Assembly (NCBI RefSeq): GCF_007748115.1
Contig: NZ_CP036289.1
Span: 1,922,001 to 1,986,000 of the forward strand
Source of the DNA: Bremerella volcania
Lineage (GTDB): Bacteria > Planctomycetota > Planctomycetia > Pirellulales > Pirellulaceae
Direction: 5' to 3'
Length of the DNA: 64,000 bases
Shown: positions 1 through 64,000 of the stretch, one piece after another
Numbering within the stretch: the stretch's first letter is position 1
Layout: each line of letters opens with the position of its first letter
Notes under the pieces: model-generated
The model's database searches: none
What the model was told of the DNA's origin: nothing
Seen by the model: the letters and a program-made list of their open reading frames with translations, nothing else
Translations under genes and position numbers: made by a program

Positions 1-1153
1 CAGACAGCTCCTGGTTGACGATGTCATTCACTTCGTGCTGGACATCGCCAAGTGTCGCGCCGGCGCTCAAGGCCAACTGAATCGACGTGGACCAAGGATT
101 GTCGAGCGGCTGGCCGATGCGGCTGCAGAGCCACACGTAGACTTCTTCGATCGCATCCGACGAGTGGTAGATTCGGTCAGCCGTTTGATGAGCGAGCAAG
201 TTGTAGATCTTGCCGACGTGGCTCACCGGGTTCTTGCCCGCGGCGGCTTCCAGCGTCATGGGACGGCTGAGGCTGATCAGGCCATTCACTCGATTGCCAC
301 GACCGACTTGACCGCCATCCCCGCTTTCGGCGCTTGTACCAAGGACGGTCAGGTAGAGTCCGTCTTGGCCACGAGAGGGATCGTCGAGAGCGTTGACGAC
401 GACTTCGACAGCGTCCAAGTCGTGGAGCTTCGATCGCAAATACGAGAGCAACGACTCTTTCACGGCGGCCTTGCGATGCAGATAGGTCTCTTCCTCCCAG
501 ATAAACTGGTCGATGAAAGCAATGGCCACGGTTAAGTGCAGCTTTCGCCCGTACCGGGCACCCATCACCTTCACGTCTTCGCCCGTCTCCGGAAAGTCGT
601 GTTTGAAGGACTTCGAATTGAGAAAATGCTCGGCGGACAGCACCAGGTGCTCCGTCTCGCTGAGCGGAGCGAATCCGACGCCGACTGATGTGTCGTTGGC
701 CGTGATCTTGTCACGGTCGAAGATGCCGACCAGCTCGGCCGACCCTGGCCGCAACTCGTTCTGAATATCCAAGTGCACGTCCGGCTTAACGTGCCGCAGA
801 TGTGTTTGGAGCCAATGCTCGGCCGCCGCCTCCACAATGTCACCGACAGGAAGCTTCTTGCCTTCAAAGGTGTCCGTAGCCCGGTCGCCGACGAACAGAC
901 GCATCGGTGCCAAGACTTTGCCGCCGCCAAACTTTGGTTCGGTTTGGCCGGCGACCAGAAGTCCCTTATCGACGTTGAAGTGCAAAACGCGCCCCGCGGT
1001 TTCGAGATACGCTCCCGACAACGCTACCGCAATGGATTCCATTACCGAGTCGCAGACGGTGTCCGGGTGCCCTATCCCTTTCCGTTCGACGTATTCGGCC
1101 GCCTGACGGGACATCGGCGTTTGAGAAGTCGCGGCAATCTGAGTTGCGTCCAT
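1..1153 (-). CDS. Archaeal-type methionine adenosyltransferase (S-adenosylmethionine synthetase), 3' end cut by window edge
   Basis: Makes S-adenosylmethionine from methionine and ATP in the cytoplasm. Translating the reverse strand from ATG 1153 gives an uninterrupted frame to the window edge (384 codons seen). It carries the archaeal-class motifs: GIGHPD at residues 26-31, then NVDKG, KFGGG, NDTSVGVGFAPLS, a GRGNRVNG loop and NPVSHVGKIYN. These belong to the archaeal AdoMet synthetase family (PF01941, about 400 aa), not to bacterial MetK, so only about 10-20 C-terminal residues should be missing. The start is preceded by AAAGG 6 nt upstream. It is divergent from groEL, and one copy of the island's inverted repeat lies 90 bp upstream. 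Bacteria normally use MetK, so this is probably an extra, stress-linked enzyme (inference). Confidence 0.9.
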   Translation of the reverse strand, partial: MDATQIAATSQTPMSRQAAEYVERKGIGHPDTVCDSVMESIAVALSGAYLETAGRVLHFNVDKGLLVAGQTEPKFGGGKVLAPMRLFVGDRATDTFEGKKLPVGDIVEAAAEHWLQTHLRHVKPDVHLDIQNELRPGSAELVGIFDRDKITANDTSVGVGFAPLSETEHLVLSAEHFLNSKSFKHDFPETGEDVKVMGARYGRKLHLTVAIAFIDQFIWEEETYLHRKAAVKESLLSYLRSKLHDLDAVEVVVNALDDPSRGQDGLYLTVLGTSAESGDGGQVGRGNRVNGLISLSRPMTLEAAAGKNPVSHVGKIYNLLAHQTADRIYHSSDAIEEVYVWLCSRIGQPLDNPWSTSIQLALSAGATLGDVQHEVNDIVNQELS

Positions 1154-1242
1154 TGTTGCCTTTCAAGAAACCGACGTGTTCTCCAACAGATTATGGCAAG
1201 AGTGTTGAGCAGGCATGTATCGGCAAAGGAATGAGTTTGTTG

Positions 1243-1396
1243 TGGCGGAAACCACCAATGGCAAGGTCGCATGCGACGTACCCAACAGTCTGGCCCGCTA
1301 TGAGCGGGGAACAAACCTCTTTTCTGGTTCGTTCCTGCCCGCCTATGGGAACACGAGCTGTGGCGATTTGCAACTCCGTCGTGGTGATTTCCGCCA
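1243..1396. promoter_or_regulatory. Two 15-bp inverted-repeat operators between the AdoMet synthetase gene and groEL
   Basis: TGGCGGAAACCACCA at 1243-1257 and TGGTGATTTCCGCCA at 1382-1396, 139 bp apart in the 461-bp divergent intergenic region. Both fit the island consensus TGGYGGAWWCCRCCA (6-bp arms, 3-bp A/T centre). One site lies 90 bp from the AdoMet synthetase start, the other about 220 bp from groEL. The rest of the region (1154-1614) shows no convincing gene. Confidence 0.7.
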
Positions 1397-1614
1397 TTGA
1401 AGATTCCTGGATTTGCCGATTTCGTGCTTCTACGCCACCGGCGACAATTGCGGTGCGTCCGTGATCGACGTTTGTAATGCCTGTCTTGGAAACCAGTGTA
1501 AACGTCGATCAGGACAAGTGCCTGGCTGTGCTGAATTCATCCAATAACGACCACGCCATCGTGCTGTTGAACGAATGACGCTTGGCAATTGAACCTGCGC
1601 GCAGGAGAACAGCG

Positions 1615-3234
1615 ATGTCGAAAATGATTGCTTATGACCAAGACGCCCTGGAGGCCATCAAACGCGGTGTGGGCACGCTGTCGCGCGCGGTCACCAAAAC
1701 CCTCGGTCCGCGCGGTCGAAATGTTCTGCTGCAAAAGAGCTTCGGTCCTCCGGTGGTTACCAAGGACGGCGTCACCGTGGCCAAAGAGATCGACTTGGAA
1801 GATCCCTTCGAGAACATCGGTGCTCGCATAGTCCGCGAAGTGGCTTCAAAAACGAACGATGTGGCGGGCGACGGAACTACGACCGCCACCGTGCTGGCCG
1901 AGGCTATCTTCAACGAAGGCTTGCGGGCCGTTATTGGTGGGATTCGGCCCGTTCACATGAAACAGGGCATCGAGCAGGCGGTCGACGACATCGTCGCGAA
2001 GCTCAAAGCGAACTCCGTGCCTGTCAAGGGTAAAGACGACCTGACCAAAGTCGCTTCCATCGCCGCCAACAACGATCCCACCATCGGCCAACACGTGGCC
2101 GACGCGCTCGACAGAGTCGGCAAGGACGGGGTCGTAACACTGGACGAAGGAAAGACGATGCGAACCGAGATCGAAGTTGTCGAAGGAATGCAGTTCGACA
2201 AAGGTTACCTGTCGCCGTACTTCGTCACCGACGCGTCCAAGATGGAGTGCGTGCTGGAAGAGCCGTACATTCTGGTCCACGAAAAGAAGATCACCAGCAT
2301 CAAGGACATCGTGCCGCTGTTGGAGAAGGTGGTTCAGGCCGGCAGGTCGCTGTTGATCGTCGCCGAGGACGTGGAACGCGAGGCGCTGGCCACGCTGGTG
2401 GTGAACCGTCTGCGCGGGACGTTCCAGTGCTGTGCGGTCAAGGCTCCCGCCTACGGAGATCGCCGCAAAGCGATGATGGAAGACCTTGCGATTCTGACTG
2501 GCGGCACAGCGATCTTTGAAAGCCTGGGGATCAAGCTTGAATCGCTGCCGCTGACCGATCTCGGACAGGCAAAACAGGTGATTGTCGACAAAGACAACAG
2601 CACGATCATCCAAGGCGCCGGCAAGACGGCGGACATTCAGGCTCGCATCGCTCAAATTCAGCACGAACTGGAGAAGTCGACCAGCGACTATGACCGCGAG
2701 AAGCTGGAGGAGCGGATGGCCAAACTGACCGGGGGCGTGGCCAAGATCAACGTCGGCGCCACAACCGAAAGCGAGCTCAAGGAAAAGAAATTCCTGTACG
2801 AGGACGCGATCAACGCCGCGACAGCTGCCGCCGACGAAGGCATTGTGGCGGGCGGCGGCGTGGCGCTGTTGCGGGCCTCTCAAGCGTGCCAGCCGACCGG
2901 CCTGAGCCACGACGAAGAAGTGGGCTACAACATCGTCCGCAAAGCATGCCGCTGGCCGCTCACGTGCATCGCCGAGAACGCCGGCCAGGACAGCAGCTTG
3001 ATCTGCGAGAAGGTCGCCGAGAGATCCGGAAACCACGGCTACAACGCGATGACTGGCAAGTACGAAAACCTGGTCTCCACCGGCGTGATCGATCCAACCA
3101 AGGTTGTGCGTTGTGAACTGGAAAACGCCGCGAGCGTGGCAATTCTGTTGCTCACCAGCGACGCTCTGATTGCCGAAAGGCCGAACGAGGAAAGGGCTGG
3201 GCGCGGTCAGGGTGCCAACTACGACATGTACTAA
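1615..3234 (+). CDS. groEL: Chaperonin GroEL paralogue (539 aa), solitary
   Basis: 60-kDa chaperonin that folds proteins in an ATP-driven double ring. The frame shows the usual GroEL order: an N-terminal ATP-binding segment (TLGPRGRNV, then [13 protein letters not shown]), apical domain ([14 protein letters not shown]), [17 protein letters not shown], and the intermediate/equatorial return with [16 protein letters not shown]. Start ATG 1615 was chosen because CAGGAG lies 7 nt upstream; an upstream TTG at 1582 has no such site. Oddities: no groES next to it, and no Gly-Met-rich C-terminal tail (it ends in NYDMY). Both suggest a specialised paralogue beside a housekeeping groESL elsewhere (inference). 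Preceded by two island operators. Confidence 0.95.
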
Positions 3235-3320
3235 CAGACACGGCGATTTTTACGAACGCGTCGCCCGTTCATCGCAGGCGCAACCGATCCGCGGCTCAAA
3301 CGTCGTCCCGCGTTCCACAG

Positions 3321-4154
3321 TCAGTCCGGCTTCTTGAACAAGTCGAGAAACCGGTCCTCATATCCATCGAAGACATCGAGCCGGTCTAATTCCCGTTTCA
3401 ACTCGTAGGCTTTCGATCGGTCCCGCCGAGCTTGCTCGAAGAGTCGTTCGATGAGACGCTCATCTTCGGGACTGAGTCCTTCCGCTTCCGGTAGTTCGAA
3501 GCCAAGCGAGTCCTCTTCCTCGGTTGGCATCTGTTGTTCCATCGCTCTTTCCACCTCCGCCAGAATCTCGCCCAGCTTCTCCTCCATAGCTTGAGCCTGT
3601 TCGGATAACTCCGCCGTATCGATCTCGATGTCGGCGATCATGGTGAAGACCTTCAGCACAGCCAGAGACGCCTTGGGGAAGGGAAGCTGAGCGAAGATGT
3701 GCGGCATTTCGCCGAGCAAACAGGCGCCGCGCAGCCCCATCTCGGCGGCGGCTCCGAAGACACGCGAATCGTGTTCGGGATGCATTTGTGTGGCCATCGC
3801 CGCGAACGTGAAGACCCGCTCGACTCCGAGCTCGCGGGCGTATTCGATCAGCCGGCGGCAAAATGCGTACTTGCCGCTCGGCGGCTGGGCCTCGCCGATG
3901 AACACAATAATATCGTGCCGCTGTTGCGGGTCCATCCAGACGAACAGCCGACTTCGCGGCAGACGACCCGTGCGGATCAACCCGCCTTTCACCTCGACGT
4001 GTTCGACATCGAACAACTCACGTGCCGAGAACTCGGCAAGCAGGTGCATGCCGAGTTTGGCCATCAGATAGTAGCCGGCGCTGATTGCAACGTGTCCCAT
4101 GCCTGGCCAGACAGCGACCAGCCAGGGCTTATTGAGTTTCAAATCGTCCGGCAT
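3321..4154 (-). CDS. PAC2 family protein (proteasome assembly chaperone 2-like)
   Basis: 277-aa protein of the PAC2 family (PF09754), related to eukaryotic proteasome assembly chaperone 2. The N-terminal two thirds match the family fold: a beta-strand/glycine start (WPGMGHVAISAG), FIGEAQPPSGKYAFC and VFTFAAMATQMHP. The C-terminal 90 residues are acidic, helical and probably coiled coil. In planctomycetes the family is widespread and its function is not settled. It lies 18 bp downstream of hsp20 on the same strand and is therefore probably co-transcribed under the two operators at 4770-4823. A role in protein quality control is inference from that context. Confidence 0.8.
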   Translation of the reverse strand: MPDDLKLNKPWLVAVWPGMGHVAISAGYYLMAKLGMHLLAEFSARELFDVEHVEVKGGLIRTGRLPRSRLFVWMDPQQRHDIIVFIGEAQPPSGKYAFCRRLIEYARELGVERVFTFAAMATQMHPEHDSRVFGAAAEMGLRGACLLGEMPHIFAQLPFPKASLAVLKVFTMIADIEIDTAELSEQAQAMEEKLGEILAEVERAMEQQMPTEEEDSLGFELPEAEGLSPEDERLIERLFEQARRDRSKAYELKRELDRLDVFDGYEDRFLDLFKKPD

Positions 4155-4172
4155 TTCCAGAACCGTCGTGTG

Positions 4173-4637
4173 TTAAGTCTTAACTTCGATGTGACGTGCG
4201 GTCGCCTCGGCGGTCTTGGGCAATGTGATTTGCAGCACGCCGTCCTGATACTTGGCCTCGACTTTGTCATCCTGCACGCTGCAGGGCAACATGGCGGAGC
4301 GAGAGAACCGCCCACAGCGTCGTTCGATGCGATGGTAGGTCTCTTCCTTTTCTTCCTTCTCCTCCTTCCGTTCGCCGCTGATCGTCAGTTGATTGCCGCT
4401 GACCTGAATGTCGATTTCTTTTGGCGACACGCCCGGTAAATCCATGCGCAAACTGATGGATTTGTCCGTTTCGCTCATGTCCAGCGGCGGAGCGAGCAAC
4501 TGCGTGCCCCAGCCGTCGCCTTCCTCGCCCCAGAATCGTTCCAACATGTCTTCCATCTCACGGAAGGCCGACAACGGTCCGCGGCGGAACCAGGGCGCCA
4601 AAGCTCCGCCTCGTTGGGTACTCAGTGTTCCCGCCAT
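4173..4637 (-). CDS. Hsp20/alpha-crystallin small heat-shock protein, copy 1
   Basis: ATP-independent holdase, 154 aa. The alpha-crystallin domain runs from about residue 48 to the end (DMSETDKSISLRMDLPGV, then the ISGERKEEKEEKEETYHR loop), with the family GVLQITLPK motif near the C-terminus. Start ATG 4637 follows AAGGAG. Nearly identical to the copy at 11039-11512 across the crystallin domain, and even the promoter regions are alike, so the two arose by recent duplication. First gene of an operon with the PAC2 protein. Confidence 0.95.
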   Translation of the reverse strand: MAGTLSTQRGGALAPWFRRGPLSAFREMEDMLERFWGEEGDGWGTQLLAPPLDMSETDKSISLRMDLPGVSPKEIDIQVSGNQLTISGERKEEKEEKEETYHRIERRCGRFSRSAMLPCSVQDDKVEAKYQDGVLQITLPKTAEATARHIEVKT

Positions 4638-4769
4638 GATTTTCTCCTTCTTACTTGGTGGGGATGTGTCATCCAGTACGACGGCAATCGCGTAGGACGC
4701 AGTGCGGACGTGACCGATTATCGCCGTCGAGACGAACGACTGTGAATCGCGGAGGAAATGAATATCGAA

Positions 4770-4823
4770 TGGTGGAAACCGCCATGAGGCGTTTTCTTGC
4801 GTTCGTCGTGGCGGTTTCCGCCA
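4770..4823. promoter_or_regulatory. Two inverted-repeat operators upstream of hsp20 copy 1
   Basis: TGGTGGAAACCGCCA at 4770-4784 and TGGCGGTTTCCGCCA at 4809-4823; the second is a perfect palindrome. Centres are 39 bp apart. They lie between hsp20 (minus) and the gene starting at 4882 (plus) and could serve both directions. The flank ATGAATATC plus the first site is repeated in front of hsp20 copy 2. Confidence 0.75.
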
Positions 4824-4881
4824 TCACTGAATCATCTGGCACGCGATTTTGCCGACGTCATTTACGCCCGATAATCGTGTG

Positions 4882-6318
4882 ATGCTCGAAGATTACTATG
4901 CCAACTCAGACGTATGCGCACGGATGGTGGAGTTTCTCGGTGGAGACTCGCCGGACGATGCGACGAGCGTCCACATCACCGGCGAGGGACCTTCGGCGGA
5001 CGTGGGCTTTGTTCCCCGATCGCCGGGAGATCTGTGGCGATGCCTTGACGAGGGGCTGGATGTCGGCAGGTCGCTGTGGGACCGCAGGTCGTTGATCGCG
5101 CACCTGGACATCGAATATGTCAACTTCGACTTGCCTGCTGAGCCGTACGTTGAACCGGCACGCTGCTTCGACATCCAACGGCCCGTTGTCCACGCGATTC
5201 AGGAAGTCTTGCTTGGGTACGGCATTGCACCGCTTCATCTGCTCACCGGGCGCGGGCATCATTTCGTCTGGCGAATTGATTACCATTCGCCCGCCTTCGA
5301 ATCCCTGACCGCGATGGGGCAGCTTCCCGAAACTCTGCGGTCCAAATACGCGCAGCCGCACGCACCGTGCGGTGAAAGCGTTGATCCGCGTTTGGGCGCC
5401 GCGTTTGCTAGCCTTGCGCTGGTGATGGAAAATGTGGCGCACCGCGTGTTGGAAAGATCGGCGAGCATATGTGGCATTCCAGTGATGTTGACTGCCGTCG
5501 AAGCCGGACCAAATGGACGCGGTCGTGAGGTAGTTTCCATCGATCTTTCCGAGTACGGTGACCCGCTCCACACACGCGGCGTTCGTATTCCCTTTTCCAC
5601 GTATCTCAAACTACACCAGCAACGGTGGATGCTAGGCGACGTGGTGGAGGAGTTGCCGCCGTTGTTCATGATCCCGCTCCACGAGATGGACGACCGCCAG
5701 GGACTCTTCGCCATGCGCGATGTGGACCAGGTCCTAGAGATCGCCCGCCGTGGTTCGGTGCAGATTCCCGACCAGTCACAGGCCACTGAAAGGCTCGTGG
5801 CGGACTATAACGGTTCGCGGCTAGCTCGCTGGCACGATTACTTTTACTCCGCCGAGCACGACCCATGCGAAGCGTGGCCGCAGACCTATGACCGCACTCC
5901 TCGGGCACCCCTGCCGCGGTGCGCACGGATCATTCTTGAACAACCGAACGAACGGATGCTCAAACCGGCGGCTTTGCAGCATATCGTGCGGATTCTGCTG
6001 GCGGTGGGCTGGCATCCGCGGCACATTGCTGGGCTCTTTCGCTCGAAATACGAGCGCGATTTCGGCTGGGGTGAGAAATGGTATCGCTACGACGCCGCCA
6101 CACGTGCCGATTTCTACGTTCGACTGTTTGCCGGTCTGTTCGCGACCGGCCACGACGCCCTCGTCGATCTGAATTGTCGATCATGCCAGGAAAAGCGATA
6201 CTGCCCAGATGGATCGTGCAACGATAACCTGTCGAGATTCAGGGACCTGCTGCTGACACGGCGTGACAATGGAGAAGCCCGGTTTCTCGACAACGCCGAT
6301 TGTGCTGCGGCAAGGTAA
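4882..6318 (+). CDS. Hypothetical protein with archaeo-eukaryotic-primase-like motifs
   Basis: 478 aa from ATG 4882 (an upstream TTG at 4849 would add 11 residues and lies close to the operator). Not recognised as a named family. Three motifs in order resemble an archaeo-eukaryotic primase catalytic core: HLDIEY with D76 and E78 (hhDhE), TGRGHHFVW around H126-H127 (sxH-like) and VVSIDLSEYG with D221 (hD). The C-terminal part is helical and ends in a Cys cluster, CRSCQEKRYCPDGSC, that could bind zinc. Primase-like activity is therefore a hypothesis, not an assignment. The gene starts 59 bp after an island operator, which suggests membership of the same stress regulon. Confidence 0.6.
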   Translation: MLEDYYANSDVCARMVEFLGGDSPDDATSVHITGEGPSADVGFVPRSPGDLWRCLDEGLDVGRSLWDRRSLIAHLDIEYVNFDLPAEPYVEPARCFDIQRPVVHAIQEVLLGYGIAPLHLLTGRGHHFVWRIDYHSPAFESLTAMGQLPETLRSKYAQPHAPCGESVDPRLGAAFASLALVMENVAHRVLERSASICGIPVMLTAVEAGPNGRGREVVSIDLSEYGDPLHTRGVRIPFSTYLKLHQQRWMLGDVVEELPPLFMIPLHEMDDRQGLFAMRDVDQVLEIARRGSVQIPDQSQATERLVADYNGSRLARWHDYFYSAEHDPCEAWPQTYDRTPRAPLPRCARIILEQPNERMLKPAALQHIVRILLAVGWHPRHIAGLFRSKYERDFGWGEKWYRYDAATRADFYVRLFAGLFATGHDALVDLNCRSCQEKRYCPDGSCNDNLSRFRDLLLTRRDNGEARFLDNADCAAAR

Positions 6319-6361
6319 GACTGCGGAGGCCTGCAATGCACTACAACTTTCGAGATGACGA

Positions 6362-7225
6362 ATGAACGACTGGCCAATCGGTCTATCGACAGGCTGCTTC
6401 TACCAGACAAGTATCTTCGATTGCCTGGAGCACATCCGCAGTGCGGGATTCGCGTTAATCGAAGTCTGCTCCTTTCCGGCGCATCTGGATTACCACGACT
6501 CGGAAGCGGTCAACCGAGCTGCCAGGCTGATTCGCGATTTGGAACTTGATCCTTATTCGTTTCACGCGCCGTTTGCGGAACACATCGATTTAACATCGCT
6601 GGACAGTCAAATTCGCGACAAATCACTCGCCGAGATGCTCAAGGCTGCGGAAGCCGCAGCTGAACTTGGCGTGCGCCACTTCGTCATTCACCCTGGACCG
6701 GAGAACGCGAACATTCCCAACGACCAGCGGCTCCGACGCATGGACAACGCTGCGGGCGCGCTCAACCAACTCGCTCAGCAGTGTCGTCAACTCGGCATCA
6801 GCCTGGTGCTGGAGAATATGCTGCCGCATCTCTTCTTTGGCCGCGCGCGGGACGTGCTTTGGATCCTGGGTGCGCTCGATACGACCGAGGTCGGAATCTG
6901 TCTGGATACGGGGCACGCACATCTGTCCGGTGATCTTCGCACTGTGGCGCACAAGCTGTCGGGCCACCTCTGGATGATCCACGCCAGTGACAATCACGGC
7001 AAGCACGACGATCATTTGCCGCCCGGAGAAGGCGAGATTGCATGGGAAACACTGATCGACCAGCTTTCACGACTCCATTTTCACGGCGCTTTTATCCTTG
7101 AGATCGCGGGAAGTCCTGATATCCCTGGGACGCTGGAGCGCGCCCGCCATGCGCGCCAGTTTCTTTGGCAAGTGGCGAGGCGGCGCCTCGACGATCGTCA
7201 ATCGTCGCGAGGAGCCGATCCATGA
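6362..7225 (+). CDS. Sugar phosphate isomerase/epimerase family protein (AP endonuclease 2-type TIM barrel)
   Basis: 287 aa, TIM-barrel fold of the xylose isomerase-like family (PF01261). Expected metal-ligand segments are visible: LVLENM (Glu), CLDTGHAH (Asp/His), HASDNHGKHDDHLPPGEG (His cluster and the conserved P-G-G/E turn) and a final ILEIAG (Glu). Substrate cannot be read from sequence; members act on sugars, inositols or abasic DNA. Its stop overlaps the ATG of the downstream dehydrogenase by 4 bp, so the two are translationally coupled. Confidence 0.85.
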   Translation: MNDWPIGLSTGCFYQTSIFDCLEHIRSAGFALIEVCSFPAHLDYHDSEAVNRAARLIRDLELDPYSFHAPFAEHIDLTSLDSQIRDKSLAEMLKAAEAAAELGVRHFVIHPGPENANIPNDQRLRRMDNAAGALNQLAQQCRQLGISLVLENMLPHLFFGRARDVLWILGALDTTEVGICLDTGHAHLSGDLRTVAHKLSGHLWMIHASDNHGKHDDHLPPGEGEIAWETLIDQLSRLHFHGAFILEIAGSPDIPGTLERARHARQFLWQVARRRLDDRQSSRGADP

Positions 7226-8235
7226 AAGCCATGTTGATGCGAGGCACCGTATCGCTCGACGAGACCGATGCTCCACTTGAACTCGCCGACATTCCGGAAC
7301 CGACGCCAGGTCCAGGTGACGTGCTCTTGCGCGTGATGACATGCGGCGTCTGTCACACGGAATTGGACGAGATTGAAGGCCGCGCCCCGCCGTCAAGACT
7401 GCCGATCATCCTCGGCCATGAAGTGGTCGGCCGCGTCGTGGAGCTTGGCCGTGGAGTGACTCAGCATCAGGAAGGGGACCGTGTCGGCGTGGGTTGGATT
7501 CACCACTCGATAGGCGGCACGGATGAAAACCTGAGCCCTGACTTCCGCGCGACCGGCCGCGACGCCAACGGCGGCTACGCTGAATACATGACCGTTCCGG
7601 CGGATTATGCCTACCCCATCCCCAGCACGTTCTCCAACGAACACGCCGCCCCGCTGTTGTGTGCCGGCGCCATCGGCTATCGAGCGCTCAAGCTGACGAA
7701 TCTCGTCGACGGCCAGCGGTTGGGGCTTACCGGCTTTGGCGGGTCGGCACATCTGGTGATCCAATTGGCCCGCCACATGTTCCCCAACAGCGACGTGTAT
7801 GTCTTTGCCCGTGACGCAGAGGCATGGGCGTTTGCTCGCCAGCTTGGTGCGGCGTGGTCTGGCGACACGTCAGAGCGGGCCCCACAACCGCTCCACGCCA
7901 TCATCGACACCACGCCCGCCTGGAAACCAGTTGTCGAGGCGATGAAGAACCTGACGCCCGGCGGCCGGCTGGTCATCAACGCCATCCGCAAGGAAGACGC
8001 GGACAAAGCGTATCTTCAGCATCTCAACTACCACGAAGACCTGTGGATGGAGCGTGAGATTAAATCGGTCGCCAACATCACTCACCACGACATCCGCGAC
8101 TTCCTGCCTGTGGCCGCCGCAATCCCGATTCAACCCACCATAGAGACATATCGTCTCGAAGAGGCCAATCGTGCGCTCGTGGAGCTAAAATGTGGTCAAA
8201 TCCGAGGTGCCAAGGTGCTGGCAATCGGAGGTTAG
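7222..8235 (+). CDS. Zinc-type alcohol dehydrogenase (MDR family) lacking the structural zinc cysteines
   Basis: 337 aa from ATG 7222, with GAGGAG upstream. Medium-chain dehydrogenase: catalytic zinc site TCGVCHTELDEIEG with GHEVVG, and a Rossmann glycine stretch LTGFGGSAHL. Probably NAD(P)H-dependent interconversion of an alcohol and aldehyde. In most relatives a lobe after VGVGW carries four cysteines for a structural zinc; here that loop (WIHHSIGGTDENL) has none, so the structural zinc site is lost. Coupled to the TIM-barrel gene. In a low-oxygen regulon it could dispose of reducing equivalents (inference). Confidence 0.85.
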   Translation: MKAMLMRGTVSLDETDAPLELADIPEPTPGPGDVLLRVMTCGVCHTELDEIEGRAPPSRLPIILGHEVVGRVVELGRGVTQHQEGDRVGVGWIHHSIGGTDENLSPDFRATGRDANGGYAEYMTVPADYAYPIPSTFSNEHAAPLLCAGAIGYRALKLTNLVDGQRLGLTGFGGSAHLVIQLARHMFPNSDVYVFARDAEAWAFARQLGAAWSGDTSERAPQPLHAIIDTTPAWKPVVEAMKNLTPGGRLVINAIRKEDADKAYLQHLNYHEDLWMEREIKSVANITHHDIRDFLPVAAAIPIQPTIETYRLEEANRALVELKCGQIRGAKVLAIGG

Positions 8236-8409
8236 TGTCGCGGCGACGGTATTGCGAAGCTGGGTGGAGCTTGGCCCAAAGTGAGGATCTGCGATGTTGA
8301 AGGACAATTGTGGCAACCCGCGTGTGTGGGGCCGGTTGACCGAATTCCTCGACGGCGATTCCTCTTCTTGAGGTTGCCTAACGCGGGAGCCTGTTGGATG
8401 ACGGTTGCG

Positions 8410-9486
8410 TCACGCCGATTGACGGGGCAGCGTGATTAGGAATTCCGCTCCGCCGGGCGTCACCTTGCCGCCGACAGCCATCTGCCCACCGTGCGCTTCG
8501 ACAATGCGTTTGGAAATGGCCATTCCCAGGCCGGTTCCTTTTGTTTTGGTTGTAAAGAACGGTTCGAACATTCTGCGGCGCTGTTCTTCGTTGAGGCCCG
8601 TTCCATTATCTCGGTAGCACAAATCGACAGCCGCTCGTCCCTTGAATTCCGTATCCGACAGCAGCAATTCGATTGAAAGCGGATCTGCGCAGGCGGCGAG
8701 GGAGTTCTCGACCATGTTGCGGAACACCTGGTTCATGCGAAACGGATCGACTTCGCAGCGCGTATCACAACCGTTGTTATTGGGGCGAAGTCGAATCTGG
8801 CGGCTCTTGTGTGACGCCGATATGTCGTTGAGGACTTGTCCAACAAGGTGATCTACGCGGCACAGCTCGCGTTCAAGCGTGATGCGAGCCGCATAGCTGC
8901 GGAGTTCTTCGTAGAGATGATGAAGGTCATCCTGCGCCGCTTGGGTGCGCGAGATGTACTCGAGTGCTTCGGGCCGGTCTTCAATTTCCATTGCCGCCAT
9001 TTCCAGGTTAGCTACCATGCGCTGCAGGACATTACGGCTCTCTTGTGTGACGACGCCGATCATCTGCCCGATCGCGGCGAGCCGTTCCTCTTGCAACGCC
9101 CGCTCTTCGGCCTGCTTGCGGTCACTGATGTTGTGCAGAATGCCCGTGAAGAAGCGTTTGTCGCCGAGGCGCATCTCACCAACGGACAGGTGCATGGGAA
9201 ATGTCGAGCCATCTTTGCGACGTCCGACGGCTTCCCGGCCGATCCCGATAATCTTCTTGTCACCAGTGGCCAGGTATTGTGCTAGAAACTCGTCGTCCTG
9301 GTCACGGTACGGCGATGGCATCAACATCGAGACGTTCTTGCCGATGACCTCGTTGGCGCGATATCCAAACAGACGCTCCGCCGCCGCGTTGAACGTATCG
9401 ATGCTCCCCCGCTCGTCGATCGTGATGATACCATCGACCGCCGTCTGGACGATCGATTTCAAACGAGTTTCGCTATCCGTGGCCAT
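8410..9486 (-). CDS. Degenerate PAS-domain histidine kinase (phosphoacceptor His and heme His both missing)
   Basis: 358 aa from ATG 9486 (AAGG upstream; ATG 9513 lacks a ribosome site). FixL-like PAS at about residues 12-125, then a dimerisation segment and HATPase_c (FRNMVENSLAAC, DNGTGL, TKGTGLGMAISKR). Two changes stand out. The position of the FixL heme-ligating His is Asp64 (RDQDD where FixL has RSRHD), and the phosphoacceptor segment reads VTQESRNVLQ, with Gln148 where relatives have His (HESRN). It should therefore neither bind heme in the FixL way nor autophosphorylate on that His. It may be a regulatory partner for the intact kinase at 12736. Confidence 0.85.
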   Translation of the reverse strand: MATDSETRLKSIVQTAVDGIITIDERGSIDTFNAAAERLFGYRANEVIGKNVSMLMPSPYRDQDDEFLAQYLATGDKKIIGIGREAVGRRKDGSTFPMHLSVGEMRLGDKRFFTGILHNISDRKQAEERALQEERLAAIGQMIGVVTQESRNVLQRMVANLEMAAMEIEDRPEALEYISRTQAAQDDLHHLYEELRSYAARITLERELCRVDHLVGQVLNDISASHKSRQIRLRPNNNGCDTRCEVDPFRMNQVFRNMVENSLAACADPLSIELLLSDTEFKGRAAVDLCYRDNGTGLNEEQRRRMFEPFFTTKTKGTGLGMAISKRIVEAHGGQMAVGGKVTPGGAEFLITLPRQSA

Positions 9487-9543
9487 CGCAACCCTTTCTT
9501 CCCGCTGCGCCATTACAGCGGAGTCAAATAGTTTATAGGCGAA

Positions 9544-9876
9544 TCATCTCGGACGGATGCTGCTCAACCCGGTCGAACTAACCACGTCCAACTGATCGTC
9601 GATCTCGTTGACCCCGTCCAAGTCAAGTATCAACGACCAAAGGGCGTGCTTCAGACGATCCGTCGGCACACGTCCGCACACTTTCACTACTCCGTCGGAA
9701 CATGCGCATTCGACTTCGCTGAAATAGAACGCATACGCGCCGTTCTCCTCAATCCGTCGGTTGATTGCCTCTTCAATAGCATGGTCCGACTCCCGCAGGC
9801 GCACTTTCCATTCGTCCATTGCTAACGTGCTCGATGCGCGCTCTTGATTGTCCGTCCGCTCTGCAATTTTGCTCAT
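9544..9876 (-). CDS. BON-domain protein (110 aa)
   Basis: Small soluble protein with a single BON domain (about residues 30-100): helix, then FSEVECACSDGVVKVCGRVPT, then a second helix and DGVNEIDDQLDVV. BON domains are typical of OsmY-like stress proteins and bind membranes or other ligands. No signal peptide is seen. Its ATG overlaps the stop of the csrA-like frame by 4 bp, so it is the last gene of the 10422-9544 operon. Confidence 0.75.
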   Translation of the reverse strand: MSKIAERTDNQERASSTLAMDEWKVRLRESDHAIEEAINRRIEENGAYAFYFSEVECACSDGVVKVCGRVPTDRLKHALWSLILDLDGVNEIDDQLDVVSSTGLSSIRPR

Positions 9877-10128
9877 GCTGATTTTGCCTTTGTTTGTCTC
9901 AGGTCCGCCAATACGATCTCCGCTTCAACGAGTCCTGCGGCCGTGGAAACATCAGCGTGGCGTTCTTCCGACTGAATACGCCGATGGACTTCTTCGCGAT
10001 GAATCCGCACGTGGCCCGGCGCGTTGAAAGCGAACTTAACACAGTCGCCGTTCACGGCGACGACGATCACTTCGATGTCTTCATTAAATGACGAGTCGCT
10101 GTCTTGCTTTACGACTGCGAACGAGCAT
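9873..10128 (-). pseudogene. csrA: csrA (carbon storage regulator), interrupted by a one-base frameshift
   Basis: CsrA is a small RNA-binding translational regulator that starts MLVLSRK and has a C-terminal HREE motif. On the minus strand ATG 10128 opens MLVRSRKARQRLVI and hits TAA at 10086-10084. One base over, the next frame continues NEDIEVIVVAVNGD...HVRIHREEVHRRIQ and runs to 9873. Removing one T from the ATTTAATG stretch joins the halves into a normal CsrA with a 20-residue extra tail. The longer open frame starting at ATG 10184 covers the second half but has a nonsense N-terminus. A real frameshift, a sequencing error or programmed +1 shifting at ATT-TAA are all possible. Confidence 0.7.
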
Positions 10129-10170
10129 GGTTTTCTTCTTCCATGGTTCCTTGGACGGCTGGTACGGTCG

Positions 10171-10422
10171 TTAAAAACATCCATTGTGAAGTTCTTCGAC
10201 CAGCAGTTGCTTGAGCCGCTCGACGTTTTGTTGCTCCTGCTCTTTCACGTCGCACCAGAACTGTCGCAAGTTGTCGCGCCAGTCGGCATTGGCAATGTAT
10301 TGATCGTACCGCCAAAGGGCATCCAATCGACGGCTCAACTCATGGATCAAGTCATGGTCGTGGTCGGCGCACTTGCACGTCTCACCGATGTGTTCTAGTT
10401 TTTGCTCGGCTGAAAGTGTCAT
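10171..10422 (-). CDS. Small hypothetical protein (83 aa)
   Basis: Not recognised. All-helical, charged, with a Cys/His-rich stretch (CKCADHDHD) near residues 16-24 and a long amphipathic helix (KEQEQQNVERLKQLLVEEL). First gene of the small operon that continues with csrA and the BON protein. The 66 bp upstream contain no island operator. Confidence 0.55.
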   Translation of the reverse strand: MTLSAEQKLEHIGETCKCADHDHDLIHELSRRLDALWRYDQYIANADWRDNLRQFWCDVKEQEQQNVERLKQLLVEELHNGCF

Positions 10423-10488
10423 TGTTCATCTCCAGTGATTGAATTTCGAATTGTCGTATAATGAAGCACGTTCCGTGAAATAGGACGA

Positions 10489-10878
10489 TTACGCCCGGTC
10501 AACTTCCACTTGGTTGTCGATAATTACGATGCCGTCGACGCGACGCACAACCGTTTGTGCGATCTGTTTGAGATGGAAACTCGGCAGGCGGCCGCGGAGT
10601 GTCAGCGTGCAATCTCGCACTTCGCATGACACTTGGCGGACCGCGTGGTAGGCCGAGTTGTGTAACTCGGCTCTTGCCTGAGTTTCCAGCATCCCGTCGC
10701 GTTCGGCCTGAGCTTCAACGACCGGGTCGGTGATTGCAGCCGGGCGAGTTGGCGGAGCGCCTTCTACTTTGGTGCGACGCCGCTTCGCTGAGCGGCACTG
10801 AGGTTGGATAACCGCGTTCGTATCCGGCGGCAATTCCAGGGCTGGGCCGATCGACATTGCCAGTCTCCGTACCGACAT
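10489..10878 (-). CDS. BON-domain protein with basic N-terminal extension (129 aa)
   Basis: Residues 1-60 are Pro/Arg-rich and probably disordered. Residues 62-127 form a BON domain (ELHNSAYHAVRQVSCEV, LTLRGRLPSFHLKQ, VVRRVDGIVIIDNQVEV). Similar in fold to the 9544 protein but not a close copy. An island operator lies 106 bp upstream at 10984, so it is probably regulated with the heat-shock genes. Confidence 0.75.
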   Translation of the reverse strand: MSVRRLAMSIGPALELPPDTNAVIQPQCRSAKRRRTKVEGAPPTRPAAITDPVVEAQAERDGMLETQARAELHNSAYHAVRQVSCEVRDCTLTLRGRLPSFHLKQIAQTVVRRVDGIVIIDNQVEVDRA

Positions 10879-10983
10879 CTGCCGTCGGCTATTGGCTATG
10901 AGGTTGCGAATTGAATTGACAAAGGATCGTCATTATGCAGTCTGCGGCGTTGCCTCTAAATCGCGTGGAACAGTAATCTCGGA

Positions 10984-10998
10984 TGGCGGAATCCACTA
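10984..10998. promoter_or_regulatory. Inverted-repeat operator upstream of the 10489 BON gene
   Basis: TGGCGGAATCCACTA, one mismatch to the island consensus in the right arm. Located 106 bp upstream of the BON gene start, in the 160-bp gap before hsp20 copy 2. Confidence 0.65.
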
Positions 10999-11038
10999 CG
11001 ACTCGGCTTGCGGCGGACGATGCCGAAGTCGCCTTGTC

Positions 11039-11512
11039 TTAGGTTTTGACCTCTATGTGCTTGGCCGTGGCCTCAGCGGTTTTGGGCAAGGTGATATTCA
11101 ACACACCGTCCTGGTAGCTGGCATCGACCTTGTCATCCTGCACCTCGCAGGGCAGCATGATCGACCGAGAGAATCGCCCACAGCGTCGCTCGATGCGATG
11201 GTAGGTCTCTTCCTTTTCTTCCTTCTGCTCCTTCCGTTCGCCACTGACCGTCAATTGATTGCCGCTGACTTGAATGTCGATTTCTTTTGGCGACACGCCC
11301 GGCAAGTCAATGCGCAAACTGATGGCTTTGTCCGTTTCGCTCACGTCCAGCGGGGGCGCGAGAAGCTGCGTGCCCCAGCCATCGCCTTCTTCGCCCCAGA
11401 ATCGTTCCATCAAGTCTTCCATCTCGCGAAACGCCGACAGCGGTCCGCGTCCGAACCAGGGTGCCAAAGATCGGCGTCGTTGGGTAGGTTGGGTCGTTAG
11501 TGTACCAGCCAT
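11039..11512 (-). CDS. Hsp20/alpha-crystallin small heat-shock protein, copy 2
   Basis: 157-aa holdase. Start ATG 11512 follows a strong AAGGAGGAATTC; the frame is open upstream but without a better start. The alpha-crystallin domain covers about residues 50-157 and differs from copy 1 by only scattered substitutions (for example SIMLPCEVQDDKVDASYQDG versus SAMLPCSVQDDKVEAKYQDG). Duplicate of the 4173 gene with its promoter. Downstream is the BON gene, same strand, separated by an operator. Confidence 0.95.
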   Translation of the reverse strand: MAGTLTTQPTQRRRSLAPWFGRGPLSAFREMEDLMERFWGEEGDGWGTQLLAPPLDVSETDKAISLRIDLPGVSPKEIDIQVSGNQLTVSGERKEQKEEKEETYHRIERRCGRFSRSIMLPCEVQDDKVDASYQDGVLNITLPKTAEATAKHIEVKT

Positions 11513-11628
11513 GAATTCCTCCTTTTCCTTCTCCTTAGCCAAATGCAGTCGCGAACGTCGCAACTACCACGACACCGATTATCGGCGCTGCCCAGCGTCT
11601 GGAAATCGTGGAAGGAATGAATATCAGA

Positions 11629-11709
11629 TGGTGGAAATCACCACTGTCGCCTTGCCGGCCTGTGGTGGCCCTGATCGTCCAACGCCACTCTTCGTGGTGC
11701 GTCAGCCAT
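11629..11709. promoter_or_regulatory. Operators upstream of hsp20 copy 2 (one good, one decayed)
   Basis: TGGTGGAAATCACCA at 11629-11643 is a perfect inverted repeat. A weaker relic, TGGTGCGTCAGCCA, sits at 11695-11708. The second is in the same relative position as the perfect palindrome of the hsp20 copy 1 promoter and is followed by the same CGAATCATCT-like flank, so the promoter was duplicated and then lost one operator. Confidence 0.65.
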
Positions 11710-11742
11710 CGCCGAATCATCTAGCGCGGCGCAGACAACGGT

Positions 11743-12141
11743 TCATCGCGTGCGCAACTGCTCCGCCGTCCAAACGTTTCCGCCACTGACCGCGATGTGA
11801 ATTGCTTCGATCAATTCGTTCTTGTGGACGCCTTTGATGATGTAACCGCGGGCGTCGAGCTCGATGCTGCGGCGCACGTAACCCGTGTTGTCATGACAAG
11901 AGTGCATCAGCACAGGCAGGTCGGGCTTCACGGCCTTGATCTGGCTGAGCACTTCCAAGCCGTCCATTTCCGGCATGTCGACGTCCAGCAGCACGGCGTC
12001 GATGTCTTCTTCGGCCACGATTCGCAGAGCACGCTGGCCACTGGCGGCCTCGGTCGTTTCCAGTTCCGAACTGCGCAGCGCATACCGCAGTCCTTCGCGC
12101 ACCATCTCGTGGTCATCCACGATTAACAGTCTCACGTTCAT
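11743..12141 (-). CDS. Stand-alone receiver domain (NarL-type response regulator without DNA-binding domain)
   Basis: 132 aa. A CheY-like receiver with the acidic pair in LLIVDDHEMVREGL, phosphoacceptor Asp in AVLLDVDMPEMDG, switch Ser in VLMHSCHD and Lys in YIIKG. It stops right after the receiver, where NarL-family proteins carry a LuxR helix-turn-helix. Start ATG 12141 has AAGGAA upstream and puts the domain at the N-terminus; ATG 12225, with AGAGGA upstream, would add 28 non-conserved residues. It could be a phosphate sink or competitor of the full-length regulator at 14249 (inference). Confidence 0.85.
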   Translation of the reverse strand: MNVRLLIVDDHEMVREGLRYALRSSELETTEAASGQRALRIVAEEDIDAVLLDVDMPEMDGLEVLSQIKAVKPDLPVLMHSCHDNTGYVRRSIELDARGYIIKGVHKNELIEAIHIAVSGGNVWTAEQLRTR

Positions 12142-12262
12142 GTCGCCATTCCTTGTTAAAGGCTGGGCTTCCGGTGCCTTATCTCGCCGCGAGGAGATCG
12201 CTGACAACGAGTCAAGTAGTGCCATTTTCGGTTCCTCTGGCAGACTGAGGACGCGCCTGCGT

Positions 12263-12385
12263 TCATTCTTCCGCCAACATGTAGCGCGATTCGGGCGTCT
12301 GAAGGCGACGCCGCCCGTCTGTGGTTTCGCGAACCATTTCGAGCAGCTCGTGCAGACGAGCGGCGATCACCAGGCGTACGGACAT
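12263..12385 (-). CDS. Possible small protein (40 aa)
   Basis: ATG 12385 opens a 40-codon frame (MSVRLVIAARLHELLEMVRE...) with AAGAAAG upstream and helical composition. It ends 38 bp before the alternative start of the receiver gene. No family is recognised. It is the only plausible gene in the 594-bp stretch 12142-12735; the rest of that stretch holds the operator cluster. Confidence 0.3.
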   Translation of the reverse strand: MSVRLVIAARLHELLEMVRETTDGRRRLQTPESRYMLAEE

Positions 12386-12482
12386 TGCGGTCTTTCTTGG
12401 GCGCGTGTTTGGCGTTAAGTAATAAACACGATTGTCGTTCGACGCTCGCGATCAAGTAATCAAGCGGTTTACCAGTCTCCGG

Positions 12483-12538
12483 TGGCGGATTCCGCGATAT
12501 GGTGGATCCCGCCATTCCAGTCTTGGTGATTTCCACCA
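12483..12538. promoter_or_regulatory. Cluster of three inverted-repeat operators in front of the sensor kinase
   Basis: TGGCGGATTCCGCGA at 12483-12497, TGGTGGATCCCGCCA at 12500-12514 and TGGTGATTTCCACCA at 12524-12538. The first two are 17 bp apart centre to centre, the last two 24 bp. This is the densest cluster in the window and lies between the divergent receiver gene and the kinase/regulator operon, as expected for autoregulation. Confidence 0.75.
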
Positions 12539-12735
12539 TGCTCCGCGCGTTCGCGAAAATGCGTGGCTCCCACAAGCTTTGTGAAACTGGTAGGATGTGC
12601 GAATGAATCGTTACTTCTGGTTGGGTTCGCCGGATCGGAAGTCGAGTTCGCCAAGAGTTTGGCGAGCGAATTGAATGACTAAGTCCGGCGAGTTCGGATA
12701 CGTGCGTAATGGCCGCGGACCAATAAGGATGTGTT

Positions 12736-14256
12736 GTGCGCGAAGAGAAAACACGCAAGCGCGAGTCATCGGCAGAGGATTCATTTCAAGCGCGGCGTCA
12801 CACACAGGTCTTCATGGACTCAACTAACACGATTTTCATCAAGGACCTCGACGGGAAGATCGTCGATGCCAATGCGGCCGTTGAGCGACAGTACGGCTGG
12901 AAGCGCGACGAGTTGCTCGGCCAGTCGCTCAAGATGTTGCTGCCAGACGAAGAACACGAGGAATTCGACAACCGGATGACCCGCTGTCTGCGCGGCGAGG
13001 AAGTGCACGGTGAGGAATCCACGCGACTGACCAAGGACGGCCAGCGTTTGACGGTGCTGGTGACACACACGCTGCTGACCGACGAAGCCGGCAAGCCGAA
13101 CGGTGTTGCCTCCATCTCGGATGACATCACGGAACTGAAGCGAACTCAACACGAGCTGCAAACGCTGAATGAATCGTTGGAGCAACGGATCGCCGAGCGG
13201 ACTGAGAAACTGCGGGAAAACGAAGAACGCACCCGCGCGATCGTCAACACCGCCACTGACGCCATCATCACGATCGGCGAAGACGGCATCATGAGTGCCG
13301 TCAATCCGGCAGCCGAGAAAATGTTCGGTTATGCAGCCGATGAAATCATCGGCCAGAACGTCAACATCTTGATGCCATCGCCTTATCGCGAGGGGCACGA
13401 TCAGTACCTTGCCAACTACCTAAAAACGGGTGAGGCGAAAATCATCGGCATCGGCCGCGAAATGGCCGGGCGCCGCAAAGACGGATCGACGTTCCCCATC
13501 GACGTAAACGTCAGCAAACATCACGATGGGACGCAGTGGCTGTTCACCGGCATCATCCGCGACATCACCGAGCGGAAGGCGTTGCAAAAACAGATTCTGG
13601 ACATCGCCGCGGAAGAAGACAGACGCATCGGCCAGGACCTGCACGACGGCATCGGCCAGGAGTTGACCGGCTTGGGATACGTCGCTCAGGCGCTCGCCGA
13701 CACCGTTGCGAAGACAGAAGGCCGGCTTCTCGAAGAAGCCGGGCTTGTTGAGCTGCGCGAGACAGCCCCCAAACTGGCTGACGGCATCGGCCAGGCTCTT
13801 TCGCACGTGCAAACCGTTTCGCGCGGTTTGGTGCCGGTCAAGCTCGGTCCGCACGGCCTGCGAGATGCGCTGCAAGGCCTGGCGGCCCAGACCGACGCCT
13901 TGCCGGGGATGACTTGCGCCTTGAAGTGCGAAGAGCCGCCGGAGCTCGAAGACGCCGCCACCGCAACGCACCTCTACCGCATTGCCCAAGAGGCGGTCAG
14001 CAACGCGCTGAAACACGGCCATCCGGAGCACATTCTGATCGCGCTGGAAGCCACCAGCGAAAAACTCACGATGCAAATCGCCGACGACGGTGCCGGTTTC
14101 GATCCGTCGGCCGTTCCAGCGACAGGCATGGGTTTGAAGACAATGCGTTACCGCGCCGGCCTCATCGGCGCAACGTTCGACATCCAACCCGCCGAACGAG
14201 GTGGGACGCTGATAACCTGCACAGTTTATCAGGGGGGGGTAACTTACAGTGAGTGA
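12736..14256 (+). CDS. PAS-PAS sensor histidine kinase with FixL-type heme-binding signature
   Basis: 506 aa from GTG 12736 (AAGGAT upstream). PAS1 at about residues 25-135, a coiled coil at 135-165, and PAS2 at about 168-285. Then a HisKA_3 dimerisation domain (RRIGQDLHDGIGQELTG, phosphoacceptor His303) and HATPase_c (HLYRIAQEAVSNALKHG, DDGAGF, GMGLKTMRYRA). PAS2 has the FixL oxygen-sensor residues: His221 in REGHDQYL at the heme-ligand position and Arg241 in IIGIGR, 20 residues later, exactly as in FixL. No membrane segment is seen, so this is a cytoplasmic oxygen sensor candidate. It overlaps the response regulator by 8 bp and is preceded by three operators. Confidence 0.9.
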   Translation: MREEKTRKRESSAEDSFQARRHTQVFMDSTNTIFIKDLDGKIVDANAAVERQYGWKRDELLGQSLKMLLPDEEHEEFDNRMTRCLRGEEVHGEESTRLTKDGQRLTVLVTHTLLTDEAGKPNGVASISDDITELKRTQHELQTLNESLEQRIAERTEKLRENEERTRAIVNTATDAIITIGEDGIMSAVNPAAEKMFGYAADEIIGQNVNILMPSPYREGHDQYLANYLKTGEAKIIGIGREMAGRRKDGSTFPIDVNVSKHHDGTQWLFTGIIRDITERKALQKQILDIAAEEDRRIGQDLHDGIGQELTGLGYVAQALADTVAKTEGRLLEEAGLVELRETAPKLADGIGQALSHVQTVSRGLVPVKLGPHGLRDALQGLAAQTDALPGMTCALKCEEPPELEDAATATHLYRIAQEAVSNALKHGHPEHILIALEATSEKLTMQIADDGAGFDPSAVPATGMGLKTMRYRAGLIGATFDIQPAERGGTLITCTVYQGGVTYSE

Positions 14257-14911
14257 TAGCAACACGCCAGCAAAGATCCTGATCGTGGACGACCATCCGA
14301 TGGTGCGCGACGGGTTGGAGACAAGGATCTCGAACGAACCGGATCTAACGATTTGCGGTGCATCAGATGACGTTGCTGATGCACTCCGCCAAATTGCCGA
14401 GCTGCATCCCGACCTGGTGATCCTCGACATTTCGCTCAAGAGCAGCCACGGCATCGACCTGGTCAAGAAAATCCGCGGACGCAGCAGCAAGGCAAAGATG
14501 CTGGTCCACTCGATGTACGACGAGTCCGTCTACGCCGAACGTGCGCTGCAAGCCGGCGCGCACGGCTACCTCAACAAACATGCCGGCCGCGAGACCGTGA
14601 TCGAGGCGATTCGCACGATCCTCGCGGGCAAGACGTACCTCAGCCCGGAAATGACAGAGCGCATCGTGAGCAGCCGCGTTGGCAGCACGATCGAACCAGG
14701 CAAATCCCCCATCGACAATCTCTCAAACCGAGAGCTGGAAGTGCTGCAACTCATCGGCGAGGGCCTCACCACCAGCGCCATCGCCGACCGCCTGCACCTG
14801 AGCGTCCACACGATCGACACCTATCGCGAGAAGCTCAAGATCAAGCTCAATCTCGCCAACAGCGCCGAACTGAACCGCTACGCGGCGCAGTGGGTGTTGG
14901 AAAACGGCTGA
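14249..14911 (+). CDS. NarL/FixJ-family response regulator, probable master regulator of the island
   Basis: 220 aa from GTG 14249, inside the 3' end of the kinase gene; the ribosome site is the G-rich AGGGGGGGG tract 9 nt upstream. Receiver at residues 8-125 with Asp in DLVILDISLKS, switch Ser in LVHSMYDES and Lys in YLNKHAG. LuxR-type helix-turn-helix at about 150-215 (LSNRELEVLQLIGEG, then LHLSVHTIDTYREKLKIKL). It is the partner of the HisKA_3 kinase. NarL-type regulators bind short inverted repeats as dimers, which fits the 15-bp repeat of this island (inference). Confidence 0.92.
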   Translation: MSDSNTPAKILIVDDHPMVRDGLETRISNEPDLTICGASDDVADALRQIAELHPDLVILDISLKSSHGIDLVKKIRGRSSKAKMLVHSMYDESVYAERALQAGAHGYLNKHAGRETVIEAIRTILAGKTYLSPEMTERIVSSRVGSTIEPGKSPIDNLSNRELEVLQLIGEGLTTSAIADRLHLSVHTIDTYREKLKIKLNLANSAELNRYAAQWVLENG

Positions 14912-14955
14912 CCCTTTGTCTGATCAATGGTCCGGAATTGTCTGAGCTGTCAACA

Positions 14956-14970
14956 TGGCGGATTCCACCA
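14956..14970. promoter_or_regulatory. Inverted-repeat operator upstream of the MFS transporter
   Basis: TGGCGGATTCCACCA, 161 bp before the MFS start and 45 bp after the response-regulator stop. The remaining 219-bp gap shows no gene. Confidence 0.7.
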
Positions 14971-15130
14971 ATCTGGGTCCGCTTGCCGCTGGATTCATTT
15001 TCGCGTTCGTCCCCTCGTTGACGAAACATCTGTGAGAGCATTACGGCGAACAATACGAGGAATGGGCCAGATGTACAAAAGTGCTGGTCCCATTTGTCTA
15101 CTGATCTACGTGCAGCCATAGATTGAGTAT

Positions 15131-16345
15131 GTGTCAAACGAAATCAACAACACAACTTCTGGATCGCGGCCGCCTCTGCCGCGCAACGTTAGGCTGCTCG
15201 GTTGGGCAAGCTGTCTGAACGACATCGCCAGCGAGATGTTGTTTCCGCTGCTGCCGCAATTCCTGATCACGGTTCTCGGCGGAAATCGGTTTTACTTGGG
15301 GATCATCGAAGGCGTTGCCGAATCGCTGGCCAGCTTACTCAAGCTTGGCTCCGGAGCTTGGTCCGATCGAGCCGGCAGACGCAAGGGCTTCGTGTTATTC
15401 GGATATGGATTTGCCGCGGTTGCGAGACCGTTGATTGCCCTCGCGACGATGCCTTGGCACTTGTTCGTCGCACGCATCGGAGACCGAGTTGGCAAAGGCA
15501 TTCGCACGTCGCCGCGCGATGCAATGATCGCGGATTCGACCGGCCCCGATGTGCGCGGTTCCGCATTCGGGTTTCAGCGCGCGATGGACCATTTCGGAGC
15601 CGCTGTCGGACCGGTCCTGGCTGCGCTGTTTCTTTGGGTCTGGCCGGGAAATTTGCGTTTGCTGTTTGCCCTTTCACTGCTTCCCGGCTTGGCGGTCGTT
15701 ACGCTCCTGCTCGTTGGATTGAAAGAGCCTCAACAGATTGAAAAGTCAGAACGCGTCAAGTTGAGTATGAAGCCGTTCGGCCGCAGTTTCCGCATTTACC
15801 TGCTGGCGTTGGTCATCTTTACGCTCGGTAATTCCAGCGACGCGTTCTTGCTGGTGCGCGCCAGCGAGCTGGGGGTTGCCACGGTCATGCTGCCCCTGTT
15901 GTGGTTTGCATTCCACATCGTTAAGAGCGTCGGGAATCTTGCTGTCGGGCGGCTGGTTGATCGAATCGGACCGCGGGCCCCGATGTTTGTGGGTTGGTTT
16001 CTCTATGCGGTCGTGTATCTGGCGTTTGCCTTGGCAACGGCGGCGTGGCACGCCTGGGCCCTGTTTCTCGCCTACGGCGTTTTCTATGCACTTACCGAGC
16101 CGGCCGAAAAGACGCTGGTCACGGATTTGGTTGGAAGCGCAAAAAAGGGGTTGGCATTTGGCTGGTATAACTTCGCGATCGGAATCTCGGCTCTACCGTC
16201 GAGTCTCGTATTCGGATACCTGTACGAAACGTTCGGCCCTCTGGCCTCGTTCGGCTGGGGCGCTGCGCTCGCCCTGCTGGCCGCGTTGCTGTTGACGAGC
16301 GTCAAGCCAATCCGCAATCATCCCGTTCGAGGCAGCAACGAATAG
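15131..16345 (+). CDS. MFS transporter
   Basis: 404 aa, 10-12 hydrophobic segments and typical major-facilitator loops: GAWSDRAGRRKGF between helices 2 and 3, RIGDRVGKGIRTSPRDAMIA after helix 4, and GRLVDRIGPR in the second half. The GKGIRTSPRDAMI signature is typical of a bacterial MFS subgroup with unknown substrate. Start GTG 15131 is in frame with the first helix; an overlapping ATG at 15129 is out of frame. An island operator lies upstream. Confidence 0.85.
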   Translation: MSNEINNTTSGSRPPLPRNVRLLGWASCLNDIASEMLFPLLPQFLITVLGGNRFYLGIIEGVAESLASLLKLGSGAWSDRAGRRKGFVLFGYGFAAVARPLIALATMPWHLFVARIGDRVGKGIRTSPRDAMIADSTGPDVRGSAFGFQRAMDHFGAAVGPVLAALFLWVWPGNLRLLFALSLLPGLAVVTLLLVGLKEPQQIEKSERVKLSMKPFGRSFRIYLLALVIFTLGNSSDAFLLVRASELGVATVMLPLLWFAFHIVKSVGNLAVGRLVDRIGPRAPMFVGWFLYAVVYLAFALATAAWHAWALFLAYGVFYALTEPAEKTLVTDLVGSAKKGLAFGWYNFAIGISALPSSLVFGYLYETFGPLASFGWGAALALLAALLLTSVKPIRNHPVRGSNE

Positions 16346-16468
16346 GCAAAGCAAACCGCGGCAACCGCGCTAGAACTTGCGTAACACCGTGCAACAACTT
16401 GCACCTGATGGCTGCGAGCTCTTGCATGCCAAATCATCACCCCTGATTTATCATTTGCTTCGATTTGC

Positions 16469-16930
16469 TCACTCGACATCCTCGCTGTTCTCCTTCGGAA
16501 GCTTGACACTCACCACCGCACATGGTGCGTGTCGAACTAGGGATTCGGCAACGCTGCCCATAATCAAATGCCGAAGACCCGTGCGGCCATGTGTGCCCAG
16601 CACAATCATGTCGACGTTCCCTTGCTTTGCCAACTTGATGATCTCGTCAGCCGGCTTCGTCACTTCGACGCTGCCTGGCTCGCCATACAGAAGCCGATGC
16701 TCAAATGGGACGTTGGGGTCGGGAGGGACAACCGCCTTGAGTTGCTTCAGTTCCGCTGGATTCGGTTCCGTCTCTTCGTTGAAATGCTCTCCCACCGGGT
16801 ATTTTTCCAACATCGTCACATGGGCGATCAGCAGCTTGGCGTCCTCCTCGCGAGCGAGCGTAGTCGCCAGCTTGAGGACCTTGGCGCTGCCTGGGGAATA
16901 GTCGGTTGCAAACAGGATTGTCTTGGACAT
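16469..16930 (-). CDS. Universal stress protein (UspA family)
   Basis: 153 aa, single Usp domain from ILFATDYSPGS to AVVSVKLP. It has the ATP-binding pattern GTHGRTGLRHLIMGSVAES (G-x2-G-x9-G-S), so it belongs to the nucleotide-binding UspFG-like subgroup. Start ATG 16930 follows AAGGAG. No island operator is visible in the 289-bp gap to the next gene (16931-17219), which otherwise holds nothing recognisable. Confidence 0.92.
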   Translation of the reverse strand: MSKTILFATDYSPGSAKVLKLATTLAREEDAKLLIAHVTMLEKYPVGEHFNEETEPNPAELKQLKAVVPPDPNVPFEHRLLYGEPGSVEVTKPADEIIKLAKQGNVDMIVLGTHGRTGLRHLIMGSVAESLVRHAPCAVVSVKLPKENSEDVE

Positions 16931-17219
16931 GGGACGTGTCTCCTTTCTCGAAAACGTTGGGGCAAACACCGTGCCAAAGCGAGCATTGCTACTGCGGCGA
17001 ACCCCGTGTCGTATGGATGGCTGCTCGCGTGCCAATCAACGCAATGCGTGAGTCATGCAATCTCTTTTCGTTCAACCAGTAGGGTCTAATCCCGTCGACG
17101 GCGTAGACCGTGGTGTGGATGCCGTCGGCCCACGCCACCCGAATCAAGCGACTATCGCGACGAAAGCGGCACCCGCGTCAAACCTTGTTAAGACGACCGC
17201 CACAGCACCAATGTGCCCA

Positions 17220-17550
17220 TTAGCCCGGCGTCTCCCATGGATCCAGTTCGTGCAGTTTGAGGAACATGGCGTAGATCTTGCGCGCCAAATCGGATGCCTC
17301 GTCCTCGCGCATGTCGTGGATCTTCTTGGCAGCATGTTCACCATAGCCGTAGGGCATCACGGCATCGCTGAGAGCGTATTTCAGCAGGTCGAACTCATCA
17401 ACGAGCGACTTGGGCAGATCGTGATTCTGGTCGATGCCGCTAAGTTGGCTGGCGTAAGCAACCAGCAAGCGTTCCTTAATGCGATCTTTCTGATCGGTCA
17501 GGATGCCGACGGCTTTTTTTGAATCGTTCGCGAGCGTTTTCGGTGGTCAT
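17220..17550 (-). pseudogene. Hypothetical helical protein split by a frameshift in an A7 run
   Basis: ATG 17550 opens MTTENARERFKK, then seven A residues (T7 on the plus strand, 17514-17520) shift the frame and a stop follows. Dropping one A joins it to AVGILTDQKDRIKERLLVAY... and on to the stop at 17220, giving a 109-aa mostly helical protein ending DPWETPG. The downstream part alone could start at TTG 17468. Family not recognised. Homopolymer error, decay, or transcriptional slippage on A7 are all open. Confidence 0.6.
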
Positions 17551-17577
17551 GACAGAGTCTCCACTATGCTATGTTTG

Positions 17578-18096
17578 CTATTGTTGAATCTCAGGCGTTT
17601 CCGAGCTGGTCTTGGCATACGTGTGTAATTCGACCGGATCCGTTTCCGTCAGAATCTTGTGGGCGTGAACTAGCTCAAGCGGGTCTCCGTGGGCGATCAC
17701 TAACACATCACCCTCCTTCACTCGGTTCTGGTAGTGATGAATGTGTTCCTGATGCACCCCCCATCCTTTGAGCCCCGCGAGGAACGCACCTGCCGCGGCA
17801 CCTACAATACCACCACCGATGGGCCCAGCCAGGAATACCGCGCCGAGGCCCGAGACAACCGTCACCGCAACGCCTGCCAAGACCCCAAGGATCGCTCCCA
17901 AACCAGCTCCAATGGCAGCGTCACGCGCCGAGTCGTCGCCGAGCGCAATGTCTTCCATGACTTCGGGTTGTTCCTCCAGAGGTCTGGTCACCAGCGATAT
18001 CTGTTTAGCGGGGAAATCGCCTCGATCGAGGGTGTGAACCGCCTGCTGCCCTTTTTCTAAGCTTGCGTAAACCGCAACTACACATTCTTCACTCAT
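17578..18096 (-). CDS. General stress protein, YflT/GSP17M-like, with glycine-zipper membrane segment
   Basis: 172 aa. Residues 5-50 resemble the YflT heat-induced stress domain (VVAVYASLEKGQQAVHTLDR...ISLVTRP). Residues 60-115 form two glycine/alanine-rich hydrophobic helices (AAIGAGLGAILGVLAG..., GPIGGGIVGAAAGAFLAG). A C-terminal alpha/beta tail (GDVLVIAHGDPLELVHAHKIL) follows. Probably membrane-inserting or oligomeric. Function unknown beyond stress association. Confidence 0.7.
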   Translation of the reverse strand: MSEECVVAVYASLEKGQQAVHTLDRGDFPAKQISLVTRPLEEQPEVMEDIALGDDSARDAAIGAGLGAILGVLAGVAVTVVSGLGAVFLAGPIGGGIVGAAAGAFLAGLKGWGVHQEHIHHYQNRVKEGDVLVIAHGDPLELVHAHKILTETDPVELHTYAKTSSETPEIQQ

Positions 18097-18245
18097 GGCT
18101 ATTTCTCCCTCTTCTTAATCGCGGGGTGACTACTTTCCAGACCATGCAAATCCGACCTGTGTCTTCCAAATAAAGACAGGCAAACTTCATGCCATTGAAG
18201 AACGGATAACGCCATCCAGGTCACCGAGGACTCCCATGACACGGC

Positions 18246-18689
18246 TTATTCGCGAAATGTCTTCTGCAATAGCGGGCGATCGAGGCGAGCTTCTCGAACA
18301 AGCCGGACGTGCTTGTGACATTCGACGCAACTGGTCGTCATTTTGACGTAACCCAGCGTGGCGGCGTCCAGGTTCTTCTCTTTTGCCGCTTTGGTGACCG
18401 AATCCGCGGCGCGACGAAACTGCTCACTGTAGTGGAGATAATCCGGAGTTTCGAACACTTGCCACTCTTCTGCCCGGCTGATCAAGCTCATTTCCTGGGC
18501 GTGCTTGGCAATCATGTCGTAATCTTCCGTGGCCAATCCTTCCAGCACCTTTTGCGAGTGAAGAAGTTTGACACGCATGAACTCCTGGACATTTGGCTTA
18601 ATGTCATCGTCTTCCTGGCTTTGCACAGCTGACACCGTCCACGTCGCGAGCAAAACTGCACCTACGAGTAGCGTGAATAATTTCTTCAT
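18246..18689 (-). CDS. Exported class II-type cytochrome c
   Basis: 147 aa with a signal peptide (residues 1-24, ending VSAVQSQ). A mostly helical body carries one C-terminal heme motif, CVECH at 121-125, which is the layout of four-helix-bundle cytochromes c'. The axial Met or His of the distal side cannot be placed with confidence. Periplasmic electron transfer or gas binding is likely. Confidence 0.8.
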   Translation of the reverse strand: MKKLFTLLVGAVLLATWTVSAVQSQEDDDIKPNVQEFMRVKLLHSQKVLEGLATEDYDMIAKHAQEMSLISRAEEWQVFETPDYLHYSEQFRRAADSVTKAAKEKNLDAATLGYVKMTTSCVECHKHVRLVREARLDRPLLQKTFRE

Positions 18690-18777
18690 GGTTCATCCCT
18701 TTCCGGCGTCATTGATTGGTCGTGAAACAACTGTAGGACGGATTGCTAATCCGTCTTACCTGTGCGCGATCGACGGT

Positions 18778-19608
18778 TCAACGCAATGCGCCGGTGTCAA
18801 CTGGTTTGCCGTGGCTTGGCGACGGCTCATCCCATCGTGGTTTTCCATTGCCGTTTGGCGACGGGTTCAAAAACGTACTGGCCAGTTCCAGGGGCACGGG
18901 GAAGACCAACGTCGTGTTGTTTTCGGCGCCGACCTCGACCAGTGTTTGCAGAAAGCGCATCTGCATGGCCATGGGATGCCCTTCAATCGTCTCGGCAGCT
19001 TCGCGCAGTTTGGTGGCCGCCTGAGATTCGCCGTCGGCGTGGATCACCTTGGCCCTCCGCTCGCGCTCGGCTTCCGCCTGCTTGGCCATCGCCCGTTTCA
19101 TGTGTTCGGGCAGATCGACGAATTTTACTTCCACGAGCGAGACTTTCACGCCCCAAGGATCCGTGTGTTCATCGATGATTTCTTGGAGCCGTTGATTGAT
19201 CGTGTCGCGTTCCGCCAGCAGTTCGTCCAGCATTGCCTGGCCCAGTACGCTACGGAGCGTGGTCTGAGCAAGTTGGCTGGTCGCGAAGTGGAATTGTTCA
19301 ACCTCCAGGATTGCCCGCATCGGGTCGACGACTCGGTAATAGAGTACGGCGTTGACGCTCACAGAAACGTTATCGTGCGTGATTACGTCCTGGGAAGGCA
19401 CGTCGTGCACGATGACACGCAAACTGACGCGCACCATGCGGTCGATCGGCCAAAACACAAAGATCAGACCCGGCCCTTTCGGCTTAGACAACACTCGGCC
19501 GAGACGAAAGATCACTCCGCGTTCGTATTCGTTCAGGACGCGAATGCAACTCAGGAGATACAGTACGATGATCCCCACAACGATTCCGGTAACTTGAAGC
19601 GGTAACAT
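18778..19608 (-). CDS. Slipin/stomatin (SPFH domain) membrane protein
   Basis: 276 aa from ATG 19608 with TTAAGGAG upstream. One N-terminal membrane helix (residues 2-22), then an SPFH domain from [16 protein letters not shown] to [14 protein letters not shown], and a charged helix ([21 protein letters not shown]... split here) typical of stomatins. Lies 11 bp downstream of the NfeD serine protease on the same strand, the classic stomatin/NfeD pairing, where the protease can cleave the slipin. Confidence 0.92.
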
Positions 19609-19619
19609 AGTTAGACTCC

Positions 19620-21074
19620 TTAAGTGGATGGTGATTCTTCCGGTGTAATGTTCGAGGTGGCCGGCGGGCTGCCGTTTGCGCTCACGAGCAACGTCAACCC
19701 TTGGCACTCATCGATGCGGACGGTCTCGCCAGCTGCAACAGGGAAAGCGCTTCGGGCGTTCCACCATTCTCCGCGCACCCCCACCCGTCCACGAAAGTGG
19801 TCCCCCTCGGCTTGAAACTTGTCGCTCGCCTCTGCTGCCAAACCCTGCATGCTCTCGCTGCCGGTCTGTACGCGGCTGCGCTGGGCCTGAATGATCCGGC
19901 TGACCAGGAACCCCACGACCAGCGCCGTGGCCACCGCAATCGGAATCAGGACCGACAGTGAAACCCTCATGAAGCCTGTCGGCGAATCGACCAACATGGT
20001 TCCGCCCAAAATCAGGCAGACGATGCCACCAACGGCAAGAATGCCGTGACTGGCAAAGAATGGTTCCGCGGCGAAAAGAGCCAGCGCCACGACGATCAAG
20101 GCCAAACCGGCGTAGTTGATCGGCAAAACAGACAGGCCAAAGAACGCCAAGACCAGGCTGATCACTCCCAGTGTCCCGGAAACGCCCCAACCGGGACTGA
20201 ACAGTTCGTGCAAGATGCCATAAACGCCAAACATCATGAGCAGCAAGGCAACATTGGGATTGGAGATGACGCCAAGTAGCTTCTCGCCCCACCACTGTTC
20301 AACCGTGACAATCTCGGCGTCCGTTGTGCGAAGTTGCACGGTGTGCTCGTGAGCCGTACCAGCCCGCAGCGTGATCTCGCGGCCGTCGATCTGTTTCAGC
20401 AGGCTCGCGAGATCGGCAGCGATCAGATCCACGACTTGCTGCTCCGCCGCCTCGGAAGCAATGATCGACTCGCTCTTCTCGACGGCCCGCTCAGCCCACT
20501 CGGCGTTCCGATTCCGCAACTTCGCTAGCCCGCGGGCCCAGGCTTTGGTGTCGTTGACGATCTTCTCCTCCATAGGCGACGCAGCCGGAACCGTCTTGGA
20601 GGCGCCTTCGTCCTCTTTTTCACTCGGCTGCGGCATGGGATTTGGCGGCGTGATGGGCAAACCACCCATCTCGACAGGGTGTGCCGCGCCAATTCGCGTG
20701 CCGGGAGCCATCGCCGCCACGTGACTGGCCAGAGTGATAAACACTCCAGCCGAAGCCGCCCGAGCCGTGGAGGGCGAGACGTAAACAACAACGGGCACGG
20801 GACTGCCGACGATGTCCTTGACGATCCGCTGCGTGGAATCAAGCAATCCACCGGGTGTGTCGAGCTCGATCACGAGACACTGTGCGTTCGCCTCTTCCGC
20901 TTCGCGTAAGGCCCTTTCAATGAAATGGGCAACAACCGGCGTGATGGCTTCATTGTCCAAACGGACACGAACAACCACCGAACGGGCGGCGTTTGCGGAA
21001 GTCTGCGCCCGCGCCGTATCGGCTTCCGTAAAACACAGGGCAATGAGACTGAGTGTTACCAGCGCCGAACGCAT
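19620..21074 (-). CDS. nfeD: NfeD1b-type membrane serine protease (ClpP-class)
   Basis: 484 aa from ATG 21074 (AAGGAG upstream). Signal peptide (to about residue 25), then a ClpP/crotonase-like protease domain: [17 protein letters not shown], the nucleophile segment [13 protein letters not shown] and Lys in the [16 protein letters not shown] region. Next come four membrane helices (about 260-390) and a soluble OB-fold NfeD domain ending the protein. Works with the slipin in membrane quality control. An island operator lies 96 bp upstream of this start (21170). Confidence 0.9.
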
Positions 21075-21169
21075 GTTCCGCTCCTTGATCACGACTATCC
21101 ACACCAGGGATACCGCAATTGTCTTCCTAGGCGGAGTTGCTGAGAATCGAATCCTTGACCAATTTCACT

Positions 21170-21184
21170 TGGCGGAATCCACCA
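21170..21184. promoter_or_regulatory. Inverted-repeat operator upstream of nfeD
   Basis: TGGCGGAATCCACCA, identical arms to the consensus. In the 568-bp divergent region 21075-21642. That region also encodes a possible small membrane peptide (ATG 21315, one hydrophobic helix), which is too weak to call. Confidence 0.7.
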
Positions 21185-21505
21185 TTGATGGAACAATTGC
21201 GGGACGCGCGGCACGGTCTTTGCGAGAAAATTTCCGGCGCTGCCGGAGTTCTATCTCTCGCCTGAATCCGCAAAAGGTATGTTCGCGCCGTCGAGGCAGC
21301 CTCGAATTACGACAATGTGCTACGAAAGTCCTGATCAATTACCGTATGGCTGCATTCTGGCGATCGCGTTGTACGGCAGCTTCGTTGCCATCATCGGACT
21401 CGGCCTTTTGTGGTGCATTTTTGAAAGTCAGAATCGCTCTTGTAGGCCTGCACCTCGAGTGTCAAAGAGCGGTCACCTGTTCGCTAAGTCGCGTTTTGCC
21501 TGGCA

Positions 21506-21520
21506 TAGTGGAAACCACCA
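21506..21520. promoter_or_regulatory. Inverted-repeat operator upstream of the PDZ protein
   Basis: TAGTGGAAACCACCA, one mismatch in the left arm, 123 bp before ATG 21643. Confidence 0.6.
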
Positions 21521-21642
21521 GTTCAAAATGCGTTATCTTCGCGATTTTCAGGTCGAGCTGCGAATCAGATAATGGCGGCTATGTTCGAGTTGAGCGGGCT
21601 CGTAAGTAATCTACCTGACGACAAAATAAGGAGTTGAAAGTC

Positions 21643-22452
21643 ATGAGAAAGCTACCATGGACGAGTCTGATGCTGTTTCTGGCAGTGACGGTCGTATCTT
21701 CGCAGACGGCCTTCGCCCAGGAACTGAAGAAACAAAGCGACGCCACGTCCCCCAAACAGGCACGCGCTGCCTACCTGGGCATCGCGGTCGAATCGCTGCA
21801 CCCGGCGCTAGTAACTCATTTGCCCAAAACACTAGTTGACGGTCAGGGCGTTCTCGTGGCCCAAGTCGTGCCGGATTCGCCAGCGGCGGAAGCCGGGCTC
21901 AAGTCGCACGACATCCTGGTCAGTTACGGCGACCAAAAGCTGTTCTCGCCCGAGCAGCTTGTGAAGCTCGTCCATGCCGACAGGGCCGGAAACAAGATAA
22001 AGGTGGGCATCGTCCGCGACGGCAAGTTGGAGTCGCACACACTGACACTCGGCACGCAGCCCGAACGGGTGGCTCAACGACCAGCCGCGCCGAGTCACTG
22101 GTGGCAGCGTTTGCCGCACATCCCTTGGCACCTGCGAGCGCCGGGCGAAAAAGAGAAACAGAAGGAAGACGCAGGCGACTGGACGAGCTTCGATTCACTC
22201 ACGCTTAGAAAACTTGACGACAACCACTATCGCGCGGAAATCGAATATCTGGCCAAGAACGGAAAGAAAGAACACCATAAATTTGAGGGCACGCGCGATG
22301 AGATCAAAGGCCAGATCAAAGCCGAGAAAGATCTGCCGGACAACGAAAAAGAGCATCTACTCCGTGGCTTGGACATGCACGAGCCCGTAATACCTGACTT
22401 CCGGTACGGACCGCCGTTTGATTGGGATCCCTTCCGCGACTTCGACTTTTGA
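21643..22452 (+). CDS. Exported PDZ-domain protein
   Basis: 269 aa from ATG 21643 with AAGGAG 9 nt upstream. Signal peptide (cleavage near TAFAQ, residue 25) and one PDZ domain at about 45-137 (AYLGIAVESL, VVPDSPAAEAGLKSHDILVSYG, IKVGIVRDGK). A Trp/Pro linker and a charged helical region that ends in the Asp/Phe-rich tail DWDPFRDFDF follow. No protease domain, so it is an adaptor or envelope stress protein rather than a DegP. Last regulated gene of the island. Confidence 0.8.
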   Translation: MRKLPWTSLMLFLAVTVVSSQTAFAQELKKQSDATSPKQARAAYLGIAVESLHPALVTHLPKTLVDGQGVLVAQVVPDSPAAEAGLKSHDILVSYGDQKLFSPEQLVKLVHADRAGNKIKVGIVRDGKLESHTLTLGTQPERVAQRPAAPSHWWQRLPHIPWHLRAPGEKEKQKEDAGDWTSFDSLTLRKLDDNHYRAEIEYLAKNGKKEHHKFEGTRDEIKGQIKAEKDLPDNEKEHLLRGLDMHEPVIPDFRYGPPFDWDPFRDFDF

Positions 22453-22952
22453 CCCAGTCGACGAGCGAGAATTCGCCGCACCGTCGTTACGATTTACTTT
22501 CTGGAGGTCGCCAACGGCGAGTTCAACCGTGACCCCGCCGAATACGTGCTGCAGAAACGATGATGGAGAACCGAGAACTTGAAGGTGGAATTTCCAAAGT
22601 CGTTCGACGATCGTGAGCTGCATCCCCACGCTTGGCGTGGCTCGAACACACCTAGCCAACCCGAGATGTCGCGCAAGCTTTGGGTAAAGTCGCATCTGCT
22701 TGCGGAGCGCGAGTTGGTTCTGACCGGTGTTCATCCTACCGGGCCGAAACGGGAGGTTTCTGCCTGCATAGCGGGCCGGAACGCTTCTTAACCCGAACGA
22801 GTCGACGCGACAGAGACAACCGAGAGTTTTGGCGTTTCGACCGCCCGATCCGTTACCCCGAGGCCAACGCCGGATGTCGCGCGCGACATGGAGAGACATC
22901 GCGGCGAGAGAACGTCCAACCGCAAACCGTTGCGAGTCCTGGCGTTTCCACG

Positions 22953-22985
22953 AAAAAAGCCGACGTGGTTAGCGTCGGCTTTGTC
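22953..22985. terminator. Rho-independent terminator-like hairpin
   Basis: 10-bp perfect stem AAAGCCGACG / CGTCGGCTTT (22956-22965 and 22973-22982), 7-nt loop, A-run before and T-rich after, so it can act in both directions. It sits in the gene-poor 1.2-kb stretch 22453-23658, which otherwise shows only the tRNA relic below and no convincing coding frame. Confidence 0.7.
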
Positions 22986-23029
22986 TCTTAACCCGCGAGT
23001 CGCGTGATTTCGCTACCGGCGGATTCAAG

Positions 23030-23098
23030 TGGAGCGGGCGGGATCCGAATCTGCGACTGCCGGGTTATGAGACACGGGACGCACTGGCCCGAGCCCGC
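23030..23098 (-). pseudogene. Decayed tRNA-Met-like sequence (3' half conserved, CCA encoded)
   Basis: Read on the minus strand, the 3' half matches a bacterial initiator-type tRNA-Met closely: anticodon loop CTCATAA (CAT), ACCCGGCAGTCG, T-loop-like GATTCGGATCC and a GCCCGC acceptor strand followed by TCCA. The acceptor can pair 5'-GCGGGC with GCCCGC. The D arm and the 5' anticodon strand do not fold properly, the T stem has mismatches, and the whole is only 69 nt. Best read as a tRNA 3' fragment of the kind left by integration at a tRNA gene. Confidence 0.45.
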
Positions 23099-23658
23099 AA
23101 GCCCGTCCCGGCATTCGCCGATTCTTCGGGCTACGTAACTGCTATCGGTCAGATCGACCGCAGTTCACAGTTGAGATACCGGCGGACCGGTGCCATCCGA
23201 TGGATGGCGCGATGTGAGGATGTTCAAGGGAGATCGGCACATTCCTGAATCTGGTCAGGTCGACAACACGTCGACAACACCGACGCAGGAAACAGCAGCG
23301 GGTGGAGTGCATTCGGTGAGGCACGCCGACGCACGGAAGACGTCTTGTTCCGCCGTCTGTTCCACCTGGCTTTCCCGAGCTCAGTCGACCTACTTTTGGG
23401 CGTTGGGGACTCTTTGTTTCCGATGGGCAACCACAGCCCAAAGCTAGAGGCCAATTCCAGGCCCGTAAGCGTGCATCGCTACATTTCTGTTGATGCGCGT
23501 CCAGTAGCCGGATGATAAAGTGCGACTGACGCCGGATAACGGTCACGCGAGACAATCGGGAAATCGTTGGCCAATCTCGCCGCTCAACCAAAGATTACAA
23601 ATCTCTCTCGGAACGGGAATCGACCGCCGCGGCCAAGAAGTGTGGCAAAGGGCGCCGG

Positions 23659-24945
23659 CTACGGTTCGACATAGATCTGGTGCCCCCAAGTCGTCGGTGA
23701 AGCGATTGCACCAATCAAACACCAGATCGTAGGTATCGCCGGCGGTTTTGTCGGTGCGATGCCCTCACCGTCAGTGAAGTAGACGATCACTTCGGGCCGA
23801 ACTTGTGCAAGTAGCGCCGGCTCGAACGGTGGCCGAAGATCCGTGCCGCCGCGCCCGTGGACTTCGGTCAACTCACCCCTGAAATGGTAAACCGATCGTA
23901 TCTCCGAGTCACACTCGACAATGGTGACGTCGCACTCCCGCGAAAGGCGACACAGCTCTCCGCCGATCTGCTCCAAAAGATCGAAGGTCATCGAAGCACT
24001 GGTATCGATCACCGCCATTACCTTATGCCTGACAATGGTCTGTGATTTACCAGGTACGATGCCGACCAAGTGAGGAAATCGTCGCGGCGCACGATGCAGA
24101 GCGGGGCGATATTCCATGGTCTTCGCGATCAACTGCCGAAGCATGTGAGTCCAGCTGACGATTCCAGGCCGCGAACGGATACTTTCTTTCTTATTCATTG
24201 ACGTTTTGCCGACAAGGATTTCCTCAATTTGGTCGCGGAGACAGTCGGACATGTCGTCCCAGTCGCGCTTACTTAAGGCTTCTCTTGCCTGACGAACGGC
24301 GTTTGCAATCACGAGTTTTCCTAAGTGGGGATTCTGGCGTGCGTTCTCCCAGATTTCGTGATTGTCGAGCGGCGACAGACTGATTTTGTCATCGGACGAC
24401 TCGATTTTCCGTTTAGCACTGGGGGTTTTCTGTCCCGATTGCACCAATTCTCGTCCGGTTTGTACCGTTTTCGGTGCTGAGCGTACCGGTTTTCGTCCGC
24501 TACGCGGAGAATTTTCCAGCAATCGGGCGTATCGCGTTGCGGTGTCTTCCAGTGGCGGCAATTCAGGAAACTGTTCCAGCTTGATCGGGTTGCCGGGCAG
24601 CGGTTCAACGATCCATTCGTTGACCGATACTTCTTCCGCAATGACGCGAGCTGACTGATCAGGAAACTCGTCGGGTTGTACAAGCAGATGACCAAAAAGC
24701 AGATGGTTGACTTCGTGGTGCAGCACACCGATCAATTCGTCAAAGTGACAGCGACAAACGAACTCAGGGGAATACCAGAACTGAAGCCGTGCGTCGCGGA
24801 TCGTTACGCCCATCGTTTCAACCTCTGGCACACAGACGAACTTCTCCGGCAACAGCAGATGGGCATGGAATGGGTACGACTTCGCCATCCTGCGGACCGC
24901 GATTTTCAATAGGCCGCTTGCATATTTCTCCAGGTTGGACTTCAT
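23659..24945 (-). CDS. VWA-like/putative metallopeptidase protein (DUF2201 type)
   Basis: 428 aa. The N-terminal half carries a zinc-peptidase motif, HEVNHLLFGH (His77, Glu78, His81, possibly His86). The middle (about 140-185) is a basic low-complexity linker. The C-terminal half is a von Willebrand A-like domain with MIDAS start VIDTSASM and a later TDGEG. This layout fits the DUF2201 family. The ATG overlaps the stop of the MoxR-like ATPase by 4 bp. MoxR ATPases and VWA proteins usually act together in remodelling or metal insertion; the substrate here is unknown. Confidence 0.8.
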   Translation of the reverse strand: MKSNLEKYASGLLKIAVRRMAKSYPFHAHLLLPEKFVCVPEVETMGVTIRDARLQFWYSPEFVCRCHFDELIGVLHHEVNHLLFGHLLVQPDEFPDQSARVIAEEVSVNEWIVEPLPGNPIKLEQFPELPPLEDTATRYARLLENSPRSGRKPVRSAPKTVQTGRELVQSGQKTPSAKRKIESSDDKISLSPLDNHEIWENARQNPHLGKLVIANAVRQAREALSKRDWDDMSDCLRDQIEEILVGKTSMNKKESIRSRPGIVSWTHMLRQLIAKTMEYRPALHRAPRRFPHLVGIVPGKSQTIVRHKVMAVIDTSASMTFDLLEQIGGELCRLSRECDVTIVECDSEIRSVYHFRGELTEVHGRGGTDLRPPFEPALLAQVRPEVIVYFTDGEGIAPTKPPAIPTIWCLIGAIASPTTWGHQIYVEP

Positions 24946-25961
24946 AATCGCGACTTCCGAGGCACTTTGAGTTCGTGAAAGCCGCGATCCTTCAGCCAGC
25001 CCCGCGCCAATCTGCGCAGATCCGGCGGCAAGTCGAACAGGAACTGCTCGACGTTCCGTTTCGCTTCTGGATCGTGGGCCACGGCTTCGTAATCCCGCTG
25101 CCGTTGGAGGTGCTTTTGCAAACTATCGAGCGAGGCCGAAACCAAGTCCAATCGTGTGTCATTGATCCAGTTCAAGAACTGGCCTCGATGTGTCAGGTAA
25201 TCTTCCGTGATTTCCTGCGGCTGAAGCGGTCGTGCCGCGTTTGTGCCGTAATACTCAAGGAAGGCCACCGCCCAGGTCTCGCCGACTACGCCGGCAAGCG
25301 CAACTGCCAGTGCATCGTCACCAGAGCGCAGTTCCTCCCAGCTCTTGAGAAGGTTGCTTGCGTACGTCCAAGCCCTCGGATTGGATTGGGGATCGTCAAA
25401 GACTCCTGGGCTCTGCTCAACGAAATCAACAATCTTGTCGTGAACATTCCCGGGATGCCGTGCCCAAGTGGCCCAGGCGGTTGAGTCTGGTTCGATGCGC
25501 ACCTGAACGAATCGCGACGTCAGAGCGTCGTCCAATTCATCGACGAGATACTGCTCGCCGTCATTGATTGCAGCGCACGGCAACCAGCCCGGCGGCAAGG
25601 CGTAGTCGTTTAGCCGCCGGTCGGTTAACAACTGCAAACACGGCACTTGGACGTATCGCGGGCAGCGATTGAGTTCTTCAATCACCAGCAGCCCCTCACC
25701 TTTGCACGGCAGAAACGACGGTGGGTGATATTCGGTACGGCCATCATCATTGATTCTGGGGATGCCGATCAGGTCGACTGGTTCCATCAACGACAAGTCG
25801 CGAACGATGATATCGATTCCTTGCCGTCGAGCCGCTTCCTCGAACAGGCTGCTCTTGCCGACGCCGTGTCGTCCCGCCAACAGCACCGGCTGATCTGCAT
25901 GGCGCGCCAACTCGATCATTTCAACAACGGAATCTCCTGCCGGTAACCTCATCATGGTCAC
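24942..25961 (-). CDS. MoxR-like AAA+ ATPase
   Basis: 339 aa. Walker A GRHGVGKSS near residue 30, PVDLIGIP (MoxR-typical after the pore loop), Walker B LLVIEELNRCP, a sensor-like segment and an arginine-finger region DALTSRFVQV. The C-terminal 130 residues are helical. Middle gene of a three-gene unit with 4-bp overlaps on both sides: RuvB-like ATPase, this ATPase, VWA metallopeptidase. Confidence 0.85.
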   Translation of the reverse strand: MTMMRLPAGDSVVEMIELARHADQPVLLAGRHGVGKSSLFEEAARRQGIDIIVRDLSLMEPVDLIGIPRINDDGRTEYHPPSFLPCKGEGLLVIEELNRCPRYVQVPCLQLLTDRRLNDYALPPGWLPCAAINDGEQYLVDELDDALTSRFVQVRIEPDSTAWATWARHPGNVHDKIVDFVEQSPGVFDDPQSNPRAWTYASNLLKSWEELRSGDDALAVALAGVVGETWAVAFLEYYGTNAARPLQPQEITEDYLTHRGQFLNWINDTRLDLVSASLDSLQKHLQRQRDYEAVAHDPEAKRNVEQFLFDLPPDLRRLARGWLKDRGFHELKVPRKSRL

Positions 25962-26911
25962 GCCTCCGATTCCGCATGGCCTGGCTCTCGAAGGCTGCTG
26001 ATGAGTGCAGCACCAGCCTCCTTGAGACCGCGCCCTTGTCGCGATGTTGGGTCGACGAGCCCCTGCTCAATCAGATAGGGTTCGACTTCCTGCCGGATGT
26101 TGGCCGTGTCGCAGCCGAGTTTGATGGCGAGTCGCTCGACGTTGCACTCGCAGTCCGGCAGGGCGGCCAGGTACCGCAGGTACATCCGCTGATGGGGCGT
26201 GAATCCGTGATCGTCAACGCCTTCGCTCGTCAGAAAATTCCGAACATGATCTTTGGTGATCGAACGGCCGTCCGGCCAGTAGTGTTTGAGGTTCTGCACT
26301 CGACGGACAATCACACGGGGCGATCCCTGCGCGACTTGTGCCAAGAGATTGGCGGCCTGAGGTGTCACACTGGCTTCACTCTGTTGAGCGACATGCTCAG
26401 CGATTGCCTTCAATTCTGCGGGCGTGTAGGGATCAAATTCTATCCGAGTCAATCGGCTCCGCAGTGCCTGTTTTACTCCGCCCGGTTCGTTGGTCGCCAA
26501 GATGAGCGTGAATTGGGCGATGCTTTCGTTCTCTGAGCGGCTAATGCCACGCTTGGTCTCGACAGGCACGCGCCATTCGTCCAGCGCGACGTAGAGAATC
26601 TGCTGGGCGTCTCGTGAAAGCGCATGGGCTTCATCGAGAAGTACGACATCGCCGTGACGAACATCGCGCAACACGGCACAGATCTCAGCGGGCTTCGTAT
26701 CGCCGCTGGCCAGCACACAGCGGAAGTTGCTTCCGTATTCCGCGGCGACAGCCTTGGCAATCGACGTTTTGCCAAAACCCGCTGCCCCGATCAGCAGCAG
26801 CGAGGTGCATGGGTCGGCACACTGTTTAGCACCACCGATCAGCCGCCGCAGATGCTCGACGACTCGCCGCTGGCCAATAAACTCGTGAAACCGCTTCTCC
26901 GGCCTTCCCAT
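25958..26911 (-). CDS. RuvB-like AAA+ ATPase
   Basis: 317 aa from ATG 26911. RuvB-type layout: FIGQRRVVEHL, Walker A GAAGFGKTS, Walker B VVLLDEAHAL, sensor 1 LILATNEP, arginine finger ALRSRLTRIEF, a small helical lid and a C-terminal winged helix (TPHQRMYLRYLAALPDCE...). Housekeeping RuvB sits with ruvA; here the neighbours are MoxR and VWA genes, so it is a specialised paralogue. No RuvA or RuvC nearby. A copy of the GCAGACATTGCA repeat lies 75 bp upstream; the 295-bp gap to jetD shows nothing else. Confidence 0.85.
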   Translation of the reverse strand: MGRPEKRFHEFIGQRRVVEHLRRLIGGAKQCADPCTSLLLIGAAGFGKTSIAKAVAAEYGSNFRCVLASGDTKPAEICAVLRDVRHGDVVLLDEAHALSRDAQQILYVALDEWRVPVETKRGISRSENESIAQFTLILATNEPGGVKQALRSRLTRIEFDPYTPAELKAIAEHVAQQSEASVTPQAANLLAQVAQGSPRVIVRRVQNLKHYWPDGRSITKDHVRNFLTSEGVDDHGFTPHQRMYLRYLAALPDCECNVERLAIKLGCDTANIRQEVEPYLIEQGLVDPTSRQGRGLKEAGAALISSLREPGHAESEA

Positions 26912-26985
26912 GTTTCGCTCGCCACATGTCGCTTTCTGCCAGAAATTCGTCCGGCACAACTGCGTGCCAACCGCTCATCAAGCAA

Positions 26986-27015
26986 GCAGACATTGCACAG
27001 GGCGAAGCGTCGAAA
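26986..27015. repeat. Dispersed element, copy 1 (GCAGACATTGCA-n11-GTCGAAA)
   Basis: GCAGACATTGCA at 26986-26997 and GTCGAAA at 27009-27015. The same two blocks with 11-12 nt between them recur at 49165 and 49671. Here it lies 75 bp upstream of the RuvB-like gene. Confidence 0.6.
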
Positions 27016-27206
27016 GATTCTCCCATTTATCGAGAAATGCGAGACGGTGCCCTCTTGAGGACTCAAGGTTGGACTGCGCAGCGCAGGCAGATAAAGATGC
27101 TGCAACGTGTTCATTCACAGCAGGTTACGACGCGCCGCAAGACCGTGTGTTGCCGAAGAATTAAGGAATTGTCCCAATTGTCCCCTGATCTCGCCTCTGG
27201 TCGAAT

Positions 27207-28289
27207 TTACCAACTAGAGAAACAGCCTATCAGGTCGGACTCGGTGAGGGTTTCCTCCGGGATTCGATGGCCCGAATCGACGATTGTCTTAATCTCATCT
27301 CGAATCGCCGGTTCGAGAAACTGAAATACCCAATCACCTGCGGCACTCGTCCGCCTTGACTGGTCTGGCCAGCCGCGCGGCGCACCTAACCGATTGGCCG
27401 AGGCAAGCATTTGCTCGTGCAGCACTGTGGCCGGATGAACCCGTGCGAGGTCGTTTGCGGCACAGTGCGATTGAAGTTTAGCAGCGATGTAGATCCCTCG
27501 CATATCGAGGTCTCCGACATAGAACACGTTCCGAACGGGCGCTTCTAGTAGCGCGATGTATTCGATTGATTTACCAACTTGGTGGCCGCTGCCGTACGCG
27601 ATTCTGCCGACAGCCGGATTGGATGACGCCCGCAGTACTTTGCGGGCCAGCATGTAGGGAGCTGCATTTTCGAAAATCAAGAAATCGGCCGCATCTGAAA
27701 CACGCTCGATCACCATGGGAAGAATATCGGGATCGCAACCGAGCATCGACAATGTTAGTCGTCCTTCGCCAAACAGTCGTGTCTTACATAGCGATACCAA
27801 CTTTTTCTCGTCGCCGGTTAGCTGTAACGATCGGTACTTGAGCGGTGCCAGGGTCTCAAACCAGCCATCGACCAATCCTTGCTGAATCTTTTTCAGAAAA
27901 ACAAACTGTTGCTCGGAAAGCTGGGAGCGGTTCAGCACCCATTGCAGTCGCGGGTGCCAAGGGTAATCTCGCCACACCGTCGATGTTCGCTTTTCGTCGA
28001 TCTTCAGATCGATTGATGTAGGTGTTGGAATTGTGCTATTGCGATCCCACCGCGTTCCGTGGCCGACCGGCAGACGTAACACCTCTGATGCTTCCAACTC
28101 GCGCAGGAGCCGCATTAGGCAGCGTCGACCATCGGGACCCTGCGGAATGTCTCGATAGGTCTCGGCGAACGCGGACCAGATTTCTGAGTTGCCTACACGT
28201 CTTTTTCCCGACGCCTTGAGCCTATCGAGAAAACGCGACACTTTCTCGGAATCAAACAAAAACTCGAAGTCGTCATGCGACGCGGACAT
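27207..28289 (-). CDS. jetD: Wadjet nuclease subunit JetD (TOPRIM, topoisomerase VI A-like)
   Basis: 360 aa. The C-terminal half has a topoisomerase-VI/Spo11-type TOPRIM domain: FLIFENAAPY (catalytic Glu) and VFYVGDLDMRG (DxD). The N-terminal half is a winged-helix and linker region that contacts the SMC complex in known systems. Its ATG overlaps the TGA of jetC. JetD cleaves circular plasmid DNA extruded by JetABC; its presence separates this operon from housekeeping MukBEF condensin. Confidence 0.88.
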   Translation of the reverse strand: MSASHDDFEFLFDSEKVSRFLDRLKASGKRRVGNSEIWSAFAETYRDIPQGPDGRRCLMRLLRELEASEVLRLPVGHGTRWDRNSTIPTPTSIDLKIDEKRTSTVWRDYPWHPRLQWVLNRSQLSEQQFVFLKKIQQGLVDGWFETLAPLKYRSLQLTGDEKKLVSLCKTRLFGEGRLTLSMLGCDPDILPMVIERVSDAADFLIFENAAPYMLARKVLRASSNPAVGRIAYGSGHQVGKSIEYIALLEAPVRNVFYVGDLDMRGIYIAAKLQSHCAANDLARVHPATVLHEQMLASANRLGAPRGWPDQSRRTSAAGDWVFQFLEPAIRDEIKTIVDSGHRIPEETLTESDLIGCFSSW

Positions 28290-31200
28290 CAGTCCTCCAG
28301 GGACTCGTCCCCGGTCTCCACTTCATGCTTTGGCAGCGATGATGGCGGGGAATCGAATGACACTCGGGCGGTAGTAATGGTTTGCGTACTTGTTTCCCCA
28401 TCGCCGTTCGCGTCGACCTCGACCATTCGCTTCCCGGTGCGCCGATCGATCCGCGAGTTCCGCAATCGAATGATGTTCTCTAAACAACCGACAGCATCTA
28501 GATCTTTCACGGCCGTGGCATAGACTAGCTGCACATTCATTGCCTGAGCAACCTCTCGCTGCATGTCGAGGAACGTGATTCGTGACGCCGTCCCGATCGG
28601 ATTGTCCAGCACCAACACACTAGAGCTGGATTTACCATAACCCTCTTGCTGGCGCAGACGGATCAGAGTGCAGTAAAGCAGGATTGCGACGGTCAGCTTT
28701 TCGCCGCCACTGAACAATCCAAGATCATGAATATCAAATCGCGGACGACTCTGGTGTAAGTCCGGATGCAGTACCCTGACTCGGATTGGAGAGCCGATTC
28801 GGCGAACGGCCTTTTGAATCAACGAAATCCCTTCGCCGACTTCGCCCTGTTCTAGCAACTCGTCAACAAGGTCGCGAATCTTCGCGCGCCGCTCTGCTGG
28901 GTTGTCCGATGCTTTCGTAGTGATCTCCATAAAGCGTTTTCCGGCTTGAGGCAATGAATCGGGCAACCTCGACATTCGGGAGACTCGCCCCAACAAATCC
29001 AGCCCCTCGTTGGCAGCGCCGAGGATGACATCCACGACGATCTGCATCTGCTTCTCCGCCGTCTTCAGGTTTTCTTCGATATGAAAGATGCGTTCCTCGA
29101 TTTGCACGATGTCAGAGTCGGCATTCTGTTCGAGAGCGCTGGCGTGACGAGACTTGAATCGAACACTGACTGAATCGCGAATCTGCTCGAATCGCGACTC
29201 ACTTGAGGCACGATGAATCCTCTTGGCGATGTCCTCACGCTGCCGGTCGAGATGTTCACACTTCTCTCGCCCTTCTTGCAAAGTGGACGCGATTTCACCT
29301 GACATTCGTGCAACGTCTTCATCCGCCTTGATCAATAAAACTGGTTGGGCGTCAGGTTCGCCGTCTGGCAAGATAGCAGTTAAACGTTCAAGCACAGTTG
29401 CCTGTGCATCGGCAATCGTGCGAATGTTTGTAAGGTCCTTGCCAAGTGACTCGTTGCGATGTTCCAAATTCTGCAGTGTGCTACCTATGGCCACAAGTTC
29501 CTCACGCAACGCTTCAAGCCAGCGCGACTGTTCTACCGACTCCTTGCGAAGTCGTTCGGAATTTACAAGAATCTCATCATCTGTTCCTTCGGGTGAGAGT
29601 GATGGTAACGGCCCAGTCTTCTCAAGCTCGACCAATTCGTCCTGAGCCGCTTTCTGTTTCTCGCAAGCAGTGTCAACTTTGCGTTTCATTGGACCAAGCT
29701 GTCGTGTCGAATCATCGTACGCGCGCTCCGCATTTTCCTTCTGCTCGTCCACGGAGACACCTGCCGGCCGCTTTGCCAATTCTTCAGATACATCAGTCTT
29801 GCTGATCTCAGCAAACTTGCCGAGGACTCGTTCCAACTCCTTGTTTTCTGCCGCTGCTGCCTTGTCGGCACGTTCCGCCAATGCCAACAATCCCTGCTCG
29901 TTGAGTCTTCCCTCGTATCCCGCGCGCAGTTGCTCAAAGTCCGTCTTAAGCTGCTCTATATCGCCGGCGACAGCTGCGCGTCGCTCCGAATCTACGTAAT
30001 TGGCATCAAGCAATTGTTCTTCAAGCTTTGAAATAGCCAGTGACTTCACGTGTGCTTCTTCTTGTACGGCCTCGGCCTGATCACGGGCGAGTTTCGATTG
30101 GTCGAGTTTCGTTTGACTTCGTTCACGATGTTCCCGTGTCTGGTTCTTCTGTAAGTCGAGATCTTCTCGCCAATGCCCGAGCTTCAACCCGTATTGGCTC
30201 TGATACTGATCGCATCGCGACAGCTGCCGTTCGTATGCCGCGACTTCGTCCAAAGCTGTCTGAAGACGCTCTTCGTTGTCTTGTATCTGAATTGTTAGCG
30301 TCTCGACACTTTCAGTCGCCCGCGCGATGTCCGTGGTGCAATCATCAATCTGAGACTGTTGTGCATTCAGCTTTTGCTCGATCTCGTTGAACCAACCGCG
30401 AGGATAGTGCTGCCGGAAATCGCGCAAACGACCTGCCAACTTATTCAGGTCGTCGTACCATCTTTTACTCTCGGCAATCTCATCGTTACGCGCATCGACA
30501 ATCTCACTTAACCGCTTTCGTTCGTTGTCGGCTGACTGCGGATTAAAGTAGGCATCCGACTGTGGGCCGAATACCCGCCAATTCGCCAGCCCTTCGTCTT
30601 TAAGAGTCGAAACCGGAGCGACGGCCACTGGCGCCGTCAGACACGGTAAGCCAGAGTCTGCGGCGTTCGCGTTGCTGATTTCGGCGACGCGCTCAAAGTC
30701 CTTGTCAGCGACGACAATACCGCTGGCGATGTGGGGAAACTCGGCGATGCGTTCGCGAATGGACGAGACAGGAAAGTTCACCGCGAGGTACTGCCATCCT
30801 GAGTAGCAAGTGATTCCTGTCTGCTTCAGACGATCCAGGAGCGACTGCACATCACGACTGGCGGGTAAAAAGCCCGTGTCATCCAGACCAAAAATGTTCC
30901 GCTTGTCCTCTACCGAGGCTACTTCGAGGTCAAGGATCGCTTGATGCACGCGAGGTAACTCATCGTCGGCTTTGCTGATTGCCTTTGTTGCTGAAATATC
31001 CACGTTGACAGAGGATGCCTGCAACAGCCGCAAGAAAGCATCGTCCGCTTCCAGCTTGGCCTTGGCTTCCAGACCGCGTGTAAAGTCAGCCTTCAGAAGC
31101 GCGTGAGCTTTGTCAAATCGAACGCGATCGTGCTCCCGTTTCTGCTTATAGACCTCCTGTTGTCGACGGTCAGAGTCAAAGTCTTCGATAGTCGCTTTCT

Positions 31201-32803
31201 TGGCGTCAACTTCATTACGCGTGTTTTTCACCGACTCCGTGATTCGGCCACTTGCGGAATCGACAGTCTCGCCGTCGTGAAGAACTGATTCGTCACGAAG
31301 GCGTTTAAGTTCGCGCTCGGCCTCCTCAATCTTTTCGCTCAGTTGTGCGGCTAGCGTTTCAGATCTTGCCGCCCGTTCTCCTGATTCGGACCCTTCCTTT
31401 TGCAGTTGTTCTGCTCGCAGCTTGTGACGTTTTGCATTCTGCAGCAATGTTTCTCGCTCCCGACTAACCTGCTCCCGTCGGAAGTCAATCGCATTTGCAT
31501 ATTCAGTACACATCGTCACTAACTGCTGGTGATCCGGCTCAAGTTCTTTCTTGAGTCGCGCCAACTGTTCCCGACAATGATTTGCTTCTTTTGTGAAATT
31601 CTGGAGACGTGATAACGGCACTGCTGCCTGCCAGATGTTTTTCAGACGCTCTGCCGCGCGCATCTTGGTTTCTTGTGCCGCGTACTCCGATTCAAGTGTG
31701 GCAAGAATGCGAGAGCGCGCGATTTCGTTTAGCACCGCAGCTCTACGCAGCGCAGCACTTGATTCCTCTTCGGCCTCGCGCGTCTCAGCGCGGATCTCAG
31801 CTTCCTTTGATCGATGTTCCTCAACCTCAGCTAAGTTGTTTGTGATTTGTGTTTTGACCCATTGCTGCAGGAGATCAAGCCGCGCCTTTGAGCGTGCCAC
31901 ATCTTTTGCCGTGTCAACACGCTGGTTGCGGACTTGCGACATCTTTCTGAGTTGCTCGATCAATGCAAGGCACAATTCCCGTTCGGGCTTGAGCTGTTCA
32001 TTGCGCTCGAGAAGCTCATGGCGAAATGTCGACAGCTGCTCTTTGACCTGCTGTGCCTGTTGCGGATCAAATGTCATTTCCAGCAGGAAATCGACGAAAT
32101 CCTCAGACTCGGAGAACGAGAATCGTTCCGAAACACCGCCCTCCCGTTCGTTCATTCGGATCTGGTAGAAGAACACCTGCGGATCAATTCCCCGATCGGC
32201 GAGTTCCTTGGCAAATTCCTTTTGGCGGTCGTGAATGAAGACATCGTGATCCGGATAGTCATGCTGGAGTTGCCGCCAACGTCGACGAAAGCCCGCTAGC
32301 GTCCTGCGCCGGCGCGGCTGCCCATTAGATCCGCAAACCTCGACCTGTAACGGCAGACCGTCGAGCGTCAACTGAACTTCAGTGTCGGACACCTTGGTCG
32401 CAAAGTAGGCGGGATCGATGTCTCGAGTTGTCTCGCCATCACCCCCGGATTTTCGTTGATAGAAGAAGCCGCTGAGATAGCGTGGGCGATCGTCGTCAAA
32501 CAGCCTGCCGCCATCGTCGTCGAGTTCCCATTCACATACGACGACGCTTTGGTCACGTGGCCCGACGTAGTCCTCGATCCGTCGTATCTTCCCCTCAGCC
32601 CTCTTTCCAAGAAAGTCGATCTTGCTTGGCCTGATGCTCGCAAATAACAAGCTAAGCAATGATGTTTTGCCGCCACCGTTTCGCAACCATAGAATCGAGT
32701 TTGTTGGGCATTCTTGGTGATCCGTCAAGTCGAGCGTCACGTCTTCGAACCGGGCGCTGTCGTGGCCAACGGAAACCAGCCGTATGCGCCGTAGCTTAGG
32801 CAT
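28289..32803 (-). CDS. jetC: Wadjet SMC-like ATPase JetC
   Basis: 1504 aa from ATG 32803 (CAGGAG upstream). N-terminal Walker A LRNGGGKTS (residues 40-48), two very long coiled coils (about 250-620 and 830-1280) around a central hinge, and a C-terminal ATPase half. That half has the signature GLFSGGEKLTVA, Walker B VLVLDNPIG and a D-loop-type QLVYATAVKD. Length and layout match SMC/MukB-like JetC proteins. Start overlaps jetB by 8 bp. Motor of loop extrusion in the Wadjet complex. Confidence 0.9.
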   Translation of the reverse strand: MPKLRRIRLVSVGHDSARFEDVTLDLTDHQECPTNSILWLRNGGGKTSLLSLLFASIRPSKIDFLGKRAEGKIRRIEDYVGPRDQSVVVCEWELDDDGGRLFDDDRPRYLSGFFYQRKSGGDGETTRDIDPAYFATKVSDTEVQLTLDGLPLQVEVCGSNGQPRRRRTLAGFRRRWRQLQHDYPDHDVFIHDRQKEFAKELADRGIDPQVFFYQIRMNEREGGVSERFSFSESEDFVDFLLEMTFDPQQAQQVKEQLSTFRHELLERNEQLKPERELCLALIEQLRKMSQVRNQRVDTAKDVARSKARLDLLQQWVKTQITNNLAEVEEHRSKEAEIRAETREAEEESSAALRRAAVLNEIARSRILATLESEYAAQETKMRAAERLKNIWQAAVPLSRLQNFTKEANHCREQLARLKKELEPDHQQLVTMCTEYANAIDFRREQVSRERETLLQNAKRHKLRAEQLQKEGSESGERAARSETLAAQLSEKIEEAERELKRLRDESVLHDGETVDSASGRITESVKNTRNEVDAKKATIEDFDSDRRQQEVYKQKREHDRVRFDKAHALLKADFTRGLEAKAKLEADDAFLRLLQASSVNVDISATKAISKADDELPRVHQAILDLEVASVEDKRNIFGLDDTGFLPASRDVQSLLDRLKQTGITCYSGWQYLAVNFPVSSIRERIAEFPHIASGIVVADKDFERVAEISNANAADSGLPCLTAPVAVAPVSTLKDEGLANWRVFGPQSDAYFNPQSADNERKRLSEIVDARNDEIAESKRWYDDLNKLAGRLRDFRQHYPRGWFNEIEQKLNAQQSQIDDCTTDIARATESVETLTIQIQDNEERLQTALDEVAAYERQLSRCDQYQSQYGLKLGHWREDLDLQKNQTREHRERSQTKLDQSKLARDQAEAVQEEAHVKSLAISKLEEQLLDANYVDSERRAAVAGDIEQLKTDFEQLRAGYEGRLNEQGLLALAERADKAAAAENKELERVLGKFAEISKTDVSEELAKRPAGVSVDEQKENAERAYDDSTRQLGPMKRKVDTACEKQKAAQDELVELEKTGPLPSLSPEGTDDEILVNSERLRKESVEQSRWLEALREELVAIGSTLQNLEHRNESLGKDLTNIRTIADAQATVLERLTAILPDGEPDAQPVLLIKADEDVARMSGEIASTLQEGREKCEHLDRQREDIAKRIHRASSESRFEQIRDSVSVRFKSRHASALEQNADSDIVQIEERIFHIEENLKTAEKQMQIVVDVILGAANEGLDLLGRVSRMSRLPDSLPQAGKRFMEITTKASDNPAERRAKIRDLVDELLEQGEVGEGISLIQKAVRRIGSPIRVRVLHPDLHQSRPRFDIHDLGLFSGGEKLTVAILLYCTLIRLRQQEGYGKSSSSVLVLDNPIGTASRITFLDMQREVAQAMNVQLVYATAVKDLDAVGCLENIIRLRNSRIDRRTGKRMVEVDANGDGETSTQTITTARVSFDSPPSSLPKHEVETGDESLED

Positions 32804-33578
32804 GATAGGTCTCCTGCGATGCGACAATGCCCGTCGAACCGTCATCGCCGGTTGCCGAAGCGATCAAATCGTGGAACTCTCGATACAATTCAGATGCGGC
32901 CAATTCCTTTACGAGGATTTGATACTTCAGCGTAGGACGAAACGACGGGGAGTCTTTTGATCCGATGACGGTGAAACAACCCTGGTTCGCCAGCAATTGG
33001 AGATGCTTGTATATCAACCCGTGCGTCGAGTCCTTTGAGTGTAACCCGCTTTTCATCTTGCGAACCGCTGGGCGGCTCTCGTAAACCCGCCATGCTTCTT
33101 GAATGCCCTGCTGAAGCTGTTCATCGCTCAAGTCGCTGTCGCCGACGCGAGATTTTGCTGATTCCGACAACTCCCGCAGCATCTGGTCGACCTCTGCAAC
33201 GGTAATCGGAGGTTTCGCTTCATATGAATCTTCGTCAAGATCGCGCTGACGCGGATAAACGGTTGCCGCGATCGCGATCTGAATCAGCCCGTCCAACAAC
33301 CGGTCTTCACCCGATGTGCCGCTGCGAAATTCGCTCGGCTTCATTGCGAAGACAGATTGATTGCTCGTTCCCAGAAAAATCCCACGGTCGTTCACGTCTA
33401 CAACTATCAATCCCAACCCATCGGCCACATCGCGCACCATACCGCGAAACGCCTGACGATCAATAAATCGGTCGACTAACTCCATATATTCCGGTTCATT
33501 GAACGGAATCATACCGGGTTGAAGTCCGTATTGAATCAATCTTCCGGCCAAGAAAGCGTCACTTCTATCATCTTCCAT
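32796..33578 (-). CDS. jetB: Wadjet subunit JetB (MukE-like)
   Basis: 260 aa. Assigned mainly by position and size between the kleisin-like and SMC-like genes. Helical with two winged-helix-like blocks (residues 25-100 and 160-230), including a MKSGLHSKDSTHGLIYKHL segment. In JETABCD complexes this subunit binds the kleisin. No catalytic motif expected or seen. Confidence 0.8.
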   Translation of the reverse strand: MEDDRSDAFLAGRLIQYGLQPGMIPFNEPEYMELVDRFIDRQAFRGMVRDVADGLGLIVVDVNDRGIFLGTSNQSVFAMKPSEFRSGTSGEDRLLDGLIQIAIAATVYPRQRDLDEDSYEAKPPITVAEVDQMLRELSESAKSRVGDSDLSDEQLQQGIQEAWRVYESRPAVRKMKSGLHSKDSTHGLIYKHLQLLANQGCFTVIGSKDSPSFRPTLKYQILVKELAASELYREFHDLIASATGDDGSTGIVASQETYHA

Positions 33579-33591
33579 CGCTTCACGCCTT

Positions 33592-35070
33592 TTACGTGGT
33601 GGTCCTCTGGGGACAAATCAACAAGTCATCCCCGAACATGCGGTGATGTGCAAATCCGTCTTTCTCGTGCATGGCTACCTCGAACCCATCTATTCCGTCC
33701 TCCGGATCGAATTGTTCAAGGATTCGCAGCACGACGGCGTCCTGCACTTCGTCTGGACATCCATCTGTTTCGAGCCTTTGAATCAGTTCGGAAAGCACGA
33801 TCGCCCGATCCAACTCGACAAAAACCTTTTCTGACCCTTGCAGCACATCATCATCAAATCGTTTGACTTCGACACCTGACTCAAGCAGGTCAAGCTCTTC
33901 CATTTCAACTTCACCTTCTGTCCGAATGCGAAGCGGTTGCAACTGCCAAATGATGAGACCGGCCAATGAAAGCAACTTCGGTGTTCGTGCAGTAGCCAAC
34001 AAAGACGTCGCGTATTCGCCCAAGGGGACCACGTCGGCTTGCGGCATTGCCAATAAGGGCTGGAGAACTTCATCGCGGAGATTGATTGGCGTGATCGACT
34101 CAGAATCCGAAAAACACTGCCTGGTTTGCTGCTCAAAAAAGTGATTGCGCGTCTGCATCAACTGCCGGTTTAGATTCAAGTGACGATGGCGGCAATCGCG
34201 CATTAGGCGAATGACATCACCTACGGCATGTCGCTGGTCCTCGTCTAGCTGAACTGTAGCGAGCTTCTGCTGTGCCGAGTCGATGATGTCAGACTCGATC
34301 CGCTGGCGGTTTTGTACGTGGTCCATTGCTTCCACAAGCAACTCATGAACCTCGTTGCGCCAATCGACTTGCCGAATATCGCGCTTTGTCTGACCGACGA
34401 TGTGCTCGATCTTCTCTTGGTATCGAAGCGACTGTCCGCGGGCGTTTTCTGCGAAGGCGCGGGCCTGGTCGAACTTGCCCCGCTCAAGCTGAAACCGAAC
34501 TACCGCTTCATTCGCTTCCTGGGCACTTTCGATGTCCAAGTCCAGGGCGTTTAGGAATAGATTGATCGCTTCGGAAGAAAGCTGCAGCACAATTTCGCCA
34601 CTGTAACCGTGCATTTCCTTAAGCAATTTGAATCTGAGCACCTTGCGGTCGAGCTGCCATCGATCGTCGAAGTCCGCGTATTCAACTTCAAAGGCACGTC
34701 CCCGATTTGCATCGTTTTTCAGATAACCGATCAAGCGGTCGACGACCTGCAAGTGCCGGCGCTCGTTGGGGTCAAGATTCGTTGCATCGTCAAATGCGGC
34801 AAGCAGCGGGCGAAGCGACTGCAGCATTGTCTCGCGAGTAACCTCGTTGCCGAATCCGCTTCCATCAATGATCGCATCGAATAACTTGATTGAGAGCGTG
34901 AGCGCATCGTAATGAGCCTGATCCTCAGTTCCGAGTTTCCACTTCTGCTGCAGCGTTACGAGCGGCTGTGTATGCAACAACACACGTTGACGGCTATGAA
35001 GTGTCGAATTCCACGCCGGCTGTGTCTCGCGGGTTTGCTCAAGTTGTTGCTTTGCTGATTCGTCCATCAT
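33592..35070 (-). CDS. jetA: Wadjet kleisin subunit JetA (MukF-like)
   Basis: 492 aa from ATG 35070 (GTG 35085 is a weaker alternative). Helical throughout, with a central coiled coil (residues 190-320) and a winged-helix-like acidic C-terminus. First gene of the four-gene order jetA-jetB-jetC-jetD, which together with SMC and TOPRIM subunits identifies a Wadjet system. The type (I, II or III) was not decided because the domain families could not be searched. Confidence 0.8.
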   Translation of the reverse strand: MMDESAKQQLEQTRETQPAWNSTLHSRQRVLLHTQPLVTLQQKWKLGTEDQAHYDALTLSIKLFDAIIDGSGFGNEVTRETMLQSLRPLLAAFDDATNLDPNERRHLQVVDRLIGYLKNDANRGRAFEVEYADFDDRWQLDRKVLRFKLLKEMHGYSGEIVLQLSSEAINLFLNALDLDIESAQEANEAVVRFQLERGKFDQARAFAENARGQSLRYQEKIEHIVGQTKRDIRQVDWRNEVHELLVEAMDHVQNRQRIESDIIDSAQQKLATVQLDEDQRHAVGDVIRLMRDCRHRHLNLNRQLMQTRNHFFEQQTRQCFSDSESITPINLRDEVLQPLLAMPQADVVPLGEYATSLLATARTPKLLSLAGLIIWQLQPLRIRTEGEVEMEELDLLESGVEVKRFDDDVLQGSEKVFVELDRAIVLSELIQRLETDGCPDEVQDAVVLRILEQFDPEDGIDGFEVAMHEKDGFAHHRMFGDDLLICPQRTTT

Positions 35071-35253
35071 CGCCCCAGAAAACACTGAGTATAACGGATT
35101 TGCCAGACGTTTTCGCCATTCTTAAGCCAGCCTGTGGCAAGCTCGGCAAAATGCAGGTGTACAATCCGCAAAATTCGACTGTATTGCCAGCACGGCCAGA
35201 TCTGCGACAGAGTCATACGCATTGCGGTAAGAATCCTTCGTATCTTGATAGCT

Positions 35254-35301
35254 AAAAAAAGACGGCAAGTTGAGCCGCCCCGGAGGGCGGCCCAACTGCC
35301 G
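35254..35301 (-). terminator. Long terminator hairpin at the end of the Ubl gene string
   Basis: Stem ACGGCAAGTTG...GCCGCC (from 35262) with GGGCGGC...CAACTGCCGT (to 35301), a near-perfect 17-18 bp stem. On the minus strand it is followed by a T7 run (A7 at 35254-35260). It terminates transcription arriving from the genes at 35322 and above. Confidence 0.85.
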
Positions 35302-35321
35302 TGCGTGCTGGCCGATGTTGT

Positions 35322-35450
35322 TCAGCGCCGCCGTCGGCGACGGCGGGAGCGGCCGACGTTGTAGCCTTTGCGGCTGCCGATGCGTTTGCCCGATTTGTAA
35401 CACCACCAGGCAATCGCGGCCAGCACGGCGAGTCCAAACAGACTTTCCAT
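35322..35450 (-). CDS. Small single-pass membrane protein with Arg-rich tail (42 aa)
   Basis: ATG 35450 with AGAGGGGA upstream. One hydrophobic helix at residues 4-18 (FGLAVLAAIAWWCYK), a basic linker and a C-terminal run of arginines. Last gene of the long minus-strand string, 21 bp before its terminator. Function unknown; the tail could bind nucleic acid or acidic lipid. Confidence 0.6.
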   Translation of the reverse strand: MESLFGLAVLAAIAWWCYKSGKRIGSRKGYNVGRSRRRRRRR

Positions 35451-35486
35451 GTGGTCCCCTCTTCTGTTCGCGCGAATGCGAGGCGA

Positions 35487-36035
35487 TCACTCTTCGGCGG
35501 GAACGATCGCCAGTGCGTCGCGCTGTAATTGTGTTTGGTCGTCGCCAAGCAGATCGGCGACTTTTGACCACAGTTCCTTGATCTGCTTCGGCGAAGTGGC
35601 GAGCCATACGGTATCGAGCAGGTTATCCTTCTCTTCGCGGAGCTGCAGAATCCGCTGGCCGTTTTCGCTTTCCGCGAGCAGCTCGTCCTCGTGAACGGCC
35701 TGCCGACGATTCACCGCGCTGTCCACTTCGTGGTCGTACCGGTAGGAGTGGTAATCGTCGATGTCTTCGACGGGCACGCCGCGGACGTGTGCGAGCATGG
35801 CACGTTCGATTTGCCGTTCGCGTTTTTCTAGCGCCGACTTCTGCTGTTCGACTTCGTCCAGTTCCTGCTGCATCTTTGACAAACCGAGCGAAGCGAGCGC
35901 CCGCTCGCGGGCCTCGCGGTGAACGCGATCCAGCAGGTTGGGGTCTTCTGCGGAAACGACTTCGATCTTCTTGTCGATCCGTTTGCCGATGCGATCCTTC
36001 CAATGTTCCTTTTCGGTGACGGTCAGTCCTGGCAT
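35487..36035 (-). CDS. Coiled-coil protein, function unknown (182 aa)
   Basis: ATG 36035 follows AAGGAG. Almost entirely helical and charged; predicted coiled coil at about 58-90 (MQQELDEVEQQKSALEKRER) and again near 120-150. No known domain recognised. Co-directional with the nuclease and the Ubl genes, spacing 35 bp to the nuclease. Confidence 0.7.
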   Translation of the reverse strand: MPGLTVTEKEHWKDRIGKRIDKKIEVVSAEDPNLLDRVHREARERALASLGLSKMQQELDEVEQQKSALEKRERQIERAMLAHVRGVPVEDIDDYHSYRYDHEVDSAVNRRQAVHEDELLAESENGQRILQLREEKDNLLDTVWLATSPKQIKELWSKVADLLGDDQTQLQRDALAIVPAEE

Positions 36036-36070
36036 GGTTTGCTCCTTGTTGTTCGTAGAATACGGATGGT

Positions 36071-36907
36071 TTAACCCTGCCACTGGCGACAATCGGTTTC
36101 GCGGTAGTCGCACATCGAACAAGTCCAACCAGGCCGATACACGAACCGATTGGACTGTAGATCATCGAGGTAGGCGCGGATCACGGCGAACAGTCGCCGA
36201 AAGTGCGCGTCGCCGCGGGCGGGATAACGGTGTGTTTCAACCTTCGGGGTCTTCGTCTTGATGAGGCTGCGGATTTGCAGTTCTTGCTCGGTCGCACCGA
36301 ACACGTGCCGGAAGGCGTAGGCGTAGCAGGACAACTGAACTTCGTGAGAAATCTCAAGCGGCGCGCTCGTACGCGCTGCCGTCTTGAAATCAACGATCGT
36401 CATCCCGGTGGGCGTTTCAAGGATCAGATCGACGAATCCAAACAACGCCGTGCCCAAGTCGGCCCCGGTGTGAGGCTCGATCAGCGGGCACTCCAGCGGA
36501 CTTTCGACGGCGATTGGGAAGCCCTCTTTGCTATCATGTCTATCGAGATAGGCTCCGACCAATCCGATCGTTTGACACTTCAGTGCCGCTTCGTCGTCGA
36601 ACGAAGCGAACTGCATATCTTCAGCAGTGACTGCTTCATCCCACGAGTCGGAAATGTGCTGCGAGACGTCGGCAGACGTCACGTTCTCGCCAGCCTGAAT
36701 TTGGCGATAGAAGAATTCCAAGCCAGCGTGGACGCGCTTGCCGAGAAATAGACTCGGTGAGGTCGGCTCTTTGATGCCATCCACATAACGCAGCTTGAAC
36801 TTCAACGGACATGACACCCAGGTGTTCAGTCTGGTGGGCGATACGTAATCGAGAAGTCCCGAATTGTTATCGCGCGCGGGACTGGCGCGGGTCAGTGTGG
36901 CAATCAT
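36071..36907 (-). CDS. PD-(D/E)XK nuclease with Fe-S cluster signature (RecB/Cas4-like)
   Basis: 278 aa from ATG 36907 (GGAG 7 nt upstream). YVSPTRLNTWVSCPLKFKLRYV at the start (quoted in part: SCPLKF, Cys33), the catalytic core LFGFVDLI...IVDFKTA, then QLSCYAYAF and C-terminal Cys263-x2-Cys266-x6-Cys273. One N-terminal and three C-terminal Cys around a PD-(D/E)XK core is the AddB/Cas4/Dna2 iron-sulphur arrangement. A DNA end-processing nuclease. No cas genes are near, so Cas4 is not implied. Confidence 0.85.
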   Translation of the reverse strand: MIATLTRASPARDNNSGLLDYVSPTRLNTWVSCPLKFKLRYVDGIKEPTSPSLFLGKRVHAGLEFFYRQIQAGENVTSADVSQHISDSWDEAVTAEDMQFASFDDEAALKCQTIGLVGAYLDRHDSKEGFPIAVESPLECPLIEPHTGADLGTALFGFVDLILETPTGMTIVDFKTAARTSAPLEISHEVQLSCYAYAFRHVFGATEQELQIRSLIKTKTPKVETHRYPARGDAHFRRLFAVIRAYLDDLQSNRFVYRPGWTCSMCDYRETDCRQWQG

Positions 36908-36924
36908 TCTATTCTCCAAATGAG

Positions 36925-36973
36925 AAACCCCGACAGCTCATCGGTTCGTAACCATTGAGTCGCCGGGGCTTTG
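36925..36973. terminator. Intergenic hairpin between E1 and nuclease genes
   Basis: AAACCCCG-ACAGCTCA pairs with TTGAGTCGC-CGGGGCTTT around a 14-nt loop, with two mismatches. Lies between the E1 stop (37000) and the nuclease start; may attenuate or process the transcript. Confidence 0.5.
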
Positions 36974-36999
36974 TCGTTACAGGTTGGTGAACCGTCGAC

Positions 37000-37668
37000 T
37001 TATGCGACCGTGCATTCGCCGGCGAGCAGGTTGAGTGTGGTGTCGCAATCGACGGGAAGGCGACGCAACCAGCGGGTGAACTGGTGGACCATCAGTCCGG
37101 CCGCGATACTGGCGGCGTAGATCGTGCTACGGGACGTGCAACTGCCGGTCTGAGCATCTGCCGGGGCAAACAGCGTGTTTGCGTAGCGGGCGAATGTGTC
37201 GGTATCGCTTGCGGCGAGGATACGAATGGTCTCGCCCAACATGCGGCCGTCCACCCAGAACCGGCAGCGGTTGGCTGCGGATCGCCAAATGGCAGCCCGC
37301 GTGGAGATCGAATCGACGCAGCAAAACACTGCCTCACCGATCTCCAGCTTTGCACGGTAGCGATCCTGAATCGTCGCAACTTGAATCGAAGCATCCAGAC
37401 GACGAATCGCAGTGGCCGTTGCAAGCACTTTCGGCTGATCCACATCTTCGGCCGCGTAGCCTTGTGTCGTGACATTGGTCACATCCACCGCGTCAAAGTC
37501 GACCAATTGAATGCGCGGAGCACCAATGGCCGCAAGTTGTAGTGCCACTTGGCGGCCAATGGCGCCGACACCGATGACGGTGGTTGCGACATCGGCCAGA
37601 CGATCGCTCGGTACAAGGTCTCGCTGTCGCGTGAAACGATCGTGGGGTGTGATCTCAATTGCGTTCAT
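37000..37668 (-). CDS. E1-like ThiF-family adenylyltransferase
   Basis: 222 aa from ATG 37668. ThiF/MoeB/E1 fold: FTRQRDLVP at the N-terminus, nucleotide loop GVGAIG (33-38), LVDFD (56-59), TNVTTQGY and QPK with Lys80, CVDS (117-120), and a candidate catalytic cysteine Cys177 in TGSC before the crossover helix. It should adenylate the C-terminus of a ubiquitin-like protein and pass it on as a thioester. The start overlaps the JAMM gene stop by 4 bp; Ubl and E2 genes lie just upstream. Short for an E1: no adenylation-domain duplication and no ubiquitin-fold domain. Confidence 0.88.
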
Positions 37669-38360
37669 ACAATCAGCTCCTCCGCATCCTCTTCGTCGGC
37701 CGCATAGTCGAACCAGCTTTCGTACCAACTGTTAGTTGGTTTCTCTTCGAATGGTGAGGCAAGCGCGGGTTCCAATTCGGCGGCCATGCTGCGGACCGGT
37801 TGTGCAGCGTGTACATTGGTCAGATACTCCTGCTCCCAGGCATCGGGTTCGGAGGCGCCAAACGGCCGCAAGTAATCAACGCCGACGGGGATCTCGACTT
37901 CGGCGCATGGCCCGACGTTGAAACGCAGCCGAGCGTACGACTGGCCTTCGCAGGCCAGGATGAACATTACAGCCCAATCCGAACGGCCGAAGACGCGGCC
38001 AAATGTCTCCTCGTCCGTCATACTCGGTCGCGGGCAGTCGCCCGGATGCGTATGCACCCAGATGCGGGCGAATTGTTCGGGCCTTCGCTCGGCATCCACC
38101 TGACGATCAAAGAAATCAGCGACCGATTCGTCGTCGAACGCGACGTGTGCCCACGAACAAACTTGCTTGACGAGTTGAATGTCTTCAACGAACAACAGGT
38201 CGTCCCTCGTCCCGATGCCGAAACCGCCGACTTCCGTGTCGCCATAATCACGCAGGAACAGCAACTTGGCCCACGCGGTTGGGCTGAATCGGAGCGTCGG
38301 CGTCGTCGCGTCTGTGACCGCTTCCGTCACTTTCCGTTTCTTCTTCGAGTTCTTGGTCAT
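37665..38360 (-). CDS. JAB/JAMM metallopeptidase (deubiquitinase-like)
   Basis: 231 aa from ATG 38360. Complete JAMM site: Glu43 in EVGGFG, His103-Thr-His105-Pro, Ser113 and Asp116 in [14 protein letters not shown] (HxH-x7-S-x2-D). These bind zinc in Rpn11/AMSH-type isopeptidases. The C-terminal 70 residues are acidic. It overlaps the E2 gene by 113 bp in another frame and the E1 gene by 4 bp. Likely roles are trimming the Ubl precursor or removing it from targets, as in other bacterial Ubl operons (inference). Confidence 0.88.
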
Positions 38361-39294
38361 GGCAATCAGAACACCTTTCGTTGTCATCGAGGCAGCCCTG
38401 GCAAAGCTCAGCATCGCAACGCGAGCACTCCTTCATGCAGCCGCTGCAATGGTTCTCATCGCAGCCTTCGCAGCGTGTCGTGCATTCGTTGCAGAAGATG
38501 CCGTCGCAGCCAGGGCAGTTGAAGTAACATTCGCCGCACACCGTCGTCTCACACTTTTCGCACGTCCACCGCTGGTCGTCGCAGACGGTACTGCCGCAGT
38601 CGGCACATTCCACGCCGTGCCAATCCGATAGTGAAACGAAGGGGCTACCAGAGTTGTACGTCCGTAGCAAGTTGGCGACGATCATGAAGAAATCGAGCAA
38701 GCGGCCCTGTTCCAGCGCTTTGCGGATCGACTGATGCCCATCGCCTTCACAAACCCCTTCGTCTTGCACGTGGGGATGCGTAACGCTCTCATTCGCTGCA
38801 GCGGGATTGGGATCGACGGCGATCACGCGATAGTTATACGGATGGCCTTTCAGCAAGTCGGTCCAATCCAGACGAATCTCAAACGGACCCAAATAAACAC
38901 CGTCTAGCTCAATGGCCTCCGTCGTGACCGACAACGTGTGCTCTCTTCGATGGAAGGCGACATCTTCGAACTCATCGTGCAGAGCGACTAGGTCAGCAAA
39001 GATGTCGCCCACCGAGGCTTTGCGGCCTTCGTCGCCTGATGGTCGAAGCTTGTGGTCAAGTTCCGCTACCTCATTGCGAAGTCGCTCGACCGCCAAACGC
39101 TGGTCGTGATTCAGCCGATCGGCCGCCAGGTTCCAGCCGCGCTGGGAAGCTTTCCGCAGCTTGCGATTTAGCATTTCGCATTGTTGCCACGCTGCCGCTG
39201 GCAGCGAGAAGCATTTGTCATTGGTAATTTTCGAGTGAAGCCGCTCGTGGATCGCGATTGCCATCCGGATGAGCAGCCGTTGTTGGCGCGTCAT
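38248..39294 (-). CDS. E2-like ubiquitin-conjugating domain fused to four 15-residue zinc repeats
   Basis: 348 aa, ATG 39294 with GGAG upstream. Residues 1-95 are helical. Residues 105-226 look like an E2: THPHV at 172-176 takes the place of the HPN motif, then EGVC with candidate active-site Cys182, then a helix [13 protein letters not shown] and the SLSDWHG end. Residues 230-311 hold 21 cysteines. Within this, Cys pairs recur with exact 15-residue spacing (245/248-253/256, 260/263-268/271, 275/278-283/286, 290/293-298/301), each C-x2-C-x4-C-x2-C, flanked by CxxC pairs at 230 and 308. This could act as an E3-like RING substitute. Acidic tail at 315-325. Confidence 0.75.
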
Positions 39295-39318
39295 GGTTCG
39301 TCACTCCAAAGTGAACAC

Positions 39319-39360
39319 CGCCCGCCACGCCACCGAGCGCTTAGACCCGGTGGCGTGCGG
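39319..39360. terminator. Intergenic hairpin between Ubl and E2 genes
   Basis: CCACGCCACCG (39325-39335) pairs with CGGTGGCGTG(CGG) (39348-39360) with a 12-nt loop. No clear T-run, so it is more likely an attenuator or processing/stability hairpin than a full stop. Confidence 0.55.
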
Positions 39361-39371
39361 AAGGCTTGTGG

Positions 39372-39596
39372 TTACGATTTCGCGCCCTCGATTTTCGTTG
39401 GCGTGATGGAGATGCGGTCCCCTTCACGCAACACCTGATCCGCCGGGCAGGGCTGACGATTGACACGGATCAGGTAGTGACTCGGCTTGGTAGCGCCGAT
39501 TTGTCGCTCGAACAGTTGAGCGACAGTCGTGCCATCGGCGACGTCCACGTAATCGGCGAAGCCGCCGCCGTCGTTGTTGATCACCAGAATCTTCAT
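39372..39596 (-). CDS. Ubiquitin-like beta-grasp protein
   Basis: 74 aa, ATG 39596 after AAAGGA. A beta-grasp layout ([27 protein letters not shown] helix, [21 protein letters not shown]), similar to MoaD/ThiS and short bacterial Ubls. The C-terminus reads KIEGAKS: not a terminal Gly-Gly, but a Gly four residues from the end. If conjugation is used, the last three residues must be removed first, a job that fits the JAMM peptidase encoded two genes downstream (inference). Located directly before the E2 gene. Confidence 0.8.
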
Positions 39597-39645
39597 ATGT
39601 ATCCTTTCATGAGTTTTGTTGAGTGTGAAATCGATATCGTTGGCA

Positions 39646-39834
39646 TCAAGTCGGTTGCCGCACCGGCCATCGTCGCATTCGACGGCGCGATGCGTTCTTG
39701 ACTTCGCGCCGCCCTCGCCGTTGGCCACCACGCAACTGGTTTTGCTTGCTCGAATCACCGTTGCGCAGTGCGGAGTCATCAGTCACGGCGGCAACGCGAA
39801 GTTGACGCTTTTGCTCAAGCGACGGCCGGTTCAT
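39646..39834 (-). CDS. Small basic hypothetical protein (62 aa)
   Basis: ATG 39834 with GGAGG 8 nt upstream, overlapping the 3' end of the preceding gene by 20 bp. Very basic, especially the C-terminal half ([18 protein letters not shown]). No family. Called because of the ribosome site and because it fills the gap before the Ubl gene. Confidence 0.4.
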
Positions 39835-40030
39835 AGCGCGGCCTCCGCGTTTCTGCTTCGTGACGCTGCGCCTCCAATTCGTCCCAATCGATGACGTAAG
39901 GGCCGTGTTCGTCGGCCTCGGGATCGAGACCGTCGCTCGGTTCGGCGAGCAGAAACCCGAGACGTTTGATGGTGGAAACGGTTTCGCCCGTGGCGCGGGC
40001 GACGGCGCGGTCAAGGTCGGCCTGTTTCAT
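39815..40030 (-). CDS. Small hypothetical protein (71 aa)
   Basis: ATG 40030, AGGAG upstream. N-terminal helical part MKQADLDRAVARATGE...STIKRLGFLL resembles small DNA-binding-like proteins common in planctomycete accessory regions. It continues with PYVIDWDELEAQRHEAE. Function unknown. Confidence 0.6.
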   Translation of the reverse strand: MKQADLDRAVARATGETVSTIKRLGFLLAEPSDGLDPEADEHGPYVIDWDELEAQRHEAETRRPRYEPAVA

Positions 40031-40061
40031 GGAAAGCACTCCTGTTGAGGTGGGGAAACGA

Positions 40062-40110
40062 AAAAAGCCCCGGCCACACAGGTACAGTTGCCTGCGTGGC
40101 CGGGGCAAAA
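40062..40110. terminator. Perfect GC-rich hairpin with flanking A/T runs (bidirectional terminator or attenuator)
   Basis: GCCCCGGCCAC (40067-40077) pairs without mismatch with GTGGCCGGGGC (40096-40106). An inner CAGG/CCTG pairing, A6 before and A5 after complete it. It sits inside the same-strand gene string, between the genes at 40138 and 40030, so the Ubl/E2/JAMM/E1 part may be expressed at a different level from the upstream part. Confidence 0.75.
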
Positions 40111-40137
40111 AGGTATACGTGTTGTCGTTGACGGCGG

Positions 40138-40386
40138 TCAGTCGAGCGGTGGCAGCAGCCAGTGCTTGTGCAACCACTCGGATTCCGCGTTGAGGGCGTC
40201 GCTGCGGCGAGCAAATGGGCCGAGCCGTGGCCCGCCTACCGGCGCCAGATCAGCGAACCAGCGACCGTCTTGATCGGGCTCGACGTGTGATCCACGAGAA
40301 ATGGAAACATGCCCGATATGGGTGAGGTCGATGGATTCAGCGTAGACGTAGCGGATCGTGCCGCCGGGGGAGATCAGAAGTTGCAT
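40138..40386 (-). CDS. Small hypothetical protein (82 aa)
   Basis: ATG 40386, GAGG upstream. Beta-rich start (MQLLISPGGTIRYVYAES), a central RGSHVEPDQDGRWFADLAP and GPRLGPFARRSDALNAE, ending in a helix with Trp/His. It resembles small planctomycete proteins that handle substrate adaptors, but no function is known. 11 bp downstream of the 40397 gene. Confidence 0.65.
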   Translation of the reverse strand: MQLLISPGGTIRYVYAESIDLTHIGHVSISRGSHVEPDQDGRWFADLAPVGGPRLGPFARRSDALNAESEWLHKHWLLPPLD

Positions 40387-40396
40387 AGCCGGGTCC

Positions 40397-41338
40397 TCAC
40401 TTGGGCGAACGAATGATCCGTCGCCGTGGTCGGTCAACAAGCAGTCCGTCCAGCACCGATTGGACGCCGGAAAGCTGCGTGGCAACCTGCTGGCGCAGGC
40501 CCCCGTTGTCGCGCAGTTCCTGTGGTTGGACTCCATCGACGACCTGACGACACTGTGAAACAAGCGAATCGAGCTGATCGTTAGATCGCACATTCAGTGC
40601 GCGGAAACGATTGAAAAACTCACGCAAGTTTCCCACGGCCGTGTCGCGGAAGATCTTGGGCTTGCCGTCTTCGTGACCGCCCAGCCGCTCGGTGAGATGC
40701 GAAACCAGTTGCGACAGCTCCTCGATGAACGCCTGCTCGGCCATCTGCACGGCCTCGTCAAAACGGGCCTGCACGCGGCGGCATTCTTGCTCGTACAACT
40801 CCGGATTGAGTTGTTGCAAATACGACGGCGGCTCGACGCTGGGAAAATCCCAAGAGACATCGAACATCCCCGCGAGCGATGCCGGATAGTCGGCTTCGTT
40901 GTAAAGGCTACCCAGTCGCTCTTCAGCCGCCACTTTGAGCGCTGCATATCGCTCGTCAAGTCCGGCCACGGCTTCGTCGAGTTCCTCCTTGAAAACGCTC
41001 ATTTGGTCCTGAAATGTCGCCAGCGTATCCTGCCGCACCAAGCGAATCCCGGGCTCGGGATAGGGTAGGCTGAGCGACGCCCAATAGGCACGCGTGCGAT
41101 TGCGCACCGAGGTTACTGCCTTGAAACGCGGATGTTTGGTGTCGAGCAGTTTCTTGCCGGCGCTGAGAAAATCGCCCTCGGCTCCGAACGATTCGGCCGC
41201 CTGGGCCTTCTGAGCCGTCGAAAGCGTTTTCCGTGTGCCGAACCACGTGAAGCTGACGCGTGTGGCGCACATCGTCGCCCGCATCTGATCTGCCGCGCCG
41301 GTGCGCTGCGTCGGCGGTCGGCCTGTGGAAACAGTCAT
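40397..41338 (-). CDS. DUF3150-like helical protein (313 aa)
   Basis: ATG 41338, GGAG upstream. Long helices and the recognisable TWFGTRKTLSTAQK...FLSAGKKLLDTKHPRFKAV start, then WDFPSVEPPSYLQQLNPE and a C-terminal helical bundle. The pattern fits the DUF3150 family seen in phages, plasmids and planctomycete accessory clusters. Activity unknown. Confidence 0.65.
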   Translation of the reverse strand: MTVSTGRPPTQRTGAADQMRATMCATRVSFTWFGTRKTLSTAQKAQAAESFGAEGDFLSAGKKLLDTKHPRFKAVTSVRNRTRAYWASLSLPYPEPGIRLVRQDTLATFQDQMSVFKEELDEAVAGLDERYAALKVAAEERLGSLYNEADYPASLAGMFDVSWDFPSVEPPSYLQQLNPELYEQECRRVQARFDEAVQMAEQAFIEELSQLVSHLTERLGGHEDGKPKIFRDTAVGNLREFFNRFRALNVRSNDQLDSLVSQCRQVVDGVQPQELRDNGGLRQQVATQLSGVQSVLDGLLVDRPRRRIIRSPK

Positions 41339-41378
41339 GGTTTTTCTCCGAGGGTAACAGTGTGTAAATTATGGTTTG

Positions 41379-41879
41379 TCAGGCGATTCCCATTTCGCGT
41401 AGACGAACAAGCGCCGCTTCGTCGGATGGATAGCGCTGGCAAAGGTCGCAGCGCTCGACGGCCGAACCGGACTCCAGTTTGCCGCCTTCCAAGTGCGCTA
41501 GAATTCCTGGGACGCCACATTGGAAGTAACCGGGCTGTTCGCATTCACATGGCTCCGGTTTCCACAACTTCGCCCGCTCAAGCAGTTGCCGACAGCGGAG
41601 TCCCAATTCTGCGAACACGGCGCATGCTTCACGCCAGTCCGAACAATGTGCCCAATGGGTGGCCGACTCGGCCACGGTGTGACACATTTCAACGAAATCA
41701 TCGCTAGTGACGGATGTATTCAACTGCTCACAGAGCGCGTCGATTTCGGCAGGCGTAAGCGGATGCGCTTCATCGAAATGGGAAGCAAAGGGCGACGGCA
41801 TGGAGCGATCGCCTGCCATTTGATGCTGCCAACAGCGTAAGGCGGCAAGCATCGTTGCCAGTTCTCGCTGGCTGAACAC
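41379..41879 (-). CDS. Hypothetical protein with Cys-rich zinc-binding-like C-terminus (166 aa)
   Basis: GTG 41879 chosen because AAGGAG lies 8 nt upstream; ATG 41897 would place that site inside the gene. Helical N-terminus, then PCECEQPGYFQCGVPG and RCDLCQRYPSDEAAL, two Cys pairs that could hold zinc. Found in the same string as the Ubl genes; function unknown. Confidence 0.65.
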   Translation of the reverse strand: MFSQRELATMLAALRCWQHQMAGDRSMPSPFASHFDEAHPLTPAEIDALCEQLNTSVTSDDFVEMCHTVAESATHWAHCSDWREACAVFAELGLRCRQLLERAKLWKPEPCECEQPGYFQCGVPGILAHLEGGKLESGSAVERCDLCQRYPSDEAALVRLREMGIA

Positions 41880-41897
41880 AGTTGTTTCTCCTTTCAT

Positions 41898-42257
41898 TCA
41901 GACGTAATTTGCCAGGACATCACGAGCGTCGCGGATGATTTGCTCCAATTCCTCTCCTGGCCGTCCCCGCTCATACCACGACACGAGTCTGGCCAGGTTC
42001 GACATCAACGGCACGTCCTGGCTGTAGTACCACTGCGACTGGGCATATTCATCGTCGCCAACGACATCGACAAGAAAATGGGACAGTTCCTCGGCGTACT
42101 CCGCTTCTGTCCCGTCGAAGCAAGCGTAAAGATCGGTTTTCCCAAGTGTGGCCTCAATCGCCTCGCGATGTGATGTCGCGTCGATGCCGGCTACCTTGCG
42201 CCTGACCACGGCGAACAGGTGGACGTCGTATTGCTGAAGCTGTGGTTGATCAGACAT
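41898..42257 (-). CDS. Hypothetical protein (119 aa)
   Basis: ATG 42257. A short beta start (YDVHLFAVVRRKVAGIDATSHREAIE), typical of small adaptor-like domains. Then helices with an acidic EYAEELSHFLVDVVGDDEY stretch. Overlaps the gene upstream by 8 bp. No family recognised. Confidence 0.6.
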   Translation of the reverse strand: MSDQPQLQQYDVHLFAVVRRKVAGIDATSHREAIEATLGKTDLYACFDGTEAEYAEELSHFLVDVVGDDEYAQSQWYYSQDVPLMSNLARLVSWYERGRPGEELEQIIRDARDVLANYV

Positions 42258-42654
42258 GACGTGCTTCTCTCTCGCACTCGTCGCTGGCGATGGAGTCAGC
42301 GTCGTGCGTTTCAGCCTCACTGACATATAGCAGCTTTCCTCGTTTCATCATCCACGGGGCAGGAGCCAGATGTTCCAGCCAATCCTGAGCGGTCGGGATA
42401 CGTCCGAGGTCTTCCTTGACATGCTGCTCGCCGATGAATCGCACAGGGATCGACCGACCGTCGCTATTGGTGATTGTCACACCGAACAAACGTTCCAGCA
42501 GGAAGATGCCTTCGGCGTGATGGCGCAATGCCCGGTGGCGAAAGTCGGCAAAGAACGCCTTCGATTCGTCGAGCCACTGGTGCAGCGGCAGATAATCGTC
42601 CGGCCGCCCGCCAAAATGAGCGGCGCTCGAAAGGGCATGATGGTACGGATTCAT
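42250..42654 (-). CDS. DUF6915-like protein (134 aa)
   Basis: ATG 42654 (GGGAGC upstream). Characteristic start MNPYHHALSSAAHFGG, DYLPLHQWLDESKAFFADFRHRALRHHAEG, then GEQHVKEDLG. His-rich helices suggest a metal- or nucleic-acid-binding fold, but no activity is known. Overlaps both neighbours by 4-8 bp. Confidence 0.6.
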   Translation of the reverse strand: MNPYHHALSSAAHFGGRPDDYLPLHQWLDESKAFFADFRHRALRHHAEGIFLLERLFGVTITNSDGRSIPVRFIGEQHVKEDLGRIPTAQDWLEHLAPAPWMMKRGKLLYVSEAETHDADSIASDECEREARHV

Positions 42655-43043
42655 AGCTCCCACACCTCCTCGTCGTATTCGCTCGTTTCGACGCGCCAGT
42701 TGTGTTCGCGGGTCAGTCGGCGATGAGCGACGTCGAGCACCAACTCGCCAAACGCACCGGTGTTGTTTTCCCAGCCATCGGGGAGCAGTCGCTCGGCGGC
42801 GGAAATCAACTCCTCGCGGAGATCGGCGGGAATCGCGACGTCGCCCGCCGGGCCGGTTGCCGTGACGCCTTCGACGGCGCCCGAGTCGCCGTAGCCGTCG
42901 TACTCGATGCGCACTGCCGTAACGCCCAACTCGTCAAGGGCATCGCAGGCTTTGCCCATGGCTTGGCGAGCTTCTGTTCGCTCTCGTTCCAGTCGCTCCT
43001 GATACGCGGTCATCCAATCGGCTGCAGAATCAGAGTCGGTCAT
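42651..43043 (-). CDS. DUF6878-like protein (130 aa)
   Basis: ATG 43043 (AAAGGAG 14 nt upstream; ATG 43052 would be too close to it). Alpha/beta protein with GVTAVRIEYDGYGDSGAVEGV and a final VLDVAHRRLTREHNWRVETSEYDEEVWEL. The DGYGDSG motif and tail fit DUF6878-type proteins. Function unknown; tightly coupled to the next gene by a 4-bp overlap. Confidence 0.6.
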   Translation of the reverse strand: MTDSDSAADWMTAYQERLERERTEARQAMGKACDALDELGVTAVRIEYDGYGDSGAVEGVTATGPAGDVAIPADLREELISAAERLLPDGWENNTGAFGELVLDVAHRRLTREHNWRVETSEYDEEVWEL

Positions 43044-43106
43044 TGATTGCATTGCTCCTTTCGTTTTGACGTGATTCGATGAATGGACAGTGATCGGTCG
43101 TAGCGA

Positions 43107-44612
43107 TCAGTTGACACTGGGATCGCGTGGAATCTTCCGCCGCGACTTGGCTTTCGAACCGCTCGCGGTTGTGTAGATTCCCACCGTGTCTGCCGACAGG
43201 CAGCGACCGCTTGCCCAGTTACGCAATTGATCGACCGATTCGGCCGAGGTGACCGCAACCGGCACGATGTTTTGGGCCGCCTGTACGAGCGGAACATCGA
43301 GCAGGGCGGCAAGACGGCAACAGGCTCGAATCTCCGCGCCGGTCCAATGTTGATCGTCGGGAAGACGTTGGTCGGCTTCGATGCCGAACAGGTCGAGATA
43401 CATTCGCCAGATGGCTTGCTTCTGTTGTTTGCCGGGCAAGTCAAGAAAGAACAAACCGTCAAAGCGTTCCGCGCGACAAAACTCTGGCGGCAGTTTTGTG
43501 ACATCGTTCGCGGTGCAAACGACGAACACGTCCGATTCATGATCGTTGAGCCACGAGAGCAACGAACCAAACATCCGCGCAGAAACTCCGCTGTCGGTTT
43601 GGCCGGAACCGGCAACGCCGCTGAGTGCCTTTTCAACTTCGTCCACGAAGAGCACGGCCGGTTGCATGGCATCGACGATCCGCAGCGCCCGGCGCGTTCG
43701 CTCCTCAGTCTGTCCTACGAGCGAACCCATCAGCGCTCCAACGTCGAGCGTCAGCGTCGGTCGGCCCGTTTCATTGCCGAGCGCCTTGCAAAACGCGCTC
43801 TTTCCCGTGCCCGGCACGCCCAGTAGCAGCACGCCCCGCGGCTTGAGCGCCCGTGTGCTGCCGTTGTGTGGCCGCATCGCGCGCAGGCAAAACGACTTGA
43901 GCGACTCCAGTCCGCCAAGGTCGGAAAAAGACTCGCTTCCTCGATGAAGGGAGAGCAGACCGTTCTTGGTCAGCGTCTGCGACTTGAGTTCCCAAATCGA
44001 CGACGGCTCGATACGTCCATGCCGCACGAGCGAAAGACTGAAGGCGCCCTCGACTTCGTACCGTGTGAGTCCGCAAGCGGCGTCGAGCACGCGCTGCAAC
44101 TCGACTCCGGTAGGCAACTCGCCATCTTCGGTGGCGACGCCGCGGGCGATCTCATCGATCTGATCCCGATCAGGCAACTCGTGTTCGATGCAGACGATTA
44201 GCTTTTCCAGTTCAGTGGGGATTTGCACGACCGGCGACAAGACGACGACAAACGTGCGGTTGTTCTTACCCTGCACAATCTGCCGGGCCATGGCCTGGAC
44301 GACTTCCGCGGAATTCAGAAACCGATGAAAGTTGACGAGCACCAACAGTGACGGGTTCTCGTCATCCGCCATGGCGCTCAGTGCCCGAACCGCCGCCAGC
44401 GGATCGGCTCCCGCCGCCGTATCCGCCGTGCTACCGTCCGTACCACCCGATAATCGCAATCCCTGGTCGATATCCCAAGTGGCCATCTTCCATTGCTCGT
44501 TGTGGCAGAGACGGGCAATCTCCAGCAGCGCGTCTTCATGCTCGTGGCTTTGAATCCAAATGCCGGCGAAGCACGCGCGCACGGTCTCCGCCAAACGCTC
44601 TGATAGCGTCAT
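43107..44612 (-). CDS. Ycf46-like AAA+ ATPase
   Basis: 501 aa, ATG 44612 (AAGGAA upstream). N-terminal regulatory domain (1-225) with a degenerate ATPase look. Then an active AAA+ module: SDLGGLESLKSF, Walker A GVPGTGKSA (265-273), LVGQTEERTRRAL, Walker B VLFVDEVEKA (320-329), sensor VVCTANDV and arginine finger FCRAERFDGLFF. The arrangement is that of Ycf46/FtsH-class AAA proteins. DUF2997 and DUF1257 genes lie upstream, a pairing also known for Ycf46 homologues. It could unfold Ubl-tagged substrates (inference). Confidence 0.85.
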   Translation of the reverse strand: MTLSERLAETVRACFAGIWIQSHEHEDALLEIARLCHNEQWKMATWDIDQGLRLSGGTDGSTADTAAGADPLAAVRALSAMADDENPSLLVLVNFHRFLNSAEVVQAMARQIVQGKNNRTFVVVLSPVVQIPTELEKLIVCIEHELPDRDQIDEIARGVATEDGELPTGVELQRVLDAACGLTRYEVEGAFSLSLVRHGRIEPSSIWELKSQTLTKNGLLSLHRGSESFSDLGGLESLKSFCLRAMRPHNGSTRALKPRGVLLLGVPGTGKSAFCKALGNETGRPTLTLDVGALMGSLVGQTEERTRRALRIVDAMQPAVLFVDEVEKALSGVAGSGQTDSGVSARMFGSLLSWLNDHESDVFVVCTANDVTKLPPEFCRAERFDGLFFLDLPGKQQKQAIWRMYLDLFGIEADQRLPDDQHWTGAEIRACCRLAALLDVPLVQAAQNIVPVAVTSAESVDQLRNWASGRCLSADTVGIYTTASGSKAKSRRKIPRDPSVN

Positions 44613-44666
44613 GGTTTATTCCTTATGTAGTTTGGGGTTTGAGAAGAGTGACGGGCGGCTGGCCAA

Positions 44667-45338
44667 TCACCGCGATGCAGCCAGACGACCGATCGTCTGC
44701 AGCCAAGAGACGATTTCGCCGTCGGGATCGCGTTGGTGCAGCAGTTCCACGGTCATGTGGTCAGCCGCTTTGGTATTGAGCCAGCGCTTGGCCCGGTTGG
44801 CCATACGTCGGCGCGCACGCGGCGGGAGCAGTTCCCAGGGAGTTTCATCAAGGCCGCGCTGATAAAGGCTTTTCGCGGCGAACTCGGCAGCCGGATCGAA
44901 GTCGTCGAATGTGACATCAACGTCCCCAGCCGCCGTGATCGCAGTGGCATGAAGATAATTCTCCAGGCTACGCTTGCGAGTCAGCACGGCGCGACAGTTT
45001 GGGCGGCGGTTCACCGCATCAGCGGCTTCGCGGCGCAAGTCCGTTTCCGGCGGTAGCTCGTGATCGTACAGATGGAACTCGGGCTTGCCCAAGGGAGCGA
45101 GTCGATACGTCCACGCATGGACGCTGCCGCCGCCGAAAGGAACGAAGACCAACTCGCCCCGCTGTTCCATCTCTACCAGATGCGGCAGCGTATCGTCGCT
45201 TGCGTAAAGCAGCATCGAAATGCGCCGCAGAAACTCAATGTCATTCGTGCCTTCGACAACGAGCAATATTCTCACCAAGTCGGTTGTTGCCGCCTTTCGG
45301 CCAGGCACGGATGCGATAGGTTGTTGCAAGAGGGTCAT
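44667..45338 (-). CDS. TOPRIM-domain protein, possible nuclease
   Basis: 223 aa, ATG 45338. TOPRIM signature: ILLVVEGTNDIEFL (Glu near residue 29) and FHLYDHELPPE in place of the usual DxD pair, followed by RKRSLENYLH. OLD-family and related TOPRIM nucleases share this core but with an ATPase; here no ATPase is fused. Start overlaps the DUF2997 stop by 4 bp. Confidence 0.7.
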   Translation of the reverse strand: MTLLQQPIASVPGRKAATTDLVRILLVVEGTNDIEFLRRISMLLYASDDTLPHLVEMEQRGELVFVPFGGGSVHAWTYRLAPLGKPEFHLYDHELPPETDLRREAADAVNRRPNCRAVLTRKRSLENYLHATAITAAGDVDVTFDDFDPAAEFAAKSLYQRGLDETPWELLPPRARRRMANRAKRWLNTKAADHMTVELLHQRDPDGEIVSWLQTIGRLAASR

Positions 45339-45529
45339 TTCTCCTGTTCCAGATGATTCTGATCGTGGGTGTAAGCTTCGTGGAACTCGGCCGTCAGTGA
45401 TTCCGATGTGGCCTTGCCGAGCGCCAATTCCAAGAAGCGACTGGCGTCGCGACACGCACTGCCGGCGAAGCCCTTGGTTTCCACGCGGGACTCACTGCCG
45501 GGCGAGATGATGATTTCAATCGTCTTCAT
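45335..45529 (-). CDS. DUF2997 family protein (64 aa)
   Basis: ATG 45529 with AGGAG. Start MKTIEIIISPGSESRVETKG followed by FAGSACRDASRFLELALGK, the DUF2997 signature. The family usually sits next to DUF1257 (Ycf35-like) and AAA genes, as here. No activity is established. Confidence 0.8.
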   Translation of the reverse strand: MKTIEIIISPGSESRVETKGFAGSACRDASRFLELALGKATSESLTAEFHEAYTHDQNHLEQEK

Positions 45530-45893
45530 GCAGTTCTCCTACGTGAACGGTGAGTTTGATGGAGCCATCGGCCAGCGGCTGTTCGGTTACGGTGTGGCCG
45601 TTGCGGCGGGCTTCGAGTTTGGCTCGTTCGCAGGCGTATGCCTGCATCAGTCGGTCCAATTCGCGCTGCGCGCCCCACCGGCCCTCAAAGTTGTCGAATC
45701 GGATGCGACCGCTTTCCGTGTCACAGACGACTGGGTAGCGCCAGTCGGGTAGCCGCACGCAATAGCCGGTGGCCTCGCCGCTGAAGACTTGCGCGGTCTC
45801 GTGCGTTGGGAGCGACAGACCGAGACGTCGACAGGCCGAGTTGAGTGCTGCCGCGTCCCGAATCTCGGTCTCGACGGTAACGATGTGGGACAT
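45516..45893 (-). CDS. DUF1257 (Ycf35-like) protein (125 aa)
   Basis: MSHIVTVETEIRDAAALNSACRRLG start, CVRLPDWRYPVVCDTESG, GAQRELDRLMQAYACERAKLEA and a beta-rich end with SIKLTVHV: the DUF1257 layout. Overlaps the DUF2997 gene by 14 bp. Role unknown in any organism; genetically linked to Ycf46-like ATPases. Confidence 0.8.
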   Translation of the reverse strand: MSHIVTVETEIRDAAALNSACRRLGLSLPTHETAQVFSGEATGYCVRLPDWRYPVVCDTESGRIRFDNFEGRWGAQRELDRLMQAYACERAKLEARRNGHTVTEQPLADGSIKLTVHVGELHEDD

Positions 45894-45928
45894 GTCAGTG
45901 TCTCCGTTGGTGATATGTCGTGATTGGG

Positions 45929-46513
45929 TCAGGTTGGTTTCTCGATTGGGTCGGCATCGTAGGGCGAACTCGAATTATCATTGCCCGTGCGCAGGCCAAT
46001 GGCGCGGACGTTGTCAGAGGGTGGCAGCAACAATGGCCTATCGGTGACAAGGTCTTCGAGCAACACCTCAGCAATAGCCTGATCGTTCGCAGGTTCGACG
46101 CGGCGCCCGAGCAGATACCAGCACAGGACCAACGGCAGCAGGCACGCCAATAGAAATCCGATGTTGGTGATCGCCGCAGCGATGATTGGGTCCAAGCGAC
46201 GTTTAGCGGCCAGGTCACGGCGCTCTCCTTCCAGCAAATCGCGTTGCCGCCCTACCTCGGTACGTTCCGCTTGAATTTCGCGCTGCAGGACAACCATTTC
46301 CTGTCGCGCTTGAGCATCGGCTTCGACCAGTCGCCGCGAACCTTCGGCAACCTCGCGCTGCAGTTCGGTGACCTGACGATTCTGCTCCGCCTGCCGTTCG
46401 AGATGCCGTTCGGCCATTTCAGCCAGACGTTTGTTTTCTTCTTCATCACATCCGATCGCCGTCAGCATCAGCGTTACGGCGATCGGCGTGAGGATCAGCT
46501 TGTGTGTTTGCAT
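45929..46513 (-). CDS. Lipoprotein-like coiled-coil membrane protein (194 aa)
   Basis: ATG 46513 (GGAGG upstream). Signal with lipobox-like LTAIGC (Cys22), a continuous coiled coil at about 25-105 (QREVAEGSRRLVEADAQA region), then one membrane helix (AAAITNIGFLLACLLPLVL) and a polar tail. Anchored in a membrane at both ends of the coil. Second gene of the string; it may tether the Ubl machinery to the envelope (inference). Confidence 0.65.
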   Translation of the reverse strand: MQTHKLILTPIAVTLMLTAIGCDEEENKRLAEMAERHLERQAEQNRQVTELQREVAEGSRRLVEADAQARQEMVVLQREIQAERTEVGRQRDLLEGERRDLAAKRRLDPIIAAAITNIGFLLACLLPLVLCWYLLGRRVEPANDQAIAEVLLEDLVTDRPLLLPPSDNVRAIGLRTGNDNSSSPYDADPIEKPT

Positions 46514-46643
46514 ACGACCTCCAACGGTTAATGAGACGTCTGAGAATGTCCTGCAGCGCGAGGCGCAGGCGTCGCTCCTTGATGAGCGCAACAACCGCCA
46601 GCAGCAGGGCCACGGAAACAAAAGCGAGTACAACGTACGACAA
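46446..46643 (-). CDS. Small membrane protein with TTG start (65 aa)
   Basis: TTG 46643 with AAAGGAG 7 nt upstream. One N-terminal helix (YVVLAFVSVALLLAVVALI) followed by a basic amphipathic region. Overlaps the next gene by 68 bp in another frame. First gene of the long minus-strand string, just downstream of the conserved promoter-like element at 46701. Confidence 0.55.
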   Translation of the reverse strand: MSYVVLAFVSVALLLAVVALIKERRLRLALQDILRRLINRWRSYANTQADPHADRRNADADGDRM

Positions 46644-46700
46644 GTGATTCTCCTTTCTTCTTCGCGATTGATAAATTCAGAAAGACGATCAACCCAGCCA

Positions 46701-46754
46701 GAGCTAAGCGATCCCTTCATGTATAGTGACGCGTTTTGGCCTTGGATTTAGCTC
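46701..46754 (-). promoter_or_regulatory. Conserved promoter/operator element, copy A (start of Ubl gene string)
   Basis: About 54 bp shared with the element at 49272: GAGCTAAGC, CCTTCATGTATA, CGCGTTTT and GATTTAGCT blocks in the same order. On the minus strand it gives a TATACAT -10-like hexamer and AAAACGCG upstream, with GAGCTAA/TTAGCTC repeats at its ends. It lies 58 bp upstream of the TTG at 46643. Confidence 0.6.
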
Positions 46755-46774
46755 CGCATTGGTCATGAACATCG

Positions 46775-46954
46775 TCACACTGGTGCGTTGCTGCCGACTT
46801 CGGACGAGTCGGCATGAGGTTCGTCGCGGGTATCGGCGTTGGGCGGTTTCGATTGCGAGTCGGACCGCACTCCTTGTTTGGCGTTCTTGTTCAACCAGCG
46901 CTTCGCCAGCACGCGGCCGACCAGTCGTGCGAGTTCTCGATACGGTTTCTCCAT
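46775..46954 (-). CDS. Small hypothetical protein (59 aa)
   Basis: ATG 46954, GGAG 9 nt upstream. Basic helical start (MEKPYRELARLVGRVLAKRW) then a disordered Ser/Asp-rich tail. Typical of small genes next to planctomycete serine recombinases. A hairpin lies just upstream, between it and the recombinase stop. Confidence 0.55.
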   Translation of the reverse strand: MEKPYRELARLVGRVLAKRWLNKNAKQGVRSDSQSKPPNADTRDEPHADSSEVGSNAPV

Positions 46955-46973
46955 TGACTCAACTCCAAAAAAG

Positions 46974-46999
46974 AAGGCCCAGCAAAATGCCGGGCCTTT
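46974..46999. terminator. Terminator after the first serine recombinase
   Basis: AAGGCCC (46974-46980) pairs with GGGCCTT (46992-46998) around an 11-nt loop, with an A-run upstream (T-run on the minus strand). It ends transcription from the 47051 recombinase. Confidence 0.65.
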
Positions 47000-47050
47000 G
47001 GGGGTAACAGTTGAATTGTGCCGAGCTTCGTTGTTCGGCGTTACGAAGGG

Positions 47051-49009
47051 CTACGCCGCCTCGTCTGAGTCGGCCGATCCGTCCGACTGCTCGTCGTCAG
47101 ACTCCGACGGCGAGTCGTCTCCAGGATCGTCGCCGGTCTGCTGGGCATCGACGAAACGCTTCCACGCGCGGTACGCACGGTTGAGGTCCAGGCCGGTGAT
47201 CTCAACGATCTCCGTCCATTTGGTTCCCTCGGCCCGCATCTCAGCGATCTTCGGGGCCCAATGGTCCATCAAGGTGGGGCCGCCCAGGTCGATGACAAAC
47301 TCCTCCGAGGATTCGTCGTTGACGCAGTTCGCCAACAACGCGTCCAGAGCGTCGCCGGAGTCCGCTGACGACAGGATCGCTTTCAAGGCTTCCCAGGCGA
47401 GGACGCGAAAGCGCAGGCGGGCGTACCCGCGCGATTTGCCAGGCGGAATCACCTGATCGGCTTCGATGCGGCCGACGATCTTCCGCAGCAACAGCGAGGC
47501 TTCGTAGCCACCTTCGCGGATCACCGACGCCAGACCATCGAGTTGCTGCTGAATCCACTTGTCATCCGGCATTTCCACCGGTGCGGAGAGCAGTTTGCGG
47601 GCATCTTCGATCTTCTTGCGAAGTCGTTTTGCTTCACGCTCCGCTTCGTCGAGACGGTCACGGACCGCTTGGCTCTGGACGCGGCCTTCGGCCAAGGCAT
47701 CAACGAGATTGGCGACTTGGGATTCGACGTCCCGTAGGCGCCGCTCATCATGGGCGACTTCTTCGGGAACGCGCTGGGTGACCTCTTCGATCTGTTGACG
47801 CATGGCGGCCAGCGCCTCATCAAGCCACTCAGGCCACGACGTTAGCAGCTTGGCGAGAAACTCCAGCACGGCTTCCTCCGCCTTCTCAACGGGCACGCGC
47901 GTAGTCAGTTCGCAGCAATAGTCGTCCGCGCCGCGATTATGGCAGCCCAGATACAGCCGTTTGCCGCTCGCCTGCTGCCACATGCGGGAACCGCACTTGC
48001 TGCAAAACACCATGCCGGCCAGCAAACCGTTGGGATAGATCGCCGTATGATGGACCTTGGGCCCACGGTGCTTCTGTCCCGGCTTTTTGCCGTATAACTC
48101 CTTGAGGTCGGCCAGACCTTTTTGGGCCGCGTCCCAAACGTCGTCCTCGATGATCCGCAGCTCTGGACGCTCGACGACAACCTGCAACTCTTCGGGCACA
48201 GGGATTTGCTTCTTTTTGCCCTGGGAGTTACGGATGGTGCGGGTCGTCCCCCAACGCCATTTGATGATGTACTTCTCGTTTTCCAGGATCTTGCGGACGT
48301 GACGGGGACGCCAACGATTGGAGCGACGGCGATGTCCCCGCGGCGCATTCTGGCGGTTCAGTTCTTCTGCGATCCAGGAAATGGAACGCCCTTTGTTGAA
48401 CCACTCAAAGATCTTGCGAACCCACTTCGCTTCGGATTCTTTGATGCGAAGTCCACGTTCCGGTTTCGGGCCCCGGCTCTCGGCGGCCTTCTCCGGATTC
48501 AGCAGATAGGACTCATAGCCGTAACAGTAATCGCCGGCAGAAAGTTGACCGAGGATGCGACCAAGCTGCCCGCGGCGAACACGGCGGCCAAGTTCACGAA
48601 TGGTGGTGGAGTTATGTAGCTCCATCACCTTCACTCGCAACTCCCAGCCGGTTTGCTCGGTGTCGATTCCTTCGCCGGTCGCGATAAAACGTCCACCCAT
48701 GTAGACCAGATCGGTAATGAACGCGAACGTGTTGTCCGCCCGGCTCAAACGCGACTGATCATCCACGGCCAGGATACCGATCTGGCCGCTTTCCATCATC
48801 GCTTGCAACCGCTTGAAGTCATCGCGAAACACCTTGGTCCCACTTTCGGCTTCGTCGTAGATGACGATCGCCTTGGAGTGGTCGATCCCCATTCGCGTGA
48901 GCGCTTCGCGGACTTCGCGCTCCTGATCCTTGCACGACTTGTTGGATTGCAAGTCGCTGGAAAACCTCGTGTAGATCACGAGGGCCAAACTCAAGACCAT
49001 GGCAAGCAT
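47051..49009 (-). CDS. Large serine recombinase, copy 1 (652 aa)
   Basis: Resolvase/invertase catalytic domain (1-150) with YTRFSSD (Ser17), RLSR and an RELGRRVRRGQ linker. It is followed by a recombinase domain (GDYCYGYESYLLNPEKA...), a zinc ribbon (CSKCGSRM...CHNRGADDYCCEL) and a coiled coil. ATG 49009 follows AAGGAG. The C-terminus adds an HTH-like block (KIAEMRAEGTKWTEIVEITG) and an acidic tail that most relatives lack. Transcribed away from the second recombinase. Catalyses integration or excision of DNA. Confidence 0.9.
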   Translation of the reverse strand: MLAMVLSLALVIYTRFSSDLQSNKSCKDQEREVREALTRMGIDHSKAIVIYDEAESGTKVFRDDFKRLQAMMESGQIGILAVDDQSRLSRADNTFAFITDLVYMGGRFIATGEGIDTEQTGWELRVKVMELHNSTTIRELGRRVRRGQLGRILGQLSAGDYCYGYESYLLNPEKAAESRGPKPERGLRIKESEAKWVRKIFEWFNKGRSISWIAEELNRQNAPRGHRRRSNRWRPRHVRKILENEKYIIKWRWGTTRTIRNSQGKKKQIPVPEELQVVVERPELRIIEDDVWDAAQKGLADLKELYGKKPGQKHRGPKVHHTAIYPNGLLAGMVFCSKCGSRMWQQASGKRLYLGCHNRGADDYCCELTTRVPVEKAEEAVLEFLAKLLTSWPEWLDEALAAMRQQIEEVTQRVPEEVAHDERRLRDVESQVANLVDALAEGRVQSQAVRDRLDEAEREAKRLRKKIEDARKLLSAPVEMPDDKWIQQQLDGLASVIREGGYEASLLLRKIVGRIEADQVIPPGKSRGYARLRFRVLAWEALKAILSSADSGDALDALLANCVNDESSEEFVIDLGGPTLMDHWAPKIAEMRAEGTKWTEIVEITGLDLNRAYRAWKRFVDAQQTGDDPGDDSPSESDDEQSDGSADSDEAA

Positions 49010-49164
49010 GTCTATTCTCCTTACGGGACTGTTCCCGCATGAAAGTCAAACGGTGGACTCGACAGCGCACGGCGATCCTGCGTCCGACCTTCGCCGGTCT
49101 TCCGAGTTGGGACCGTCGACTGTCGAGTCGATTTCAGTAACGGATGAAGACGTCTCCAGAGCAG

Positions 49165-49197
49165 GCAGACATTGCACGGCTTCATGCGTCGAAAAAA
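49165..49197. repeat. Dispersed element, copy 2 (GCAGACATTGCA-n11-GTCGAAA)
   Basis: Same blocks as at 26986, with GTCGAAAAAAA. Lies 156 bp upstream of the recombinase start, in the gene-poor stretch 49010-49811. Confidence 0.6.
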
Positions 49198-49271
49198 AGT
49201 TGCGGCACCGGAAAGAGTGCGTCGAAAACGACGCGTGAGGCGCGGCCAAGCGGAAAGTCGGCGGCTTACAA

Positions 49272-49326
49272 GAGCTAAGCCGTGTCCTTCATGTATATAT
49301 GCCGCGTTTTTGCTCCGAATTTAGCT
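49272..49326 (-). promoter_or_regulatory. Conserved promoter/operator element, copy B (upstream of serine recombinase 1)
   Basis: Blocks GAGCTAAGC, CCTTCATGTATA, CGCGTTTT and GAATTTAGCT, collinear with the copy at 46701. The minus-strand -10-like TATACAT precedes the recombinase gene by about 280 bp. Confidence 0.55.
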
Positions 49327-49437
49327 GTAACCACATGATATGAAGCGACTTGTGTCGTTCTTCTGACGGGCAGTGCGAGAGCCATACTTGCAATCAGATA
49401 TTGTTGCGTTTTTGATGTGTCCGGACTAAAATACGGG

Positions 49438-49545
49438 TTAGTTTCGGCTGTTGCGACGCTCGATGGCGCGCAGTATTAGCCGTCCGAATTCCGACATCCG
49501 CTCAGCCGGCGTGAGGACTTTCGGATCGGGTCGCGAATCGCCCAT
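49438..49545 (-). CDS. Possible small protein (35 aa)
   Basis: ATG 49545, no clear ribosome site. MGDSRPDPKVLTPAERMSEF then a basic helix RLILRAIERR. Resembles short proteins that accompany planctomycete recombinases. Apart from this and the repeats, the 800-bp stretch 49010-49811 shows nothing coding. Confidence 0.35.
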   Translation of the reverse strand: MGDSRPDPKVLTPAERMSEFGRLILRAIERRNSRN

Positions 49546-49670
49546 TGCAAGTGGAAAACCGCCGTTTTTCTCGCGTGGAGGGAGCTTGCATGGCTCGGTG
49601 TTTGGTGTGGAAAGAGAGCGAGGCGATTGGGGCATCGATCTGCTCCGTGAAACAGAGGTGTTTCAGCGGG

Positions 49671-49703
49671 GCAGACATTGCAACCGGCGGTTGTGTCGAA
49701 AAA
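49671..49703. repeat. Dispersed element, copy 3 (GCAGACATTGCA-n12-GTCGAAA)
   Basis: GCAGACATTGCA at 49671-49682 and GTCGAAAAA from 49695. Lies 126 bp upstream of the small frame at 49545 and 109 bp from the plus-strand gene at 49812. Confidence 0.6.
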
Positions 49704-49811
49704 TTGACGGCGGAATTGTTCGTTCGCGATCCACCATCGCGTCACAGCAAGACTGCTCAGTCGCAGGACGGAGACATAGGCACCTAACTTGAAGGGTTGA
49801 GAGGTTGGCAA

Positions 49812-51179
49812 ATGTCAGACTTGAACGAGGACGACTTTCGGCTAATGATCCAAGTCCATCCTTCTGGGACACGCGATTTTGTCTTCTACACGGTCGCCGA
49901 TGGGGAAGCTCCCACGCCGCAGATTATTCACCCGTTGAACCTCTTGGGCTTGGATCTAGCGGCCTCCCTTCTCGAACTGTACGGGCGTCAGCAACCAGAG
50001 ATGTCTGTCGTTATTTCCCTCTGCAGACTCCTCGTACCGTGCTTGGAGTACCGAGGTAATCGACGCCACTTGATTGTCGAAGAATGGTCGGAGAGTGATA
50101 TTCGCGGCGAAACTCTCTACGAGCACACGCGGATACCATTGTCACGCGATTTAGCCGTGAACCAGGCAGGAGACTTCCGCGTCGTCACGACTGGCGTTGA
50201 GCCACCGCAGGATTCGCTCGCCAAGATCTTCTGGGACGCCCACTCATCATTACGTGACTTGCCGGACGTGTTTGAAGATCCCGACATGTCAAATCTCGCT
50301 CGTGTACTCTACGACGATCTCGTGCAGGCAGGCACAGGCAGGCAAGAAGTGCTTATATCGAACATCCGCCGACGTATCATGAACCACTGGTCAGAGAACT
50401 TCGGCAGTCTGGACCTTCGCGTGCCTACTCGACAGCGGCGTCGAGTTTTTAAGGACGTCCTGGCCGCCACAATCCGATTGGCGAGTCAGTTCAATGGCAA
50501 CGTGGCACGAGCATTGATATTCAGACGCCTCGATTCCCCTCGTGACGAACAAACCTTTACACCCGAGGAAGAGGCCCTCCTCGAACTACGCTATGGGGGA
50601 AGCCGTGCTTTAAGAGACATCAATATCGGACTTCTTTTCGGATGCGGTCCGCTGTTTGCCGAACTGGTCAACGACTTTGCTTTCGCCCACGTAGCTGGCG
50701 TGCCGGAAGCGGACCTCGAAGCCCGAACCGAACGGCTGCATCAATACATTGATTTGCTTGGCAGGTTTCGACGAAGACGCCGGCGCGCCCGAGCCGAAGA
50801 ACAGCGGGAACGTCGATCGAGGCGTCCGCGTCGGCCTCCTACCGGCCGACGCGTTTCGCCTGACAACCAGGAAGATGAAGAAACAACCAACCCCAGTGAA
50901 CAGGCCATTTTCAATGAAGACTGGGACATTATGGGGGCCGTCCTGCCACGGTTGAAGCCACGGGACGCCGAAAGGCTACAGGCGATGATGGATGCACGCG
51001 GTGATTATCGAAGGGCCGCCGAGATAACCGGAGTAGATCCCACGAAGTTCCATCGTCGATGGCGGCAAACGACTCTCCAAAACATCAAGGGAAAAATCGA
51101 AGACATCGCAGCTAGCGAAGGATTGGGCAGCCTGCTAAACGAAAGGCACGAAGATGGCGAAGAGGAAACCGAAGACTGA
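49812..51179 (+). CDS. Unrecognised protein with C-terminal helix-turn-helix (455 aa), coupled to recombinase 2
   Basis: ATG 49812. Residues 1-200 are alpha/beta, beginning LNEDDFRLMIQVHPSGTRDF. Residues 200-315 are helical. There follows an Arg-rich linker (RFRRRRRRARAEEQRERRSR and on), then a helix-turn-helix block (LQAMMDARGDYRRAAEITG...FHRRWRQ) similar to the end of recombinase 1. No known family. Its 3' end overlaps the recombinase 2 start by 26 bp, so it is probably a partner of it, for example a directionality or targeting factor (inference). Confidence 0.65.
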   Translation: MSDLNEDDFRLMIQVHPSGTRDFVFYTVADGEAPTPQIIHPLNLLGLDLAASLLELYGRQQPEMSVVISLCRLLVPCLEYRGNRRHLIVEEWSESDIRGETLYEHTRIPLSRDLAVNQAGDFRVVTTGVEPPQDSLAKIFWDAHSSLRDLPDVFEDPDMSNLARVLYDDLVQAGTGRQEVLISNIRRRIMNHWSENFGSLDLRVPTRQRRRVFKDVLAATIRLASQFNGNVARALIFRRLDSPRDEQTFTPEEEALLELRYGGSRALRDINIGLLFGCGPLFAELVNDFAFAHVAGVPEADLEARTERLHQYIDLLGRFRRRRRRARAEEQRERRSRRPRRPPTGRRVSPDNQEDEETTNPSEQAIFNEDWDIMGAVLPRLKPRDAERLQAMMDARGDYRRAAEITGVDPTKFHRRWRQTTLQNIKGKIEDIAASEGLGSLLNERHEDGEEETED

Positions 51180-52797
51180 AAAGCACCAGAAGCGGCCCAG
51201 AGCCGTACTCTACTGTCGTGTCAGCACGTTTGATCAAAACCGTGGCGACTACAGCTCACTGGAGGATCAGGAATCGCGGTTGCGCCGTGCGGCCGAGGCG
51301 GAAGGCTACACCGTATTTCAGGTTTTCAAGGAAGTAGCCAGTTCGGCAAACTTGGAGCGTGACGAACTTCGCAAGATGATGGGCAAGCTCGATGAGTTCG
51401 ACGCGGTCTACGTGACAAAGCTCGACCGTCTTTCGCGTTCCATGCATGACTGGTGTCGAGTCAACGAGTTGCTCGATCAGCATGACGTGGCTTTGGTTTC
51501 GGTAACGCAGAAGATCGATACGTCAACGCCGATGGGGCGGTTCTTCCGTGACTTGCTGATGCTTTTCGCTCAGTTCGAGCGAGAAATGATTGCGGAACGA
51601 ACCTACGAAAAAATGGCCGAGCAGGCGCGACTAGGCCGCTGGAGCGGCGGGCGACCGATTCTTGGTTACGACGTGGTAGACAAGACGATTGTCGTAAACC
51701 GTGATGAAGTAAAGATCGTCGAAGCGATCTTCGACAAGTACCTGGAACTGGCCTCGATCGCCAAGACGGCACGCTGGGCCAATCTTAAGGGCTATCGCAC
51801 CAAGCACGTCCAGTGCAAGAATGGGCGCGAGTTCAAGCCTCGCAAGTTCACCCGCGCCGATATCCAACGAATGCTGAGCAATATCACCTACATCGGCAAG
51901 GTTCGCTTTGACGGTGTTGAGTACAACGGCGCGCACGACGGAATTATTCCAGAAGAGAAATTTCTGCAGGTCCAGGAGTTGATGGCCGCCAAAAAAGATA
52001 AGCCACGTCGGGGCGATCAACGCCAACAGGAGACTCTACTGCTGGGGCTGCTTCGCTGTGGATTCTGTGGCGGCGCATGCACGTCAAGTTTCGTAAACAA
52101 GAAACAAAAGGACGGAACGATTCAGCGCTACTACTACTACAAATGCACGTCAAAATCGCGGCGAGACGCGGAAGCCTGTCCAAGTGCGGACTTGCGCGCC
52201 ACGATGATCGACGACGCCTTTATTCAGTACTTCCGGCAACTCGCGCATGAGCCGAAACATCTGGAAGCCGTCTTGAAAGCAGCAGATGCAGCTTCTCGCG
52301 AGGGCGTCGGTCAGTTTGAATCCGAGCGGGCCGAACTCTCAAAACAACTGGCCACGGCGGAGCGGGAATCGATGACACTCGTCGACCGCCTCGCCGACCC
52401 CGAATTAGCAGGGATCAGCGCGATCAAATCCCGCCTGACCGAACTGGAACATCAGCAACAAATCCTGAAGTCGCAGATCACAGACTTGACGCTCCAGATC
52501 CGCGATCGTCGGGACCAAAACCTCTCGCTCGACGAAATTCGAGAGGCATTTGAGCACTTCGACGAGATTTGGGAGGAGTTGGATTTTGAAGAACGACAGT
52601 ACGCAGTTCGGTTGCTTGTGAAGGAGATTCACCTCAATTTCGAAAAGGGTCAGAAGCAAGGTGAAATGAACATTCAAGCGTGGGGCCGCCGCCCCACGCC
52701 CTTGTCCGTCGAGCTACGCGACTATCGCTCTGCGAAGTTGCGTAACCAGGACGGAAGGCACGCCCAGCAGGATTCGAACCTGCGACCTGCGGTTTAG
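51154..52797 (+). CDS. Large serine recombinase, copy 2 (547 aa), reading into tRNA-Arg
   Basis: Catalytic domain with YCRVSTFDQ (Ser24), DRLSR and FRDLLMLFAQFEREMIAERT (quoted in part: FAQFEREMIAERT). Then recombinase domain, zinc ribbon (CGFCGGACTS...CPSADLR) and coiled coil. Related to the phiC31/Bxb1 class. A perfect 9-bp inverted repeat GCGTGGGGC / GCCCCACGC (52678-52699) lies near its 3' end. The last 13 codons (HAQQDSNLRPAV) are antisense to the tRNA-Arg gene, and the stop lies inside the tRNA. Confidence 0.92.
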   Translation: MAKRKPKTEKHQKRPRAVLYCRVSTFDQNRGDYSSLEDQESRLRRAAEAEGYTVFQVFKEVASSANLERDELRKMMGKLDEFDAVYVTKLDRLSRSMHDWCRVNELLDQHDVALVSVTQKIDTSTPMGRFFRDLLMLFAQFEREMIAERTYEKMAEQARLGRWSGGRPILGYDVVDKTIVVNRDEVKIVEAIFDKYLELASIAKTARWANLKGYRTKHVQCKNGREFKPRKFTRADIQRMLSNITYIGKVRFDGVEYNGAHDGIIPEEKFLQVQELMAAKKDKPRRGDQRQQETLLLGLLRCGFCGGACTSSFVNKKQKDGTIQRYYYYKCTSKSRRDAEACPSADLRATMIDDAFIQYFRQLAHEPKHLEAVLKAADAASREGVGQFESERAELSKQLATAERESMTLVDRLADPELAGISAIKSRLTELEHQQQILKSQITDLTLQIRDRRDQNLSLDEIREAFEHFDEIWEELDFEERQYAVRLLVKEIHLNFEKGQKQGEMNIQAWGRRPTPLSVELRDYRSAKLRNQDGRHAQQDSNLRPAV

Positions 52798-52832
52798 AAG
52801 ACCGCTGCTCTATCCGGCTGAGCTATGGGCGC
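52759..52832 (-). tRNA. tRNA-Arg (anticodon TCT)
   Basis: Full cloverleaf on the minus strand: acceptor GCGCCCA / TGGGCGT, D arm AGCTCAGCCGGATAGAGC, anticodon stem-loop GCGGTCTTCTAAACCGC (TCT) and T arm GCAGGTTCGAATCCTGC. CCA is not encoded. Chromosomal tRNA that marks the right border of the integrated region; recombinase 2 overlaps its 3' half. Confidence 0.95.
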
Positions 52833-53010
52833 AAAGGCTTGGCAGTGACCAAGTTTCCTAGATTCTAGCTGATGTGACGCGAACGCCAAGTCGAACTGTT
52901 GTGGAAACGGGCCAATCACGTCGCAGGATATCAGGCTGGCCTTATCGAAACGACACAACCGGAACAAAAAGGATCGCGTTTGGGAGGGTCTTTGCCAAAC
53001 TTTCACCGTC

Positions 53011-54786
53011 CTACTCGGAAGATTCTTCCGCTGGCTTGTCGCTTTCGGCTGTTGCGTCCGGAGTATCTTCGGTTTCGGCCGGTTTCTCTTCTGGGGCCGG
53101 GTCGGCTGTTGCTTCGGCTGATTTCATGGGCTCGCTTTCCGTTTCGGCAGGCTCTTCCTTGGCAGGTGGGGCCTCTTTAGAAGTTTCCTCGCCGGCTGGC
53201 TTCTCGTTCATGGGCGTCTTGTCAGCTGGTTCGTCCTCGGCCGGCCTATCCGTGGCTTCTGGTTGGGGCATGGGCTGAGCCATTGGCTGCTGGGCGGCTG
53301 GTGGCCGCATCATGCCTGTGCCGGGGCCGCCTGGGAAGACGCGGCCAGGGACGCCGCTCGGCTGGTTGGTGGGCTGATTGATCGGAACACCCAGTTCACC
53401 GCGCGTGAGCAGAATCTTCGCGACGTCTTCCGCTTTGACGACGTAGTACCAGTCGGCGAAGCGGGTATTCAGTTCGTAGATCTTTCGCGTAGCCGCGTTC
53501 TTCTTTTCGCGATACGCGGTCATCGCGGCGTCGTTCGCTTGCAAGATCTTTTCCCGAGCCTTGGCTTGGGCTTCGATGTCTTGGTCTTCCCCTTCCTTGA
53601 TTTCGGGAACCTCTTGCAGCATCGGCGGGGGAAGCATTTCATCGACCAGCTCGGTTTGAACGAACAGGAACTGCTGCTTCTGGTCCTTGTTGTCTCCCCC
53701 GAGCTTTTCGAGCCCGAACAAAAGTCGGTAGCGAATCGCGTCCTGGGTTTCGATGACCAGTTCGCCGTTGAGGCCCACCAGTTGTGGCTCCGCTTCGCCT
53801 GGCATCAAGTGAGGGAAGAAGCCGTTGGCAACCAGGGTGGGAAGGTCATCTTGCTTGAGGCCTTTGAGCCCTTCCCCTTGCTTGAGAACTTCGGCGAGTT
53901 GCTCAGGCTTGCGGTACACGTCAACGATCGTCAGGTCATCCAGCGAGTTGCGAATCTCGTCGAGCTTTTCAGTGTTCAGCTTTTCTCCGGCAGGCAACTG
54001 GGCATCGGCCAGTTGAGTTTGATTGCCTGGCGATGCTTCCTTCAGGCTGAGTAGGCTCCAACTGCTTCGTTCCGCGTCGAAAGCCACCGTGGCATCCATT
54101 TGCGGCAGCGCTTCGATGCGGTTGTTGGCAACTTGCATGGTGTAGTTGCGGAATCGCAAGGAAGTTACATCGAACGGATTGAGCTGCAGCAGATCTTTGT
54201 CGATCCAGTCGGAAAACTCGGTCGAGAAGACGGTTGGGTCCAGGCGAACCAGGTAGATGCGGTCGCGACCTGGGACGCGGACGTAACGCAGCTGGGGGTC
54301 TTCTTTGTCAGCGGCGCCAACAATCAGGTTAGCCAGGGTTTTGTCGCTTTTGTCTTCGATGGTCACCATCTGCCCGACCCCTTCGTCGGCGGCCGAGATC
54401 GCGTTGGCGTTCGGTTCGACGACACCGTATTCCGCTTGCTGGCCAGGCAGGTCGCTGACGATCCGCAGTACTTTCAGGTCGACTAGGCTGTTGGCGGCCT
54501 GGGTCATGTGCTGCGTGGCGTTGGCAGGGTAATCCCCCTTGGTCTTGATCTGCCAACCTTCACTGGTGTTGGCGACCTCGAAACGACGGATCTGACCACG
54601 CTCGGAGTCGAAACGCGTAATCTGCATCGACTCGGCTTGCAGTGGATCGGTGAACTCAGGGAACAGAGGCTGATTGACTTCCTCTTCCGGAGCACTGGTT
54701 GCCGGTGCGGGACGCGAGACGTAGGCCAGGCCTCCCATGACGACGGCCACGGCCAGAAAGATCAATGTTTTAACGGCTTCACTCAT
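53011..54786 (-). CDS. DUF4340 domain membrane protein (591 aa)
   Basis: One N-terminal membrane helix, then a large periplasmic-type beta-rich DUF4340 region (ITRFDSERGQIRRFEV...RYVRVPGRDRIYLV...LLQLNPFDVTSLRFRNY). It ends in a Pro/Glu/Ala-rich disordered tail (about 480-591). Sits downstream of the Gld-type permease on the same strand, the usual place for it in planctomycetes. The 178-bp gap to the tRNA holds nothing recognisable. Confidence 0.85.
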   Translation of the reverse strand: MSEAVKTLIFLAVAVVMGGLAYVSRPAPATSAPEEEVNQPLFPEFTDPLQAESMQITRFDSERGQIRRFEVANTSEGWQIKTKGDYPANATQHMTQAANSLVDLKVLRIVSDLPGQQAEYGVVEPNANAISAADEGVGQMVTIEDKSDKTLANLIVGAADKEDPQLRYVRVPGRDRIYLVRLDPTVFSTEFSDWIDKDLLQLNPFDVTSLRFRNYTMQVANNRIEALPQMDATVAFDAERSSWSLLSLKEASPGNQTQLADAQLPAGEKLNTEKLDEIRNSLDDLTIVDVYRKPEQLAEVLKQGEGLKGLKQDDLPTLVANGFFPHLMPGEAEPQLVGLNGELVIETQDAIRYRLLFGLEKLGGDNKDQKQQFLFVQTELVDEMLPPPMLQEVPEIKEGEDQDIEAQAKAREKILQANDAAMTAYREKKNAATRKIYELNTRFADWYYVVKAEDVAKILLTRGELGVPINQPTNQPSGVPGRVFPGGPGTGMMRPPAAQQPMAQPMPQPEATDRPAEDEPADKTPMNEKPAGEETSKEAPPAKEEPAETESEPMKSAEATADPAPEEKPAETEDTPDATAESDKPAEESSE

Positions 54787-54848
54787 GACGAAATGCTTTG
54801 CAACTAGTGCTAAAAAATCTTCGTGAATCTATGAGGATCAGTAGGGAA

Positions 54849-57818
54849 CTACTTGATGATTCGGTCTTTCGACAATCCCTCGCGTTCCTTCAAGCGTCGA
54901 AGCACGAAGACCACGATTCCGATGACGATCGGCGGGATGGGGGGCAGAGCCACGGCCAATGTTTTGACCTGGTTCTGGTAGTACAGAATCTTGCGATTCA
55001 GTTCGCGCGTGATGCGTTCTTGTTCGCGCTGGAGATTGGCTTCAATCTTCTGCACGGCCGCACGCTGTTTGTTTTGAACGTCCGCTTGACGCTGAGCCAG
55101 TTCCAGTTGCAGGGCCTGGACTTCACGCAAATCTTCGGGGCGAATCTCGCCACCTTGGTTGGCCCGGGCATTGAGCGTGTTGATCTTCATGTTCAGATCT
55201 TCCAGCGGCTTTTGAAGTTCCTTCTCCAACTGCTCTTGCTGGGCCTGGGCATTCAAGGCGGCTTCACGCAGGGCCAGGTCCCCTTCGGTCTTGGCTGATT
55301 CAGTCAAACGTTCCATCAAGCCCAAGCGAGCGATCGGTTCGCTGCGGCTGCGGATCGGGATGTACTCGTCATCGCCAGCCAGCTTATCGATCAGGTTCAA
55401 CAAGAAGTTGGTGTTGTCGATCTGCATTTCCGAGCTGTCGGCACTCTGAGCACGAAGTTGCACGAAGACCGAATGCAATAGGTCAATATCCCCGACCATC
55501 GCCACATTGATCGCGCCATCCGATTTTTCTGGCTTCTTGCTTTCGGCTTCTTTCTCTTCTTCGCCATCCTTCGTTTCAGCGTCGGCTGGCGTTTCCGCCT
55601 GGGCGGCATTCGCGGCAACCGAAGGAGGCGTTCCTTGGATCAAGGCCGCCAGGACGAACGGATCCGGGGCACCACCGCTGGGGCCGTAAACCGGTTGTCG
55701 CTTGGCTTCAATTCGCTGCTGATCCTGACGGGCGCCGCTTAAGTCTTGCAGCGTGATCGTTCCGATCTTGGTCCCCGTGGTGACCAGCGGCGTGAAGGTC
55801 ATGGTCTTCGGGTAGCCAGGCTGTTTCTTGATCGCCCCTGCGTAGAGGAACAGCATCTGACGAAGGTCCTGCGTCACGTCGACGGTGTTGTTGAGTGCTT
55901 CGTATTCCGGGGCACCCGGCGTGAAGCGGTCAGCGAATACATATTCCTTGGTAATCGCGCCCAGGTTTCGCAGGCGAACTTCCGGGTTGTAGTCTTGCCA
56001 CACCACGTAAGGCTGATAGTAACGATCGGTCGGGAGCTGCTTGCCTGGCATGGAAATATGCAGCAGGTCCCACAGCTGACGTATGTCCCCCTTTTGTTCC
56101 GGCGGACGTCGCCCAGGGAATGGATTTCGTTTGTCCTGTCCGATCGGGGTGGCTTGTCCCATTAAGGTGGGAGCCGGGTCGTCGAAGATGGCCGTTGGAA
56201 CGCCGGCCTTGATCGCGTCAAGGAAGTTCTTCATCGCCGGTTGCGACAAGCTGGATGGCTGCACGGCGAGCAGCACGTCGTACGAACTGGGATCGATCGC
56301 GGAAGTCGCGTCGACTTCAATCACATCGTACTGTTTCTCTAATTCGGTGATGATCTGCTGCGGGGGAATGTTCTGATAACCGCCCAGGGGGTTTTGCTGA
56401 ATGCCACCAAACAGCTGAGCGTCGGTCGCCAGAACGCCCAGGCGTTTGCGTTTCTTTTCCGAAACGGTGCCGATGGAACGAATCAATTCGTACTCGACCG
56501 GCACGCCGTTATCGAAGAAGGGAATCACCACCTTTTCCAGGCCGCGCTGAACCGCGGCACCCAGAATGACTTCTTCCTGTGCCAAGGCCCCACGCTCCTG
56601 TGAGATCAACTCGCGCGGCTCAATGCCATACGTCTCGCGAGCGATGTCGGCCGTTTCGCTGAAGGGTTCCAGGCCGTCATGAATCACCACGTTGATCTTC
56701 GAGCCGCTCAGGGCACGGAACTCGTTGAGATAGCTGATCAGGTCGAGCTTGGTCTGGGCGTAATTTTTGGGAACGCTGCCGCTAACGAATGCTTCGATGC
56801 GAACCGGCTGGTCGGTCGAGAGGTTGCGAACCAACTGCTTGGTCTGAGGAAGCAGGCTGCTGGTGCCGTTCTCGGTATAGTCCCAGCGGACGTCATTCAT
56901 CACGAAGAAAAGCGTGCCAGCAAAAGCGATCGCCAGCAGACAGGTCGAGCGGACCAGGTAATGCCCCAGGAGGGACTCGCCATCTTTACCGCCGAGCCAG
57001 TGTCGTCTGCCGATCAAGACCATCGCCAGATAGATGCCGACGATCGTCATCATCAGGAAGTAGGCCAGCGAACTGATGGAGATCACCCCGCGCCCAAAGT
57101 CGGCGAATTGTTTCCCCATGCTCGCTTCGCTGAGGAAGCCAACCCATTCGTTTTGCGTGACGAAGGCGTCCGAGTATTGCAGCAGCACGAACGGTGCGTT
57201 GACCAGAATACCCAGCACGAAGCCGAGGGTCAGGTTGTTGGTCATGAACGAAGCGACCATCCCCAACGCGATCATCGTCAGGCCGATGAACCAGTAACCG
57301 ATGTAGGTGGTGATGAAGAGACCAGCGTCGAGCGAACCGAGCGACAGGGCATCGAGCACCAGGAAATTGCAAAGCTGCGAGAAGACGAGGGAAACGCTGA
57401 ACACCGACACCGCAGCCAGGTACTTCCCGATCACGATATCGAAGTCGGTGGCCGGCAAGGTCAACAGCAGTTCGTCCGTTCCCAGTCGCTTTTCGTCGGC
57501 CCACAAACCCATGGTGATCGTCGGAATGAAGATCAGCATGATGAGCGTGATCTGGGAGTTAAGCTCGTTGAGATTCGCCAGGTTCGCGTTGAAGAACTCG
57601 TGCGGCCAGAACGCGGCCATCGAGGTCAACAAAACGAAGATCGCCAGAAAGACGTACCCAGTCGGGTTGCTGAAGTACGACTTGAAGTTCCGCTTCATCA
57701 CCGCGTACGAAGCCTTCTTGGCTACCGATAGCGGGATCAGCAAGATAAAGAACGCCAGCATGAACATTAAATCGAACAGAACTAGCGTGAGTAGTTTGAA
57801 ATAGAAATCGGCGGACAT
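54849..57818 (-). CDS. Fused GldF/GldG-type ABC transporter protein (989 aa)
   Basis: N-terminal ABC-2 permease (about 35-275, six hydrophobic helices, typical FSNPTGYVFLAIF start). Then another helix and a GldG-like periplasmic domain (about 310-770) beginning LSTDQPVRIEAFVSG. A coiled coil (870-955) and a C-terminal membrane helix (LPPIPPIVIGIVVFVLRR) follow. In Bacteroidetes GldF and GldG are separate; here they are one chain. Works with the ATPase at 57882. Confidence 0.9.
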   Translation of the reverse strand: MSADFYFKLLTLVLFDLMFMLAFFILLIPLSVAKKASYAVMKRNFKSYFSNPTGYVFLAIFVLLTSMAAFWPHEFFNANLANLNELNSQITLIMLIFIPTITMGLWADEKRLGTDELLLTLPATDFDIVIGKYLAAVSVFSVSLVFSQLCNFLVLDALSLGSLDAGLFITTYIGYWFIGLTMIALGMVASFMTNNLTLGFVLGILVNAPFVLLQYSDAFVTQNEWVGFLSEASMGKQFADFGRGVISISSLAYFLMMTIVGIYLAMVLIGRRHWLGGKDGESLLGHYLVRSTCLLAIAFAGTLFFVMNDVRWDYTENGTSSLLPQTKQLVRNLSTDQPVRIEAFVSGSVPKNYAQTKLDLISYLNEFRALSGSKINVVIHDGLEPFSETADIARETYGIEPRELISQERGALAQEEVILGAAVQRGLEKVVIPFFDNGVPVEYELIRSIGTVSEKKRKRLGVLATDAQLFGGIQQNPLGGYQNIPPQQIITELEKQYDVIEVDATSAIDPSSYDVLLAVQPSSLSQPAMKNFLDAIKAGVPTAIFDDPAPTLMGQATPIGQDKRNPFPGRRPPEQKGDIRQLWDLLHISMPGKQLPTDRYYQPYVVWQDYNPEVRLRNLGAITKEYVFADRFTPGAPEYEALNNTVDVTQDLRQMLFLYAGAIKKQPGYPKTMTFTPLVTTGTKIGTITLQDLSGARQDQQRIEAKRQPVYGPSGGAPDPFVLAALIQGTPPSVAANAAQAETPADAETKDGEEEKEAESKKPEKSDGAINVAMVGDIDLLHSVFVQLRAQSADSSEMQIDNTNFLLNLIDKLAGDDEYIPIRSRSEPIARLGLMERLTESAKTEGDLALREAALNAQAQQEQLEKELQKPLEDLNMKINTLNARANQGGEIRPEDLREVQALQLELAQRQADVQNKQRAAVQKIEANLQREQERITRELNRKILYYQNQVKTLAVALPPIPPIVIGIVVFVLRRLKEREGLSKDRIIK

Positions 57819-57881
57819 CGTTGATTACCGTGATGTAGCTGCGAAAGGTATAAGGTCTTGGATCGTGGGAGCCGAAGATGT

Positions 57882-58673
57882 TTAGTCGCTCTGGTCTGCC
57901 GCAACCGTCTCTTCGCTGGCAGGTTCGGTCAACGCATTCACCCCTTTGGTCATCCGATAGAAAGCGTCGTCCAGCGTTTCGCCGGGCTGCTTCATTCCAT
58001 CGACGCTACCGTCGTAGATGAGTCGACCTTCGTTGATCACAATGGCCCGGGTCGCCAGTGCGTCGACTTCCTGGAAGATGTGAGTGGAAAGGAGAATCGT
58101 CTTCTCTTGGCCCAAGCGGCGGATCATGTCGCGCACGCCGCGAATTTGATTCGGATCGAGCCCCGAGGTCGGTTCGTCCAGGATGAGCACTTCTGGCTCG
58201 TGCAAAATGGCCTGAGCCATGCCGACACGCTGCTTGTAACCCTTGGAGAGCTTCGAGATCGGCTTGTGCAGCACCGTGTGCAGATTGCACAGGTCGACCA
58301 CCGCGTCGATTCGCTCGGTACGCTTGGCCGGGCTCATGCCGCGAGCTTCGCCGATGAACCACAGCAGACTATGCGGCGTTGCATCGGGATAGAGCGGACC
58401 GTTTTCCGGCAGGTATCCCAGCATCGACGACCCTTGCAGACGCTGGGTGGCCATGTTGTAACCGGCGATGCGGGCAACCCCTTCGCTGGGCGAAAGGTAC
58501 CCGGTGAGCAGTTTCATCGTCGTGCTTTTGCCGGCCCCGTTGGGGCCGAGAAAGGCAACCACTTCACCTCGGTGGACCTTGAAGCTGATTTCTCGGGAGG
58601 CGGCAAAGATTCCGTAGAATTTGGAAAGCCGGTCGGCTTCGATCATCGGCAGATCGGCGTTGTGATCAACCAT
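57882..58673 (-). CDS. ABC transporter ATPase, GldA-type (263 aa)
   Basis: Walker A GPNGAGKSTTMK, Q-loop YLPENGPLYPD, signature LSKGYKQRVGMAQAI, Walker B VLILDEPTSGLDP and H-loop LLSTHIFQE. Partner of the fused permease directly downstream. ATG 58673 or the internal ATG 58646 (MIEADRLSKFYG) are both possible starts. Confidence 0.93.
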   Translation of the reverse strand: MVDHNADLPMIEADRLSKFYGIFAASREISFKVHRGEVVAFLGPNGAGKSTTMKLLTGYLSPSEGVARIAGYNMATQRLQGSSMLGYLPENGPLYPDATPHSLLWFIGEARGMSPAKRTERIDAVVDLCNLHTVLHKPISKLSKGYKQRVGMAQAILHEPEVLILDEPTSGLDPNQIRGVRDMIRRLGQEKTILLSTHIFQEVDALATRAIVINEGRLIYDGSVDGMKQPGETLDDAFYRMTKGVNALTEPASEETVAADQSD

Positions 58674-58860
58674 AGCAGTTCGTTTTTCTCAGGCTATCCG
58701 AAAGGGCAGGGGAGGGGGCCGCCGTGAAGATGGGGCACCCCGCTGACCAGGATCAAAACACGTAGTGTAACGCAAGCGATGGATGACATAAACTCCGGTC
58801 TAGTTAAGACTTGCCGAAGTTCGAGTTCATCCCGACAGGAGTAGGATGGGTGAAAAGTCC

Positions 58861-60498
58861 TTACGGAAGGTCTGACAACCGTAGCGGAAGGTGATGGTTC
58901 CAGTTGGCGTTGTCGGTCTGGGGATAATCCATTCGTAAGTGAACGCCTCGCGATTCCTCTCGCAAGAAGGCTGCCCGGGCCATGACTTGGGCCACGATCA
59001 GCATGTTCTGCAGTTCCCAGCCGCTGGGGTGGTCGAACTGCTGGGGCAGGACGTACCGGCACCACGCCTCGATCGTATCGATGGCATCCTCCAGCCCGCG
59101 GGCATCACGGCGGACCCCGACGTTTCGCCACATCAGGCTTTTCAGCGAGTTGCGAATGTCGCTCAAGTCGAGCGGTTCGCTTGGCTCGGCGACGGGATGC
59201 TGCAGGTTGATCGCCTCGAAGCGGTCCGGCATCGCAAGTGCCCCCTGGGACGCATTGCGACCGGCCCTCTTACCGTATACGAGACCTTCCAGCAAACTGT
59301 TCGATGCCAGTCGATTCGCCCCATGCAGCCCACTGCTGGTGACTTCCCCTGCCGCCCAAAGGTTGGGAATCGTGGTCGCCCCGTTCGTATCGACCGAGAT
59401 ACCGCCGATCATGTAGTGGGCACCCGGCCGAACCGGAATGCGATCGGAGGTGATATCGATGCCGAACTTCTTGCAGCTGGCGTAGATGCTTGGGAAGCGG
59501 TTGCGGACGAAATCGGCGTCCAGGTGATCGAGCTTGAGGTAGACGTTGGGGTGCTTGGTCAGTTCCATTTGAGAGACGATCGCCTGGGAAACGACGTCGC
59601 GAGGGGCCAACTCGCCGCGCGGGTCGTAGTCTTTCATGAAACGGTAGCCATTGCGATCGACCAGGTGCCCTCCTTCGCCGCGAACCGCTTCGGTGATCAA
59701 GCTACGGCTACTACCGGCGATGTACAGGACGGTCGGATGGAACTGCATGAACTCCATGTCACGCAGCTCGGCACCGGCGCGTAGTGCCATCGCGATGCCG
59801 TCCCCCGTGGCGACGCCAGGGTTGGTCGATTCGCGATAAATCTGACCGACGCCGCCGGAAGCCAGGATCGTATGCTTGGCCCAGATCAGCGTTCGACCGT
59901 GCTTTTCATCGGAAGCGAGCGCCCCGCGGCAGATCCCGTCATGCACGATCAGATCCTGGGTGAACTCGTTCTGCCAGATTTGAATGTTGCGGCGCGAGCG
60001 GACCATCTCGACGATCGATCGGATGACCTCTTTGCCGGTGGCATCTCCCAGCGCATGAACGATGCGGTCGCGACCGTGGCCCCCTTCGCGCGTGAGGGCC
60101 AGTCGTCCGTCGACTCGATCGAACTCGGTGCCCCAGCGAATCAACTCGCGGATACACTCGGGTCCTTCGTGGACGACCAGGTCGACGACGTCCTTATCGC
60201 ACAGACTACCGCCGGCGGTGATCGTATCGGCTACGTGGTCTTCGTAGCGGTCTTCGTCGTCCAGGACGCCAGCGATGCCACCCTGGGCGTAGTTGCTGTT
60301 CGATTCCTGGATCTGTTCTTTCGATAGGATCAGCGCCGAAAGCGTCGGATCGACCTCCAAAGCGGCACGCAGACCGGCGATCCCGCCGCCAATAATCAGA
60401 ACGTCCGTAAAGTAGTGCGAGACGCTTTTGGGATGGAAGGGAACGAGGTATCGAGGGACATGAGGTGCCATGCGGCTGACGATGTTTGTATCGTGCAT
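58861..60498 (-). CDS. nadB: L-aspartate oxidase
   Basis: 545 aa. FAD-binding GGGIAGLRAAL at 37-47, substrate loop NYAQGGIAGVLDDED, EGGHGRDRIVHALGD, PGAHYMIGGISVDTNG, and a C-terminal helical domain. Oxidises L-aspartate to iminoaspartate for NAD synthesis with NadA. Distinguished from succinate dehydrogenase flavoprotein by the EGGHGRDRI and C-terminal patterns. No nadA or nadC in the window. Confidence 0.93.
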   Translation of the reverse strand: MHDTNIVSRMAPHVPRYLVPFHPKSVSHYFTDVLIIGGGIAGLRAALEVDPTLSALILSKEQIQESNSNYAQGGIAGVLDDEDRYEDHVADTITAGGSLCDKDVVDLVVHEGPECIRELIRWGTEFDRVDGRLALTREGGHGRDRIVHALGDATGKEVIRSIVEMVRSRRNIQIWQNEFTQDLIVHDGICRGALASDEKHGRTLIWAKHTILASGGVGQIYRESTNPGVATGDGIAMALRAGAELRDMEFMQFHPTVLYIAGSSRSLITEAVRGEGGHLVDRNGYRFMKDYDPRGELAPRDVVSQAIVSQMELTKHPNVYLKLDHLDADFVRNRFPSIYASCKKFGIDITSDRIPVRPGAHYMIGGISVDTNGATTIPNLWAAGEVTSSGLHGANRLASNSLLEGLVYGKRAGRNASQGALAMPDRFEAINLQHPVAEPSEPLDLSDIRNSLKSLMWRNVGVRRDARGLEDAIDTIEAWCRYVLPQQFDHPSGWELQNMLIVAQVMARAAFLREESRGVHLRMDYPQTDNANWNHHLPLRLSDLP

Positions 60499-60606
60499 GG
60501 CAGGGAGGACGCGGCCTGCTTGGGCAAACCGAAAGACGAATCCCTGCGAAATATGCTCGGCGAGTTGAAAACGAAAGCGATTCTCTATTTTGCCCTAACA
60601 GGGCCT

Positions 60607-63600
60607 TTATTGAGAAGCCCCCTTGAGATAGGCCCGGTATTGTTCCATGAACGACGGCGGAGGGCTGCCGCGCTGCGTATCGCTGGAACCACCGGCCGCA
60701 GCATCGCGCGATTCGACGCGCCGAGTCGTGTCCGTGCCGCGTGAAAGCCCCAGGCTTCGCAGGGCGTTGTTGAGGTCTTGCTGGGCCTGGGTATCTTCAC
60801 TGCTGGCGGCCTGTTTCATTTGTTGCCAGCGCTGAACGAACCGGGCAAAGTCCTCTTTCGTCCAGCCCAACTCGTCGAGCATTTCCTGATCCGGCGAATC
60901 CTGGTGCTTCAGTTCGTCCAGGACCATGTCGGTCGCCTGCTTGGCGTATTCCAAGTTGGCGGCATCTTCGCCTGGCTCGACACGAGGACCATCGTAGTTC
61001 TGCGGCGCGTTGTTACCTTCCAGGCCGCCTCCTTGAGGAATGGCCGAATTGCCGGGCCCCCGTCCACTTTGCTGCGGATCGCTGGACTGTTGAGAATCAC
61101 TGGGACCTTTTTCGGACTCGGCACCTTGCATGCCTGCTTCTTGACCGGCAGGCGAATTGGTCTGGCTTGAGCCGTCCCCCTTTTGCTCGCCGCTGGAACC
61201 GGTTTGCTGATTGGCTTGGGGACCGTCGCCTCCTTCTTGGCCGGTTTCTCCTTCGCCTTGTTGGTTGGCGGCACCTGCCCCTTGGTCGGCAGCGCTGGTG
61301 CTACCGGCGCTATCGTTACCGGCCTGTTTGGCCGATTGTCCCCCGCCTGATCCACCCCCGCCACTTTGATCGCCGCGGGTTTCTCCCTTGCTGTTAGACT
61401 GCTTGTCGCTGTTGGAAGGGGACTTCGGTTGATCGCCTTGCTCGTCGCTGCCGCGATCGTCCGGCTTCATGTTGTTTTCGCCCTGCTTGTTGGGCTTCTC
61501 GCTCGACTCGGGGCTTCCCTTATCCCCTTCATTCGCTTTCGAGCCAGCTCCGGAGTTCGTGTTGTCTCCCTTGCCGGTGTCGCCGGAACGTTCCGAGTCG
61601 TTCGACGGGTTAGCCTCTTGGTCCTCTTGCTTGGCGCCTCCCTTATTGTCGCTGGCGCCTTGTTCGTCGTTCTGCGTGTTCCGCTCCGACGACATGCCGT
61701 CGTTCTTATCGTTGCTGCCGGGCTCACCTTCTTGTTTCTGCTCGCCGGTCGCGTTCTCGCCTCCGACGGAGTTTTCAGGCTTCATCCCGTTGTCGGCGCC
61801 ACCTTCATTGGGCTGCGAACCTTCTTGCTCGCCGGTCGATTGCTCCTGGGAACCTTGCTTGCCTGCCTGGCCTTGGTTCTTCTGACCTTCGCTCTTTTCT
61901 CCTTGCGAATCGGCCGGATTCTTCTGACTACCACTACTGGCGCCGTCCTGCATTCCCTCTTCCGGCTTTTGCCCTGTGCTGGAACCTTCCGTTTCGCTTG
62001 GTTGCTCGGCGTTTTGTGGGTTGCTCTTCTCCGGTGCAAGCTGCTGGCCTTGTTGCATATCCTTCTCTTTCAGGTATTCCTGAATCCGTTCGAAGGCATC
62101 GCCATCTTGCGAACCATCGGAAGCGACCGGCTCTTGCTGACGCTCGACGGTCGAGTTCTCGTTGGGCTGGGTCGAAGCGTCTCCTTGTTGCAACTCGCCA
62201 CCCTTGTTCGGATCGCCTGCTTTGCCGGTGCCGCTGCCATTGGGCTGGCCTGTTTGGTCCGATTGGTTCTGCTCGCGCTGCTGATTGTCCGAGGCCTGCG
62301 AGGCTTCCCCCCCTTTGCCGCCGTTGGATTGAGACTGCGACTCTTGGTCTCCACCTTCTTGCTGCGATTGGCCCATGCCTCCTTCGCCCGACTGGGGATC
62401 ACCCTCTTGAGGTTCGCCTGACTGCTGCTCGCCTTCCTGGGGCTCGGAACCTTTGCCTTGTTGGGGCTCTTGGTTCTTATCCCCTTGTTCCTTCTTCGAC
62501 GAGCTTCCGCTTCCTTGGCCCGACTGCTGGTCTTCCGACTCGCCGTTGTTTTCGCCTTCTTGAGGTTTGTCGGATTGTCCCTTCATCCCTTCCTGGTTGG
62601 AATCGCCGCCGGAGTTGCCTTCGCTTTGGTTCTCTTCGTTTCCTTTTTCCCCTTCCGACATATCGCCGGAGTCGCCTGACTCTGAGCCCTTGCCTTGCTG
62701 GTCTCCTTGCTCGCCGGAGTCGTTCGATTCGCTCTTGTCGTCCGACTGCTCACCTTGGTCGTCGGTCGAACCTTCTTCTTCCGACTTGCCTTGCTGATCT
62801 CCGGCGATCGGCTCGACGATGCGGATCGTGCGTGGGTTGGTCTGGGCGACATTCGGCTTCAGATTGCCAGCGAAGTCGGTTCGTGTATCTTCCGCCACGC
62901 CGATCAGCTTGACGATATCGCCAACTTCCAGCTTGTGCTGTTTGGGAACGAGCTTCCACGACTCGATTACCTGGCCGGACTTGGGTTGGTCGAGGAGTGA
63001 AGCTTCGATCGTCTTTTGCAGCCTTGGTCCACCTTCCTGGCTGATGGTACCGCTGACACGCATTTGCCGGATGCCGTAGTCGGGATCGATCGCACGCAGG
63101 CGAACATCGAGACTGCGGTTGGCGGGCAATTCCACTTCCGAAGCGGTCGGTTCCAGGTATTCGATCTCGGGCGGCAGATCCCGCACGACGTCGATGTGGT
63201 ACAGAACCGGATGCGGGTTGAGCACGCCGTCGTCGGTGCGGAAGCGGATCTGGTACGAGCGGAACTTGCCGGCGCTCCCGGCGTCGTTCATTTCCAAGGG
63301 GAAGCGGACCGAGGCTTTGATTGGCTCTTCCGAATTGACCTGCAAGGGAATCGTGTTGAGCGAGACGATGGGGGAATCGGCGACCGGGTCGAACTCGATG
63401 TAGGCCTTTTGAATGGGGCGATTGCTGACCGCGCGAATGGTGACCATCGTCCCTTCCAGGGCCCGGATGTGGCCATCCCCTTGTTGTTCCCACGATGCTT
63501 CCTGCGTGTACGACGGGAAGTCGTAACGCACAGACGCCACGTCGATCGATGGTGCTTCCAGCGTGGTGACCTCGAAGTCACGCGTGGCAGCGTCGCCGGC

Positions 63601-64000
63601 TTCGATGCGGTAGGTCAGGTCTTGCTGAATGCCTGAGTCGGACGTGCTCAACGTGGCGCGATAATCAAAGCCTTCTTTGCCTGGCTGAAGGGGAATGGCC
63701 TGATCGACGATCTGGCCATCTTTGGTGGAGTAGATGACCTCCAACCGGTCTCCTTCGCTGGCATCATACAACTTGACGACGACCTCGACTTCCTGCCCCT
63801 GGTAGATGCTTACGTCGCCAGGCTGTACGTCGACAATCTTGACCCGCGAAGGCCGGGCGATGTCGTTCCATGGCATCGCGATTCGAGCCGCGGTTTGCAG
63901 GGGGTTCTTCGGCGAAAGCATGGTGTACAAGCCGAACAAAACGGCGAGCCCCGCCAAGACGTAACCAATGCGAATCGCCTTCGTGTAATCGACCAGGTGT
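60607..64000 (-). CDS. DUF4175-like membrane-associated protein with huge low-complexity tract, N-terminus beyond window
   Basis: Open to the window edge (at least 1131 codons; no start was chosen). Visible part: one membrane helix (IRIGYVLAGLAVLFGLYTML), beta-rich repeats (about 30-360) such as DVSIYQGQEVEVVVKLYD, then a tract of some 600 residues rich in Q, G, S, E, N and D without Cys. A globular C-terminus with NLEYAKQATDMVLDELKHQ and GWTKEDFARFVQRWQQMK follows. Layout of planctomycete DUF4175 proteins. Confidence 0.75.
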   Translation of the reverse strand, partial: HLVDYTKAIRIGYVLAGLAVLFGLYTMLSPKNPLQTAARIAMPWNDIARPSRVKIVDVQPGDVSIYQGQEVEVVVKLYDASEGDRLEVIYSTKDGQIVDQAIPLQPGKEGFDYRATLSTSDSGIQQDLTYRIEAGDAATRDFEVTTLEAPSIDVASVRYDFPSYTQEASWEQQGDGHIRALEGTMVTIRAVSNRPIQKAYIEFDPVADSPIVSLNTIPLQVNSEEPIKASVRFPLEMNDAGSAGKFRSYQIRFRTDDGVLNPHPVLYHIDVVRDLPPEIEYLEPTASEVELPANRSLDVRLRAIDPDYGIRQMRVSGTISQEGGPRLQKTIEASLLDQPKSGQVIESWKLVPKQHKLEVGDIVKLIGVAEDTRTDFAGNLKPNVAQTNPRTIRIVEPIAGDQQGKSEEEGSTDDQGEQSDDKSESNDSGEQGDQQGKGSESGDSGDMSEGEKGNEENQSEGNSGGDSNQEGMKGQSDKPQEGENNGESEDQQSGQGSGSSSKKEQGDKNQEPQQGKGSEPQEGEQQSGEPQEGDPQSGEGGMGQSQQEGGDQESQSQSNGGKGGEASQASDNQQREQNQSDQTGQPNGSGTGKAGDPNKGGELQQGDASTQPNENSTVERQQEPVASDGSQDGDAFERIQEYLKEKDMQQGQQLAPEKSNPQNAEQPSETEGSSTGQKPEEGMQDGASSGSQKNPADSQGEKSEGQKNQGQAGKQGSQEQSTGEQEGSQPNEGGADNGMKPENSVGGENATGEQKQEGEPGSNDKNDGMSSERNTQNDEQGASDNKGGAKQEDQEANPSNDSERSGDTGKGDNTNSGAGSKANEGDKGSPESSEKPNKQGENNMKPDDRGSDEQGDQPKSPSNSDKQSNSKGETRGDQSGGGGSGGGQSAKQAGNDSAGSTSAADQGAGAANQQGEGETGQEGGDGPQANQQTGSSGEQKGDGSSQTNSPAGQEAGMQGAESEKGPSDSQQSSDPQQSGRGPGNSAIPQGGGLEGNNAPQNYDGPRVEPGEDAANLEYAKQATDMVLDELKHQDSPDQEMLDELGWTKEDFARFVQRWQQMKQAASSEDTQAQQDLNNALRSLGLSRGTDTTRRVESRDAAAGGSSDTQRGSPPPSFMEQYRAYLKGASQ

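Follow-up and report, generated by a model that had tools for sequence, protein, structure and literature searches.

The window analysed here, a 64,000-nucleotide stretch of Bremerella volcania DNA, contains an open reading frame in which an E2-like domain appears to be followed by a regular array of cysteine pairs. This raises the question of whether a Ubl-conjugating enzyme could carry a zinc-binding arm of its own, and what such an arm would do. The reading that we favor, with a probability of roughly 0.55, is that the protein is a Ubl-conjugating E2 with an in-cis zinc arm of variable length that binds targets or partners. The gene and its parts are arranged as follows.

38248–39294, minus strand: E2-array gene, an open reading frame of 348 aa with a match in 20 of 147 genomes, its own included.
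39025–39294, minus strand: N-terminal helical region, residues 1–90, with model helices at 3–21, 33–52 and 55–83.
38611–39012, minus strand: E2-like domain, residues about 95–228 (limits assigned here), from the model, PDB fold matches and a motif link to UQ_con proteins.
38770–38778, minus strand: HPH motif, residues 173–175, the counterpart by alignment of the E2 HPN motif, invariant in 16 rows of alignment A4.
38749–38751, minus strand: putative catalytic Cys182, present in 45 of 45 proteins, invariant in A4 and aligning with the E2 catalytic Cys.
38362–38607, minus strand: predicted zinc array of ten CxxC pairs, residues 230–311, its cysteines counted and aligned.
38506–38607, minus strand: array pairs 1–4, closest to the E2-like domain, residues 230–263, with cysteines invariant in A1 and A4.
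38383–38562, minus strand: four exact 15-residue units, residues 245–304, read from the sequence.

A sequence-only reading of this DNA had described an exact 15-residue register and 21 cysteines in 82 residues, and the translation of the frame bears out both. The cysteines lie at residues 230, 233, 238, 245, 248, 253, 256, 260, 263, 268 and 271, and at 275, 278, 283, 286, 290, 293, 298, 301, 308 and 311 (38359–38607 of the window corresponds to residues 230–312), and the pattern C-x2-C-x4-C-x2-C starts at residues 245, 260, 275 and 290. The array begins five residues after W225, which is invariant; C238 is unpaired and is not a conserved column. We infer that the array binds zinc.

There are several striking features of the array. 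First, it is well conserved. Of 46 distinct planctomycete frames, one (the fragment L065) was left out and 45 were aligned, including the window's own protein (L004). The four-unit register is kept in 36 of the 45, allowing His at residue 271 and Ser at 275, and the off-register proteins comprise six that are one residue shorter in pair 4 and three that lack pair 8; all ten pairs are kept in 40 proteins, nine in two and eight in three. Second, the viral arrays differ in length, with 20 CxxC pairs in L077, 19 in L086, 20 in L087, 17 in L098, 18 in L119, 21 in L134, 21 in L212, 20 in L213 and 18 in L214, and shorter arrays in L074 (13), L084 (10) and L089 (9); that of L076 is divergent and irregular, with 9 pairs. 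A chance pattern or a frameshift artefact is rejected because the array is kept in the 45 aligned planctomycete proteins and has 17–21 pairs in nine viral ones. Third, recent tandem duplication of the units is likewise rejected, since the four DNA units of the window array have only 19–27 of 45 bases in common, and identity outside the cysteines is higher at the same position across proteins (0.20) than between positions (0.11). Finally, the arrays are acidic: all 45 planctomycete ones have a net charge between −5 and −17 (−14 in the window), and the ten viral ones for which it was computed range from −16 to −25.

The region preceding the array is E2-like, as judged from its predicted structure. 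H173 and P174 are each present in 44 of the 45 aligned planctomycete proteins and H175 and C182 in all of them, which places a conserved Cys about nine residues past the HP motif, as expected of an E2; the Asn of the HPN motif is absent, its place (residue 175) being taken by His in every protein of the alignment. A first AlphaFold2 model from 4 sequences was poor (pLDDT 52.8), and one from 16 sequences has a pLDDT of 85.9 and a pTM of 0.59, with 10-residue blocks scoring 80–93 over residues 221–310. A Foldseek search of the PDB gave 287 matches at E up to 10, none below 0.001. Among the best 50 of the 287, 41 have titles naming an E2-type enzyme (UFC1 counted among them) or an E2 complex, and the E2 rows there have E values of 0.059 to 0.9 and target TM-scores of 0.28–0.54; tandem PHD fingers occupy the top two rows, and LIM and CHY zinc entries are also among the matches listed. 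Against viral models the fold search gave five matches with E below 0.001, to giant-virus and phage proteins (one of them nameless), at low TM-scores. Searches of Pfam, NCBIfam and PADLOC gave no confident family for the E2-array protein, and there was no Pfam E2 match among 42 members. The hhalign comparison with one human E2 is not significant (probability 0.3%, P 0.24), yet it places HPH on HPN and C182 on the Cys of that enzyme. The fusion of an E2 to a repeated Cys array, as first read from the sequence, is upheld in the form of an E2-like domain followed by the array by sequence, alignment, model, fold matches and comparison with a second family (A5, see below).

It had also been claimed that the periodicity is not that of a RING cross-brace, and this is now doubtful. 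A cross-brace joining pair 8 with 10 and pair 7 with 9 predicts that alternate pairs are lost jointly, and pairs 8 and 10 are both missing from L018, from L031 and from the viral L089; L049 comes close, with pair 8 missing and pair 10 reduced to its first Cys. L033 is a counter-case, in which pair 8 is kept and pair 10 is missing; its frame ends early. In a 54-row tree built on the E2 part, two changes are needed to account for L018, L031, L089 and L049, and a single origin of the loss is compatible with the starred branches and present in only 2% of bootstrap trees. The remaining six pairs could be joined either as 1–3, 2–4 and 5–6 or as 1–2, 3–5 and 4–6.

Pairs 1–4 have the spacing C-x2-C-x11-C-x2-C-x4-C-x2-C-x3-C-x2-C, which we take to be close to the spacings of B-box, ZZ and RING domains. 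The likeness to these and to Siva-type binuclear zinc domains extends to borderline PDB sequence matches of the family profile (Midline-1, E 0.0079, profile positions 241–288; TRAF3, E 0.013, 236–287) and to a sub-threshold Siva match in Pfam (7 of 42 members, best E 0.0022). Weak PDB profile matches over pairs 1–4 include the zinc domains of ZSWIM2 (E 0.061) and dystrobrevin (E 0.16). Unlike those domains, the array has no significant profile match and its units continue in tandem. The sequence-only reading had named a profile match to a RING or B-box array as grounds for giving it up; no such match was clearly found, there being no Pfam RING or B-box match in any of the 42 members.

The genes surrounding the E2-array gene suggest the context in which it acts.

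39372–39596, minus strand: Ubl (ThiS/MoaD-like), 74 aa from the chosen Met, its ten terminal letters not shown; Pfam ThiS E 7.9e-4, sub-threshold.
37665–38360, minus strand: JAB peptidase (start chosen), overlapping the 3′ end of the E2 gene; Prok-JAB E 8.6e-5, narrowly sub-threshold.
37000–37668, minus strand: E1-like ThiF adenylyltransferase; ThiF E 1.5e-22.
39815–40177, minus strand: associated small gene without a family, beside many planctomycete cassettes; no Pfam match.
40138–40593, minus strand: associated gene, near cassettes; no NCBIfam match.
40397–41338, minus strand: associated gene, near cassettes, without a confident family in Pfam and NCBIfam.
43107–44612, minus strand: AAA ATPase; Pfam AAA E 6.3e-26, the nearest NCBIfam families, CDC48 and PAN, being far below cut-off.

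All four core genes (Ubl, E2-array, JAB and E1) are present at 35 of 43 planctomycete loci, among which L003 and L036 coincide. The incomplete loci are L038, L044, L060, L061, L062, L065, L069 and L073, some of which are contig ends or fragments. Among 11 viral records (a count that does not include L212–L214) six have all four genes within the stretch of sequence covered, two of these with identical E2 proteins, and all 11 have E2 and JAB. The key residues are well conserved, as counted in planctomycete matches above 60 bits together with chosen viral ones: Gly132 of the Ubl (135-aa frame) in 45 of 45, followed by 1–7 further residues; in the JAB protein (249-aa frame) E61 in 47 of 47, H121, S131 and D134 each in 46 of 47 and H123 in 45 of 47; and in the E1 (242-aa frame) G53, G55 and G58 in 43 of 43 and C197 in 42 of 43. 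Ubl, E1, E2 and JAB genes thus lie side by side with their key residues kept, as expected of a prokaryotic Ubl-conjugation operon. A homologue of the AAA ATPase, which itself matches the NCBIfam CDC48 model at E 9.9e-21 (73.7 bits, cut-off 802.65), is present in 11 of the 14 viral records. Some match was found in all 19 planctomycete genomes tested, in 17 at E 1e-197 or better and in G120 and G138 to general AAA only; a strong match lies within about 5 kb of at least 20 E2 places.

Other genes are found nearby. A PD-(D/E)XK nuclease with sub-threshold Cas4 similarity lies at 36071–36919 of the window, with relatives near a few cassettes, and a DUF6915 protein is encoded both in the window (42250–42654) and in the 98 kb viral record L214 (2052–2528). 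Adjoining, at 27207–35085, is a Wadjet-like set with PADLOC matches to JetA3 (E 2.2e-87) and JetC3 (E 1.4e-185), a sub-threshold DUF2399 protein in the JetD position and JetB assigned by position only; Wadjet as part of the system is not supported by a weak test, in which no frame of the 43 loci, extending about 8 kb at most on each side, had JetA as its best match. Genes for a RuvB-like ATPase, an AAA_5 ATPase and a DUF2201 (VWA-like) protein are consecutive at 23659–26911.

The occurrence of the E2-array protein is patchy. The 20 matching genomes, of which the B. volcania genome (6.5 Mb, one contig) is one, have up to seven matches each, and in one of them, G014, the match is a fragment only; none of the eight same-genus genomes has a match. 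Homologues with 85–86% identity occur in MAGs labelled Planctomycetaceae or Pirellulaceae; a further one, in a Planctomycetota MAG, has 56% identity. Of 392 genomes searched across the phylum, 31 have a match, full-length in 14 and limited to the array in 17; for nearly all genomes no more than five candidates were scored. This patchiness fits horizontal spread, and a serine recombinase is encoded at 47051–49009 of the window.

A search of viral contigs with a DNA pattern revealed an E2-array protein at 8 of 16 loci (L074, L076, L077, L081, L084, L086, L087 and L089, those of L077 and L081 being identical); L078 has an E2 motif without such an array and was dropped. Another pattern search added L098, L119 and L134, three of the 39 frames listed for its first 80 loci, the others being mostly low-complexity Cys-rich frames, and a further one added three new loci, L212–L214. 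Protein queries of the viral contigs gave nothing for the window protein and for L077 only its own two records, and tblastn of the INPHARED phages gave no match with either; plasmids, searched with the window protein only, gave one weak array match. Prok-E2_B had no match in 146 genomes, and its control was likewise silent. A terminase profile has a match in 7 of the 14 viral records, above cut-off in 6 of them, and also in 6 of 14 control cellular genomes; it therefore supports the viral label without proving it. Zinc-rich proteins adjoin the viral E2-array genes in L098 (6639–7418), L119 (2430–3167) and L212 (459–1244); the two tested match HNH endonuclease families and are perhaps homing endonucleases. 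Similar arrays exist in proteins without a recognised E2. A Halocatena salina plasmid protein (L215, 2720–4750) has a C..C....C..H array and adjoins an SNF2-related gene, and a planctomycete frame of 1121 residues (L253, 2316–5678) has about 21 Cys/His units by pattern.

Twelve array-only regions, of which 11 were read (L255 has no frame), yielded a second family, A5: five planctomycete proteins in which an E2 domain is followed, as in the window protein, by a C-terminal array of the 15-residue type. In A5 the E2 is a classical one with HPN; Pfam UQ_con matches all three members tested above cut-off (E 6.6e-11, 2.4e-9 and 1.3e-9), and one member matches PDB E2 sequences (best E 1.3e-5). In hhalign the E2 parts of the two families align in register, with Cys182 on the catalytic Cys, at P 0.0027 and a probability of 11%; the arrays align strongly (P 3.6e-10), a value that their common Cys spacing alone may inflate. 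The A5 arrays, which include some His, are the only basic ones (+4 to +9). The A5 loci also carry E1 and JAB genes, and at L260, L262 and L263 a Prok-RING_1 gene, in which the domain sits on a trypsin-like protease (L260 9089–10384, L262 5959–7242, L263 5599–6888). Prokaryotic RINGs were reportedly described by Burroughs et al. in 2011. Since an array E2 and a Prok-RING_1 protein coexist in the A5 system, the array does not simply replace a RING, which argues for binding. The occurrence of a second E2 with an array beside a Prok-RING_1 gene also means that the original remark of no described equivalent is not safe.

How might such a protein work? Following an order of steps taken from known Ubl systems, JAB would trim the Ubl after its invariant Gly, and the ThiF-type E1 would adenylate it and hand it to Cys182. 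The array, as a series of cross-braced zinc units acting in cis, could form an arm for the recruitment of targets (alternatively of the Ubl or the AAA ATPase) and might favor Ubl transfer in the fashion of an E3; the AAA ATPase would act on tagged targets, from which JAB would take off the tag. An E3-like or substrate-binding role for the array is plausible, and the arm probably holds targets or replaces a separate ligase. As array length varies, the arm probably works more by binding than by one fixed catalytic geometry.

The conservation of the array, the E2-like model and fold matches, the cassette with its key residues, the nearby AAA ATPase and the A5 parallel together make an E2 with an in-cis zinc arm the best explanation. 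Against it stand the lack of any PDB fold match reaching E 0.001, the His in place of the HPN Asn, the lack of a Pfam E2 match, the weak hhalign results against both the human E2 and the A5 E2 part, the A5 system with both array and RING, the arrays without E2 and the counter-case L033. A possible but less probable alternative is that the array only binds (a target, the Ubl, the AAA ATPase or itself) and leaves E2 chemistry unaffected; the range of 8 to about 21 pairs, the separate Prok-RING_1 gene of A5 and the arrays in proteins lacking a recognised E2 would all suit it, whereas pairs 1–4, with their invariant cysteines, start so close behind the E2-like domain that they could touch it.

We consider it very unlikely that the protein is only a metal-binding scaffold whose E2-like domain is inactive (RWD-like). 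The missing Pfam match, weak fold E values and replaced Asn could be taken that way, but Cys182 is invariant in the 45 proteins and in A4 and aligns with the catalytic Cys of UQ_con-type proteins, and the Ubl, E1 and JAB proteins keep their key residues. It is at least as improbable that the array is a nucleic-acid binder that steers conjugation towards proteins on DNA or RNA: the SNF2-related neighbor in Halocatena salina and the Wadjet-like and RuvB-like genes in the window hint at this, but the planctomycete and viral arrays are negatively charged and only the five A5 arrays are basic.

If an E2 with an in-cis zinc arm is the correct reading, a bacterial Ubl system would solve target choice through a built-in arm of its E2, whose length could change through added zinc units, and the family would offer a compact system in which to study how E2s acquire E3 function. 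Phages would carry the same module, and what they tag would become a question. We suggest, tentatively and at well under even odds, that planctomycetes and large phages have in common a self-contained module for Ubl tagging (Ubl, E1, E2, JAB and AAA ATPase) whose E2 bears an expandable zinc arm of its own for E3 function or targeting; the number of 15-residue units would determine which or how many targets are tagged, and phages would have lengthened the arm.

BIRC6 and UBE2O are eukaryotic E2/E3 hybrids and thus also combine E2 and ligase function in one chain; to our knowledge neither has such a zinc array, and both are much larger proteins. A literature search covering titles and abstract openings found no E2 with such an array among the papers listed, and an earlier description is possible; a word search of the jumbo-phage overview PMC7824862 gave no occurrence of JAB or Ubl and a single one of 'ubiquitin', in a reference title. 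The closest relatives in organization are prokaryotic operons, of which Iyer et al. 2006 (PMC1779556) describe E1/E2/Ubl/JAB examples and zinc-finger partner proteins, and a review (PMC11354881) BilABCD and prokaryotic RINGs. In these too, Ubl, E1-like, E2-like and JAB genes are found together, some on mobile elements. In contrast to the systems presented in the parts of those two papers concerned with such operons, where no such array is described, the window E2 bears an HPH motif and ends in an array, and its cassette usually has an AAA ATPase nearby.
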